From assembly GCA_015501055.1 (NCBI GenBank), contig JADNYV010000085.1, positions 83,046 to 147,045 on the forward strand: a stretch of DNA of 64,000 nucleotides, given 5' to 3'. The translations under genes were made by a program, and so were the position numbers. The notes under the pieces are model-generated. The model saw only the letters and a program-made list of their open reading frames with translations. It was not told the DNA's origin and did no database searches. This stretch comes from Mucidula mucida (taxonomy: Eukaryota; Basidiomycota; Agaricomycetes; Agaricales; Physalacriaceae). Shown piece after piece: positions 1-64,000 of the stretch (positions are counted from its first letter, which is position 1; every line of letters begins with the position of its first letter).

Positions 1-883
1 TTCGTCCTTCTCGTACGAGAACCTGTGGTTTTCTTCTTCTCCCTCTGGCTCGCGTTCGCATGGGCAATCATATTCCTCTTCTTCGCCGTTATTCCTCTCA
101 CGTTCCAACACAACCACGGCTGGAGTCAAGGTATTGCAGGACTCCCATACATCTCGTCCATTATCGGGACATTCTTAGCCTTCGGTGCATCGTTCCACCA
201 GAATGCTGTTTATGCTCGTGTGCGCGAGCAGAACGGAGGCATTCCCAGTCCAGAGGCGAGGTTGTGGTGGAGTCGGATTGGAGGGATCTTGTTGCCAGTG
301 TCATTGTTCTGGTTTTCTTGGACCCAATTCGCTAGCGTGCCTTGGATAGTGCCGACGCTCGCTCTATGCCCCATGGTCTTTTCCATTTGTACGTTCCTTT
401 TTCGATGGCGAATATCTTTTAACTGACGCTTCTGCTATACAGATTTGATCTTTGACGCCGTCCAGAATTATCTCGCTGACGGTTACGGGGAATACGCGTC
501 GTCTGCTATTTCTGCCCAAGGCTTCATTCGAAACATGCTCGCCGCCTCGTTCCCATTATACAGCACCCAGATGTTTACGAACATGGGATATCAATGGGCA
601 GGAACGCTTTGTGCCCTGATCGCCACCGTCATGATCCCTTTGCCAGTAAGTGATCCGATGTGAAATTTATGATTGAGGGCTAACACGTGTGGCGTAGTTT
701 ATCCTGATGAAATACGGCGAAAGAATTCGGGAACGATCACCGTACGCCGCAGCAACGACCCAGATCGCGTCGGCCGTTACTGCCGCTCCGCCTCAACACC
801 GTTTAGGCGAAAAGGTTGACATGAAGACGACTAATAGCCCTAAGGACACGCATATACAGTCCATCGGGGAAAAGCACGTATAA
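1..883 (+). CDS. MFS transporter, DHA1-like (5' truncated by window edge)
   Basis: C-terminal part of a major facilitator superfamily drug/polyamine-type exporter of the plasma membrane. The frame is open from base 1, so the start lies outside the window. Exons are 1-388, 443-645 and 698-883, with introns of 54 and 52 nt (GT..AG). Visible are hydrophobic helices (VFFFSLWLAFAWAIIFLFF), the loop containing PEARLWWSRIGGILLP, then SLFWFSWT. The second exon holds ADGYGEYASSAISAQ followed by NMLAASFPLYSTQMF, which is the usual pattern of helices 10-11 in fungal TPO/FLR-like DHA1 carriers. The last exon is a short hydrophilic cytoplasmic tail (KYGERIRERSPYA). The substrate cannot be told from this fragment. 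Splice sites join the motifs without frame breaks, so it looks functional. Confidence 0.85.
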
Positions 884-1937
884 TGTGCATGTACATTTCA
901 TGAGATACGTTAGGAACTTTCTACTGTTTTGAAGCTTTATTGTTACGTCCCATCTCACCCCGATTGTAATATCATCCGCATGTCTACTGTTCTTGCACGT
1001 CATCGTATATCTTTCCAATACTAATTCAGTCAACCACGATTCACGATGATCATAAACGAACGCAGTGAATCGTAGAGGTAAAGGAAAGCTGCAGCCAGAG
1101 AACTTGCCGCAATCGTCTTCGCGTAACCATTCAACAATTCTTCTGCTACCTGCTAGTACTCGTAGGTGGCGGCCCGCCCATCGACGACAAAAGACACGCG
1201 TCGGGCCGTAATAATGATCGGAAGCTTCGCATTGCTTTCTTTCGTTCTTCCGCCATCTCATGAGGACGTCTTCAACTTTCAGCAAGCCAGCGAACATGGA
1301 TGCATAGGCGTTCCATACACTTACCTCCACTGAATCATCTCACCCATGGCATGTTACGTCCTGTACGTCCTCGTCTGGGCTCCGTGTTGAAACCCAGCCA
1401 CAGATTCGTAAAATCGCTGGTTACTCCTTCAATTGGGGACACCGAAAAAGGCAGCCGTTGAGTATTCAACGCCATCTATCGTGACTATCTTTATGAGCAC
1501 TCTTTCCCGCCAAACCAATGGCACCTTCATATTACCCATTTCTCAGATCCCTTCTCAGATTGTGCGATCCTCTCTGAGTCGAAATGCGCGCACGTTGCGG
1601 TCCCCTAATGCCAGTCCTCTTTCTGACGGTAGACCCTTTGGTTGATATTGGCAAACTTCCTCTGAACCCGTTCATAGCCTTGGCCATATGTGGACCAAAA
1701 CAATACCAGTCAATACTGGGAAAATGGATCCACTCGGACTTGGACGTGGAAGGTCGAATCAGATTACTTTTCGGGATCTCCATTTGATCCCTCGCGCGTT
1801 GGCGCTGCCGTCTCAGTTCGCCAGCGATGTTCCATATGTTGCCGATGGCAAACTACATGTTGATTCGGATCCTAGATACGATTTTCTTGCCATTTTTCTT
1901 CCCTGGGGTATTCAAGTCGGTGGATCATCTAGTTATA
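884..1937. other. intergenic, no gene recognised
   Basis: Several short overlapping open frames occur on both strands, for example near 1433-1970 and antisense 803-1330. None shows a recognisable domain, a consistent codon pattern or good splice joins. I see no gene here. Confidence 0.5.
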
Positions 1938-2387
1938 TCAAGACCCTGATTCGTCTGCTTCAATGGTAAACATGTATTCCAAGTACCATGGAATTCCTCG
2001 TTTAGACGTAGCCTCAGAATGCACCCACCCCACAACGTCAAATTGAGAGGAAGATCAAAAGTTTCTTGCAACTCACTCGCACGACTACGCAACTAGCGTC
2101 TCCCTTGAGCTCGTAGACCTCCTCAAGAGTGTACTGTTCTGTTGTTACTAGGGAAACTGAGCGATCATACGCCACCTGACTTTCAACGCCCCAGGCGTAA
2201 AGCAGGCACAAAGCACATCGGCTTTCATTTCTCTGAGAAATTGCTCTTTCCCCATGATGGGAAATCCGAGCGTCCTGGGTTTGACGACAATCTCCACATT
2301 GTCCGCCAAGAGGGCGAGAACGTCGTCCCATCTCAGCATTGAGACAGAAGTGAAGGCTGACTCCAGGATGGCGGCGGTAAGGTGCAT
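1938..2387 (-). CDS. NTF2/SnoaL-like fold protein, C-terminus uncertain
   Basis: Small gene visible only after splicing. Proposed exons are 2387-2210, 2147-2077 and 2012-1938, with introns of 62 and 64 nt. The product is about 107 aa. Exon 1 has the helix-rich start LTAAILESAFTSVSMLRWDDV, then LADNVEIVVKPRTLGFPIMGKEQF. Exon 2 gives YTLEEVYELKGDASCVVVR, and exon 3 ATSKRGIPWYLEYMFTIEADESG. This order (helices, GKEQF, EVYE..VVVR, EYMF.I..DESG) matches the small cone-shaped NTF2-like/SnoaL-like proteins common in basidiomycetes, which have varied or unknown roles. Those are usually about 130-150 aa. The last strand and helix are missing here, and a further intron from about 1944 to 1903 would only add a few residues, so the 3' end may be decayed. 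The fold assignment is from motif resemblance only. Confidence 0.45.
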
Positions 2388-3247
2388 CGCTGTTCGTACA
2401 TAGCCAGAAACCTTTCTCCGTTATATGTCTGTGAAGAGCATGAGAAGCACATGGAATACAACCAGAATCGAAGAGACTCCCTACAACCGCTCTGCAAGTG
2501 AGGGGAATGCCGATGTACACATTAGAGCGCACTTTCGTAGTCTACATGCTCGATGTCCAAGGTCTGGGCGTCGCTAGTACAAAGTTTCCAAATAAGTGTC
2601 GATAACAGGGACGGAAGCGTCAAGGATAGAGTAGATGGAAAGTCTATAGTGCTGCTATTCAAGGTGCTAGCCAATGAAAGTCATCTAGCGTTCATTATGG
2701 CGCCGGTATAGCGATAGCGTTTCGGCTGCGAGCATTCAGTTCAATTCGTTCGGAGAAGGTACTGGCAGTGGACAGCTATGAGTAAGAGCGATGCATAGAA
2801 GGCCTTGGCCCGAGCTCCAGGATTGCCCTGCGACTTTCAAAAAGTGTGTGTGATAGAATTAGAAAAGGCTCGAATCAAACTGGTAGACGGTTAGTACATA
2901 TGAGTCAAGGCATCGGCGACTCTCCTTGAAGGTGACGTGGAGGCTGGAGAACAGGGAGCGCTAAGCTAGTAGGGCGTGTAGAAAAGGGAAGATGAGTTGA
3001 CCGTTATGGACATTCGTCTTGAAGGGTTCACATGCGCATTCTGGGGTCTAGGCCTTGGGTCATGTGTTGATCGACTTATGACACATACTTGCTTATAACG
3101 CTCATCATCTGAAGATTATCTCGAATATCTGCACTGCGTTTACAACAGGCATTTCACGCGTCTCCGACAGCAGGAAGGCAGCCTTTACACTGTCCGCGAG
3201 ACTTGAACCGGCTCTTCGCTTTAGATCAGGCGAAGCCTAATACTTAT
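2388..3247. other. intergenic, no gene recognised
   Basis: No open frame with a recognisable domain. It contains the presumed promoter regions of the NTF2-like gene (leftward) and of the GST gene (rightward). Confidence 0.5.
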
Positions 3248-4103
3248 ATGGATCACTCTGCAATGCATACGGATACTCGCCGTGACGCTGTGGCTCCGCC
3301 TATAACCCTCTATGATATCCCATCCCGAATACATAACACTCCCTGGTCCCCCAGTACTTGGAAGGCCAGGTGACTCATGACTCTCCGACGCGATATCCGC
3401 TCACTGACAGACCGCGAAATAACATAGATATGCGTTGAACGTAAAGGGCCTCTCATACAAAACCGTTTGGGTCGAGTATCCTGATATCGCGGATGTCTAC
3501 ACCAAAAATGGTGTCCAGCCCGTATTTCATACTGCTTCAAAATCTCCTCGCTACACGCTTCCCATGATTCACGACTCTTCCACGTCAAGCTTCGTATACG
3601 ACTCCTCTGTTATAGCCAAGTATTTGGACAAAACTTATCCGGATTCTCCTCGTCTGTTCCCTGAGGACTTAGACGTGCTTGTCAACGCGTTTCGCGAGGC
3701 CCTTCGCCCAAAATTTGCTCCCCTCCTCCCCTTCATCATACCTGCTGAGTGGAAGATCCTAAACCCACGCAGCCAAGAATTCTTTCGTCGCGCACGGGAG
3801 GCAGAGTTTGGGAAAAAGTTGGAGGACATTGCCCCGCAGTCGGCGACGGATCGTCAACTTCCATGGAGAAAGCTCGAGAAGGGAGTCGGAGGAATACTCA
3901 GATGGTCGGATGCCGACTTTCAACGGCGCTACATAACCGGCGACCAACCTATCTTTGCCGATATCATCCTTGCTAGTTATTTCATTTGGATGAGGAACAT
4001 GTTTGGGACGGACAGCGAAGAGTGGAGGATGATTGCGAGTTGGCATGGTGGCCGATGGGAAGAACTTCTGGCGCTTATGAAACAGTATGAAACAGTAATG
4101 TAA
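3248..4103 (+). CDS. glutathione S-transferase, etherase-related (GTE-like) fungal class
   Basis: Cytosolic GST that conjugates or reduces xenobiotics and possibly lignin-derived ethers with glutathione. Exons are 3248-3369 and 3428-4103, with a 58-nt intron, giving 265 aa. The in-frame ATG at 3263 is an alternative start. The N-terminal thioredoxin-like domain shows ITLYDIPSR, NTPWSPSTWKARYAL, the strand KTVWVEYPDI, the cis-proline block RYTLPMI, and the glutathione-contact segment followed by VYDSSVIAKYLDKTYP. The helical C-terminal domain ends with the class-typical EEWRMIASWHGGRWEELL. This order is that of the basidiomycete etherase-type GSTs related to bacterial LigE/LigF. Length is normal for the family. 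Together with the MFS pump and the phi-type GST nearby it suggests a detoxification neighbourhood, although no co-regulation is visible. Confidence 0.88.
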
Positions 4104-4740
4104 TCTCTCGTTGATATCGTAAAATGAAGCGCTGGCTTGAACTCCCCCTTATAGACAGTAGCTCAATTCAGTTAGTCCTTTGGAAGCATGTCAGAGGGTA
4201 GACTCTGACGAAGAGTTTGATGTAGCGACGGTGCGCCCTCTCTAGGAACGTCTCACTGTGTCGGCTGATTTCCCTTCTTGCCATAGATGCCAGATGTAAC
4301 TTGATCTTGCGAGAATCTCGCGTCGCTTCAAGGTCAGACAGGAAACACCCCGCCATCCAGGATAACCGTCCGAGTCCGCGCCTCTTTTATCTCGTAATTG
4401 CATCCCACCATCGCTTCTGAGCTGAATGCCTTCTTCGAACGAGATCGTCTTGGAGCCTTACCATTGATCAAGACTGTGCTCTTCATACCTATCCGGACTG
4501 CACTGCGGAAGATCATGTCTATTATCCTGGGGCGGGGATGAAGAGGCGTTCGAGGGAGTGCACGATCGTCGGTGGCATCAGTTGATTCTCACAACAACCT
4601 CTGATCGGCATTGAACGGCGAGGACGGAGAATTCCAACGCGGAGGCCGTGGGTCACAGGTATGGATTATCATGAACCACGAACGAATTAAGTAGTACTAT
4701 GTGATCATATCATTATCATTTGCCCGAACCCCCCTCCGAG
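4104..4740. other. intergenic, no gene recognised
   Basis: Convergent 3' ends of the GST and zinc-finger genes. Short antisense frames at 4168-4516 have no recognisable domain and no convincing join to a neighbour. Confidence 0.5.
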
Positions 4741-5281
4741 TTATGTATGAGCGGATTCCTGGCTTGTATACGAGGAGCCGCTCCACTGTACCGGTGTCAC
4801 TAGTGGGAATGTCGATGGAGTTGGACTCGGAGATGGCTCTGGTGGTGAGACGGAGGTCCGCGGCGAGCGCGAGGATGCGCGATGCTCCTGGTCGTGCGTG
4901 TTGCGGTAATGCCGATGCATGTTCGCCTTCACGTTGAACGCGCGCCCACACGCTGGGAATGTGCATACATATGCTACCGAATGTTAGCTCTACGGTCTTC
5001 TGGAGAGGAAAACAACGCACGCGTCACGCCAGTGTGTATGTTCATGTGTATGGCGAGGTTGCTTGGTCGGTTGAACGCGCGACGACACAATGGACAATAA
5101 TGTTTCTTGGGCTGCGCGCGGGGCTTGCCTGCGCGTGGGCTCGCGTGGGGCGGCGGTGGACGATCTTCGGGATAGAGCAAGTAGTCTACGAAGGCATCGT
5201 TGAGCACTACAATACCGCGGAAAAGGCGGGCTGCATACCTGGAAACATGTCGTGTATGCTAGGCAAAGTGACGGACTGCAT
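4741..5281 (-). CDS. short C2H2 zinc-finger protein (two fingers)
   Basis: Probable nuclear DNA-binding regulator of 153 aa. Exons are 5281-5239, 5206-5021 and 4973-4741, with introns of 32 and 47 nt. The protein starts MQSVTLPSIHDMFP, then a proline-rich stretch. Finger 1 reads YCPLCRRAFNRPSNLAIHMNIH (C-x2-C-x12-H-x3-H). Splicing creates the linker HTGVTPYVC, equivalent to the classical HTGEKPY linker. Finger 2 reads CTFPACGRAFNVKANMHRHYRNTH (C-x4-C-x12-H-x4-H). A Ser/Pro-rich tail follows. Splicing in exactly this frame regenerates the linker, which supports the model. The paired fingers with the LPSIHDMFP start resemble a basidiomycete family that includes regulators of fruiting. Target genes are unknown. 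The 32-nt first intron is unusually short and is the weakest part of the model. Confidence 0.75.
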
Positions 5282-7485
5282 GGCTGCGTAGGCACTGGAA
5301 GAAGGAAGAAGTGCTGAGGGTCCTCCCCGTCCGAAATGAGTCGTCTTATAAGTATACCTGGATTGTGGATCCCAAGACAAATTGATCTATGCTGATCGTT
5401 GATCTCGACCAATGTTTCGAGTAAGTACACAACGGGGAGAGGCCTACCATCAACCGCCGAACTATGTATGGAGGCCCTGTTGCCCTTCGTGATCTACACA
5501 GTTCCGTGTCTCGAGAACTAGACGATGATTGCAATGCAGAGATGTCGCATGAAATATGGTAGCTTTCTAACTCGGATCAGGATTAGCGAGTGGATATATT
5601 CCTGCCTGTATATCCTCCCGGCGCTGATCGACCTTGCAGACGGGCGTTTTCCGGCAATCTTCCGAACTTCCGTGGGGATGCATCGGCCGACCATGAAGAG
5701 CTTGGTATACCTTCTAACAAGCGTTCGTGTATAGGCGGGATACTGGTCGGGAAGGACTACTTAGTAAAGGACTCTGATGGTGATCAGCGAGTTCGGGACT
5801 CGGCGGCTTCGGGCTGGGCGGTGACCTGAATGAATGACCCTGAGGGCGTTTGGAAGCTTCTTGTAAACCGAAAGGTACGTCTTGGCTTCCTACGGTTAAG
5901 GCGCTCATGCACTTAGAGTCGAAGTGCACGAAACTCGTCGGATTGTTCCATTGAACCCTGCGGTTACTCCAAGTACTTATCTGCGTGCTCATTGGACAAG
6001 AGAACGGTGATGATCCGTACAACCTGAGCTTAACTTAGTTCGCAAACATTGAAGGCTATACTTGAGACCTCTTTCGCTACCGAGACGCCCATCGCAAGTG
6101 CTTCGTGTCCTCTGAAAGACGAACTCCGCTGAAGAGCGCCTCCCACGCGAACCGCAATAGACGTCCTTGTGCCGCTTTAGGACTTTGGTCCTGTCTTCCT
6201 ATTCGGATCAAAGCGTTTTCTTCGTTCATGTTGTGGAAGAAGCCAGTGAGCTATTTGGGACGCTTGCTTTGAATAGAATAGCGGGTACAGGTACAGGTCG
6301 TATGCTGATTCGCAGTGAAAACAAACCTGGACGGTCCACAGAGGGAGAGACGCGTCGGTAAGAGAAATATGACCGACGTATCAAATGGTAAGACGGCGAA
6401 GGTGAAGATCTACGCTGCGGAATGATAGACGATACGAGGAAGATCTTGGATCACTCAAATGGGAGAAGTAGTGATTGACACCATGATGGCGTACACTGGG
6501 ACGTGTTTCGCAGACGTATTGCAGATGAGCAGGGCCGCACCGTAAGAGAATAATGCACTTGTGGAGGCGACGAAGTAGGATAGACGAAAGGCCCTTCGCA
6601 ACACCAACACCTGCTTCCCACTGTATAATCAACGAGCTCGGGTGAACCTTTGACCTCAGAGGCTTCGGCGTTCAGCGATGAGGAGCCTCCGTGTCGGGAT
6701 TCGGAGCGGTGGAAGGTTATTCGTATTCACGGACAACTTGCGCTGAGTCATAGCAACGAGAAACAGTTCTCATATCAGCCCGATGGGTAAGAAGGCTAAT
6801 ACAGAGATCAATGTTGCGTGATAGCGATTGGGCTAGGAGAACTGCAGCCAGACCAAGAAGGAAAAAGAAACGAGCGGTAAATGGGAACCAGAGGTTGTGT
6901 TTTCCCATAGGAGCGCTGAGTGAGAGTGGATAGAGTGTCCAGGGCTCCGAATCCTCAACAAGCAGATAGGCGTGTCGAAGCGAAAGACGGCCGGTGTGGT
7001 AGTAAGAGCCAAGCCGGATTTGGACGGTGGCGGTGCTAGAGTACTAAGTATCGTTGTTTTCAATTGTCATGTCGCCCTTTGAAAGACTCGCGGTTCGTAC
7101 TTAGAAGGTCATATAAGGCATTATGCCCCGGGAACCACACTTTGGCGGTGCGTCTTGGCCTGGATCCCAACGTATAGGGCCGAGCCGCGTGCCATAAACG
7201 TGAGTGCTGTATTCCAAGCTTGAGTTTTCATCGACACATAATAATCATAGCACTTTCAGAAACCGACGACTTCCAACTTAAAATTACTGACACAGACACC
7301 AGTGGTTTTTTCCTCATCTATGCTTACTGTATTGTTCAAGAGAGTTCGCCATCGCAACTTTGAGGAGCAATGAACTTCCTCAGCGTGCTACCCCCTTTAA
7401 ACTGCTTTATCATCACACGCGGCTTCGGGCGGCCATACCCCACCCATATTAACCGATTCCACCTTGCCTCCCCACCCCGCACGCG
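5282..7485. other. 2.2 kb without a recognisable gene
   Basis: Contains scattered frames of 60-100 codons on both strands (for example 5714-6022 and 6381-7063 on the minus strand) with no recognisable domains, no long hydrophobic segments and no good splice structure. I cannot support a gene. Confidence 0.45.
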
Positions 7486-8338
7486 ATGCTCAAACTGTTC
7501 GTCAGCCAATCCTCCCCCAACGCCAAGCGAGTAGCGATGGTCCTGCTCGAGCACAAAGTCCCCTTCGAGGCCATCCCCGTCGACATGCGCAACAAAGCGC
7601 ACAAGACCCCCGCGTACCTCGCGCAGCACCCGTTTGGCGAGGTACCGTACATCGTGAGTCGGCGCGTTGCGATCTTGATTTGATGATTTGAATGGGGAAG
7701 GACGACGACGGGCTGGTGGTATACGAAAGTCGCGCCATCTGCCGGTACATCTGCCGGAAATACCAGCCGGGACCACAGCTCCTCCCCGCGGAGGGAGACT
7801 TGCGCGCATACGCAATGTTCGAACAGGCTGTGTCGGTGGAGGTGTACAACTTTGACGTGCACGTCCAGGCCGCGGCGAGGGAGCGGTTTCTCAAACCGTA
7901 CGTCTTAGCTCCTACTAGTATCGGGAGTTGTGTTGTTAGAATGAAGTCCATAGGATGCTCGGCATGGAATGGAGCGAAGCGGTTTACAAGGAGGCGCTGG
8001 AGCGATTAGAAAGGTGTTTGGACGTGTACGATGGTATTCTGGCAAGGCAAAAGTACATCGCTGGAGATGTGCGCTTCCCTTCTTCTTCTTCTTGCCATTC
8101 CGCGTTTGTGCTCACTGAAATGAAGGTACTAACACTTGTGGACTTGTTCCATATTCCGTACGCCTTCGAGCTGGAGAGATTGGCAAAGTTGGATATGTTC
8201 CAGACCCGACCGAATGTTGCTCGGTATGTTGACAATACGGGAAATTGTGCGTCGATCTTAATTGAATTTAGGTGGTGGAATGAGCTTTTAGCTAGAGGGA
8301 AGGCTGTCGCGAAAGAGCTTCATTCAAATGTTTATTAG
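7486..8338 (+). CDS. glutathione S-transferase, phi-like class
   Basis: Cytosolic GST of 214 aa. Exons are 7486-7653, 7701-7897, 7954-8068, 8126-8223 and 8272-8338, with four introns of 47, 56, 57 and 48 nt. Domain 1 starts MLKLFVSQSSPNAKRVAMVL, with the catalytic-position Ser/Asn region before helix 1. It continues through HPFGEVPYI (cis-Pro before Tyr-Ile) and DDGLVVYESRAICRYI, the glutathione-binding ES motif followed by helix 3. Domain 2 carries FEQAVSVEVYNFD, YDGILARQKYIAGD and VLTLVDLFHIPYAFEL (the N-capping box of helix 6), then the terminal WWNELLARGKAV. Order, size and motifs match phi-class GSTs (GSTF), which are widespread in plants and fungi. All joins keep the frame. The upstream ATG context is preceded by GC-rich sequence and no clear TATA box. 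A decayed partial copy lies 0.5 kb downstream. Confidence 0.88.
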
Positions 8339-8861
8339 GGAAGCAGAATTTTGTGCAGGACAGACCCGACAAGAAGTTTCTACTCTATTCGCTCGACCTG
8401 CAGTGTTGTGCAGGAAACAAACATAGTATCTTCAACGCGTGTACTTCCACTCTCATCTTCACCCTCCTGTTCGTCACCCTCGTCCGAATCTGACCCTCAA
8501 AAGAAATCGGTGATCAAATCAAACCTCGCGTGTGCATTTCTGATGGGAGATCCTGGTAGAACTCCCAACTCCAGAAGCAAAGGTCCTGAGCCTACACAGC
8601 CTACCACCATCAAGCCCGCTATGTAGTCGAATGCACCATACACTGCTCGCATGACTGAACACGTTCAAGTCAATTAGTCTTCCTCGTTGCTGACACGTAC
8701 TGAATCAGCGCTAGCTTCGTTCATTGTTCCAATTCAGAAGCTTGCTTCTATCGATTAGCGCGAATGGCACGTTCTGAACCAAGTCAATTATATGTTGTAT
8801 AATCATAACTTACTCGTCAATAGTCTCATCCTTGAAAACACGAACAGATTATTAGCATGTA
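8339..8861. other. intergenic, possible remnant of a Ser/Asp/Glu-rich C-terminus on minus strand
   Basis: Read on the minus strand, 8520-8440 encodes an acidic tail (SDSDEGDEQEGEDESGS). It resembles the acidic C-terminus of the secreted low-complexity gene at 9457-10658. No complete gene accompanies it, so it is at most a relic of a paralogue. Confidence 0.25.
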
Positions 8862-9183
8862 CTATTGGGAGTTGAGTCCGTAGGATGCTCATGGAATGGA
8901 GCGAAGGAGTCTACGAGAGACTAGACAGGTGTACGACGGGATGGCCAGGCAAAAGTACATCGCTGGACTATTCCTTTTGCCATTATTGGAATGCAGGGCA
9001 CTAAGACTTGTTGAATTGATCCGTACGCCTTCTGGCTTAAGAGCTAGCTGGATATGTTTGAGACGCGATTTATTGTTACTCGGTGCGGAAATCTGACGAT
9101 TGAAGTTGAGTGGTGGAATGATCGTTTAGCCAGAGAGTCGTGGAACGGTGTGGCGAAGGAGATTCATTCGACTTTGTCAAGAA
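8862..9183 (+). pseudogene. decayed partial duplicate of the phi-like GST
   Basis: The DNA repeats the 3' half of the upstream GST gene with many substitutions and deletions. The intron-end block and the sequence coding MLMEWSEGVYER match the third exon. RQKYIAGL and the LVELIRTP segment match exons 3-4. The end codes a version of WWN..LARES..GVAKEIHS, matching the last exon. Introns are partly lost, frames are broken, and the N-terminal glutathione-binding domain is absent, so no functional GST can be made. It is an old tandem duplicate of the gene at 7486-8338. Confidence 0.7.
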
Positions 9184-9456
9184 TCAATTAATCCATTTTG
9201 TCGTTGATTGACTTTGCTTGGATACAATGTACGGTCCATGGCTAACCGTGACCATAAAAAAGATGTCATATCTGTTTCCTTTACAAGCGTCTCTACCACT
9301 TGGACATAGACGCTTGGGTTGGAACAATTCCTGAGTACCATCAAGACGTTCAACTACCAGTACTATAAAAGATATTATATGCGTATCAAGTATACTAATT
9401 CAACGACAAGTGTGCAAAACGAACGTGGTATAATAAAAGTGGGTGCTAGTGGCCTC
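9184..9456. other. intergenic between GST relic and convergent secreted-protein gene
   Basis: AT-rich 3' flanks of two genes. It contains no recognisable gene. Confidence 0.5.
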
Positions 9457-10658
9457 TTACATGGAGGGAGTAGAACTCTCATCGGCATCGTCGTCGCCAT
9501 CTTCGCCATCCTGTTCATCGTCATTGCCAGAATCCGACCCACCCTCTTCAGCGTCCTGGGCAGCGGCAGGCTCTTCAACCTTGGATGTATCCTGGGCAGG
9601 AGCTGCAGAGGACGTCGATGAAGAGTCTGATGCCGACGAGCTAGCAGACGCAGACGCTTGTGGCGTGTCAGAAGGCGCGATTGGGGCGACGACTCCACCT
9701 GCAAGTGGTTGATCAGGCTGACTACCTGCAGATTCGGGCGCAGTCGGGGGAGGAGGCGCACGACGGGTGTGTCCACGGAACATGCGACGAGATCTGCGAC
9801 CGCGAGTGGGAGGTGTTGCTGGGGAAGGAGGAGGAGGAGGTGGTGGAAGAGGAGTGTTACCGACGACATCGGTAGGTGACGTGTCAGACGCGGGAGCCTC
9901 GCCTTTTACATCGTCGCCTGGAGCAGCTGGTGCATTACCCGCAACATCGTGAGCCTTGTCGGCGGGAACAGCGGCAACGTCATGGGCAGGCGAGGGCGCT
10001 TGGTCGGGAACGTCGGGATTGACGAGTGGAGGAGCGACAAAGGCGGCAGCTTGGGGAGGATTCGGCGTGTTTGGAGGCGCAGCTGTGGGTGGGGCTGGCG
10101 TAGACGATGTAGGCGCAGAGGCGCGCGCACTAGAAAGCGATGACGCGATCTTGGCCACCTGGGCTGCCGCCTGCTGGATGGCAAAATCGTCGGGCGCCTC
10201 GTACGACTCGACAGACTGGGCGCCGACAGCTTGACTACAAAGCATACCACCGACGACGGGAACAATGGGGCAGAGCACGGGATCGAGCAGCGGATTGAGC
10301 GGGTCGAGTAACCCGAGCAGATTGCCAACGATGGGCATGCATCCTACCAGTTGTCCGAGACACTTTTCTGCACGCTTCGCCACCACCGTCTCTGCGATAG
10401 TCGCGTCAGATACATCCACATCGCCCAGTAGGAAAAACACGTACCCTCCTCAGCATCCTCTGCTTCGACCTGCGCTTGAGCAAAGTGGTCGGCCTCCGAC
10501 ATGGAAACGGAGAACGAGCCACGGCGAGATGCGATATGGTGATTGCTCGACGACGCAGAGAGCATATCACCATCGCCAGTCGGTGCAGCGAGACTGGACG
10601 ACGATGAGGAGATGGCGAGCGTGGCAAAGATGAGCGACGAGCTGGAAGAGAGCTTCAT
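9457..10658 (-). CDS. secreted Ser/Pro/Ala-rich low-complexity protein with short Cys-rich core
   Basis: Exons are 10658-10445 and 10391-9457, with a 53-nt intron, giving 382 aa. The first 25 residues (MKLSSSSSLIFATLAISSSSSS then LAAP) look like a signal peptide with cleavage after LAA, so the protein should enter the secretory pathway. After splicing a compact hydrophobic Cys segment follows (EKCLGQLVGCMPIVGNLLG...LDPVLCPIVPVVGGMLC, four cysteines). The remaining two thirds are Ala/Pro/Ser-rich with a run of Pro, an Arg-rich patch (RGRRSRRMFRGHTRR) and an acidic end. Possible Lys-Arg processing sites occur before the Cys core. I do not recognise the family. It could be a cell-wall-associated or processed secreted protein. 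Codon use and the open frame over more than 900 nt support a real gene. Confidence 0.7.
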
Positions 10659-10710
10659 GACTAGGAATGTGGTGGTTCTGGTAAGAGAAATGTGTAGAGA
10701 AGCGCGTCCT

Positions 10711-10718
10711 TATTTATA
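10711..10718 (-). promoter_or_regulatory. probable TATA box of the secreted-protein gene
   Basis: TATAAATA on the minus strand, about 53 nt upstream of the ATG at 10658. The position is close but plausible for a fungal core promoter. Confidence 0.45.
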
Positions 10719-11112
10719 GTCCCACGTCAGGCAGGTCATCGGCGGCTTCGGACGCTTCGGCACTTCTGGACGCGTAACAGCATCGCTCCATGTCAAAACA
10801 AGGTAAAGCCAGGAAGATAGAATCGACGCTTGTCGTTGCCATGTCCAACGCTAATCGATGCGAAGAGTAAAGAGGTGAGCTAACGAGAGTCATTGGCCTC
10901 GGATCCAACTGTACACAAACAACGGTCCATTCTTTGACAGATCCAAACGCTTCGCTACTGCCGGCTAGTCAGCTTCACTGGAGACACAGCATAGTGTGAA
11001 CTCGTCCAAGGAGCTCGATGGAAAATGAAGCCTGCGCATACAATCGCCACACGAGTCGCTTTGTTGGCTGCCATCCTTTTTTAAACTCTACCATCGCCAC
11101 CGCTTGATCATC
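10719..11112. other. intergenic, left flank of the family A array
   Basis: No gene. The last 60 bases carry a degenerate copy of the leader block CTCTACCATC..CACC that precedes each family A gene. Confidence 0.45.
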
Positions 11113-11876
11113 ATGTCCGTATCTCTAGAGAACGTCAACGTCTTACGCGTCCTTACAGAGCCACTCGACGTCCCGATTATGCATTTCAGGACCTTACTGG
11201 TTCGTTCGATTCGTCTTGCCTCATTCTATCACTTACCTCCTAGCTTAGATGGACGCATTGGAGCTCGTATGGGGTCTTAACCGAGGCCACATGAGTTCCT
11301 ACTTTAACGTTCCCGGCGACTTTCTTCAAGGTCTGTCTTCAGTCATCGTGGCGAAACATGAGCGTACTTTCTTTACAGTCCAGCCTGAGCCATCCGTACG
11401 AGGAGCGTCGCGTTGATCCCACCAAACCACATCATCGGCGAACTCTACGAGTTCCAAGAATAAAACGCTAAACTCCCTTTTGCGAAAAGGCGCGCGTTTA
11501 CCGAGGTATGCACATGGGACTATCTCTTATCAGACGTCCTTGAAGGGGTACCATGTGAATGTCGCATCGCTGAAACCAGACATCTCCCTCTACACTCTCA
11601 ACCCACCACCCTAAAAGTGACTACATACAACCTTTCCCTCAGTCGCACATCCCTTCTTCCTCCTCACATACGCGTTAAAGACTGTAAATTTATCCAGTGT
11701 TTCAGTCCTTGGCACTCTACAATTCGGTCGTCCCATTCCCTCCGACGACTCCTCCTGTGCCGCGGTCAGACTCTGAAACTGGGACTGTGGATATTGCAAA
11801 GTGGGTGTCGCGGCGCGTGACGGTCTTGCCCATGTAAATGCTGGAGGCTCGGATCCCCAAACAAAAAGAGGTCTTA
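11113..11876 (+). pseudogene. family A copy A0, decayed
   Basis: Leftmost and most decayed member of the array. Exon 1 (11113-11199, MSVSLENVNVLRVLTEPL...) and exon 2 (11249-11330, WGLNRGHMSSYFNVPGDF) are still readable. Exon 3 has a small deletion and a CAA-to-TAA nonsense change at about 11460. Exon 4 is riddled with indels and has lost the middle of the conserved region between the PWH block and the SDSE block. The 3' end still resembles the KRGLR-type basic tail. It shows that the family is old enough here to have lost members. Confidence 0.75.
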
Positions 11877-12872
11877 GATGTATCTGTGTATTTAGAGATT
11901 AGTCTTATACATTCGTCCGACCTTCTCAGAATGGTCAGCATCACTGTTGTGGATCTCATTCGAACGAGCGACGTTAGTTCTTAGCGTACTTCAAGGAATG
12001 GCTGCCCTAGAGTCATTTTTACTTGAAATAGAACCCCACGACTTAAGTGGAGTACCCAGTCAACGAGTCTTCGTTAGTGATCTGCTGGCTCTTGAGAGTT
12101 TACGACCTAGACTTTAGGTGCCTTCTGAAGTAGTAGTAAGACTTGAGGTACTTGGAGAATCGTAAGTAGTGCTTATTTAAACGATCTCGATGCGCACGGA
12201 TTGCACAAATATCACGTGACAAGATGAGCTCGACGTGGCTGTTAAGGATCTATACTACTTTCGAGACTCGGGATTTCAGTTTACTAGCCTACCTACCCAT
12301 GATTATGACTTACCCACACTATCCTTTTGTTCAACACGCAAGAATCTACGTACACGCGAGATAAGCCTTCGCATCCTCACCCTTTCCCCCACATCCACGA
12401 TCAGACAGCGCGTCACGCTACACATATACTGTCCAAATGCACATTTATTCCATTCCGATCGGCCGCGTATGTTAGAGGAGCCGCGTGCTTCAAATTAAGC
12501 TCCAAAGCTTGTCTATGCCTTGAAGTACTTCGATACAGACTAGACTCGAAGCCTTCCTCTTAGAAACGTCGAACTGCTACTTAGGAACCTCGCTTTTACT
12601 TGGTGGTGTCGTCCCCGCAAGGTATGTCGAAGTGCTATTGCAGTGAGCACCACAGCTAGGATCTATATCAATGTAGAAAGGATTCTTAGGACACGTCGAA
12701 CACAAGTGGTTCGGGTCCTAACTCTCGTAACCCTGTTCGCTATTCCTCCGTATATTGTAAGAAACACTCACAGCCGTGCGAAATAAGGACTCTATTATAC
12801 CACCAAGAAATCACAACACGAGGCTGGTCAGTCATCAGCCTTTAGTACAAAGCTGACGGCTCATTATAATCA
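11877..12872. other. intergenic, no gene recognised
   Basis: No domain seen on either strand. An isolated ATATCACGTGACAAG at about 12208-12222 resembles the promoter element of family A copies but no gene follows it, so it may be a remnant of a lost copy. Confidence 0.4.
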
Positions 12873-13392
12873 GTTCAATGAGCCTGGAGAAGATATAGCC
12901 AACTGTAGACCTATGCAGTTGTAGGCGACGCGGACGCGGAGGTGCACCGATACGTCTACATCGGTTCTCACCTGTAGCCGAACCCTCGACTCACGTACGC
13001 ACGCGAATTGAGCAATTTCACACGTTTTCATAACAGTGGCGGTATCCCGCCACATGGCGCAAAATAGATCCCGCCCCCCACTCAGAGCGGACCGTGAGTC
13101 ACAGACCGGTGGCTTCAGGCTAACAGATCATTAAATGGACGATGCCTTACGTCCAAGGTTCATGCCAACGAGGACGTGCTGTCTTCGCCGTGAGAACTAC
13201 TTTCAGGTAATTCTTATGTAGGTCGCTCTCATCCCAGAGTTTAGATAAATACACATTATCTGATTTTTTTGGTATCTAATACACATAAAAGATGATATCA
13301 TAAAGAGGAATCCAATGAGAGTGCGATGCTAAATTGTGCAGAGAAATGTGAGATCATAAAGCAAAGAGGAATAGCATGGGAGTGGAATGGAG
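12873..13392. repeat. left end of duplicated block 1 (non-coding)
   Basis: Sequence from about 12873 recurs from about 20580 (ATATAGCCAACTGTAGACC... and the GTGCACCGAT segment). The second copy has about 220 extra bases. It marks the start of the tandem segmental duplication that carries HNH plus family A genes. It also holds the 3' flank of H1. Confidence 0.65.
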
Positions 13393-14653
13393 TCAGCGCC
13401 GAGAGGCCGTCGCAGCGCTCTTGCCCTTCTTGGAACGCTTCGGAGGGGGCGGTACATCGAGTGTAGAATCCGAGTCGTGTGCGGTGGACGCGGCGCGCAG
13501 GCGCTTGGATCGACGAGGTTCGGATGTCGCAGCGTCTTCTTCGGATGTCGAGGCCACGGACTGTATCGCAGCCTCTGCCACAGCCGGTGCAGGTCCCGCA
13601 GCCTTGGAAGTCCCAGAACCTGACCCTGAGGCTACGGGTTTGCCCTCGGGCTGCCAGCTTTCGAAGAGTCGGCTGACTCGGAGCAAGTCGGCCCTTTGCC
13701 ATTTCGGAACGTCGAGAGCGTTCACATCGATGCCTTGGAGCTTAAGGCCAAGATTCCATATCATGTAGACGGGGTTGACATGAAGCTCGATGTTGGAGAG
13801 CAGCGGATGACGAAAAGGTGGAAAAATTCCCTTGAGCCTGGATCTATTGTTCTTACCTGGCAGGTAAACGACGAAGGGATTCTTGCCCTTCCAAGCGATA
13901 TCAACGACGCGGTACTTGAGAGGGTTTTCGGGGTCGTGCTTGAAGAGCTGATAGTAGTCAGAGAGATGGGCAGATGTACATCGTAGACAACACACCTGAG
14001 ATACCGGTCGTTTCCTTCGTGCTTCCGGCGTCTTTTCCGCAAAGTTTACGACGACATCGATAGTCTGAGTTGAGGGGAGAAGGCCGAACAGCCTCTTGTC
14101 CAGCTCCGAATGACACTTGACGCACACTGGTCGTTTTCATCAACAGTACTGTCAGGATGTAGAGAAATAACTTACGGATCATCATGTTAAACCGTGAGTG
14201 TAGATAGAACGTCTTGGGCTCTAACCCCCAGCTGTGTTCTAGGTGCGCTACCTGAGACGACGTCAGTAAGGCTAGCGAAACAAGGATGACGGGCACTCAC
14301 TAGCTCTTCATTTCCCGCTAAAGACCGATCGAGAACATGTGCCATGTTGTAGGAGATGCCATCGTTATTATCGCAGCCGCATATCGCACAAGAGAGACCG
14401 TGTACCGAGTGGTCGATAACAGCCTGTCTAGCTTCGAGCTTCACATCCTCCTTCCACTGGATGTTTCTCCTGGGGCTGATATAGGCGCTACTGCTGGGTT
14501 CGTCGTCTTCTTCGTGGGGCGGCCGGTAGGCGTAGTCGGATCTTTGGGCTTCCGGGACGACTTGAGACGCTGCGGTGTCTCTGGAGGCGGAGACTCCTGC
14601 AGGCTCTTTGTAGGGTGCTCTCGTTGGGAGCGTCGAAGCTGCTGTTCGACCAT
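13393..14653 (-). pseudogene. HNH nuclease-like gene H1, one-base frameshift
   Basis: Exons are 14653-14301, 14251-14176, 14126-13996 and 13947-13393, with introns of 49, 49 and 48 nt. Compared with intact H2, one base is missing near 14540 in exon 1 (GGATC versus GGGATC on the + strand). This throws the frame after RKPKDP, and the HNH part is then only reachable in another frame. The rest is well kept: SCAICGCDN (first Cys pair), NMAHVLDRS (first His), WGLEP..FYLHSRFN (Asn), LCVKCH (second Cys pair and last His), LLPSTQ. A C-terminal domain follows with KYRVVDIAWKG..PFVVYLPGKN and HPLLSNIELHVNPVYMIWNLG, then an NLS-like tail RRSKRLR...PPPPKRSKKGK. The single deletion may be a recent mutation or a sequence error. 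If corrected it would be a complete gene. Confidence 0.7.
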
Positions 14654-15210
14654 AGCGGAGGAGATCTTGGTGATGGCGCCAGCGCCACCCGGGGAATAAA
14701 GAGAGGATGGTGAAGCATGCCATTAGGCAGCGTCTCCATTTATAGCGCGCTGGCATATTCATCGTGAACAAAGCCCGGAAACTCGAGGATAGCCCAACAA
14801 TGGACACCATCTGAGATAAAATCGTAGAAATTCCGGACAATGAGGAGAGTTCTTTGTTCGCTTGGATGCCCAATTAATGGTAGTGACGAGGCATGTGTAG
14901 TCCTATTCGCAGAGAACAATGGAGGAAAATACCAAGGCGGAGCGCCGCCGACAATGTTGTCCACTTTGGGAAGAAACGTGTCCATATTCCATTGTCAGAA
15001 CACACGGCGCATGCTTTGGACGACATATTTTGTCAGCATTGTCTGGAGTAATGTCAGTGGCCGGAGCTAGAAATTCAAAAAGGCAAACCAAGCAACAACA
15101 AATATCACGTGCTGACGCTTTCTTTGTTGGTGACCCTGGCCGCGATCGTCTTTAAACACTACCATCACCATCGTCAATCTCCCACCCAATATCCTCCCTG
15201 TTTGATCACC
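14654..15210. promoter_or_regulatory. divergent promoter region between H1 and A1
   Basis: 557 bases separate the H1 start (leftward) from the A1 start (rightward). On the A1 side CACGTG at 15106-15111 is followed by TGACGC, then about 45 bases later by the CTACCATCACCATCG leader block. Near H1 a TTTATAGCGCGC segment may hold the TATA-like element. The duplicate of this region lies at 22612-23153, so the divergent pair was copied as a unit. Confidence 0.5.
15106..15116 (+). promoter_or_regulatory. CACGTG + TGACG element upstream of A1
   Basis: E-box CACGTG overlapping a TGACG half-site, 105 bases upstream of the A1 ATG. Equivalent elements precede A2 (16464), A4 (18608), A5 (23050), A6 (24398), A8 (26267) and A9 (27614). 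Decayed versions with CACATG or without the E-box precede A3, A7 and A10. CACGTG is the known site of bHLH factors and TGACG of bZIP factors. The regulator here is not known. Confidence 0.5.
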
Positions 15211-16286
15211 ATGACTATCTCCTTGGAAAATGTCAACGTCTCGCGCGCCTTTACTGAGCCACTCGACGTACCGATTATGCATCACAGGAAATTACTGGTC
15301 CGTTGGATTCGTTCTGCCTCGAACTGATGTTTAACTGTGGCTTAGATTGACTCTCTGGAATTTCTATGGGGTCTTGATCGTGGCCAGATGAGCTCTTATT
15401 TCGAGGTCGCCGGGAACTTTCTTCGAGGTCTGTCTTCACTGTTCAGTCATTGTGGCGAAACAGCTTACTTTTCTTACAGTCCAACCCGGCCTCAAAACAG
15501 CTATCGATGCAAAAGATATCGCACTTTTACCCCCTAATCATATTGTCGAGCAATTATTCGAGTTCCAAGAGCAAAATCGTAAACGTCCTCTTGCTCAGAG
15601 GCGAACGTTTACGGAGGTATGTATGCAGTTCCTTGCCCCCCAATCTTTCTGATACAGAGTCTTTCAAGGTATTTTCGTTCATGCCAGGCGAATGTCGCGT
15701 CGTACCGCTGAAGCCCGGCGTCTCTCTCTACACTCTCAACCCTAAGACCCGTAAAGTAACGACTTTAAAGGGTACACGCACATCATTTCCCTCAGTCTCC
15801 TGCGGAGTGCATCCGTTGTTTCTCCTCACATACTCATGCTGGGAGCTCCTCGCTCCTCCACGGCGCATCGACCGCAAACTTGGACTTGGGGACGCGCTTA
15901 TGGACTGTATGGGTCCTTGGCACATGATACCACCCTTTGGGTTTTATGACGGCGCGTACCATGGGCAGTTTGGTCGTTCCGTCCCCTTTGACTATCGTAC
16001 CCTAATTCCGAGGACTCCCCCTGTACCAGACCTCGTCCATTCGTCGTCGTCGTCGTCGTCTTCGTACTCTTCCCTTGGTTCGCGGTTGTCGAAACGGTCC
16101 AGGCTGTCTACGCCATCGCAGTCAGACTCTGAAGCTGGCGTGGATATCGCCAAGTGGGTCTCAGACTGCGCCGTGGGGAACTTCTCCCCTGATGTGGACG
16201 GTCCTGCATTGGACGTTGTTCCATGTAAACCTCTTGATTCGCCGGAGATTAGTGGGCCGCGCATTCCGAAACGAAGGAGATCTTAA
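15211..16286 (+). CDS. family A protein A1 (HNH-derived tandem family, intact)
   Basis: 307 aa. Exons are 15211-15297, 15346-15427, 15480-15616 and 15669-16286, with introns of 48, 52 and 52 nt in phases 0, 1, 0. Exon 1 is MTISLENVNVSRAFTEPL then DVPIMHHRKLL. Exon 2 carries WGLDRGQMSSYFEVAGNFLR. Exon 3 carries LLPPNHIVEQLFEFQEQN and ends FTE. Exon 4 holds the conserved core ECRVVPLKPGVSLYTLNP, FPSVSCGVHPLFLLTYSCW, LGLGDALMDCMGPWH and YHGQFGRSVP. Then come a serine run encoded by (TCG)n, SKRSRLSTPSQSDSEAGVDI and a basic end PKRRRS that could be a nuclear localisation signal. No family name is known to me. Intron positions and motif order match the HNH genes H1/H2, but the Cys pairs and the last HNH His are absent, so nuclease activity is unlikely. 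No signal peptide or membrane segment is evident. Confidence 0.8.
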
Positions 16287-16569
16287 ATCCAAGCAACCCT
16301 TCTACAATCTATACACGTCGCTACATATTTATTATTATCATACATTTCATTGCCTCAAGTTCCAGACCCTAAACTTCGATATTTACTTCTCGCCATTTTG
16401 CCGTAAGACTCTGAGCGATAGTGGCAGACCTTAGTTGGACTTTTTCGCCAAAGGGCAGGCAATCACGTGATGACGCGTTTTTGTTTGACGGCCGCCTGCT
16501 AAGTAGTCCTTCAACCTCTACCATCACTATCTGACATCTCCCACCAAAGATCAGCTACAATATATTTTC

Positions 16570-17618
16570 ATGTCTGTCCCCCTGGAGAACATTAACATCT
16601 CTCGAACCTTTACTGCACCGCTCGTCCTACCGATCATGCATGCAAGGACGGTCTTGGTTCGGTCCAATCATGTTGCTTTTGTGCCAATGCTAAAAGATAA
16701 CTCAGATTGACTGCATGGAATACGTTTGGGGTCTTAACCGCGGCCAAATGAGCGCTTATTTCAACGTCTCCGGCAATTTTCTCCAAAGTCCGTGTCCAAA
16801 ATCGTGCGAATGAAATATGAGCTAATTTTTCCCTAGTTCAACCTGAGCTCAAAGATGCTATCGTCCATGGGAAGGTCGCACTAGTACCCCCCAATCATGT
16901 CGTCCAGGAAATGATCGACTTCCAACAGCAAAATCGTAAACTCCCTTTCGCCAAGAGGCGAATCTTCACCGAGGTATGTACCCATTACCGTACCCACACC
17001 TCTTATTCATATTATCCCCAGGTATTTCCATTCGGGCCAAGCGAATGTCGCGTCCTCCCGCTGAAGCCGGGCGTCTCCCTATACGCTTTAAACCCCACGA
17101 CCCAGAAAGTCACTACTCTGAAAGGCACACTCACATCCTTTCCCTCAGTTTCCTGCGGAGTGATACATCCCTTATTCCTCATGACATACTCGTGCAGGGA
17201 GGTCGTCGTTCCTTCAAAGAGCATAGACAGCAAACTTGGGTTGGGAAATACTCTTATTAAGTGTTTCAATCCTTGGCACACGACTCCGCCCTTGGAGTTC
17301 TACGATGGCGCCTATATGGGACAATTCGGTCGCTCCATTCCTCGCCTCTATCGTCCCTTACTTCCTCCTCCTGTGCTCGTCCATTCTTCGTCGTCATCCT
17401 CTCTCGACTCCGAGCACTCTTCAAAAAGATCCAGGTTATCCACACCGTCACAATCTGACTCTGAAAGTGGCGCAGATATCGCAAAGTGGGCGTCAGACTG
17501 TGCTGCGGCAGACTTCGACCCCGATGTGGGTGGTCCTGCATTGGACGTTGTTCCGTGTAAACCTCTCGACTCGCCGGAGGTTGTTCGACGTCACAATCCG
17601 AAACGCAAGAGGTCTTAG
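16570..17618 (+). CDS. family A protein A2 (intact)
   Basis: 300 aa. Exons are 16570-16656, 16706-16787, 16837-16973 and 17022-17618, with introns of 49, 49 and 48 nt and the same phases as A1. Exon 1 is more divergent than in other copies (MSVPLENINISRTFTAPLVL), and exon 2 ends FNVSGNFLQ. The C-terminal core has MTYSCREVVVPSKSIDSKLG and YMGQFGRSIPRLYRPLLPPP, then a short Ser run, SKRSRLSTPSQSDSESGADI and PKRKRS. The gene lies 283 bases after A1 in the same direction, with its own CACGTGATGACGCG element at 16464-16477. It is nearly identical to A6, 7934 bases to the right, including flanks, which points to a very recent duplication. Function unknown. Confidence 0.8.
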
Positions 17619-17866
17619 AACCAAGTAGTCCTATACGTATCTATTCTTATACATTCATTTCTCGATTTCCAAAACCTAGAGTTTGATCTTCACCTTTCGC
17701 AATCTTTTCGCTTGTTGTAAGGGTATCACTCGATTGTAGCAGACCGCAGCACCAATGATCTCTCCTGATGACGCGTTTTGGTGTTTGTTTGTGCGCTACC
17801 TAGTTCTTTAACCTCTACCATCACTATTCAAAATCTCCCATCCAATATCGTCTCTGTCAGATCGCC

Positions 17867-18460
17867 ATGTCTGTGTCTCTGGAGAACGTCAACGACTCGC
17901 GCGCCTTTACTGAGCCACTGGACGTACCGATTATGCATTCAAGGGTCATATTGGTTCGTTTGAATCGTGTAGCTGTAGTGCTGATACCAAAGCATGGCTT
18001 AGATTGACCCCTTCGAATTTGTATAGGGACGCGGCCAAATGAGCTCCTATGTTGACGTTCCCGGCAACTTTCTGGGAGGTCTGTCTCCAATAATCCGCCA
18101 ACACATGAGCTTAGTTTCCTACAGTCCAACCCGAAATCAAGGAAGCCATGCGTGCAAAAAAGGTCGTTTTGATCCCTCCAAACCACGTAGTCAAGGAACT
18201 GCTCGAATTCCAGACCAAAATCTTGAACTGCCTTCTACCAAGAGGCGCATTTTCACCGAAGTGAGTCTGCAATGCCGCACCCACGACGTATCTGTCCGGT
18301 TTAGTCTCGTTCAGATATTCTTGTTCAATCCGTGCGAATGTCGTGTCGTACCGTTGAAGTCGGGTGTCTCCCTCTACGCTCTCAATCCCACCACCCGGAA
18401 AGTAACTCTCTTAAAGGGCACACGCGCTGCTAAGTGCATCCTCTCTTTCTCCTTACATAC
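17867..18460 (+). pseudogene. family A copy A3, truncated
   Basis: Exon 1 is complete (17867-17953, MSVSLENVNDSRAFTEPL). Exon 2 has a nonsense change plus deletion where other copies code WGLNRG (GTATAG at about 18022). Exon 3 is readable to the splice donor. Exon 4 stops being homologous about 110 bases in (after TLLKGTRA), where the sequence jumps directly into the 3' flank that normally follows the gene. The conserved HPLF..PWH core, serine run and basic tail are all deleted. The deletion endpoint joins flank sequence like that after A8, suggesting unequal recombination between array members. Confidence 0.8.
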
Positions 18461-18709
18461 GCCTGTCATATTTATTATTATACATCTCATTGCCTCGAAT
18501 TCCAGAACCTAGAACTCGAAATTCACCTTTAGACCTTGTGCCGGAACATTCTTTGCGCGATGGTGGTAGATACGAAGGAATTGTATCGCCCAAGCCAGCG
18601 CAGCCATCACGTGACGACGCGTTTTGGTTGTGCTCCGCATGCGATCGTTTTTAAACTCTACCATCACCATCGTCAGTCTCCCACCTAACATCCTCCCCGT
18701 TTAATCACT

Positions 18710-19780
18710 ATGTCCATATCTTTGGAGAACGTCAATGTCTCGCGCGCCTTTACTCAGCCACTCGACGTACCGATTATGCATTCCAGGACTTTATCGGTTC
18801 GTTCGATTCCTCCTGCCTCAATCTATAACTGACCTCTTATATTAGATTGACGCATTGGAATTTGTTTGGGGTCTTAACCGAGGCGACATGAGCTCTTACT
18901 TCAACGTTCCCGGCAACTTTCTTCGAGGTCTGTCTTGAGTCATCGTGGCGAAACATAGAGCTTACTTTTTTTTCACAGTCCAGCCTGAGCTCAAAGAAGC
19001 GATCCTTACGAGGAACGTTGCATTAGTACCGCCAAACCACATCATCGACGAACTGTATGAGTTTCAAGAACAAAACGCTAAACTCCCTTTTGCGAAAAGG
19101 CGCGCGTTTACCGAGGTATGTACATGGCACTGTACCCGAATATATTTCTAATCATCCAATCCCTGAAGGTGTCCTCACTCAAGCCATGTGAATGTCGTGT
19201 TGTACCGCTGAAGCCAGGCGTCTCCCTCTACACTCTCAACCCCACCACCCGGAAAGTGACTCCTTTCAGAGGCACACGCACATCATATCCCTCAGTCTCC
19301 TGCAGCGCGCATCCCTTTTTCGTCATAACATACGCGTGCTACGCGCTCGTCAATCCTTTAAAGACGGTGAGGCGCAAACTTGCGCTAGGGCTACCGCTTA
19401 TTCAGTGTATCGGTCCTTGGCACATGGCCCCACCCTTCGAGTTCTATAGGGGCGCATATATCGGACAATTTGGTCGTCGCATTCCCTACAAATATCGTCC
19501 TTTACTTCCGGCGAGTCCTCCTGTGCCGGAGCTCGTCCATTCATCATCATCATCGTCAAGCTCCTCTCTGGATTCGCGCTCCTCAAAACGGTCCAGGTTG
19601 TCCACACCGTCGCAATCAGACTCTGAAGCTGGCGTAGATATCGCCAAGTGGGTGTCGCACTGCGCCACGGAGGTCTTCGACCCCGATGTGGCCGGTCCTG
19701 CATTGCAAGTTGTTCCTTGTAGACCTCTTGACTCGCCGGAGGTTGTTGGACGTCGGATCCCGAAACGCAAGAGGACATAG
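18710..19780 (+). CDS. family A protein A4 (intact)
   Basis: 305 aa. Exons are 18710-18796, 18846-18927, 18979-19115 and 19169-19780, with introns of 49, 51 and 53 nt. Exon 3 reads QPELKEAILTRNVALVPPNH, then EFQEQNAKLPFAKRRAFTE. The core has CECRVVPLKPGVSLYTLNP, SCSAHPFFVITYACYALV and LALGLPLIQCIGPWHMAPP, followed by the Ser run, SKRSRLSTPSQSDSEAGVDI and PKRKRT. A CACGTGACGACGCG element lies at 18608-18621. The gene, its 3' flank and about 700 further bases are almost identical to A9 (offset 9005). It forms a subclade with A9 and A10 (HPFFV.TYACYALVNP) distinct from A1/A5/A8 and A2/A6. Confidence 0.8.
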
Positions 19781-20579
19781 ATCCTAGTATATACACGGCG
19801 CTACGTATTTATTGTTATACACTTCATTCCTCGAGGCTCGATTAGAGGTAGGATGTTCGCTCGTCATAATCTTCGCATCTAATCCGCGGTCGTTGATGAG
19901 TAAGGTTGTATGCCTGCTTGTTCGTCGGGTGACAACCCGACTGGGCCTCTTAGCGACATCGTTCTGCTGGTGCTGCCAAGCCATGGTGTTCACACCCTCC
20001 CAAACGTCATAAGACAGAGCGTGTTCGGTGAAAGCTCACTGGGTGTCTATGAAAGGTGCTTAGGCTTCGTGGCCCTGGCAGCTGTAATCCTGTTTCGTGG
20101 CTGTTCAATAACATCATCACTTTCATTACCGTTTTCACAACCATAAGTCGATCTAAGTGAACCCTCAGTGGCATAGCAGACATAGTAAACGTTACTCGGT
20201 CGTCAAAAATGATAGTGGCTATACGGGCTCGTTAGAACTTTCTGACCAGATCTGCGGATAATCAAGTCTAGGTTGTTGATCTGGCTTTGTGAGGCGATGC
20301 TTTGGGTGCGTGCACCGGAACAAGAAAGCATGTAAAAACACACTATGGATCTGAATCGTCTCTGAACACATAAGGGCGACTTGCCAAAATGATGAAGTGT
20401 GCGTTTTTGGGGCAGTGCCATGTGGCGCAACTGAGTCCAATCAACAAAGGCAGAACGGACGTCATGAAATACACGATATTGGTCCAATAGAATTGGTGGG
20501 AATGCACACTGTACTAGATTACGTCGGTGGATCATGAAAGATTACTTGGTGGTTTCCTCTGACTACTCATTTAAGTGAG
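19781..20579. repeat. right end of duplicated block 1 (non-coding)
   Basis: 3' flank of A4 followed by about 700 bases almost identical to 28786-29526. It includes a small perfect hairpin (GTCGGGTGACAACCCGAC at about 19926). Short antisense frames here are not conserved in frame between the two copies, so I do not call a gene. Confidence 0.6.
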
Positions 20580-21328
20580 TTAAATGAGCCTTGAGAGATA
20601 TAGCCAACTGTAGACCTATGCAGATGTAGGCGACGCGGACGCGGAGGTGCACCGATACTTCTACACCGGTTCTCACCTGTTGGATTATCAAGTGCACCGG
20701 TGCACTCGCTACCGGCGGCACCAACGCCACCGACTCGCGTCTACCCTCTCCATATGTTCATGCTGTCCATTGATCTACTTATAGTGTACTCTACTGTGTA
20801 TAAGCTTCTTGTATGGAAGGTACAATCCAGTTTCTAATTTGCCGGGTTTCCCGTACCTTCACAGTCCCGCCAACTCCCATGCATCGACGCGTCGCTCACG
20901 ATTTTTCACCCGCGACTCAACCAATCTTACACGTTTTCAGAACAGTGGCGGTATCACTGGTTCCCGCCACATGGCGCAAAATAGATCCCGTCCCCCCACT
21001 CAGAGCCGACCGTGGGTCACGGCTGATCCCCTTTGGCTGATTGGAAGATGGCAAGGTCGGAAAGTCAGGCCAAGCCGGTGACTTCAGGCTAGCACATCAT
21101 TGAATAGACGATGCCTTACGTCCAAGGTGCCCAGATTTTTAAATAAATACACATTATCTGATTTTTTTGGTATCTAAATACATTTTTCGGTTGTATTTAC
21201 ATCGTGAACAAGAAACATAAAAGGGGAGAAACGTAATGTCATAGAGAGGATTTCAACCAGAGTGCGATGCTAAATTGTGCAGAGAAACGTGAGATCATAA
21301 AGAGGAATAGCATGAGAGTGGAATGGAG
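20580..21328. repeat. left end of duplicated block 2 (non-coding)
   Basis: Counterpart of 12873-13392 with about 220 extra bases around 20690-20920. The junction with block 1 lies near 20540-20580. It carries the 3' flank of H2. Confidence 0.6.
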
Positions 21329-22611
21329 TCAGCGCCGAGAGGCCGTCGCAGCGCTCTTGCCCTTCCTGGAACGCTTCGGAGGGGGCGGTACATCAAGTGT
21401 AGAATCCGAGTCGTGTGCGGTGGACGCGGCGCGCAGGCGCTTGGATCGACGAGGTTCGGATGTCGCAGCGTCTTGCTCCGATGTCGAGGTCTCGGACTGT
21501 ACAGCTGCTCGTTCAGAAATCGCCGCATCTGCCCCGGACGGTGCAGGTCCTGCCGCCTTGGACGTCGTAAAACCCGATGTGGCTCGGTCGTCGTCGTCCT
21601 GGAGGACCCAAGACTCGAAAAGCCGTCGCACATTTGCCAAGTCGGTCCCCTGCGACAGAGGAACGTCGAGATCCTCCAAATCGTGATTTTCAAGCTTGAC
21701 GCCAAGGTTCCACATCATGTAGACGGGATTTACATGAAGCTCGATGTTGGACAGGAGCGGATGATGGAAAGGCGGGAAAATACCCTTGATCCTGGATCTG
21801 TTGTTCTTGCCGGGCAGATAAACGACGAAGGGATTACTGCCCGTCCAACCAATATCGATAAGGCGATACTTGAGAGGGTTGTCGGGGTCGTGTTTGAAAA
21901 GCTGCTAGTAGTCAGAGAGATGAGCAGATATACATGGAAGCCAACGTACCTCGGAGACTGGGTTCTTGCTTCGTTCTTCCGGCGTCTTATTCACAAATTC
22001 CAAAGCGACCTCAATAGCTTGGGTCGGGGGGAGGAGGGCGAACAGCCCCGTGTCTAGCCCCAGATGACATTTGACACAAACTACTCGTTCGTTCAGTAAG
22101 AATATTGTTGGGATATCGGGAAAGGTATTCACGAATCATCATGTTGAACCGTGAATGTAGATAGAACGTCTCGGGCTCTAATCCCCAGCTTTCTTCTAGA
22201 TGCGCTACCTGGGCAGTCGTAAGTAAGCCTAGCGAAACAACGATGACTGGCACTCACTAGCTCTTCATTTCCCGCTAAAGACCGATCGACAACATGTGCC
22301 ATGTTGAAGGTACTTCCATCATTATTATCGCAGCCGCATATCGCACAAGAGAGACCGTGTACCGAGTGGTCGATAGCAGCCTGCCTAGCTTCGAGCTTCA
22401 CATCCTCCTTCCACTGGATGTTTCTCTTGGGGCTAATATAGGCGCTAATGCTGGGTTCGTCGTCTTCTTCCTGTGGGGGCCGGTAGGCGTAGTCGGGATC
22501 TTTGGGCTTCCGGGACGATTTGAGAGGCTGCGGTGTCTCTGGAGGCGGAGACTCCTGTAGGCTCTTTGTAGGGTGCTCTCGTTGGGAGCGTCGAAGCTGC
22601 TGTTCGGCCAT
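21329..22611 (-). CDS. HNH nuclease-like protein H2 (intact)
   Basis: 377 aa. Exons are 22611-22258, 22208-22133, 22080-21950 and 21901-21329, with introns of 49, 52 and 48 nt in phases 0, 1, 0. The N-terminal 70 residues are basic and Pro-rich (RRSQREHPTKSLQE, KSSRKPKDP). The HNH region runs from about residue 95 to 165: LSCAICGCDN, FNMAHVVDRSLAGNEEL, LEESWGLEP, YLHSRFNMMI, LCVKCHLGLDTGLFALLPP. I read His in AHV, Asn in SRFN and His in KCH as the HNH triad, and CxxC...CxxC as a structural zinc site. The C-terminal domain has KYRLIDIGWTG, PFVVYLPGKNN and HPLLSNIELHVNPVYMMWNLG. The tail has acidic stretches and NLS-like RRSKRLR and PPPPKRSRKGK. This resembles the large basidiomycete family with RFN..H..LP HNH motifs. 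Likely nuclear. Substrate and role unknown. Confidence 0.78.
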
Positions 22612-23153
22612 TAGAGAGGAGATTTGGGAGATAGCGCCAGCGCCACCGGGGGAATAAAGAGAGGATAGTGGGGCATGTCGTTAGGCAGCGTCTCCGTTTA
22701 TAGTGCACTGGCAGGAACAAAGCCCGGGAACTCGAGGAAAGCCCAACAATGGACACTATCTGAGATAAACCCGTAGAAGTACCGGACAATGAGGAGAGTT
22801 CTTTGTTCGCTTGGATGCCCTACGGTTGTGAATGTGTAGTCCTAGTCGCACAGAACAATGGAGGCCAGTACCAAGGCGGAGCGCTGCCGTCAATGTTGTC
22901 CACTTTGGGAAGCAACGTGTTCATATTCCATTGTCAGAACACATGGCGCATGCTGTGGACAACGCATTGCCTCAGCATTGTCTGGAATAATGGCAGTGGC
23001 CGGAGCTAAAAATCCAAAAAATGAAATCTCGCCAAGCAACAACAAATATCACGTGTTGACGACTTCTTTGTTGGTGGCCCGGGCCGCGATCATCTTTGAA
23101 CTCTACCATCACCATCGTCAGTCTCCCACCCAATATCCTCCCTGTTCGTCACC
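22612..23153. promoter_or_regulatory. divergent promoter region between H2 and A5
   Basis: Counterpart of 14654-15210. CACGTG at 23050-23055 precedes TTGACG, and the CTCTACCATCACCATCG leader block lies about 50 bases before the A5 ATG. Conserved spacing to both genes suggests shared control of the divergent pair. Confidence 0.5.
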
Positions 23154-24220
23154 ATGTCTATCTCCTTGGAAAATGTCAACGTCTCGCGCGCCTTTACTGA
23201 GCCCCTCGACGTACCGATTATGCATACCAGGACCTTACTGGTCCGTTCGATTCGTTCTGCCTCAAACTAATTTGTTAACTCTGGCTTAGATTGACTCTAT
23301 GGAATTCGTGTGGGGTCTTAATCGGGGTGACATGAGCTCATACTTCGACGTCGCCGGGAACTTTCTTCGAGGTCTGTCTTCTTTCATCGTGGGCGTAAAA
23401 TGCACTGACTTTTCTTACAGTCCAACCCGGCCTCAAAGCAGCTATCGATGCAAAAGACGTAGCACTGATACCCCCAAATCACATTGTTGAGGAACTGCTC
23501 GAGTTCCAACGGCAAAATCGTAAACTCCCTCTCGCCAAGAGACGAATCTTTACCGAGGTATGTACCCAGTGCCATACCCACGGCTCTTATTCATATTCTC
23601 CTTAGATCTTCTCCTTCGATCCAAGCGAATGTCGCGTCGTCCCGCTAAAGCCGGGCGTCTCCCTATACACTCTCAACCCCAAGACCCGTAAGGTCACCGT
23701 TTTAAGGGGTACACGCACATCATTTCCCTCCGTCTCCTGCGGAGTGCATCCTTTGTTTCTTCTTACATATGCATGCTGGGGGCTCCTCAACCCTCCTCGA
23801 AGCATTGACCGCAAACTTGGGCTCGGGAATACACTTTTCAAGTGTGTGAGTCCTTGGCACAGGATACCACCCTTCGAGTTCTACGAGGGCGCCTATAAGG
23901 GTCAGTTCGGTCGTTCTATTCCGTTCGGATATCGTCCATTACTTCCGACGACTCCTCCTGTGCCCGACCTCGTCCATTCGTCGTCGTCGTCGTCTTCATC
24001 ATCTTCTCCGGATTCGCGGTCGTCCAAACGGTCCAGGTTGTCTACGCCATCACAGTCAGACTCTGAAGCTGGCGTGGATATCGCCAAGTGGGTGTCGGAC
24101 TGCGCCGTGGGGAACTTCTCCCCTGATGTGGACGGTCCTGCATTGGACGTTGTTCCATGTAAACCTCTTGATTCGCCGGAGATTAGTGGGCCGCGCATTC
24201 CGAAACGAAGGAGATCTTAA
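23154..24220 (+). CDS. family A protein A5 (intact)
   Basis: 306 aa. Exons are 23154-23240, 23290-23371, 23421-23557 and 23606-24220, with introns of 49, 49 and 48 nt. Block 2 counterpart of A1. Exon 2 reads MEFVWGLNRGDMSSYFDV, and exon 3 reads DAKDVALIPPNHIVEELLEF. The core has SECRVVPLKPGVSLYTLNP and HPLFLLTYACWGLLNPPRS, then YKGQFGRSIPFGYRPLLP. From about codon 235 onward (DNA 24110 on), and through the downstream flank, it is identical to A1, while upstream it differs at many positions. This mosaic pattern points to gene conversion or a recombination breakpoint inside exon 4. The basic end is PKRRRS as in A1. Confidence 0.8.
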
Positions 24221-24503
24221 ATCCAAGCAACCCTTCTACAATCTATACACGTCGCTACATATTTATTATTATCATACATTTCATTGCCTCAAGTTCCAGA
24301 CCCTAAACTTCGATATTTACTTCTCGCCATTTTGCCGTAAGACTCTGAGCGATAGTGGCAGACCTTAGTTGGACTTTTTCGCCAAAGGGCAGGCAATCAC
24401 GTGATGACGCGTTTTTGTTTGACGGCCGCCTGCTAAGTAGTCCTTCAACCTCTACCATCACTATCTGACATCTCCCACCAAAGATCAGCTACAATATATT
24501 TTC

Positions 24504-25567
24504 ATGTCTGTCCCCCTGGAGAACATTAACATCTCTCGAACCTTTACTGCACCGCTCGTCCTACCGATCATGCATGCAAGGACGGTCTTGGTTCGGTCCA
24601 ATCATGTTGCTTTTGTGCCAATGCTAAAAGATAACTCAGATTGACTGCATGGAATACGTTTGGGGTCTTAACCGCGGCCAAATGAGCGCTTATTTCAACG
24701 TCTCCGGCAATTTTCTCCAAAGTCCGTGTCCAAAATCGTGCGAATGAAATATGAGCTAATTTTTCCCTAGTTCAACCTGAGCTCAAAGATGCTATCGTCC
24801 ATGGGAAGGTCGCACTAGTACCCCCCAATCATGTCGTCCAGGAAATGATCGACTTCCAACAGCAAAATCGTAAACTCCCTTTCGCCAAGAGGCGAATCTT
24901 CACCGAGGTATGTACCCATTACCGTACCCACACCTCTTATTCATATTATCCCCAGGTATTTCCATTCGGGCCAAGCGAATGTCGCGTCCTCCCGCTGAAG
25001 CCGGGCGTCTCCCTATACGCTTTAAACCCCACGACCCAGAAAGTCACTACTCTGAAAGGCACACTCACATCCTTTCCCTCAGTTTCTTGCGGAGTGATAC
25101 ATCCCTTATTCCTCATGACATACTCGTGCAGGGAGGTCCTCGTTCCTTCAAAGAGCATAGACATCAAACTTGGGTTGGGAAATACTCTTATTAAGTGTTT
25201 CAATCCTTGGCACACGACTCCGCCCTTGGAGTTCTACGATGGCGCCTATATGGGACAATTCGGTCGATCTATTCCTCGCCTCTATCGTCCATTACTTCCT
25301 CCTCCTGTGCTCGTCTATTCTTCGTCGTCATCAACGACATCGTCATCCTCTCTCGACTCCGAGCACTCTTCAAAAAGATCCAGGTTATCCACACTGTCAC
25401 AATCTGACTCTGAGAGTGGCGTAGATATCGCAAAGTGGGCGTCAGACTGTGCTGCGGCAGACTTCGACCCCGATGTGGGTGGTCCTGCATTGGACGTTGT
25501 TCCATGTAAACCTCTCGGCTCGCCGGAGGTTGTTAGATGTCGCAATCCGAAACGCAAGAGGTCTTAG
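24504..25567 (+). CDS. family A protein A6 (intact)
   Basis: 305 aa. Exons are 24504-24590, 24640-24721, 24771-24907 and 24956-25567. Near-identical duplicate of A2 at a constant offset of 7934 bases. The introns are identical in position and almost in sequence. Differences are few: VVVP to VLVP, a longer Ser/Thr run in the tail (an inserted block of TCATCAACGACATCG type) that makes it 5 aa longer, and LDSPE to LGSPE. It has its own CACGTGATGACGCG element at 24398-24411. The length change in the serine tract is typical of replication slippage. Confidence 0.8.
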
Positions 25568-25849
25568 AACGAAGTAGTCCTGTGCATTACTACATATTTA
25601 TTCTTATACATTTCATTTCATTTCTCGATTTCGAAACCTAGAGTTTGATCTTCACTTTTCGCAATCTTCCCGCTTGTTGTAAGGATATCACTCGATTGTA
25701 ACAGCGCACTTCACGACCACCCCAGCAATCTTGATGATCCCTCCAAGCAAGCACAAGGATCACATGATGGCGCGTACTTCTGTTTGTTTGTGCGCCGGGC
25801 TTATTCCTTCAATCTCTACCATCGCCATCAGTCCCCCACCCCGTATCCT

Positions 25850-26125
25850 CCCATCCTTGGAGGACGTTAGCATCTCGCCCGCTACCAGACCTCGTCCATT
25901 CGTCATCTTCTCTTGATTCGCGGTCGTCGAAACGGTGTAAGCTGTCTATGCCATCGCAGTCAGACTCTGAAGCTGGCGTGGATATCGCCAAGTGGGTGTC
26001 GGACTGTACCACGTAGATCCTCGACCCCGACGTGGCCGGTGCCGCATTTGAAAGTTGTTCCTCGTAAGCCTCTTGACTCGCTAGAGGTTAGTAGGATGAT
26101 GTCGCATTTCGAAACGAAAGAGATC
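25850..26125 (+). pseudogene. family A copy A7, internal-deletion relic
   Basis: Begins with leader and exon-1-like sequence (LEDVSISPA, cf. LENVNVSRA), then jumps directly to the C-terminal part (PDLVHSSSS, SKRCKLSMPSQSDSEAGVDI). About 900 bases of the gene are deleted. The tail also has a stop (ACG TAG after DCT). The upstream element is degraded to CACATGATGGCGCG near 25760. It is consistent with unequal crossing-over inside the array. Confidence 0.7.
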
Positions 26126-26367
26126 TTGGGTCCTGCTCGTACCGTTCATTCCCATACATTTAACTCTTCGGCGGTTGGGGTTATATACATTTTATTCCGA
26201 CTAAGTGAAGGGTTATCTTCACTCCAGGTCTGTAGTTACTAGTCACCGTCTATGAAGTCGAGACATCACGTGATGACGCATTGCGTTTACGGGCCGCCGG
26301 CTATTTCTTGCACCTCTACCACCACCATCGTCAGTCTCAGACCCAATATCCTCCCTGTTTGATCACC

Positions 26368-27432
26368 ATGTCTATCTCCTTGGAAAATGTCAACGTCTCG
26401 CGCGCCTTTACTGAGCCCCTCGAGGTACCGATTATGCATTCCAGGACCTTACTGGTCCGTTCGATTCGTTCTGCCTCAATCTGATTATTAACTCTGGCTT
26501 AGATTGACTCTATGGAATTCGTATGGGGTCTTAATCGGGGTGACATGAGCTCATACTTCGACGTCGCCGGAAACTTTCTTCGAGGTCTGTCTTCTTTCAT
26601 CGTGGGCGTAACATGAACTGACTTGTTCTTACAGTCCAACCCGGCCTCAAAGCAGCTATCGATGCAAAAGACGTGGCACTGATACCCCCAAATCACATTG
26701 TTGAGGAACTACTCGAGTTTCAGCGGCAAAATCGTAAACTCCCTCTCGCCAAGAGACGAATCTTCACCGAGGTATGTACCCATTACCGTACACACACCTC
26801 TTATTCATATTATCCCCAGGTATTCCCATTCGGACCAAGCCAATGTCGTGTCGTCCCGCTGAAGCCGGGAGTCTCCCTATACGCTTTAAACCCCACGACC
26901 CAGAAAGTCACTACTCTGAAAGGCACACGCACATCATTTCCCTCCGTCTCCTGTGGGGTGCATCCTTTGTTTCTCCTCACACATGCCTGCTGGGAGCTCC
27001 TCAACCCTCCTCGAAGCATCGACCGCAAACTTGGGCTCGGGAATACACTCTTCAAGTGTGTGAGTCCATGGCACAGGATACCACCCTTCGAGTTCTACGA
27101 GGGCGCCGAATAAGGGCCAGTTCGGTCGTTCTATTCCCTACAAATATCGTCCATTAATTCCGACGACTCCTCCTGTGCCCGATCTCGTCCATTCGTCGTC
27201 GTCGTCTTCATCCTCTTCTCTGGACTCGCGGTCGTCCAAACGGTCCAGGTTGTCTACGCCATCGCAGTCAGACTCTGAAGCTGGCGTGGATATCGCCAAG
27301 TGGGTGTCAGACTGCACCGTGGTGGACTTCGATTCCGATGTGGGCGGTCCTGCATTGGACGTCGTTCCATGTAAACCTCTCGACTCACCGGAGGTTCTTA
27401 TACGTCGTAATACTAAACGCAAGCGGTCTTAG
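26368..27432 (+). pseudogene. family A copy A8, single frameshift
   Basis: Exons are 26368-26454, 26503-26584, 26635-26771 and 26820-27432. All splice sites are intact, and the first three exons are nearly identical to A5. Within exon 4, at about 27107-27113, one extra base converts the GAYKGQ codons into GAE-stop. The remaining 105 codons, including QFGRS, the Ser run, SKRSRLSTPSQSDSEAGVDI and the basic KRKRS end, continue intact in the next frame. The rest of the gene is clean, so the lesion is recent or a sequencing artefact. The 5' half of exon 4 resembles A2/A6 and the 3' half A5/A9, again a mosaic. Confidence 0.75.
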
Positions 27433-27714
27433 ATCCAAGTAACCCTTCTACAATCTATACACGTCCCTACATGTTTATTATTATCATACATCTCATTGCC
27501 TCGAATTCCAGAACCTAGAAATCGAAATTCACCTTTAGACCTTGTGCCGGAACATTCTTTGCGCGATAGTGGTAGATACGAAGGAATTTTGTCGCCCAAG
27601 CCAGCGCAGCCATCACGTGACGACGTGTTTTGGTTGTGTCCGCATGCAATCGTTTTTAAACTCTACCATCACCATCGTCAGTCTCACACCTAACATCCTT
27701 CCCGTTTAATCACC

Positions 27715-28785
27715 ATGGCCACATCTTTGGAGAACGTCAATGTCTCGCGCGCCTTTACTGAGCCACTGGACGTACCGATTATGCATTCCAGGACTTTATC
27801 GGTTCGTTCGATTCCTCCTGCCTCAATCTATAACTGACCTCTTATATTAGATTGACGCATTGGAATTTGTGTGGGGTCTCAATCGAGGCGACATGAGCTT
27901 ATACTTCAACGTTCCCGGCAACTTTCTTCGAGGTCTGTCTTGAGTCATCGTGGCGAAACATAGAGCTTACTTTTTTTTCACAGTCCAGCCTGAGCTTAAA
28001 GAAGCGATCCTTACGAGGAACGTTGCATTAGTACCGCCAAACCACATCATCGACGAACTGTATGAGTTTCAAGAACAAAACGCTAAACTCCCTTTTGCGA
28101 AAAGGCGAGCCTTTATTGAGGTATGTGCATGGCACTGTACCCGAATATATTTCTAATCATCCAATCCCTGAAGGTGTCCTCATTCAAGCCATGTGAATGT
28201 CGTGTTGTACCGCTGAAGCCAGGCGTCTCCCTCTACACTCTCAACCCCACCACCCGGAAAGTGACTCCTTTCAGAGGCACACGCACATCATATCCCTCAG
28301 TCTCCTGCAGCGCGCATCCCTTTTTCGTCATAACATACGCGTGCTACGCGCTCGTCAATCCTTTAAAGACGGTGAGGCGCAAACTTGCGCTAGGGCTACC
28401 GCTTATTCAGTGTATCGGTCCTTGGCACATGGCCCCACCCTTCGAGTTCTATAGGGGCGCATATATCGGACAATTTGGTCGTCGCATTCCCTACAAATAT
28501 CGTCCTTTACTTCCGGCGAGTCCTCCTGTGCCGGAGCTCGTCCATTCATCATCATCATCGTCAAGCTCCTCTCTGGATTCGCGCTCCTCAAAACGGTCCA
28601 GGTTGTCCACACCGTCGCAATCAGACTCTGAAGCTGGCGTAGATATCGCCAAGTGGGTGTCGCACTGCGCCACGGAGGTCTTCGACCCCGATGTGGCCGG
28701 TCCTGCATTGCAAGTTGTTCCTTGTAAACCTCTTGACTCGCCGGAGGTTGTTGGACGTCGGATCCCGAAACGCAAGAGGACATAG
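27715..28785 (+). CDS. family A protein A9 (intact)
   Basis: 305 aa. Exons are 27715-27801, 27851-27932, 27984-28120 and 28174-28785. Near-identical duplicate of A4 (constant offset 9005) over exons, introns and 3' flank. Differences include MATS for MSIS at the start, MSLYF for MSSYF in exon 2, AFIE for AFTE at the end of exon 3, and CKPL for CRPL near the C-terminus. CACGTGACGACGTG at 27614-27627 is the matching promoter element. Confidence 0.8.
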
Positions 28786-29533
28786 GTCCTAGTATATACA
28801 CGGCGCTACGTATTTATTCTTATACACTTCATTCCTCGAGGCTCGATTAGAGGTAGGATGTTCGCTCGTCATAATCTTCGCATCTAATCCGCGGTCGTTG
28901 ATGAGTAAGGTTGTATGCCTGCTTGTTCGTCGGGTGACAACCCGACTGGGCCTCTTAGCGACATCGTTCTGCTGGTGCTGCCAAGCCATGGTGTTCACAC
29001 CCTCCCAAACGTCATAAGACAGAGCGTGTTCGGTGAAAGCTCACTGGGTGTCTATGAAAGGTGCTTAGGCTTCGTGGCCCTGGCAGCTGTAATCCTGTTT
29101 CGTGGCTGTTCAATAACATCATTACCCGTTTTCACAACCATAAGTCGATCTAAGTGACCTCAGTGGCAGAGCAGATTTAGGTAACGTTACTCGGTCGTCA
29201 AAAATGATAGTGAGTGTACGGGTTCGTTGAATTTTCTGACCAGATTTGCGGATAATCAAGTCTACGTTGTTGATCTGGTTTTGTGAGGCGGTGCTTTGGG
29301 TGCGTGTACCGGAACAAGAAAGCATGTAAAAACACACTATGGATTGGAATCGTCTCTGAACACATAAGGCGACTTGCCAAAATGATGAAGTGTGCGCCTT
29401 TGGGGCAGTGCCATGTGGCGCAATTTGAGTCCAATCAACAAAGGAAAAACGGACGTCATGAAATACACGAAATTGGTCCAACAAGATTGTCGGGAATGCA
29501 CACTGTAGATTACGTCGATGAATCATGAAAGAT
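28786..29533. repeat. right end of duplicated block 2 (non-coding)
   Basis: Copy of 19781-20535 with small indels. No gene recognised. The similarity to block 1 ends near 29530. Confidence 0.6.
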
Positions 29534-30054
29534 TACTTGGTGGTTTCCGATATCGTCGGCGTGTACTTATATCTTTGTTCCAGCGCATCCGTTCCATCGC
29601 CGGTGCCGAGTGTGTGCTATGGTGTGGTTATTAACATCTTTAGTACGAATAACATAATATCGGAGTAGCACTTGCCGGTTGACTGAGGAAGAAAAGAAGT
29701 ACAAAAACTCGTCGACAGTAAGAAAGCAAGCCGACGGCATTCCCAATGCATGACAGGCCACGTCGACCCTTTACGTCCTCGCTGCATCGCGCATGCCACG
29801 TAGCTGTCTCTCATAATTCCGGCGGTCTACGTTGTACAGCACGAACGACAACTGGAAAAGAAAGCAAACGGATAAACGTGACCGCGCTTCGGCAGCCAGC
29901 ACTCGGATTTATTTTAAGGAATGTGGGAAAGAGAGTAAATTTAGAGTCGCCCTGAATATCATTTCCCCGCCGAGCCCCTATCCGTCTTTCCGTCCTGCTC
30001 CCACCACCACCGCTCCTCGTCGTCGTGAATTAACACGCCAGTCTCTAGGAAATC
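29534..30054. other. intergenic, no gene recognised
   Basis: No supported coding region. It includes a pyrimidine-rich stretch (CCACCACCACCGCTCC) just upstream of the next gene, typical of fungal promoters. Confidence 0.45.
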
Positions 30055-30903
30055 ATGTTGAACACGTCCCGACACCGGTTTGCGCTGTCTCGCGTAAACG
30101 GGTATCTTTTCTCCGTACCTGTTTTGGCTGTCACTGGCACTTGGTACGTGTTCTCATCCTTCTCGTCCATGTCTTGTCCTAAGTATCGCCATCTCGCAGC
30201 GCAGTACGTACTCCGCCATCCTGGATATCTCAGCTTAATCCGATACTCGTAGACCCTCGCATTCCGTGCCGCGTCCGCCGCCGCACTGCACGATTACCTT
30301 GAGACAGCTGCCGCATATCGAACAGCTGCCTATTTCTTCACCACAGCATTTATTTGGCGGCATCTTTTTGTATTCTCCTGATACCGAATTCCCCTCGCGT
30401 GTATGCGCACTTTTCCGGGCCGGTGTTATATAGCTACGCCGCGCTGCTTGTCGCGTCGGGCTTTGGCGGCGGTGCCCGGATACTATGGATGTGGTTTCAC
30501 GGAAAGGTACGTGTATACATATCATCCGATGACGTGACTCATTCGCCGACATCTAGAGGGATTGGATAGCGCAATGTATGCACCAGCGGAGTGACTGTGA
30601 AGAGCAGTGGGTGCTGCTTGGCGCACCGTTGGCGGCCCAGGCGTTTATGTTGCTGCAGGTTCTTGCCGCTGCGTGTGGTGCGTTGGCTTCCATTTTCTTC
30701 TACGGCTTCTACTTGAACCTTACCGTCACCCTACGTCAGTGATCCTCGGGGGGCCAGCGTATATGTGTGTAGTCTTCGTGGAGCGGGTGAACACGCGCTC
30801 AGAGGAGCCTAGGGGCTTTAGAACGCGGAATGGGCATGCTTACCGCGGGAACGGGAGCATTCAGGCCAACGGAAAAGCGAATGGACATGCAAACAACCAA
30901 TGA
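30055..30903 (+). CDS. possible multi-pass membrane protein, exon borders partly unresolved
   Basis: A series of hydrophobic segments on the + strand reads as one spliced gene. The start is MLNTSRHRFALSRVNGYLF then SVPVLAVTGTW. A middle exon (about 30250-30365) has TLAFRAASAAALHDYLETAA and YFFTTAFIWRHLF. Another (about 30430-30505) has YAALLVASGFGGGARILWMW. A further exon (about 30602-30727) has EQWVLLGAPLAAQAFMLLQV followed by FYGFYLNLTVTL. A 38-nt intron then joins to LFVERVNTRSEEPRGF and an Asn/Gly-rich hydrophilic tail ending at 30903. About four or five transmembrane helices are likely. The first two introns cannot be placed with certainty. I do not recognise the family. Confidence 0.4.
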
Positions 30904-31452
30904 TTGACTGATCATTACGTCGGGCTTGGAAACTGTTGTACAGGGCATATGTGGAATACACGAGAATGGACAGATTCGCCACGCTGTCCTTGACTTTCCT
31001 TTCTACTGACGATGATTCGGCCTCATGCTCACCCTTTTTCAATCGCGACTGGCCTACCGTCTTCGCGTTTGTTATTGGCTTATCTCAGATCTCATCTTTG
31101 TTCGAAAGGCGGTCTCGTAACACTGTTGGGCCGCAAGAGAGCCTGTACGAAGCTGATCTGCAGCACAGGGCTTCCCCCAGCTTTGAAGTCGTGGATTCAT
31201 CCCGAAGCAGACGAAAATGTTGCTTCCTCCCGTGACACTGTGATTCCTGCGATACACGCAGAACAGCTGCCGATTCACTATAGAGGGCGCGAAACGGGGT
31301 GAGACTCAGGGGTTTTTACTCTCCGTTGCATCGGTGAAAAGACCATAAAAGTCACATGACGAGCTGTTTGTTTGTGCGCCACCCTGCTATCTCTTTGACC
31401 GCTACCATCACTATCGTACATTTCTCACAAGCATCACTTTTGCTCAATCGCG
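30904..31452. other. intergenic with decayed family A promoter block
   Basis: No gene recognised at 30904-31330. At 31353-31364 CACATGACGAGC is a degenerate form of the CACGTG-TGACG element, followed by the CTACCATCACTATCG leader before A10. Confidence 0.45.
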
Positions 31453-33218
31453 ATGTCCGTGTCTTTGGAACACGTTAACGTCTCGCGCACCTTTACTGAG
31501 CCACTGGATGTCCCGATCATGCATTCCAGAACGCTATTGGTTCGTTTTATCTATCGTCTTCTAATCTAACGCTGATCACACGGTTAGGTCGATGCCTTGG
31601 AATTCGTATGGGGACTCAACCGAGGCGATATGAGCTCTTATTTCGACGTTCCCGGCAACTTTCTTCGAGGTCTGTCTTCAGTCGCTGTGGCGAAGCATGA
31701 GCTGAACTTCCCACAGTCCAACCCGAACTCAAAGAAGCTATCGATGCAGAAGATGTCGCCCTGGTACCCCCAATCACATTGTTGAGGAACTAGTCGAGTT
31801 TCAAGAGCAAAATCGTAAACTCCCTCTTGCTCAGAGGCGCGCGTTTACCGAGGTATGTACAAGGCACTGTATCCCAATATTTCTGATCATCGAATGTTTC
31901 AAGGTGTCTTCATTCAAGCCATGTGAATGTCGTGTCGTACCGCTGAAGCCAGGCGTCTCCCTCTACAGTCTAAACCCCACCACCCGGAAAGTGACTCCTT
32001 TCAGAGGCACGCGTACATCATTTCCCTCAGTCTCCTGCAGCGCACATCCTTTTTTTGTCCTCACATACGCGTGCTACGCGCTCGTCAATCCTTCAAAGAC
32101 GGTCAGGCGCAAACTTGCGCTAGGACAACTCCTTATTCAGTGTTTCGGTCCTTGACACATGGCCCCACCCTTCGAGTTCTACGAGGGCGCTTATATCGGA
32201 CAGTTTGGTCGTTCCGTTCCCTACAAGTATCGCCCCCTCCTTCCGAAGGGTCCTGGTGTGGCGAAGGACCACGTCTATTCGTCGTCGTCATCTTCCTCAC
32301 AGAATGCATCTGTTGTGGATGAAATTGTATCTTGTGCGGTTTGTGGCTTCCACTCTAGCCGAGCTTTCAATTGCTACACCATCGCACATGTTATGGAACG
32401 GTTGCTAGCTGGAAACCAAGAAAAGGTGAGTGCGTCGTTGCTCATTCTCGAATACGATAACTGACCAGATGCAGCTGGAACGAAGCTGGGGCTTGGAGCC
32501 TGGGACGTTCTTTCTTGGCTCTCGTGCCAACACCATGATCCGTAAATCTTTCCCCTACACGTGGTAGTTTTGATACTGAAACCCATCTCGAGTAGTATGT
32601 CCCAGTTGCTATACTGTGATGGACAAGAAAATCGTTGGCCTCCTTCCTCCAACGCATGTCATCGATTTTGCCTCAAAGGCGGCGGAAGAACGAAAGAGCA
32701 GCCCTTTGTCTTCGGTCAGTTGCCTTCAACTTCTCCAAACATATATCTCTCTGACTATCTAATCAAGCCTGAAGCTCTCAAGTACCGTCTCATCGACATC
32801 GACTGGAGAGGAACAATCCCTTCGTCGTTTTCCTAAACGACAAGAACAGCAAACGCCACATTCTCGGAATCGATCCGCCCTTTGATCATCCCTTCTCTCA
32901 GCATCGAGCTGGTGTTAATCCCGTGCACATGGTATGGATACTTGGGCTCCAGCTTAAAGACGTCGATGTGGAGACTCTTGATGTTCCAGCTGGGTATGGG
33001 ATGATTTGCGCGAGTGCGTCAACTCTGTCGGGCTGGGAGGAGCCGGTGATCGCGTCAGGAAGTGAGGAAGAGACTGTACAGCCGTGACACCATCAGGCGC
33101 TACGGTATCGGAACCTCGACGAGAGAAGCGCTTGCGCGGTGCTTCTATGGGAAGCGGTAGCGCCAACGATATATCCCCACCTTCGAAGCGTTCCAAGCAT
33201 GGGAAAACTAAGCGCTAA
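31453..33218 (+). pseudogene. chimera of family A copy A10 and HNH copy H3, broken
   Basis: The 5' part is a family A gene: exon 1 31453-31539, exon 2 31588-31669, exon 3 from 31717, exon 4 from about 31904. It has a one-base deletion in exon 3 (PPNH codons become PPITLL then stop) and TGG-to-TGA in GPWH at about 32154. After the Ser run, where other copies have SKRSRL, it continues into an HNH gene on the same strand: VSCAVCG, YTIAHVMERLLAGNQEK, intron, LERSWGLEPGTFFLGSRANTM, intron, MDKKIVGLLPPTH, intron, LKYRLIDIDWRG...NPVHMVWILGLQL, and PPSKRSKHGKTKR ending at 33218. The HNH half has lost the His in HSRFN (GSRAN) and the second Cys pair, and carries frameshifts. Fusion was probably created by recombination between the two related families. 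Confidence 0.75.
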
Positions 33219-33505
33219 GGTTGGACCTTATCATTGCACCATCTATTCTATATCTCCTCCACGTTTCTCGTTTATAGTTGTAATCAAGTGCAGTCCAAGT
33301 GTACTAGTTACAAACACTCGGATTGAAATCGCGATGCGAATATGTCTAAGGCATAACGTTGGTGTAATGATATGTTAGTAGTAAGTAAGTAGCTGGTCGT
33401 TCGCCTCATACACCCGCTCTGTCTGAAGAGAAATGGGATTGGCATTTGGCACGTTCTAGTGAGCTTAAATCACTGCCCCAGCTTCTAAGCCCACATCGAG
33501 TCATC
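33219..33505. other. intergenic, no gene recognised
   Basis: AT-rich 3' flanks. Nothing further seen. Confidence 0.4.
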
Positions 33506-33652
33506 CTACGGAGCTGACGTCGGTACATCCACCTCCTCATCATCATCCTCTGGAGTATATGGCGCACACCCGACCAGAACCAACGCCGCAACTTCCAACG
33601 AGAGCCCCAACAAAGGATGATACCATCCACTCCACACATCCTTCTCTGTCAT
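33506..33652 (-). CDS. small single-span ORF or last exon of the neighbouring membrane gene
   Basis: Minus-strand frame MTEKDVWSGWYHPLLGLSLE, then VAALVLVGCAPYTP and an acidic end EDDDEEVDVPTSAP. It has one hydrophobic helix. It follows directly after the stop of the membrane gene at 33683, so it could be a terminal exon of that gene in an alternative splice form. I could not find a join in the right phase. Confidence 0.3.
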   Translation of the reverse strand: MTEKDVWSGWYHPLLGLSLEVAALVLVGCAPYTPEDDDEEVDVPTSAP

Positions 33653-33682
33653 AGCAGCATTTCGCTACAATCAAGCTTCGCA

Positions 33683-35146
33683 TTAACCTCCGAATTCGCC
33701 TTTCATATCTGGGAGCGACATATCATAATCTGTCTCCCGGCGCGCTCCAACATCATGAGACCTCCAGATACCTTTCGCGGATGCAAGAGCGTATAGAGCT
33801 GGGCGAGTGAGCGCGGTGAAGACCTCTAGTACTATATACCCTGAATCCAGGAATACAGCGCCGTAGGGGATGAGAAGACTGCCTAGCGCCAATAACCATA
33901 TGTACTTGTATTGATCGTAGACGTTCATCCACCCGTAGATGTAGAGTCCTGATCATGCTTGATTAAGGGCAGGCAGAAATGGACAGAGGGTGGTTGTTTA
34001 CCTAGTACGATGACGCAGGGTGTGGAGAGTATAAGCAAGACGAGCCATGGCGGGATGTGCATCGGCGCATGGTATGAGAAGGTCTACGAGGGGAGTGGTC
34101 AGATGAAAAGCCGCCCTAGGGAACGACGTGCCAGGGAATGGAGGAAGAGCGCCACACTGAATCGTTCGCCATCCACGAGAGAGTATAAAGGCGACATGAT
34201 ATAATTTAGAATGACTGTGACGTCGAGGATGCCATGATTTACGGGCTCGCGAGTGTCCTTAGGAAGCAGCAATTGAACGGCGGCGATGTTGAGGATAGCG
34301 AAGAGGATGAGCGTCTTCAAAATCAGGCGCGAAAATCTGGGAGTACATGGGAGTCATTCCGAGAGGGCACAGTCCTGGCAGATCTTGAGGAACGTACCAT
34401 AGACGCACAGCTTTCCGTGGCGAACTCGACTATCGTCATGAAGGAGAATATCGCGAATCTGTCGTAGATGAGGCATGATCCAACAGGATAGAAACTTCCA
34501 CGAGAGAAACACACCTCTGTATGGCAATTTGATCCTCTCCGATATCGTTCTAAACGGAGTTGAAATTAGCACAGTCACGTCTTCATATCTGACTAGCGCA
34601 CACACGCGTATATCAAGCTCTCGAAGACGATGCGTCCGCCAAATAGGTCTAGCACCATAAAAGCAGCACAGGAATGATGTGACGCGTGTAATATCAATTT
34701 GGGGAAATCATTTCTTTTGAGCATTTCATTTGGCAAGGAAGCGAGTTGTTTAACGCACGATGCTATGAACTGACCGATGACAACCACGGTCTGAGTGCTC
34801 CGAAAGGCGAAATGGAGCCACAATCCGGGTGTGATGAGCCAGAGCCACGGCATAAAGGCTAGAGAGACGTAAAATTCAGCGCGGAGTGTACTTCAGATAC
34901 CTACAGGCATCCTTCGGATAGCTCAGCCGAAAGAGTATCGAGTGCTATTCCGTCGTGAGTCACGATAAGTATGCGAAGCGAGGCTTACTTGGAGCGAGAA
35001 CAGCCCTTACACAGCCAGAAATCTAAGACGATGTGTCTACTAAGCACAAGGGCACTTCACCGATTGGAGGTGGCTTGCCGTGCTAGTAAAAGGCGTTCAC
35101 GTTCGCCGCCGTTCCGTTCCAAAAGAGGTGTCGTTTCGTGCTGCAT
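33683..35146 (-). CDS. multi-pass membrane protein of unknown function (multi-exon)
   Basis: Likely start MQHETTPLLERNGGERERLL at 35146, an acidic dileucine-type N-terminus seen in many fungal vacuolar or plasma-membrane proteins. Hydrophobic segments follow through several small exons: FYVSLAFMPWLWLITPGLWL (about 34880-34800), FMVLDLFGGRIVFESLIYA (about 34670-34610), IQRFAIFSFMTIVEFATESC (about 34500-34410), LILFAILNIAAVQLLLPKD (about 34320-34260), MHIPPWLVLLILSTPCVIVLG (about 34060-34000) and a last exon 33948-33683 with LYIYGWMNVYDQYKYIWLLA and YIVLEVFTALTR. Several GT..AG joins are clear (for example 33949 acceptor, 34408 donor). The second and middle introns are uncertain. At least six helices. 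Family not recognised. Confidence 0.5.
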
Positions 35147-35986
35147 GATGTCGAGAGGAAAGCAGTAATATATATATATATACTACACAATCCGCAGTGA
35201 TGATTATCAACTTCGATGCGCATTCGAGTTGGCATGGGACTTGATATCAGGAGGAGGAAGGTCAAACGAAACCGCTTAAAAGGCAGAGGAAGATCCAGCG
35301 CCCCGGAAAAGAAGGCTGAACGAAGAAAGAGAAAGAGAACGAACCGCCTCATGTGAGAGCCAGGAAGAAAGATGGAAAAGCCCCTAGCGCGATCTGAACA
35401 CGGCCACGCAATGTGCATACCTCACGAACAGACAGCGTAGAGAAAAACTCGCCAAGCAAGCTCGCGTTGTTTGTACCGCAGCGTTTCATCACCACCATTA
35501 AATCTCGTCACCAATATCTCATTCCCCAATTCTCTATACCTTGCGCCTTTTAATGTTTGTTTAAAGTTCATGTCTATCTGTTCCTCGAGTTGTTCGCCGT
35601 CATCTTGCAACGGGTACGTCCCGCCGCTCTCTACAGGCCTTTTTGGCAAAATGTGGTACTAAACTAATTGTTCCCTCATCTCCATTCAAGCGATTCCGGA
35701 ATCTATGATGCAACTATGATGGGTCCTCCTCGTTGAGATTCGGACTGGACAAAGTACTGTGGGTAAACGCTCATCCTGCCGCCCGCTCGCCCCTAGCCGA
35801 GAATCTAGCGCCACCACGGAATTGAAAGACGCGTCTCGTTAACAGGCGTAAAATGGTATGCAGTAAAATAGGATCTTTACCGAAAACAAGAACACGTAGT
35901 CGAATGAATGACAATATACCCATACACTATGAAAGCACAGCAAAAAACACAGACAAAATAAGTTAAACCATATGTAAAAAGAACGT
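35147..35986. other. intergenic, one unassigned minus-strand ORF
   Basis: Minus-strand frame 35649-35422 (75 codons: YPLQDDGEQLEEQIDMNFKQ then RELGNEILVTRF) is hydrophilic and could be a small gene, but has no recognisable domain. A (TA)6-like run lies at about 35168-35180. Confidence 0.35.
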
Positions 35987-37442
35987 CTAAACCGGAAGCC
36001 ACGTTCCCTTTCTGCTAGGCTTATGGGAAACGATGTACTCCGAGTTTCGCTGCATGAGCTCCATCTCTCTAAGCCAGTTCGCGCCCAAGGATGGTGGGAC
36101 GACGGGAGGAGGGGGTGGAGGTGGTGATGGAGTGCGACTAGGGACATCGGCGACGTATGTCGCAGGTATGAAGGGTAATGCGGCCCCAGGAGGAAGTGTA
36201 GCTGCATGCGTGGGCCGTGGGCGGGTGGAAGGTGACGGATCTGCTGACGGTGCTCTCGCCACAGGTCGCAGTGATGGGAGGGACGGCGCGCGTGAGGGGA
36301 TTGCATGAGACCCTCCGGGGTTATTGAGCGTGACGGAGAAATCAGAGTCGAGCGATATGAACTCCATTTCGGGGAGCCAGTCTAGCGAGGGAGAGGAGGG
36401 AAGACGTTCTGCTTCCTCGCTCTCTCGGACGACTTCGGCGGGTGTATCTTCGGTCTCATTAGGCGTAGGAGGAAGTGATCGATCCTCGATATCGACAAGG
36501 ACTTCCTGCTCCTGTTCCTGCTCCTGGGGCTGGTCGTCGATCTCCTCATCCAAATTCGACTCGGTGCGACAGACGGGGCAGGTGAACATGCGCGGGAGGA
36601 GAAGAGGACGAACGCATACAAAGTGGAACGTGTGGGAGCATGGTGTGGTGAAGAGCGCTTGGCGGGCGGAGATGGCGCAGAGACCTGGTCATGATGTTCA
36701 TTTTCGAAGAGAAGGGGGAGCGAGGTGGTTGCACGTACATATACAGCAATCGGGTATGATGGGTTTCCCAGACGTCTGTTCTAATGCACGGAGCGCTCGT
36801 AATGCAGTCGTACTAAAACCTAAACTCAGTCTCCCGAAAGAAGATGACGATCATAGTAAAAGAAACTCACTCAAAAGCAGTCTCAGGCTCCCGCCCAACC
36901 TCAACGCGCATCTTCACAGCCTTATACACATCCTCCAGCCCTCCCTGATAATCCACGCCCACCTGCAGCACATCCCCATCCCTCAACTCACACCATTTGC
37001 CACTCACCCTCGTCCTATTCAAAAACGTCCCACTAGCCGACTGGGTATCTCGTACTAATACCGCACCGCCATTGTCCATCCATATCTCGGCATGCGCGCG
37101 TGATACGACTTTGGATTTGAACGCAATCTTGCCGGTGGTGATTGTGCCGTTGGCGTTGTCCCCCACGATACCGATACTGTCGAGCCGGCCTATGACGACG
37201 GGGGCACCGCCCGCGCGCAGGGTGCGCACGATGAGGCCAAAGGTGTACGCGCGCGGGGTGTCGAGGTGGGGGACGAGGCGGATGCGCTGGGATGCGCGGC
37301 GTCCGCTGTCGACGTTGATGCTCTGACGACGAGTAGAGGAGGATGGAGGATTCCTGCGTTGGCTACCGCTGCGTGTGCGTAGGAGTCCAAGTAGTGCGGG
37401 ACGTTGTCCATTAGCTGGTGCTGTGGAGGGCCGTGAGGCCAT
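35987..37442 (-). CDS. FHA-RING E3 ubiquitin ligase, Dma1-like
   Basis: 447 aa. Exons are 37442-36871, 36812-36739 and 36684-35987, with introns of 58 and 54 nt. The N-terminal third is basic and Ser-rich. The FHA domain (about residues 60-180) shows VVIGRLDS, FKSKVVSRAHAEIW, DTQSASGTFLNRTRVS and ELRDGDVLQVGVDY, the phosphothreonine-binding fold. The 74-nt second exon completes the RING: DCCICLCAISARQALF, TPCSHTFHFVCVRPLL, FTCPVCRTE (C-x-x-C...C-x-H-x-x-H-x-x-C...C-P-x-C). FHA followed closely by RING is the architecture of S. pombe Dma1 and yeast Dma1/Dma2, ligases that delay mitotic exit or cytokinesis. A long acidic then Pro-rich tail (PSPPPPPPPVVPP) is lineage-specific. An ATG at 37649 is an alternative start. 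Confidence 0.85.
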
Positions 37443-38214
37443 GAGGAGGGGACGCGAAGAGTTGTTGGACCGAAAGGAACGTGAAGGAAGAGGAGGAGTG
37501 GGAGAATGTACTTGGCAGGGCGAGAGAATATGGGCGTCGTGGGGAACGAATTGAAACCTGTTGTTCGACAGGGTCGCAAAGATCACCAGACCATCATTTA
37601 TTTCGGAGAAAGACTCAGAGATCCGTGCACAAATCACATCGCCCTGCAAGGCTGGTGAACGCGTCTTTCTTCTTTCATACGAGCCTGCCTGCCAAGGTGT
37701 AACATTGTCGGTTCATAGATCTTGTGATCCCGGCAGACGACGCGTAGACAATGGCCATCGAGAACGAGGATGGAGATGGTGGATGGTGGATGAACAAGAA
37801 GGATAGCCTCTGTACGTGAACGGATCAACTCGACGTACGCCTTCCCCACAGATGGCAGTATTCAGTACTTTCTCTACGATCCTGTTCTATGTAGACTAGA
37901 ACTGATCTCGATGATAACCTGCATCCCCCGCGTAGATGTGGTGTTAAGCCGACATGATTGTCCATACTGACATCAACTGTCATTCGTATGCCTTCAGTAA
38001 CTGCCAGACTCACCGGTACCACGCCATCAGTAAAACACTGTAATCTCTACCTTGACCAAAAGAAACTATTCACTCGAACGTGCAAGTGGAAACACTAAGA
38101 TGGAGTCTATTAGAAAACAATATGTTGACGAGATATCGCGACTCGAAGAAGACAGTTCAACAAACATAATTCATTACATCGTTGGGTATAGCTGTATATA
38201 TCATATGTATTTCA
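37443..38214. other. intergenic, no gene recognised
   Basis: Promoter region of the FHA-RING gene and 3' flank of the next minus-strand gene. Short frames only. Confidence 0.45.
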
Positions 38215-40143
38215 TTACGCCTCGCCGCGCGTCTCATAAACAACCCTGCTAACCCAACGTCCCAACACGGCTTCGAGCATCTCCTCCCAGCCCTCTTCTC
38301 TCCGCGCCACGATCTTTGCATCAAACGCAATGGGCGGGCCACCATTGACACCCGGGGGAAAGCGCGTCTGTGTCGGGGCAGGGGAACTAGCTGGACTGAC
38401 GCCATGTTGGACATTGGGGACAACGATGGGAAGAAGATATCGGAGTTTGAGGGCGCCAACCCAGAGTCGTAGGTTATCCGTGCGTCGAAACGTCCAACCC
38501 TTCTTCTCGTTTCCCTCTGATGCGGCGAGGGCGATGATATCGTGAATACCGTCCTTGTTGACGTAACCCCATGGCTTCTTGGAACGTCGTACGCCTGCGT
38601 TGTAAGCCACGCAGAGAAGTTGGCCGCTAGAGAGACTCTCGAGGAACGCATCCCTTGGAGAAGAAGGCGCTAGTGCAGCGACAAGAGGAGGAGGGAGTAG
38701 AGAGGCGATAAGGTGACGAGCACGACCAAGCTCGTCGTCGACAAAGGCGTCGCGTCTCGCCCATGCGGGGAGGTCGTCGTCATCGATGGCCGCCTCTGGT
38801 ACGCTCTCCGGCTCCTCGGTGATATGCACGTCCAGCATTCCCCCTCCAAGCATAAGGCCTAACGACCGCCCCTCTGCATCGCCTGCACTGACGCGCCGCC
38901 TATTCGCCTTGTCGAGCTTCTTGGCCTTGTGCTCCCAGCCCCTCTTCCCGTTGTCCTTCTTTCCTTCAAAGAGTACCTCGTCCACGACGTCGAGGTAATG
39001 GCCCACCACCTCCTTCTCCGATGCGAGTTCCTCCCAAGTAACGTCCTGTCGATATAGCCAGCCACTGCCGAGGACAAGCCTCTCGTCCCAGACATCCCTC
39101 TTGGCCTCTTCCTCCTCTGAGAATTCCGCGTCTTCGTCTTCCCAGACGGGTACGCTCTCATACCTCCCCTGCACTTGCACCAGGGAGAAGGATACAGCCG
39201 TGTCTGGATCCACCACGTGCAGTAGCCCATCGCCTGTCGTCGGGGGAAGCTCCTCGTGAGTACTCGCCGGACTAGCCACATTCCCATTCCTCGACTGTCT
39301 TCCATCACTCTGCGCATCGTACGCGTCATGATCGAGGGGCAGCCTACTCTTCTCCTCCAACGCCCTCAACACCGTCAACACCTCCAATGCCGCCCCCCGT
39401 ATCAGCGTCAATGGATCAGAGTCCTTTGCGCCCGCCTTTTCCAGCCTCGGACTGCCCGGTCCGATTGCCTTTGAGCGATACTGAGCCCGTATAGTCCCCG
39501 CAGATTCGTCCGGTAACGATACGACGTAGTTGCGCACTGACCGTACAGCATTTGTCGTAAGCTTCAACACAGTCAACACATCAAACGCAGGCATCTCGAC
39601 AGGGTTCCATGCACGCGCGACGGCGTTGAGATCGTCCACGACGCCAGGCAGAAGCGATTCGGGGTCGGTCTCGTACGTCTTGACAAACGGCGGGAACGCA
39701 GGTCGGTTGATGGACGGGATCACAGGTGTAGGCGGCAGCTCCAATCCACTAATGCTAGAGCTCGTCGTCCGTATGTGCTGCAGTCCTCCTAGCGCCGGTA
39801 CCAACCCCTTGAGCTGTTTCTTAGGGCTAATAAAGCATGATCAGCAGGGACATGCGCGATATACAATGAATACGCACTTTTTCTTGGCGGCTATCCCCGT
39901 CTTTGTAAAGTAGTACTGCAGATGCTCGATACTCCCTAGTGCCATCACGCTCTCCCGCTTCGCGGCGCTTCGGCTGAATGGCTTCTGCGCCTTGTTCCCC
40001 GCATTCATGTTCGGGTAAAACGCCGTCTGTCGTCGCGCCTTCTTGACTGCAGCGGCCGCCTCATTGCGCTCAGGAGACGTCCCCGTCGATTCGGGGGTGA
40101 GTATGTGCGGCGTCGTGCTCGTTGAAGAGCCCTCAGACGTCAT
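38215..40143 (-). CDS. large acidic protein with calponin-homology-like C-terminal region
   Basis: 625 aa. Exons are 40143-39878 and 39826-38215, with one 52... 51-nt intron at 39827-39877. The N-terminus is basic (KKARRQTAFYPNMN), followed by LGSIEHLQYYFTKTGIAAKK, a short conserved block seen at the start of several uncharacterised fungal proteins. The middle has a helical segment (FDVLTVLKLTTNAVRSVRNY) and long acidic low-complexity stretches (WEDEDAEFSEEEEAKRD). From about residue 480 it has RDAFLESLSSGQLLCVAYN, WGYVNKDGIHDII and FRRTDNLRLWVGALKLRY, which resembles a calponin-homology actin-binding module (helix with G.LLC..YN, then F.R.DNL..W). Cytoskeletal or morphogenetic function is a guess. 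An upstream in-frame ATG at 40236 exists. Confidence 0.72.
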
Positions 40144-40316
40144 GGTCTTTAAGCAGGTCGCATTATTTGTCCATGTTGCTTTCGTAGACCGACACGTGTC
40201 CGTTGTCGGCCCGGAGCATGCGCAGCCAAGCGTCATTCCTTTCTTCCTTCCACACGCTTACACGATTTCTTGTCTTCCTACTTTTTCTTTCATCCAGATC
40301 GATTTAATCCGACAAC

Positions 40317-41442
40317 ATGAATAATACATGGAACCGCTGGACATCGCGCCCACCGCCGCCAGCTGGCGCCCCTCCTGCATACGCGCTGGCCACCCGCAGA
40401 AATCTGAGGCCCATAGTCATGTTCTGTGCATCGCTCAGTGCCTTGTGGGCTCTTACTTCTGCTGTACGTCTCCCCAAAGCGCCTTTATAGCACCTGCTTA
40501 CACACATCCCTCGTAGATTGGCAACTTCCGCAGCATCAGCGTCGCCAACGACGGCGGCTTCAAGTCGCTCGTGACCTTTGCTATTGTCATGGGCGCACTG
40601 CACCTCGGTGTCTTCGTGTGCGAAATGTTTGGTGTCGTCGCTGCGTGGACGCAGAGGCTGCCGCTCATCAGAGCCTATGCCTTCCTTTCCGGGTTCACGA
40701 CGCTCATAGTCGTCGCGGTGGGGCTCGTGAGGGTCGTAGTCCACTTTACGCTCAAGGTCGGTGGCGGTCCCTACATCTGCTGTTCGCTGACGAATGCCCG
40801 CTAGAATGATATCATCAAGGAATGCACCGATTTCGCTACCAACAAGGACGTGTATTATTATCCCTTCGGTTTCTGGGGTCCCGTCAGCCATGAGACGATT
40901 GACACAGAAGAGGCGCAAGATTGTACGGTGTTCCCATATTCCTTCTCGCAAGCCAACTGACATGACACATAGGGTGCAACGATTCTTGGAACCACGACTC
41001 TTGGGCAGACATCGTCGCGCTCCTAATCACTCTCGTCCTCGCCGGCTTATTCACCGTCGTCGCATTTTCATACTACCGTCAAGCGCTTGACCCTGCCTCT
41101 GCACGTGTACCTGCGGCGAACAGCCATCCTGCGCAGCACTATAACCCCGCGTACCAGGCGCCGTATAACGCCTCTGTGCCGACGATGGGCTATGATTACA
41201 ATCAGGGATATATGGGCGCGGGAGGCTATGCACCGCCCCAAGGACCGCCTCCAGGGTTTACCCATCCGCAGTTCGCTGAGGACAAGGGCGATGTTGATGC
41301 GAAGCCGCCGGGGTACGAAGGCAGTGCGGTGGCGTATGGAGCCGATAAGAAGGATGGAGAGGATCCGTTTGCAGATTTCGAGAGCAGAGGGGATGCGCAT
41401 GTACAGGCGCAGGGAACGGGGAATACCAATCCCTTCCGTTGA
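40317..41442 (+). CDS. four-span membrane protein with Pro/Tyr-rich cytoplasmic tail
   Basis: 324 aa. Exons are 40317-40463, 40517-40756, 40805-40922 and 40973-41442, with introns of 53, 48 and 50 nt. Transmembrane segments are PIVMFCASLSALWALTSA, LVTFAIVMGALHLGVFVCEM, AYAFLSGFTTLIVVAVGLVR and IVALLITLVLAGLFTVVAFS. An extracellular loop before the last helix contains Cys and Trp (CTDFATNKD, WCNDSWNHDSW). The tail is rich in Pro, Tyr, Gly and Ala (HYNPAYQAPYN, GYAPPQGPPPGF) and ends DPFADFESRG then NTNPFR. DPF and NPF motifs are known EH-domain and adaptor-binding endocytosis signals. Tetraspan layout resembles MARVEL-type proteins of fungi. It is divergent from the neighbouring minus-strand gene, sharing a 173-bp promoter. 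Confidence 0.78.
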
Positions 41443-42008
41443 ATGTAGGATATGCGAATCATGGACTGTATTTCTGATATATCTTGTCGATTATTTTTAC
41501 GAGTTGAATGACGATGCTGATATGTCTTTCTCGGGTGAGGGTTTGAAACTGGCTTTTGTGAGATTAGACCATCTTTGCTTGTATTTGCGTGCTCAACAGA
41601 ACACTATGAACTTATGGGAGTCAGTGAAATGAAGAGCGAAGAGGCAGCCATGTCCTCATCGGCTACATGTCTGGTAATTCATAGGCAATGACAGCAAAGT
41701 GTTTGGGGAGTCTCCATGCCTGTGAAGCAAGATGGTCACGACAGGAGGAGAACAAGCGCAGCGACACAGTAAGAAGATCCCTGAGAGAACGGGCGGATGC
41801 TTCACATTGCCTTTCGTCAACGTTCTTTATACTGTTCAAGTAGCGTGCGCTGTCGCCGTCGGTTAATACTGAATGAACATTCGGTATCAATAAACATTTG
41901 GTGTAAACGGACCCGGGGAACCAACTCGGAAATCACCGAAGAACCTCCCGCCGTTTGGTTGAGATGCCATGTTGGGTCTCCTCTTTGCGTCCAACCATCA
42001 CTGCAAAC
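41443..42008. other. intergenic, with hairpin at right end
   Basis: No gene recognised. The right end (41957-41973) forms the left arm of a perfect inverted repeat reaching into the next start codon. Confidence 0.45.
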
Positions 42009-42022
42009 ATGGCATCTCAACC
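41957..42022. promoter_or_regulatory. 17-bp perfect inverted repeat spanning a start codon
   Basis: GGTTGAGATGCCATGTT at 41957-41973 and its exact reverse complement at 42006-42022, separated by 32 bases. The right arm contains the ATG at 42009. In mRNA this would fold into a stable hairpin that includes the start codon if transcription begins upstream of 41957. Confidence 0.75.
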
Positions 42023-42470
42023 AGATATTACCGCCACCACCTTCACCTTTGAGGGAATGGACATTCATTCGGCTAGCCTTCAAATGAAACACAAGGATAG
42101 AACTACCATCTTGCCGTTTGAACATGGGACCATAATCGCTATTTTTGACGGTACATACAGAGTCATTTTTGCTCCTTTGTTATTGCTAACCCTTTTTCGT
42201 CCAGGTCATCTTACCGCTGAGTTGTCAGAGTACGCGTCACAGTCCTCCCCCGCGCCATCGCCGACCGCATTTCCGCGGACATCTATGGTAGTCTTGATTC
42301 CAAACATCATGAAGTCGGAGATTAAACAGTTCGACGACTCGCTCCTGGAAAACTTCACCAAACTCTTTGCCGAGGGAGAGGACTTTTCCCATGAGCAGTG
42401 GGATGACGCCAGCGAGTTGTATGCTGTGATAGGTACCGAGGGGATAAAACGTTTGAGGATTCACGCTTAG
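42009..42470 (+). CDS. small hypothetical protein with translatable intron
   Basis: 135 aa. Exons are 42009-42150 and 42205-42470. The intron (42151-42204, GTACAT..CCAG) is 54 nt, free of stops and a multiple of three, so intron retention would give a 153-aa form. The protein starts MASQPDITATTFTFEGMDIH, then DRTTILPFEHGTIIAIFDG, and ends with an acidic helical part (IKQFDDSLLENFTKLF, EQWDDASELYAVIGTEGIKR). No known domain recognised. It is the last ordinary gene before the telomeric repeats. Confidence 0.55.
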   Translation: MASQPDITATTFTFEGMDIHSASLQMKHKDRTTILPFEHGTIIAIFDGTYRVIFAPLLLLTLFRPGHLTAELSEYASQSSPAPSPTAFPRTSMVVLIPNIMKSEIKQFDDSLLENFTKLFAEGEDFSHEQWDDASELYAVIGTEGIKRLRIHA

Positions 42471-42548
42471 CAGTTGTAGGCTCGACGGCCGTTATCGCGT
42501 TCATTAATAGCGCCAGGACGCACGTCTGGGTGGCATTGCTTGGAGACT

Positions 42549-43249
42549 CTGGGTTAGGGTTAGGGTGGCTGTGTGACAAAAAACGCGCTAGAAAAGTGGG
42601 GGCGAAGTAGAATAAGGGGGGGTGTTAATTGTAACACACCTGAATCCTTTCGCTTTTAAGCTCTTCAGATCCTACTCGGCATCGACATGTGTTTTGAGGT
42701 CCATACGGTCTAGATATACTTGGGGCCCGAAGGCGATTATGCTATTGGTCAGTGGGGGAACTGCCATCGGCCTGTGAAAAGAGTTAGATCACAGATGATA
42801 ACTGTGGCGCACCTCGGGCCGGTACTTCGGGCCGGATCCGGACCGCCGGGTTAGGACGGGTTAGGGTTTGAGGGTTAGGGTTGGCTAACAAAGCGACAGA
42901 GTCAGTTATTAAGTATATCAACGTGAAATAAACGCTGTACTCACGGTTAGGGTTAGGGTGAGGGTTAAGGGGGTGTTATTCCCCGAAAAAATGTGGTTAG
43001 TAAGTCCGTAGACGAACAAGGGTGTGAGTACTTACCGTAGGGGCTCGGGAACTAGTAACTAAGTGAATGCGTGGAGCATATGACCTGCTTGCGGCGGAAA
43101 ATCGGAGGCCGTCTCCAGACACCGAGTATACCTGCGCCTCTCGGCGTGGGACTCGGATTTTTACATCTCAAGACTTGATTAAGACCGGGCGAATGCACCC
43201 AGCCACCTTCGACGGGGCCCCAAAGGGGCCCACTCCATCCGGGCAGGGT
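42549..43249 (+). repeat. 701-bp TTAGGG-bearing unit, copy 1
   Basis: Starts with (GGGTTA)n and the block GGCTGTGTGACAAAAAACG, contains internal telomeric tracts at about 42850-42882 and 42944-42968, and ends with the palindromic GGGCCCCAAAGGGGCCC region and CCGGGCAG. Nearly identical to copy 2. No coding function seen. Confidence 0.8.
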
Positions 43250-43950
43250 TAGGGGTTAGGGTTAGGGAGGCTGTGTGACAAAAAACGCGCTAGAAAAGTG
43301 GGGGTGAAGTAGAATAAGGGGGGGTGTTAATTGTAACACACCTGAATCCTTTCGCTTTTAAGCTCTTCAGATCCTACTCGGCATCGACATGTGTTTTGAG
43401 GTCCATACGGTCTAGATATACTTGGGGCCCGAAGGCGATTATGCTATTGGTCAGTGGGGGACTGCCATCGGCCTGTGAAAAGAGTTAGATCACAGATGAT
43501 AACTGTGGCGCACCTCGGGCCGGTACTTCGGGCCGGATCCGGACCGCCGGGTTAGGACGGGTTAGGGTTTGAGGGTTAGGGTTGGCTAACAAAGCGACAG
43601 AGTCAGTTATTAAGTATATCAACGTTAAATAGACGCTGTACTCACGGTTAGGGTTAGGGTGAGGGTTAAGGGGGTGTTATTCCCCGAAAAAATGTGGTTA
43701 GTAAGTCCGTAGACGAACAAGGGTGTGAGTACTTACCGTAGGGGCTCGGGAACTAGTAACTAAGTGAATGCGTGGAGCATATGACCTGCTTGCGGCGGAA
43801 AATCGGAGGCCGTCTCCAGACACCGAGTATACCTGCGCCTCTCGGCGTGGGACTCGGATTTTTACATGTCAAGACTTGATTAAGACCGGGCGAATGCACC
43901 CGGCCACCTTCGACGGGGCCCCAGAGGGGCCCGCTCCATCCGGGCAGATT
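43250..43950 (+). repeat. 701-bp TTAGGG-bearing unit, copy 2
   Basis: Directly follows copy 1 at an offset of about 701 bases with a handful of substitutions (for example ACGTGAAATAAACG versus ACGTTAAATAGACG). It abuts the 3' end of the Penelope-like element, so the two units may be its 3'-terminal repeats or truncated insertions. Confidence 0.8.
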
Positions 43951-43965
43951 TCTGCTGACCAGGGT

Positions 43966-44791
43966 TCACCAAACGGGGTTCAGATAGACGTATTCAAGGT
44001 CGCCGGGCTGGGGCCGGTTCGGGTGTGGCGATTCCGGAGGGGAATCTACTTGCATATCGTTAGTATCTTGAAGAACAACGTCCTCGTCTAGTTTAGAGAG
44101 TACAGTCTTTTTCCAAAGACTGGTTAAGTCGAATAGATTACGAGTACGTTTGTAACTCGTAATCATTCGGCGGTTTAGGATATTTATTTTTCTTATGTCT
44201 GGCGTCTTGGCCATCCCGCGCTGGCTCCGTACCTCCGTCCGTAGACGGCCTGGAGTAGCCACGAGCTGGCCTTCAACGTCATCAATAAACGGGAAGTCGA
44301 GGCCCCCGAGGGTGCCTGCTTCGGCGCGATTCATATATTCGCGCCAATATCCTAGGACTGTATCTCCTAGTTCCTTAGCTGAAAAGTAATTCCAAGCAGT
44401 ATTATATTGAGACTTCAAGACTAACACGTCATCGTGCGCGCCGGTTGAAGATTCTCGGTCTTCGAGGCGCTTTTCCCAACGTTTAGAGAAATTCTCTCGA
44501 GTCCAATGTGCTACTTTTTCATACGGATAGCCGCGCGTACAATAGAGAGCTGCCAGGCTCCTAATTGCGTCACTGTAGTGGTCGATTTTACTACATAGCG
44601 TTGCTAAACGGGACATCTCTCCTATATAGGTTCCCCGTTTTACTTGTTCGGGGTGCCATGAGATGTATGGAATTCTTTCCTGGTGGTTACGTGCTTTCCG
44701 GAAGGGCATGTGCTGTACGCTGCCATCGCGATCACGATAGACAGTCATGTCCAAAAAGCTTTGTGACTGGTGGGACACGTTCCACTCAATA
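43966..44791 (-). pseudogene. PLE ORF, C-terminal part (downstream of hAT insertion)
   Basis: Segment after the catalytic RT domain: SQSFLDMTVYRDRDGSVQHM, YISWHPEQVKRGTYIGEMSR and SKIDHYSDAIRSLAALYCTR, which are the usual thumb-region motifs of Penelope-like RTs, then an uncharacterised helical region and an acidic/Pro-rich end. The stop at 43966 is 16 bases from the 701-bp unit. Not translatable with the RT domain in the present configuration. Confidence 0.75.
44784..44791. other. left target-site duplication of the hAT insertion
   Basis: ACTCAATA, identical to 46286-46293. Confidence 0.85.
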
Positions 44792-45040
44792 TAGAGTCGG
44801 ACGCGAGTATAGAATAAAAAAAGTACTCACGAATAAACTCATACTCATCATGCAAGCCAAGAGTATACTCGCACGTGAGTAGAGTAGAGTCTAGAGTCTA
44901 TGGTGAGTCTAGAGTTTCAGTTTGGGGCCACGAATACTCGATAGACTCATACTCATAAATATTCGTGAATACTCATGAGTATTCTTATATTCGTGAGTAT
45001 TCGTGAGTATTCAGCTCCTAATATATATTTTTTGAACAAA

Positions 45041-45129
45041 ATGAACCCCGTGAGCATTGAACCCACGGAGCTCAGCCATTTCTGTGCATCAGCACAACAA
45101 CGAGTATAACCACTGCGCCAAAAGGGCAT
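45041..45129 (-). other. tRNA-like sequence inside the hAT element
   Basis: On the minus strand TGGCGCAGTGGTTA matches the A box and GGGTTCAATGCTC the B box of RNA polymerase III promoters, about 45 bases apart, with tRNA-like flanks (TGCCCTTT at the 5' side). The anticodon arm cannot be folded convincingly, so it is a decayed tRNA or a tRNA-derived SINE head rather than a functional tRNA. Confidence 0.45.
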
Positions 45130-45173
45130 ATTCATTATACAATTTCAGTCCAGATCACACATAATTAGGTAAA

Positions 45174-46028
45174 ATGCCATTAGCAAAAAAAAGGACAAAG
45201 GCCATGAAGGCCATACAAAATGTTGTGCTACAAACAAACCTGATGCGAGTACTGGACGCCACGGATGACGATGGAATCGATTACTGGGTTTCGAAGTCCG
45301 CACCGCACAATGCGGAGTTTATCACCCCACAACAAGCCCTTGCCCGGATGGCTCTCGACTTCTTGAGCTGTCCCGCCACTAGTACTGATGTCGAACGACT
45401 CTTCTCGCACAGTGGTCTTGTCGTCTCCAAACGACGACACAATCTCGCTGCGGACTCAATTCGAGAGACCACGATACTTGGACAGTGGCTTGCCATTGAG
45501 GATCTTGTCCCCGAGCAGAAGATTGCGAAGTTCTTGCACAATCGGAAGTTACGGAAGAAGGATTTGAATGAGGACCTCTCGACCGACTGGACGGATTCGG
45601 ATGCAGACGCAGACGGAGGTGACGATTCCTCGGAGGATGCTGCACCGATGGATGTTTCCGATTCAGAGGTGGAGGTTGTCGAGGAGGTTGTCGAGGAGGA
45701 TGAGGTTGTCGAGGAGGACGAGGTGGTTGACGAGGATGAGGTGGTTGACGAGGATGGGGATGATGTTGAGGAGAACTTGTGGACCAAGAGGAAGGGGAAG
45801 GGCAAGGCTGTTGCACAGTCGGAGGAGATGGACTTTTCTGATTTCCGCGATGGTATGGATCCTGTCTCAGAGTTTGACACGGGTCATGATGGTGATGTTG
45901 AGATTGACGATGATGACGATGATCTCTATGAAACGATTGAGCAGGTAGTTTTGGTTCGACGGCGCAAGCCTGCTTCTTCACCTCAGGATACTACTGATAT
46001 GGATGCTACTGATATGGATATAACTTGA
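45174..46028 (+). CDS. hAT transposase C-terminal fragment (dimerisation domain)
   Basis: 284-aa ORF. Residues 40-105 carry the hAT C-terminal dimerisation motif: QQALARMALDFLSCPATSTD, VERLFSHSGLVVSKRRHNLA, then ILGQWL. The rest is an acidic tail with tandem EDEVV/DEDEVV repeats encoded by GAGGATGAGGTTGTC-like DNA, a basic patch WTKRKGKGKA and an Asp run. The BED zinc finger and RNase H-like catalytic core of full hAT transposases (usually 600-800 aa) are missing. An N-terminal exon could have been lost when the element was truncated. It cannot catalyse transposition alone. Confidence 0.75.
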   Translation: MPLAKKRTKAMKAIQNVVLQTNLMRVLDATDDDGIDYWVSKSAPHNAEFITPQQALARMALDFLSCPATSTDVERLFSHSGLVVSKRRHNLAADSIRETTILGQWLAIEDLVPEQKIAKFLHNRKLRKKDLNEDLSTDWTDSDADADGGDDSSEDAAPMDVSDSEVEVVEEVVEEDEVVEEDEVVDEDEVVDEDGDDVEENLWTKRKGKGKAVAQSEEMDFSDFRDGMDPVSEFDTGHDGDVEIDDDDDDLYETIEQVVLVRRRKPASSPQDTTDMDATDMDIT

Positions 46029-46235
46029 TACACTTACGACCTACTTACTTTAATCTTCACTGTCTTTATGTTTGAATTTGCTTGCTGATACGTGAGTATA
46101 CTCGAGTATACTCGGATCGTACTCGAGTACTCGAATACTCGAGACTCATGAAGTACTCTCGAGTAGAGTAGATATTCGAGTAGAGTCTCGAGTGAAGACT
46201 CGAGTCTTGAGTATTGGGTTTGAGGTAAGAGTTAC

Positions 46236-47301
46236 TCATACGATGAGTCCGAATATACTCGAGTATGGACTCGTGTCCATCTCTAACTCAATAGTGCATC
46301 CATCGAACTTGACGGTTTCCACGATTTGCAACGCCTCTTGTTCAGAGTTGGCGTATACAAGGGATAACACGTCGTCGATAAAGCGCCCGTAGAATAAGAA
46401 TCTCGGGTCGCCCATGACGTTCAACTTCCTCTCGAAGTACCAACCAAATAAGTTGGCTAAGTCCGGTGAGTCCGCTACGCCCATTGCGAGGCCGCGGAGT
46501 TGTTCGAAGTATTCGTCATCGAATTGAAACACTAAGTTTTTGTTACCGACTTCTAAGGCCTTAATGAAGAGCCACTCTTCCCGAAGACTTTCTTCGGAAC
46601 GTTCGTTCAACGCAATATCGTTAGTATACCATTCTTTATACAACTCGACGACGATGTCGAGGCAGAGTTGTAATGGTACGTTCGGATAGAACGCGACGAC
46701 GTCACCAGTGCATATATACCACTGGCGACCTTGAGTCGGTTTAACTTTGCTTAATTTTAGCGCCAAATCTTTGGATCCATGGAGGATGGTTGGCGCCGAT
46801 TTTACAATCGGTTTAAGTCTTTTGCTGACATACTTGGCGGCGGGGTTCTGGATGGCGCTATGACATGGAAGTATAGGGCGCATCTTCACGGGTTCCTTAT
46901 GTATTTTAGGAATACCGTAGAATTGCGGAAGCGTAGGCTTTTGTCCGACTGGGGTAGTCTTACTCCGGAAGAAGGGGCCAAGTTGTTTCCCGTTACGATG
47001 GTGCTGTTCAGCGGTTTCAGCGAGCAATTCCATCTGTGTATTATGCCAGTTACACTGCGCGACTACATGTATATACATTATTTTACGATAATCATCAGTA
47101 TTATCGAGGAGCGCGCGTGTTCGTTCGTTAACCCAGGTGCGTTTAGACACCGCTATCCCTAAGTTCTTATCAGTACTGGTGACGATGTAGTCATTCTCAG
47201 TTAAGAACTCATGAATCTGGCGAGGGCTCGGAGTAAACGCTTTATGGGCGTCCGAGGCCGTCTCAACGGGTATATTAGATATCGTTCGGTGAACGAAGGT
47301 C
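46236..47301 (-). pseudogene. PLE ORF, reverse transcriptase part (upstream of hAT insertion)
   Basis: Contains all core RT motifs, including both catalytic Asp sites (DVVAFYPN and FIDDV). The frame enters without a start from the telomeric junction (VHRTISNIPVETASDAHKAF is still in frame), so the true N-terminus is missing. It runs into hAT sequence after FDGCTIEL. Confidence 0.8.
46286..46293. other. right target-site duplication of the hAT insertion
   Basis: ACTCAATA, identical to 44784-44791. Confidence 0.85.
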
Positions 47302-47335
47302 GTAGGGTTAGGGTTAGGGGGGGTTAGGGTTAGGG
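47302..47335 (+). repeat. interstitial TTAGGG tract at start of subtelomeric unit 1
   Basis: Four TTAGGG repeats interrupted by a G run. It marks the 5' truncation point of the PLE and the start of a long subtelomeric unit. Confidence 0.85.
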
Positions 47336-48120
47336 TGGCTGTGACAAAAAACGCGCTAGAAGGGTGGGGGCGAAGTAGAATAAGGGGGGGTTATAGGAGA
47401 GAAATAGAGCCTCCAGGGTCAACCCTGGCAACCCTAGCTATGGTTACCCTAGCTCTAGGACTGGTCAGGTAGGTGCCCAGCATCCCAGGAGTGAGACATT
47501 GCAGGCGTAGGGTGGTCTATAGTTCATAGTACGTGTTGTACTAGTGCTCTGGCCACGTGCACTCAGGCGCGGTGCTCTGGCGCGGTATCTATGCGTAGCC
47601 CGGTGGGCTACATCACATCACACACATGCTTGCCCAGATGCGGCTGTCACTGGCGCATCACAGAGGTGCATCGTGCTGCCTGTCGCAGCCCGCCGGGCTA
47701 CGTCAAGCAGCATACTGATCTGTTGATCCGCCCAGTGCCTGACTGTATTTACTTCTGGTTCACATGCGCACATAACAGAGCACATTGTGTTGCCTGTTGT
47801 AGCCCGTCGGGCTACGTGGACCAACACGGATAAGACAACACTACGGTTGAGTCAAGCTTGCATGTGTACGCTTCACGCGTTAGTGAGTAATATGTACGCC
47901 ATTAATCGGCTGTGGGCTAATTTAATTGAAAGAAAAATTCTGACCCCCTGTTCTCTTTGCTCTATCAGAGCCGTAAAGGGTTTGACATAGCATATTTCAA
48001 AGTTTGAGGAGATCCTATGGTAGGGATGTTGAGATATTTAACTCCCAATGATTGTGATCGGGGAGAGGGAAGCTGACTAAACCCCCCTTCAAGCATAGTT
48101 GGAGGATACATCTCCACATG

Positions 48121-48860
48121 CAAATGTATGCTTCGCGCTTTGGTGGGCAATGGGCTTTCACGCTTCATGCTGGCTGGTACGGCGTGTACGCTTAGAGGCT
48201 GCTGTTCCTATAGTATGGGAGTGGGATAAGACAACACTACGGTCGAGTCAACCTTATTCTATACTACGGGAGTGGGATAAGGCAGCACTGTGGTTCAGTC
48301 AACCTTGTGAATGTACGCTTCGCGCTTTGGTGGGTAATGGGCTTTCACGCTTCATGCTGGCTAGAGCGGCATGCACGCTGAGAGGCTGCTGTTTCTATAC
48401 TATGGGAGTGGGATAAGGCAGCACTGTGGTTGAGTCAACCTTGTGAATGTACGCTTCGCGCTTTGGTGGGTAATGGGCTTTCACGCTTCATGCTGGCTAG
48501 AGCGGCATGCACGCTTAGAGGCTGGCGTTTCTATACTATGGGAGTGGGATAAGGCAGCACTGTGGTTCAGTCAACCTTGTGAATGTACGCTTCGCGCTTT
48601 GGTGGGTAATGGGCTTTCACGCTTCATGCTGGCTAGAGCGGCATGCACGCTTAGAGGCTGGCGTTTCTATACTATGGGAGTGGGATAAGGCAGCACTGTG
48701 GTTCAGTCAACCTTGTGAATGTACGCTTCGCGCTTTGGTGGGTAATGGGCTTTCCCGCTTCATGCTGGCTAGAGCGGCATGCACGCTTAGAGGCTGGCGT
48801 TCCTATAGTATGGGAGTGAGATAAGACAACACTACGGTCGAGTCAAGCTTGCATGTGTAC
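48121..48860 (+). repeat. 136-bp tandem repeats
   Basis: Period exactly 136 (copies starting at about 48307, 48443, 48579, 48715) with diverged copies on both sides. Each contains AATGTACGCTTCGCGCTTTG, then GGGCTTTCACGCTTCATGC, ACGCTTAGAGGC and CTATACTATGGGAGTG. L2 keeps only about two copies (58139-58410). Confidence 0.85.
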
Positions 48861-49899
48861 GCTTCGCGCGTTGGTGGGTACTATGTATGCCATTATGAGG
48901 GGTGACATTCCTCTTGCAGGAAAGGACGGTGTGCTCCCTTATCCGAGTCGCGGTCTTGGTGGGTGGGATTGGACGCTGTTCAAGCGGAATGGGCGTGCAA
49001 GTGTGCCGCAGCGCTGAGTGGTTCTAATTCGAGGTCGCATCATGTTCCTATGCTTTCACCTTTGGGTGAGAGGGTTTCGAGAGCATTGTGTCATCTTGAT
49101 AGAAACCATTTTAGCCTGAGGGGGGTCGCCTTGGATGGGCACCAACACTTGCATCAACATTCAGTAGAGTGCTACACTCTCGTTTGAACAGTATGAGAGT
49201 TGTTTTCACCAGCAGCTCGAAGCCTTGACTACTGCCCCTTTTGGTACCAAGGTAAGGGATAAAGATGACGGGGAGGGCCAGCCCTAGGCTGCTTCTGTCT
49301 GGCCCCGTACACTGGGCTGGTCCTCCGCTGCTTCAGGGCCTTCACCGAAAGTTCTGAGGCAGCGGAGGATCAGGCCAGCGAACGGGGGAGAAGGAGTGGG
49401 GGAAGTCAGGCTGGAGACTTGAGGGCGGGGCGGATGGGGGGGAAGAGGCGGCAGAAGGTAGAGAGCGGAGAGGTGACCTGAATGAACCAAGTTCAATGTT
49501 CACTCGCGTGAAAGTCCAACCGTTGGTTCAGTATTAGTGGTGTTCTTGTTGAGGGGTAGAGCAGTGGCAGAAGTAGTAGTATAGAGGTAGAGTACAACAA
49601 CAGTTTATGTAGTGGTTGATAGCCCGAATGCAGAAAGTGCAACGTTGACTGATGTTTGCGAATCCTTAGCAAGTAAGAGTATAGGGTTAGAAGTAGATTA
49701 GAGTACAACAAGAGTCTATGTAGTACGAATGAGTTTGTAGGACGAATGAAGCAGGTTTAAATGTCACTCAGGTGCATCCTTAGACAGTAAGAAGGGCAGC
49801 CGTTGGGTCAGTATGGCGTTTGAAGTCAGTGAAGGGGGTGGGGTTCTGGTACGCTTTGGTGAGGCTCCCTAACAAGAGGACAGTCAAGTCTCGCGTTCA

Positions 49900-51200
49900 G
49901 CTACGGCCAGCCTTGTGAATGTACGCTCGCGCTTTGGTGGCCAATGGGCTGTCACGCTTCTTGCTGGCGGGTGCAGCATGCACGCTCAGAGACGGTCGTT
50001 CCTATAGTATGACAGAGGGTTAAGCCAGGACTGACGTTGAGTCAACTTTGTGAGTGTGCGTGTACGCTTCAACTGGGTCAAGTCTGGTACTACACCCGTT
50101 GAAGGCTAGTCAAGCTGGTGGTGTGGTCAATGTACGTTCGCGCTTTGGTCGACATGGGCTCTCACGCATCATGACCTGGCGTGCAAGGTAGACGCTTAGA
50201 GAGTGTTCTAGCTATACTGTGGGAGAGGGTAACATGGGACGAGGGCTGAGCGGTCCGTTAAGACGGTTCAAGTGAGTGTAGTCTTGTACTACACTTCTTG
50301 TAGACGTTGACGGCGAGTCCCTGTACGGTTCAACGCGGTCAAGTTTAGTACTATACCCGTTGAAGGTGGGCAAGCTGGTGGTGTGGTCAATGTACGTTCG
50401 CGCTTTGGTCGACATGGGCTCTCACGCATCATGACTGGCGTGCAGGTAGACGCTTAGAGAGTGTTTACTATACTGTGGGAGGGTACATGGACGAGGCTGA
50501 GCGGTTCGTTAAGACGGTTCAAGTGAGTGTAGTCTTGTACTACCTTCCTTGTAGACGTTGACGGCGAGTCCGTGTACGCTTCAACGGGGTCAAGTCTTGT
50601 ACTATACCCGTTGAACGCTGGGCAAGCTGGTGGTGTGGTCAATGTACGTTCGCGCTTTGGTCGACATGGGCTCTCACGCATCATGACCTGGCGTGCAAGG
50701 TAGACGCTTAGAGAGTGTTCTACCTATACTGTGGGAGAGGGTAACATGGGACGAGGGCTGAGCGGTTCGTTAAGACGGTTCAAGTGAGTGCAGTCTTGTA
50801 CTACCTTCCTTGTAGACGTTGACGGCGAGTCCGTGTACGCTTCAACGGGCTCAAGGCTTGTACTGTAACCGTTGAACGCTGGTCAAGCTGGTGGTGTGGT
50901 CAATGTACGTTCGCGCTTTGGTCGACATGGGCTTTCACGCTTCATGACCTGGCGTGCAAGGTAGACGCTTAGAGAGTGCTCTACCTATACTGTGGGAGAG
51001 GGAACATGGGACGAGGGCTGAGCGGTTCGTTAAGACGGTTCAAGTGAGTGTAGTCTTGTACTACACTTCTTGTAGACGTCGACGGCGGGTCCGTGCACGC
51101 TTCAACTGGGTCAAGTCTTGTATTATACCCGTTGCAGGTTAGTCAAGCTTGTTGCTGGTCAATGTACGTTCGCGCTGTGGTGGACATGGGGCTTTCACCT
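49900..51200 (+). repeat. about 260-bp tandem repeats, array 1
   Basis: About five copies, starts near 50127, 50387, 50638, 50900 and 51159 (TCAATGTACGTTCGCGCTTT). Each unit carries GTAGACGCTTAGAGAGTG, GGTTCGTTAAGACGGTTC and a TTGTACTACACTTCTTG segment. Confidence 0.8.
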
Positions 51201-51419
51201 CTCATCACTGTACGGGGCAAGTCGGCGCTGAAGGAGAGTGGTACCTCCACTGTGGGAGACAGTACTTGGGCGCTGCAGCAACGCTTGGTCAGTGAGAATA
51301 TAGGTGGTGGGAAAGTACTCTATGCCGTGGCTTGGGGCAGTAGAGAGAACGCTGAACTCGTTGAAGGCGGGTCTTGCTTCGCCATCTTAAATAGAAGCCT
51401 TCAGTTTGTCACTCAATAG

Positions 51420-54100
51420 CACAGATGTGTGGGTGTGTGGTCCGCAATGAAGGGAGAAGTGTTGAAACAAGCTGCGCGCGCTTGCCTTCGAGCAAGGCGC
51501 TCTAGTCTTGGAGTAGGACGAGAACCTCATTGTTAAGGGTTGAACGTCGCTGCGGATATCATGTCCTCAGAGGTCTAGTATGCCCATTAAAATGGTTGAC
51601 TGACGCTGAAGAGACGGCTTTGAAACCGACGTGTCGAGGAGACGCCTAAGGGAGGGTTCTATCTTTACTATGGGAGAGAGTGACATGCCAAAGCGTTAAA
51701 CGGCTACTTGAGGGTGGTTCAAATGGGTGAAGGCACGTCAAGCTGGTTGCCTGGCCAATGTACCTTTGCTCTTTGGCGCACATCAGCTTTCACGGCTCAT
51801 GCCTTGACGTGTCGACACTGTCGAGTAGACGCCTAAGAAGCGTTCTATCTATCTTGTCGGACAGGTTAACTTGGGACAGGCGTTGTACGGTTCGTTGAGA
51901 TGCTTCAAGTGAATGAAGGGTTGGACTACACTTCTTGAAGACGTTCATTGCGAGTCCGTGTACGCATCAACTGGGTGAGGTCTTGTACTCCACCCGTTGA
52001 ACGCTAGTCAAGCTCTTTGACTGGTCGATGTACCCTTGCGCTTTGGTGGACATGGGGCTCTCACGCATCATGACCTGGCGTGCAAGGTAGACGCTTAGAG
52101 AGTGTTCTTCCTATACTGTGGGAGAGGGTAACATGGGACGAGGGCTGAGCGGTTCGTTAAGACGGTTCAAGTGAGTGTAGTCTTGTACTACATTCCTGGT
52201 AGACGTTGACGGCGAGTCCGTGGACACTTCACCGGGATCAAGTCTTGTACTATACCCGTTGAAGGGCACTCAAGCTTTTGGACGGGTCAATGTACGCGCT
52301 GAACGGTTCGTTAAGAAGGCTCAAGTGAGTGTAGTCGTGTACTACACTTCTTGTAGACGTTGACGGCGAGTCCATGTACTCTTCAACGGGGTCAAGTTTT
52401 GTACTATACCCGTTGAAGGCTAGTCAAGCTGGTGGTGTGGTCAATGTACGTTCGCGCTTTGGTCGACACGGGCTTTCACGCTTCATGGCCGGACGTGCAA
52501 AGTAGACGCTTAGAGAGTGCTCTACCTATACTGTGGGAGTGATTAACATGGGACGAGGGCTGAGCGGTTCGTTAAGACGGTTCAAGTGAGTGTAGTCTTG
52601 TACTACACTTCTTGTAGACGTTGACGGCGAGTCCGTGTACGCTTCAACGGGGTCAAGTCTTGTACTATACCCGTCGAAGGCTGGGCAAGCTGGTGGTGTG
52701 GCAATGTACGTTCGCGCTTTGGTCGACATGGGCTCTCACGCATCATGACCTGGCGCGCAAGGTAGACGCTTAGAGAGTGTTCTACCTATACTGTGGGAGA
52801 GGGTAACATGGGACGAGGGCTGAGCGGTTCGTTAAGACGGTTCAAGTGAGTGTAGTCTTGTACTACACTTCTTGTAGACGTTGACGGCGAGTCCGTGTAC
52901 GCTTCAACGGGCTCAAGGCTTGTACTGTAACCGTTGAAGGCTGGTCAAGCTGGTGGTGTGGTCAATGTACGTTCGCGCTTTGGTCGACATGGGCTCTCAC
53001 GCATCATGACCTGGCGTGCAAGGTAGACGCTTAGAGAGTGTTCTACCTATACTGTGGGCGAGAGTAACACGGGGCGGCCAGCGCACGCTTTAATGACCGA
53101 GGACATATCTGGCGCTGGAAAGGGACTCTATGTCCCGGCTTGGGGGCAGTAAGAGCACGCTGTACTCGTTGAAGGCGAGGTCTTCCTTCGCCATCTTGAA
53201 ATCGAATTCTTCAGTTTGGCACTGAATAGCAAACCGCATATGCTGCCGGTGTGTGGTCCGCAATGAAGGGAGAAGTGTTGAAACAAGCCTGCGCGCGCTT
53301 GCCTTCGAGCAAGGCGCTCAAGTCTTGGAGTCGGACGAGAACCTCTTGTTAAGGGTTGAACGTCGCTGCGATATCATGTCCTCAGAGGTCTAGTAGCCCG
53401 TTAAAATGGTTGAGTGACGCTGAAGAGACGGTTTGAAACGCGACGTGTCGAGGAGACGCCTAAGGGAGGGTTCTATCTTTACTATGGAGAGAGTGACATG
53501 CCAAAGCGTTAAACGGCTACTTGAGGGTGGTTCAAATGGGTGAAGGCACGTCAAGCTGGTTGCCTGGCCAATGTACCTTTGCTCTTTGCGCACATCAGCT
53601 TTCACGGCTCATGCCTTGACGTGTCGACACTGTCGAGTAGACGCCTAAGAAGCGTTCTATCTATCTTGTCGGACAGGTTAACTTGGGACAGGCGTTGTAC
53701 GGTTCGTTGAGATGCTTCAAGTGAATGAAGGGTTGGACTACACTTCTTGAAGACGTTCATTGCGAGTCCGTGTACGCATCAACTGGGTGAGGTCTTGTAC
53801 TCCACCCGTTGAACGCGAGTCAAGCTCTTTGACTGGGTCGATGTACCCTTGCGCTGTGGTGGACATGGGGTTTCCCGCCGCATGACTGCATGTGCGCCAT
53901 AGGGCCTACGCGGTGTTCTACCTATAGAGATTAACATGGGCTAAGTCTTGAACGGGTACTACACTCGTTGAAGACGTGCCAAGTAGACGTGTGAAGAGTG
54001 TTCCGCCTCTACTATGGGAGGACGTCACATCGCAAAGTGTTGAACGGCTACTACAGTAGTTCAAGACCCTAGCCATAGTATTCCGGATTCCCCGCGATAC
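51420..54100 (+). repeat. higher-order segment with about 260-bp repeats, array 2
   Basis: A segment starting GTGTGGTCCGCAATGAAGGG occurs at about 51435 and again at about 53250 (offset about 1.8 kb) and in L1 once more near 56262. Between them lie about four copies of the 260-bp unit (about 52010-53070). No gene seen. Confidence 0.7.
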
Positions 54101-54107
54101 ATATCTC

Positions 54108-54400
54108 TGGGTGACTGCGTGCTCCTTGGTCGACCAACCAGCACCATTCGTCGACCAATCTAGTGTAGTCGTCGACCACATTATTGTATTCGTGTGCCAG
54201 ATTAGTGTATTCATCAACCAATGTAGTCTATTCCGTTACCAATGTCTTGTGGTCGACCAATTTAGTGTGTTCGTCCAGCAGTTTAGTGTGTTCGCCCACC
54301 AATGGGTTGTGGTCGACTACTTTTCTTGTGTTCGTCGACCAATGTCTTGAGGTTGACCACTTTCCTTGTGTTCGTCGACCAATTCTTTCTGGAGGGCAGA
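54108..54400 (-). repeat. 21-bp-period repeat encoding heptads, copy 1
   Basis: Repeats of TTCGTCGACCAATnTAGTGT type. On the minus strand they read as degenerate seven-residue units such as LVDEHTK, LVDHKT, LVDEYTN, an amphipathic coiled-coil pattern, but broken by indels. The same block is in L2. Confidence 0.65.
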
Positions 54401-54659
54401 CAAACAAGGTAGGGTTCTAGCCCTAAAGACTTTGGTGATCTCTCGCGCATAAGTAGATTAGAGTACAGCAAGAGTCTACATAGTACGTATGAAGTCAGTG
54501 TGGGGGAAGTCAAAGTGTCGTTAGTATTGTTCATGTTGAGTGTGCAAGGTGGTAGGCAAGTCAGTGGTGTGGCGTGCCGCGTTGTTGGAGGTAGGATGGG
54601 GGTTCTGTTACACTTGGTTGAAGTCTTGTAACAAGAGGTCAGTCAAGTGTCGCGTCCAG

Positions 54660-57060
54660 TTCAGGTCAGCCTTGCGAATGTACGCTCGCGCTTTGGTGGC
54701 CAATGGGCTGTCACGCTTCTTGCTGGCGGGTGCAGCATGCACGCTCAGAGACGGTCGTTCCTATAGTATGACAGAGGGTTAAGCCAGGACTGACGTTGAG
54801 TCAACTTTGTGAGTGTGCGTGTACGCTTCAACTGGGTCAAGTCTGGTACTACACCCGTTGAAGGCTAGTCAAGCTGGTGGTGTGGTCAATGTACGTTCGC
54901 GCTTTGGTCGACATGGGCTCTCACGCATCATGACCTGGCGTGCAAGGTAGACGCTTAGAGAGTGTTCTTCCTATACTGTGGGAGAGGGTAACATGGGACG
55001 AGGGCTGAGCGGTTCGTTAAGACGGTTCAAGTGAGTGTAGTCTTGTACTACATTCCTGGTAGACGTTGACGGCGAGTCCGTGGACACTTCACCGGGATCA
55101 AGTCTTGTACTATACCCGTTGAAGGGCACTCAAGCTTTTGGACGGGTCAATGTACGTGCTGAACGGTTCGTTAAGAAGGCTCAAGTGAGTGTAGTCGTGT
55201 ACTACACTTCTTGTAGACGTTGACGGCGAGTCCATGTACTCTTCAACGGGGTCAAGTTTTGTACTATACCCGTTGAAGGCTAGTCAAGCTGGTGGTGTGG
55301 TCAATGTACGTTCGCGCTTTGGTCGACACGGGCTTTCACGCTTCATGGCGGACGTGCAAAGTAGACGCTTAGAGAGTGCTCTACCTATACTGTGGGAGTG
55401 ATTAACATGGGACGAGGGCTGAGAGGTTCGTTAAGACGGTTCAAGTGAGTGTAGTCTTGTACTACACTTCTTGTAGACGTTGACGGCGAGTCCATGTACT
55501 CTTCAACGGGGTCAAGTCATGTACTATACCCGTTGAAGGGCAGTCAAGCATTTGGACCGGTCAATGTACGCGCTGAACGGTTCGTTAAGACGGTTCAAGT
55601 GAGTGTAGCCTTGTACTACACTTCTTGTAGACGTTGACGGCGAGTCCCTGTACGGTTCAACGAGGTCAAGTCTTGTACTATACCCGTTGAAGGGCAGTCA
55701 AGCTGGTGGTGTGGTCAATGTACGTTCGCGCTTTGGTCGACATGGGCTCTCACGCATCATGACCTGGCGTGCAAGGTAGACGCTTAGAGAGTGTTCTTCC
55801 TATACTGTGGGAGAGGGTAACATGGGACGAGGGCTGAGCGGTTCGTTAAGACGGTTCAAGTGAGTGTAGTCGTGTACTACACTTCTTGTAGACGTCGACG
55901 GCGGGTCCGTGTACCCTTCAACTGGGTCAAGTCTTGTATTATACCCGTTGCAGGTTAGTCAAGCTTGTTGCCTGGTCAATGTACGTTCGCGCTGTGGTGG
56001 ACATGGGGCTTTCACCTCTCATGACTGTACGGGGCAAAGTCGGCGCTGAAGGAGAGTGGTACCTCTTGTGGGAGACAGTACTTTGGCGCTGCAAGCAATC
56101 GCTTGGGTCACTGAGAATATAGGGGGTGGGGACAAGTACTCTATGCCGTGGCTTGGGGCCGTAAGAGAGAACGCTGAACTCGTTGAAGCGCGGTCTTGCT
56201 TCGCCATCTTAAAGTAGAAGCCTTCAGTTTGTCACTCAATAGCACAGGTGTGTGTGTGTGTGTGGTCCGCAATGAAGGGAGAAGTGTTGAAACAAGCTTG
56301 CGCGCGCTTGCCTTCGAGCAAGGCGCTCTAGTCTTGGAGTAGGACGAGAACCTCATTGTTAAGGGTTGAACGTCGCTGCGGATATCATGTCCTCAGAGGT
56401 CTAGTACGCCCGTTAAAATGGTTGAGTGACGCTGAAAAAAACGGCTTTCAAACGGGGCAAGCGAAAGCTTCAGCGAGTCCTCTATGCCCTGGCTTGGGGC
56501 AGCAAGCAGGCATGTTGACGGCGCGGTCGCTACTCGAGCTGGTTGACTGGCCCCTGTCGACTCGCTTCCACTCCTCCTGCATCGACGTGTCCAGCAGACG
56601 CCTAAGGAGTCCTGCTACCTTCACTATTGCGGAGTGTAACATGGGCAAGAGTTAAACGGCTACTTTAGGGTGGTTCAAGTGGGTGAACGCTAGTCAAGCT
56701 TGTTGACTGGTCAATGTACGTTCGCGCTTTGGTCGACACGGGCTTTCACGCTTCATGGCAGGACGTGCAATGTAGACGCTTGAAGAGTGTTCTACCTATA
56801 CTGTGGGAGAGGGTAATATGGGACGAGGGTTGAACGGTTCGTTAAGACGGTTCAAGTGAGTGTAGTCTTGTACTACATTCCTTGTAGACGTTGACGGCGA
56901 GTCCGTGGACGCTTCACCGGGATCAAGTCTTGTACTATACCCGTTGAAGGCTAGTCAAGCTGGTGGTGTGGTCAATGTACGTTCGCGCTTTGGTGGACAT
57001 GTGCTTTCGCGCTTCATGACCTGGCGTGCAAAGTAGACGTTCAAGGAGTGTTCTACCTAT
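54660..57060 (+). repeat. about 260-bp tandem repeats, array 3
   Basis: Further copies of the 260-bp unit (starts near 54885, 55305, 55716, 55977, 56716, 56976), partly rearranged, with the GTGTGGTCCGCAATGAAGGG segment at about 56262. Confidence 0.75.
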
Positions 57061-57175
57061 TACCCCTACTTCAGTTGCTAGGACGCAAAACAAAAAAAAC
57101 ATACAGGTATTTTGTAAGAGAGGAAGTTGTATGTACACCTAAGGGGATGTACTGTACGAGATATCAGACCATATC

Positions 57176-57211
57176 GTAGGGTTAGGGTTAGGGGGGGTTA
57201 GGGTTAGGGTG
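57176..57211 (+). repeat. interstitial TTAGGG tract at start of subtelomeric unit 2
   Basis: Same arrangement as at 47302 (CGTAGGGTTAGGG, G run, two more repeats), preceded by 116 bases (57060-57175) not found elsewhere in the window. Confidence 0.85.
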
Positions 57212-59489
57212 GCTGTGACAAAAAACGCGCTAGAAGGGTGGGGGCGAAGTAGAATAAGGGGGGGGTTATAGGAGAGAAATAGAGCCTCCAGGGTCAACCC
57301 TGGCAACCCTAGCTATGGTTACCCTAGCTCTAGGACTGGTCAGGTAGGTGCCCAGCATCCCAGGAGTGAGACATTGCAGGCGTAGGGTGGTCTATAGTTC
57401 ATAGTACGTGTTGTACTAGTGCTCTGGCCACGTGCACTCAGGCGCGGTGCTCTGGCGCGGTATCTATGCGTAGCCCGGTGGGCTACATCACATCACACAC
57501 ATGCTTGCCCAGATGCGGCTGTCACTGGCGCGTCACAGAGGTGCATCGTGCTGCCTGTCGCAGCCCGCCGGGCTACATCAAGCAGCATACTGATCTGTTG
57601 ATCCGCCCAGTGCCTGACTGTATTTACTTCTAGTTCACATGCGCACATAACAGAGCACATCGTGTTGCCTGTTGTAGCCCGTCGGGCTACGTGGACCAAC
57701 ACGGATAAGACAACACTACGGTCGAGTCAAGCTTGCATGTATACGCTTCACGCGTTAGTGAGTGATATGTATGCCATTAAGCGGCTGTGGGCTAATTTAA
57801 TTGAAGGAAAAAATTCTGACCCCCTGTTTTCTTTGCTCTATCAGAGCCGTAAAGGGTTTGACATAGCATATTTCAGAGTTTGAGGAGATCCTATGGTAGG
57901 GATGTTGAGATATTTAACTCCCAATGATTGTGATCGGGGAGAGGGAAGCTGACTAAACCCCCCTTCAAGCATAGTTGGAGGATACATCTCGATTCGGAAG
58001 CTGACTGGGCCATAGAGTGTTGGCCATAGGATATGACTAGCGCAGAAGGTGTAGGAATACTACTGTCAAACAAGGGTGGTTGTGGTTCTCACTGAGATCT
58101 TCAATGGCAATTAAGCCTTATGTTGGGTTCAAGTCAGCCATGCAAATGTACGCTTCGCGCTTTGGTGGGTAATGGGCTTTCACGCTTCATGCTGGCTGGT
58201 ACGGCATGCACGCTTAGAGGCTGGCGTTCCTATAGTATGGGAGTGGGATAAGACAACACTACGGTCGAGTCAACCTTGTGAATGTACGCTTCGCGCTTTG
58301 GTGGGTAATGGGCTTTCACGCTTCATGCTGGCTGGTACGGCGTGTACACTTAGAGGCTGGCGTTACTATAGTATGGGAGTGGGATAAGACAACACTACGG
58401 TCGAGTCAAGCTTGCATGTGTACGCTTCGCGCGTTGGTGGGTACTATGTATGCCATTATGAGGGGTGACATTCCTCTTGCAGGAAAGGACGGTGTGCTCC
58501 CTTATCCGAGTCGCGGTCTTGGTGGGTGGGATTGGACGCTGTTCAAGCGGAATGGGCGTGCAAGTGTGCCGCAGCGCTGAGTGGTTCTAATTCGAGGTCG
58601 CATCATGTTCCTATGCTTTCACCTTTGGGTGAGAGGGTTTCGAGAGCATTGTGTCATCTTGATAGAAACCATTTTAGCCTGAGGGGGGTCGCCTTGGATG
58701 GGCACCAACACTTGCATCAACATTCAGTAGAGTGCTACACTCTCGTTTGAACAGTATGAGAGTTGTTTCCACCAGCAGCTCGAAGCCTTGACTACTGCCC
58801 CTTTTGGTACCAAGGTAAGGGATAAAGATGACGGGGAGGGCCAGCCCTAGGCTGCTTCTGTCTGGCCCCGTACACTGGGCTGGTCCTCCGCTGCTTCAGG
58901 GCCTTCACTTGGCCTTGAAAGTTCTGAGGCAGCGGAGGATCAGGCCAGCGAACGGGGGAGAAGGAGTGGGGGAAGTCAGGCTGGAGGACTTGAGGGCGGG
59001 GCGGAGGGGGTGGTGGGTTGGAGGGGGAAGAGCGGCAGAAGGTAGAGAGCGGAGAGGTGACCTGAATGAACCAAGTTCAATGTTCACTCGCGCGAAAGTC
59101 CAACCGTTGGTTCAGTATTAGTGGTGTTCTTGTCGAGGGGTAGAGCAGTGGCAGAAGTAGATAGTATAGAGGTAGAGTACAACAACAGTTTATGTAGTGG
59201 TTGATAGCCCGAATGCAGAAAGTGCAACGTTGACTGATGTTTGCGAATCCTTAGCAAGTAAGAGTATAGGGTTAGAAGTAGATTAGAGTACAACAAGAGT
59301 CTATGTAGTACGAATGAGTTTGTAGGACGAATGAAGCAGGTTTAAATGTCACTCAGGTGCATCCTTAGGCAGTAAGAAGGGCAGCCGTTGGGTCAGTATG
59401 GCGTTTGAAGTCAGTGAAGGGGGTGGGGTTCTGGTACGCTTTGGTGAGGCTCCCTAACAAGAGGACAGTCAAGTCTCGCGTTCAGCTAC

Positions 59490-62130
59490 GGCCAGCCTTG
59501 TGAATGTACGCTCGCGCTTTGGTGGCCAATGGGCTGTCACGCTTCTTGCTGGCGGGTGCAGCATGCACGCTCAGAGACGGTCGTTCCTATAGTATGACAG
59601 AGGGTTAAGCCAGGACTGACGTTGAGTCAACTTTGTGAGTGTGCGTGTACGCTTCAACTGGGTCAAGTCTGGTACTACACCCGTTGAAGGCTAGTCAAGC
59701 TGGTGGTGTGGTCAATGTACGTTCGCGCTTTGGTCGACATGGGCTTTCACGCTTCATGACCTGGCGTGCAAGTAGACGCTTAGAGAGTGTTCTACTATAT
59801 GTGGGAGTGATTAACATGGGACGAGGGCTGAGCGGTTCGTTAAGACGGTTCAAGTGAGTGTAGTCTTGTACTACATTCTTGTAGACGTTGACGCGAGTCC
59901 GTGTACGCTTCAACGGGTCAAGGCTTGTAGTATAACCGTTGAAGGCTAGTCAAGCTGGCGGTGTGGTCAATGTACGTTCGCGCTTTGGTCGACATGGGCT
60001 CTCACGCATCATGACCTGGCGTGCAAGGTAGACGCTTAGAGAGTGTTCTACCTATACTGTGGGAGAGGGTAACATGGGACGAGGGCTGAGCGGTTCGTTA
60101 AGACGGTTCAAGTGAGTGTAGTCTTGTACTACACTTCTTGTAGACGTTGACGGCGAGTCCGTGTACGCTTCAACGGGTCAAGGCTTGTACTATACCGTTG
60201 AAGGCCGTCAAGCTGCTGGTGTGGCCAATGTACGTTCGCGCTTTGGTCGACATGGGCTCTCACGCATCATGACCTGGCGTGCAAGGTAGACGCTTAGAGA
60301 GTGTTCTACCTATAATGTGGGGGTGATAACATGGGACGAGGGCTGAGCGGTTCGTTAAGACGGTTCAAGTGAGTGTAGTCGTGTACTACACTTCTTGTAG
60401 ACGTTGACGGCGAGTCCGTGTACGCTTCAACGGGTTCAAGGCTTGTACTATAACCGTTGAAGGCTGGTCAAGCTGGTGGTGTGGTCAATGTACGTTCGCG
60501 CTTTGGTCGACATGGGCTTTCACGCTTCATGACCTGGCGTGCAAGGTAGACGCTTAGAGAGTGTTCTACCTATACTGTGGGAGAGGGTAACATGGGACGA
60601 GGGCTGAGAGGTTCGTTAAGACGGTTCAAGTGAGTGTAGTCTTGTACTACACTTCTTGTAGACGTTGACGGCGAGTCCGTGTACGCTTCAACGGGTCAAG
60701 GCTTGTACTATAACCGTTGAAGGCCAGTCAAGCTGCTGGTGTGGCCAATGTACGTTCGCGCTTTGGTCGACATGGGCTCTCACGCATCATGACCTGGCGT
60801 GCAAGTAGACGCTAGAGAGTGTTCTACCTATAATGTGGGGGTGATTAACATGGGACGAGGGCTGAGCGGTTCGTTAAGACGGTTCAAGTGAGTGTAGTCT
60901 TGTACTACCTTCTTGTAGACGTTGACGGCGAGTCCGTGTACGCTTCAACCGGTCAAGTCTGGTATAACCCGTTGAAGGCTAGTCAAGCTGGTGGTGTGGC
61001 AATGTACGTTCGCGCTTTGGTCGACATGGGCTTTCACGCTTCATGACCTGGGGTGCAAAGTAGACGCTTAGAGAGTGTTCTACCTATAATGTGGGGGTGA
61101 TTAACATGGGACGAGGGCTGAGCGGTTCGTTAAGACGGTTCAAGTGAGTGTAGTCTTGTACTACACTTCCTTGTAGACGTTGACGGCGAGTCCGTGTACG
61201 CTTCAACGGGCTCAAGGCTTGTAGTATAACCGTTGAAGGCTAGTCAAGCTGGTGGTGTGGTCAATGTACGTTCGCGCTTTGGTCGACATGGGCTCTCACG
61301 CATCATGACCTGGCGTGCAAAGTAGACGCTTAGAGAGTGTTCTACCTATAATGTGGGGGTGATTAACATGGGACGAGGGCTGAGCGGTTCGTTAAGACGG
61401 TTCAAGTGAGTGTAGTCTTGTACTACCTTCCTTGTAGACGTTGACGGCGAGTCCGTGTACGCTTCAGCTCGGTCAAGGCCTGTACTATACACGTTGAAGG
61501 CCAGTCAAGCTGCTGGTGTGGCCAATGTACGTTCGCGCTTTGGTCGACATGGGCTTTCACGCTTCATGACCTGGGGTGCAAAGTAGACGCTTAGAGAGTG
61601 TTCTACCTATAATGTGGGGGTGATTAACATGGGACGAGGGCTGAGCGGTTCGTTAAGACGGTTCAAGTGAGTGTAGTCGTGTACTACACTTCTTGTAGAC
61701 GTCGACGGCGAGTCCGTGTACGCTTCAGCTCGGTCAAGGCCTGTACTATACCCGTTGAAGGCCGGTCAAGCTGCTGGTGTGGCCAATGTACGTTCGCGCT
61801 TTGGTCGACATGGGCTCTCACGCATCATGACCTGGCGTGCAAAGTAGACGCTTAGAGAGTGTTCTACCTATAATGTGGGGGTGATTAACATGGGACGAGG
61901 GCTGAGCGGTTCGTTAAGACGGTTCAAGTGAGTGTAGTCGTGTACTACACTTCTTGTAGACGTCGACGGCGAGTCCGTGTACGCTTCAGCTCGGTCAAGG
62001 CCTGTACTATACCCGTTGAAGGCCGGTCAAGCTGGTGGTGTGGTCAATGTACGTTCGCGCTTTGGTCGACATGGGCTCTCACGCATCATGACCTGGCGTG
62101 CAAGGTAGACGCTTAGAGAGTGTTCTAGCT
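59490..62130 (+). repeat. about 260-bp tandem repeats, array 4
   Basis: Longest array in the window, about nine or ten copies, several nearly identical (for example around 61660-62120), consistent with recent unequal exchange. Confidence 0.85.
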
Positions 62131-62584
62131 ATACTGTCGGACAGGTTAACTTGGGACAGGCGTTGTACGGTTCGTTGAGATGCTTCAAGTGAGTGAAGGG
62201 TTGGACTACACTTCTTGAAGACGTTCATTGCGAGTCCGTGTACGCATCAACTGGGTGAGGTCTTGTACTCCACCCGTTGAACGCTAGGCAAGCTCTTTGA
62301 CTGGTCGATGTACCCTTGCGCTGTGGTGGACATGGGGTTTTCCCGCCGCATGACTGCATGTGCGCCATAGGCGCCTAACGCGGTGTTCTACCTATAGAGA
62401 TTAACATGGGCTAAGTCTTGAACGGGTACTACACTCGTTGAAGACGTGCCAAGTAGACGTGTGAAGAGTGTTCCGCCTCTACTATGGGAGGACGTCACAT
62501 CGCAAAGTGTTGAACGGCTACTACAGTAATTCAAGACCCTAGCCATAGTATTCCGGATTCCCCGCGATACATATCTCTGGGTGA

Positions 62585-62862
62585 CTGCGTGCTCCTTGGT
62601 CGACCAACCAGACACCATTCGTCGACCAATCTAGTGTAGTCGTCGACCACATTATTGTATTCGTGTGCCAGATTAGTGTATTCATCAACCAATGTAGTCT
62701 ATTCCTTACCAATGTCTTGTGGTCGACCAATTTAGTGTGTTCGTCCAGCAGTTTAGTGTGTTCGCCCACCAATGGGTTGTGGTCGACTACTTTCTTGTGT
62801 TCGTCGACCAATGTCTTGAGGTTGACCACTTTCCTTGTGTTCGTCGACCAATTCTTTCTGGA
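62585..62862 (-). repeat. 21-bp-period repeat encoding heptads, copy 2
   Basis: Counterpart of 54108-54400 with a few indels. Here the minus frame stays open for 147 codons (62982-62539) and includes LVDEHKKVVDHNPLVGEHTK. Confidence 0.65.
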
Positions 62863-63119
62863 GGGCAGACAAACAAGGTAGGGTTCTAGCCCTAAAGACT
62901 TTGGTGATCTCTCGCGCATAAGTAGATTAGAGTACAGCAAGAGTCTACATAGTACGTATGAAGTCAGTGTGGGGGATGTCAAAGTTCGTTAGTATTGTTC
63001 ATGTTGAGTGTGCAAGGTGGTAGGCAAGTCAGTGGTGTGGCGTGCCGCGTGTTAGAGGTAGGATGGGGGTTCTGTTACACTTGGTTGAAGTCTTGTAACA
63101 AGAGGTCAGTCAAGTGTCG

Positions 63120-64000
63120 CGTCCAGTTCAGGTCAGCCTTGCGAATGTACGCTCGCGCTTTGGTGGGCAATGGGCTGTCACGCTTTATGGTGGCTGGTGC
63201 AGCATGCACGCTCAGAGACGGTTGTTCTACAGTATGAGTCAGGGTGAAGCCACCACTGACGTTCAGTCAACCTTGTGAGTGTCCGCGTGCGCGTGGGGGT
63301 TAAGACAGCACTGAGGTCGACTCAAGCTTGGGAATGTACGCTTCGTTGGTCGACATGGGCTTTCACGCTTCATGGCTGGACGTGCAAGGTAGACGCTTAG
63401 AGAGTGTTCTACCTATAGTGTTGGCGAGGGTAGCATGGGACGAGGGCTGACCACGGTTCAAGTGAGTGTAGTCTTGTACTACCTTCCTTGTAGACGTTGA
63501 CGGCGAGTCCGTGTACGCTTCAACGGGTCAAGCTTGTACTATACCCGTTGAAGGCTGGGCAAGCTGTGGTGTGGTCAATGTACGTTCGCGCTTTGGTCGA
63601 CATGGGCTCTCACGCATCATGACCTGGCGTGCAAGGTAGACCTTAGAGGTGTTCTACTATACTGTGGGGAGGGTTAACATGGGACGAGGGCTGGAGGTTC
63701 GTTAAGACGGTGTCAAGTGGAGTGTAGTCTTGTACTACACTTCTTGTAGACATTGACGGCGAGTCCGTGTACGCTTCAACGGGCTCAAGGCTTGTACTAT
63801 ACCCGTTGAAGGCTGGTCAAGCTGGTGGTGTGGTCAATGTACGTTCGCGCTTTGGTCGACAGGGCTTTCACGCTTCATGGCGGGATGTGCAAAGTAGACA
63901 CTTAGAGAGGTTCTACCTATACTGTGGGAGTGATTAACATGGGACGAGGGCTGAAGCGGTTCGTTAAGACGGTTCAAGTGAGTGTAAGTCGTGTTACTTT
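63120..64000 (+). repeat. 136/260-bp type repeats to the window end
   Basis: One 136-type unit (about 63140-63300) followed by about three 260-type units with many single-base gaps. The window ends inside this array. Confidence 0.75.

Follow-up and report, generated by a model that had tools for sequence, protein, structure and literature searches.

Head-to-head pairing of HNH-type nuclease genes with putatively nuclease-dead paralogues in Mucidula mucida

The Spok spore killers of Podospora and Fusarium combine a nuclease-like killing domain with a resistance function, and antidote-only copies occur (PMC12693581, in the portion of the text available). The wtf drivers of Schizosaccharomyces pombe form a multi-copy family whose antidote-only members derive from complete genes, as described in the accessible part of a meiotic-drive review, a part from which the word basidiomycete is absent (PMC12941216). 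An active enzyme is paired with a dead paralogue in the case of AdoMetDC and prozyme (PMC5201418, in excerpt), and bacterial type II toxin-antitoxin systems are two-gene modules in which, according to the source excerpts, the antitoxin protein binds the toxin.

The Mucidula mucida genes described here, HNH-family genes (H) and their paralogues of family A, compare with each of these systems in part. Spok offers, in the account available, a fungal killer with a nuclease-like domain and resistance, and its antidote-only copies may be likened to A genes that lack an HNH neighbour; unlike M. mucida, which has two genes, Spok carries both functions in one protein and needs its kinase domain for resistance. 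Moreover, the partner in M. mucida would be a dead relative of the nuclease, and H is at most a putative killer. The wtf genes, as reviewed, likewise form a multi-copy family with antidote-only members, comparable to A without HNH. A single locus, however, supplies both the wtf poison and its antidote, neither of which is a nuclease, and we know of no homology between wtf and the H or A proteins. Prozyme, in the excerpted account, differs in that it activates its partner, the enzyme is no nuclease, and head-to-head gene pairing lies outside the definition of the system. Type II toxin-antitoxin systems share the two-gene arrangement, as far as the excerpts describe it, whereas the H-A pair is eukaryotic and divergently transcribed, with a supposed antidote that is homologous to the supposed toxin.

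We analyzed a 64,000-nucleotide stretch of M. mucida DNA (GCA_015501055.1, JADNYV010000085.1; hereafter the window), which contains the following features.

11113..11880, + strand: A0, broken family A copy, end approximate
13393..14653, - strand: H1, HNH-family gene with exon 1 frameshifted (gene model; P0009)
14654..15210, no strand: H1/A1 intergenic stretch, 557 bp between start codons, presumed shared promoter
15211..16286, + strand: A1, putative nuclease-dead paralogue, 307 aa, divergent partner of H1 (gene model; identical to P0001)
16570..17618, + strand: A2, open family A copy, 300 aa (gene model; identical to P0003)
17867..18512, + strand: A3, broken family A copy, end approximate
18710..19780, + strand: A4, open family A copy, 305 aa (gene model; identical to P0002)
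21329..22611, - strand: H2, open HNH-family gene, 378 aa, 4 exons (gene model; P0008; Pfam HNH_2)
22612..23153, no strand: H2/A5 intergenic stretch, 542 bp between start codons, presumed shared promoter
23154..24220, + strand: A5, putative nuclease-dead paralogue, 306 aa, divergent partner of H2 (gene model)
24504..25567, + strand: A6, open family A copy, 305 aa (gene model)
25850..26125, + strand: A7, family A fragment, bounds approximate
26368..27113, + strand: A8, family A copy with an early stop in exon 4, 199 aa (gene model; P0004)
27715..28785, + strand: A9, open family A copy, 305 aa (gene model)
31453..32290, + strand: A10, broken family A copy, end approximate
32291..33212, + strand: H3, broken HNH-family gene directly 3' of A10, bounds approximate (C882:115517-116257)

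Family A thus has eleven members in the window, six open, one truncated and four broken, and the public annotation carries the same proteins for A1, A2, A4 and A8 (P0001-P0004). For H2 it gives P0008, shorter by one residue, and for H1 a protein of 407 aa with a different start; read from the start homologous to that of H2, exon 1 of H1 is frameshifted, at a point where the C211 counterpart of H1 is open. The frameshift in the window H1 is a correction to the initial annotation, whose account of gene structure was borne out by our gene models: H2 and family A have three introns in phases 0, 1 and 0, with exons 1-3 of 354, 76 and 131 nt in H2 (and a last exon of 576 nt with the stop) versus 87, 82 and 137 nt in A1, A2, A4, A5, A6, A8 and A9, and in both the WGL motif occupies residues 8-10 of exon 2, and the PP motif residues 18-19 of exon 3 when numbering starts with the split codon.

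A joint alignment of 16 A and 8 HNH sequences separated the two families at the active site. The His, Asn and His of the HNH motif stand at aligned positions in all eight HNH sequences; the middle Asn is kept in all 16 A sequences as well, a retention that had been offered only as a possibility, whereas neither catalytic His is present in any of them. As anticipated, the cysteines of the CAIC and VKC motifs have no counterpart in A, and the residue of A5 aligned with the last HNH His (KCH) is Lys. The HP-containing core supposed to be common to both needs correcting: HPLFLL, which holds the HP of A, lies opposite an NP in the HNH protein (HVNPVYMM) and not opposite its HHP.

These H-N-H residues link the HNH genes to the Pfam HNH_2 nucleases (PF13391), whose curated cut-off of 21 bits is reached by three of the six HNH proteins scanned, namely H2 (24.1 bits), H1 scanned as P0009 (26.2) and the C838 gene (21.4). 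P0011 and the C956 and C405 proteins do not reach it, the HNH genes of C71/C971, C956 and C405 giving no HNH_2 match, and among A proteins, which differ from HNH_2 nucleases in lacking both His, none of five full-length (A5, A2, P0005, C926 and the C138/C405 type) or two partial sequences scanned (P0013 and P0014) exceeded it. A genome scan for HNH_2 found 16 places, eight of them over the cut-off. Other HNH_2 genes on C271, C671 and C584 showed no alignment with H or A over the HNH part, the C271 gene alone among the three exceeding the threshold, with a score of 57 to the H2 tail; they stand outside the locus count given below, as do weak matches on C616, C249 and C254 (E 0.17-3.1). Weak A-like places were also seen on C937 and C388.

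Across the M. mucida genome, HNH and A genes form divergent head-to-head pairs with start codons about 290-560 bp apart. A divergent A gene lies beside 20 of the 23 HNH loci counted; the three exceptions are broken or fragmentary or lie where a contig ends. Such a partner is present for every one of the 11 HNH genes with open models (H2, three on C211, one each on C838, C71, C971 and C956, and three on C405). The two genes are tightly linked and have been kept together in five anciently separated lineages within this one genome. Some A genes stand apart: no divergent HNH gene was detected in the 1.2 kb scanned upstream of those on C693, C273 (two) and C99 (two), or in the 2.1 kb scanned upstream of the one at C405:229888. 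One of the apparently unpaired A genes on C273 is followed downstream by a weak HNH-like stretch.

The recurrence of the pairing in anciently separated lineages suggests an enzyme-and-inhibitor module resembling a toxin and its antidote. We put at about 0.5 the probability that H and A make up an ancient module whose catalytically dead half, A, binds H as a heterodimer and holds it inactive. The H gene would encode an HNH-type nuclease and the A gene its paralogue, each transcribed away from the stretch between them, for which a promoter role is presumed. A preserves the framework of the HNH region, with its Asn and predicted collinear helices and strands, and lacks both catalytic His. H may cut DNA in the nucleus, given the basic C-terminal tails of both proteins; A would bind it through the shared fold and keep it inactive, and extra A copies could be spare or specialised inhibitors. 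A may act as a regulator or decoy, a reading favoured by the conservation of the head-to-head arrangement.

Instead of restraining H, A may just as well activate or aim it. In its strict form, this alternative makes A an obligate partner of H, needed for its activation, stabilisation or targeting, with the heterodimer as the working enzyme to which A contributes DNA binding or allosteric activation. The pairing and the homology are compatible with such a heteromeric enzyme, and activating dead paralogues exist, prozyme among them in the account available (PMC5201418). However, a 1:1 subunit would not predict excess or unpaired A genes, whereas A outnumbers H in the window by 11 to 3, broken copies included, A genes occur without a divergent HNH neighbour, and C926 (45 kb) and C154 have broken HNH genes adjoining open A genes. 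We regard an obligate partnership as rather unlikely.

If A is an inhibitor, the pair would be a nuclease/inhibitor module of two proteins, the inhibitor having evolved from the very enzyme that it restrains, and a directly testable candidate for genetic conflict (drive or nuclear competition) in mushroom-forming fungi. More tentatively, H and A may constitute an ancient eukaryotic toxin-antidote system that has expanded in a mushroom genome. The dead paralogue encoded head to head with a nuclear HNH nuclease would neutralise it, and unpaired A genes would confer immunity to the nuclei of a partner or rival, whether in the dikaryon or in spores. The recurring pairs in diverged lineages would offer natural matched and mismatched sets for studying how inhibitor specificity evolves. 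Even should A activate H, we found, in the literature searched, mostly papers free of subscription, no divergent enzyme/pseudoenzyme nuclease pair conserved across five lineages.

That the pair makes up the coding portion of a mobile element, a nuclease and a DNA-binding protein spread through the genome, seems improbable. Multiple copies do occur on many contigs, and transposon-like genes lie nearby (a hAT dimerisation domain at 45165-46028), but the two window units have no clear terminal inverted repeats around them, the best inverted pairs being 16-22 nt long, 77-82% identical and inside or between genes, and the tandem clusters on C405, in the window and on C211 are such as segmental duplication would give.

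Profile comparison confirmed that family A, predicted to be catalytically dead, is related to the HNH genes. Profiles built from several lineages gave a significant match, collinear over exons 2-4 (hhalign score 62.1, P 1.4e-8), whereas 300 column shuffles never exceeded 21.5. The match extended beyond WGL and PP, as masking both left a score of 41.0 (P 2.8e-5; at most 21.3 in 300 shuffles), and exon 4 alone scored 31.0 versus at most 19.4. With these values, and with three introns matching in place and phase, it is very improbable that A is unrelated to the HNH proteins and resembles them by chance or convergence. Predicted models agree in the order of secondary-structure elements, the HNH model being poor (mean pLDDT 52.3). 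A structure search with the HNH model matched no HNH structure in the PDB, nor did one with the A model; since the HNH model itself finds none, the search is uninformative on their relatedness.

The initial annotation had derived family A from the neighbouring HNH genes. Deep lineages instead group within their own family, A with A and HNH with HNH, and a local origin from H1 or H2 is rejected on this ground. In profile comparisons the C405-lineage A matches other A proteins (probability 99.4%) and the C405-lineage HNH matches other HNH proteins (97.0%), so the A/HNH split predates the local cluster; the recurrence of pairs in five lineages likewise means that A was not made from adjacent HNH genes and that the split is older. 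The C405 A and HNH compared on their own gave a non-significant P of 0.04, from alignments that are little informative (template Neff 1.2). A joint tree supports the A/HNH split at 100; its two halves join at another place than in the separate trees, at low support values of 75 and 77, so that the rooting is tentative. Homologue searches recovered two types of A in Hymenopellis radicata (P0005 and P0006; P0014 and P0015) and no HNH partner in another species.

To judge from coding sequence, substitution ratios show both partners to be under purifying selection between paralogues. Core dN/dS is 0.15-0.34 in 15 comparisons among the six open window copies of A and 0.25 between H2 and the open H1-type gene on C211, while the tails give 0.69-0.77; three near-allelic comparisons give 0.91-1.69 on very few changes. 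There is hardly any room for the view that family A consists of decaying, functionless HNH pseudogenes, for although four of the 11 window copies are broken, one is truncated and the HNH residues are lost, six copies are open with constrained cores, two types of A are also found in H. radicata, and deep lineages retain the Asn and the splice sites, with dN/dS not near 1. The HNH cores of H2 and the C211 gene differ by a dS of 0.43 and the cores of A1 and A5 by 0.54, so that paralogous H-A pairs seem, on these distances, to have duplicated together.

Genes for HNH-type nuclease-like proteins and genes of family A, whose HNH-related products lack the catalytic His, form an old, conserved, divergently transcribed pair, and the A genes outnumber their HNH partners. 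H and A protein queries against the whole 59.9-Mb genome assembly, together with gene models built from spliced alignments, revealed at least 23 HNH loci; since such searches return best candidates only, all locus counts are lower bounds. The loci fall into types named after contigs:

HNH loci by type
Window type, 7: C882 (the contig of the window) three, C211 three, C838 one
C71 type, 4: C71, C971 two, C349
C926 type, 5: C926 two, C956, C154, C570
C405 type, 6: C405 four, C866, C138
C438, 1

Among the matches listed, 20 of the 23 HNH loci have a divergent A partner, the two start codons being separated by about 290-560 bp:

Distance between start codons (bp)
H2/A5, 542
H1/A1, 557
C838, 423
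C71, 390
C971, 378
C956, 374
C405, 296 and 308

Distances for C211, C866 and the fourth C405 pair were taken from search coordinates. For C926, C154, C971 (at 25 kb) and C438, an incomplete or only partly modelled HNH start or gene allows approximate values only. The unpaired loci are H3 (broken, with A10 upstream on the same strand), C349 (a short fragment) and C570 (at a contig end). Since haplotype and tandem copies make up many of the loci, the evidence counts as five independent lineages rather than 20 events. Among the paired loci, C926 (both), C154, C971 (25 kb) and the H1 locus of the window have a broken, truncated or fragmentary HNH gene, and the C138 copy has a stop inside its exon-4 match at the level of the search. 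The fifth lineage, at C438:16000-18000 (L090), is very divergent; its A-like exons lie on the plus strand, opposite an HNH-like minus-strand gene, with about 292 bp between the start codons. Its weak matches score 61-73, and the genes extend past the stretch analysed.

Within the window, six family A genes are open (A1, A2, A4, A5, A6 and A9; 300-307 aa), A8 has an early stop, and four copies (A0, A3, A7 and A10) are broken or fragmentary. Three HNH-family genes accompany them: H2 is open, H1 has an exon-1 frameshift with respect to H2, and H3 is broken.

31453-33212, A10 followed by H3 on the same strand: both broken; H3 is the sole HNH gene in the window not head to head with an A gene

A closely similar cluster lies on C211, probably the other haplotype of C882. 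It carries two identical open H2-like genes and an open H1-type gene, and HNH copy number thus differs between the two contigs.

The initial annotation proposed that family A derives from the neighbouring HNH genes; its exon lengths, intron phases and positions of the shared WGL and PP motifs (exons 2 and 3) are borne out by the gene models. Profiles from three lineages (19 A and 6 HNH sequences) matched with a probability of 95.1 with the C-terminal tails and 92.7 for the cores without them (P 4.2e-7; score 52.5 versus 24.5 for the best of 498 shuffles). Masking WGL and PP left a probability of only 25%, although the score, 31.8, stayed above every one of 498 shuffles (at most 24.9); exon 4 by itself gave a weak match (P 0.0078), and A exon 1 by itself gave none. 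Adding a fourth lineage (16 A and 8 HNH sequences; 300 shuffles per test) gave a score of 62.1 (P 1.4e-8; best shuffle 21.5). The match persisted outside the WGL and PP residues (41.0, P 2.8e-5; best shuffle 21.3) and in exon 4 alone (31.0, P 5.1e-5; best shuffle 19.4). Pairing A exons 2-3 with HNH exon 4 as a deliberately non-collinear control yielded P 0.58. Against the match, comparisons limited to the low-diversity C405 alignments were not significant, either A against HNH within that lineage (P 0.04) or across lineages (P 0.086 and 0.25).

The proposed loss of the active site also held in a joint alignment of 16 A and 8 HNH sequences. The last motif His is present in 8/8 HNH and 0/16 A proteins, which have K, R, Q, N, I, M or other H-free alternatives; the first shows the same 8/8 and 0/16, although this His belongs to exon 1, a short and less certainly aligned part of A. 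The motif Asn, which is structural in HNH folds, is retained in all 24 proteins (8/8 and 16/16). Three of six HNH proteins scanned pass Pfam HNH_2, placing these genes at the edge of that family, and the A proteins fall outside it. The A1 model, confident across much of residues 1-20 and 51-180, runs from strand 18-21 through helices 30-37 and 41-48, strand 54-57, helix 59-66 and strand 70-73 to helix 76-91. In the poor H2 model, strand 103-109 leads to helices 116-125 and 135-138, strand 140-145, and helices 146-149 and 163-173; at the aligned places the two orders agree except for A1 strand 70-73. Neither model matched an HNH structure in a PDB search.

The C405 types join their families with profile probabilities of 99.4% (A against other A) and 97.0% (HNH against other HNH). 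Separate A and HNH trees both unite C71 with the C926/C956 types (support 100 and 94, respectively); the remaining branches are weaker. In Hymenopellis radicata, both window-type (P0005, P0006) and C926-type (P0014, P0015) A proteins occur, and these types are therefore older than its split from Mucidula mucida. Core dN/dS is 0.15-0.34 among the six open window A copies (15 comparisons), 0.25 for H2 against the open H1-type gene on C211, 0.49 for C405 HNH and 0.25 for C405 A. Near-allelic comparisons, with few changes, range from 0.32 to 1.69, and HNH tails from 0.69 to 0.77.

All 11 HNH genes modelled as open have a divergent A gene (H2, three on C211, C838, C71, C971, C956 and three on C405). 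Conversely, no divergent HNH gene was found within 1.2 kb upstream of A genes on C693, C273 (two) and C99 (two), or within 2.1 kb at C405:229888, and the genome-search matches listed include no HNH gene on C693, C273 or C99. A caveat to this asymmetry is a weak, convergent HNH-like stretch (score 66) downstream of one C273 A copy. We put at about even odds that A is an inhibitor or antidote of H: A would pair with H as a heterodimer and restrain it, and the basic C-terminal stretches of A (e.g. PKRKR), present in copies of several lineages, suggest that the pair may act in the nucleus. The main rival is that A would be a subunit that activates or aims H. A bolder extension of the inhibitor reading, a selfish toxin-antidote system, takes its whole basis from the asymmetry and the copy-number differences.

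Fungal killers such as Spok carry their nuclease-like killing domain and their kinase domain, for resistance, on a single protein, and antidote-only versions exist (PMC12693581); wtf likewise has antidote-only members (PMC12941216). Neither is a nuclease head to head with its own dead paralogue; our literature search found no description of the H-A pair.

The A tails also carry a motif, [DN]IxxW[VAL]xxC, in 9 of 16 proteins tested (window type, P0005, C838, C926 and C71; near residues 260-270 in A5); it is missing from the C693, C273 and C405 types. The A1 model places helix 262-271 there, within its low-confidence tail. The motif is possibly a partner-binding peptide.

An Rfam scan of the window gave no match. 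Elsewhere the window contains the following:

46236-47390, minus strand: open frame that looks reverse transcriptase-like by eye (motif FIDDV); Pfam gave no hit for it at E 0.001
45165-46028: hAT transposase dimerisation domain (Pfam PF05699, 2.5e-07) in an open frame
47384-64000, to the contig end: long minisatellite with strong G-over-C skew and units of about 261 and 136 bp, in which stretches identical over 300 bp recur 9585 and 9875 bp apart
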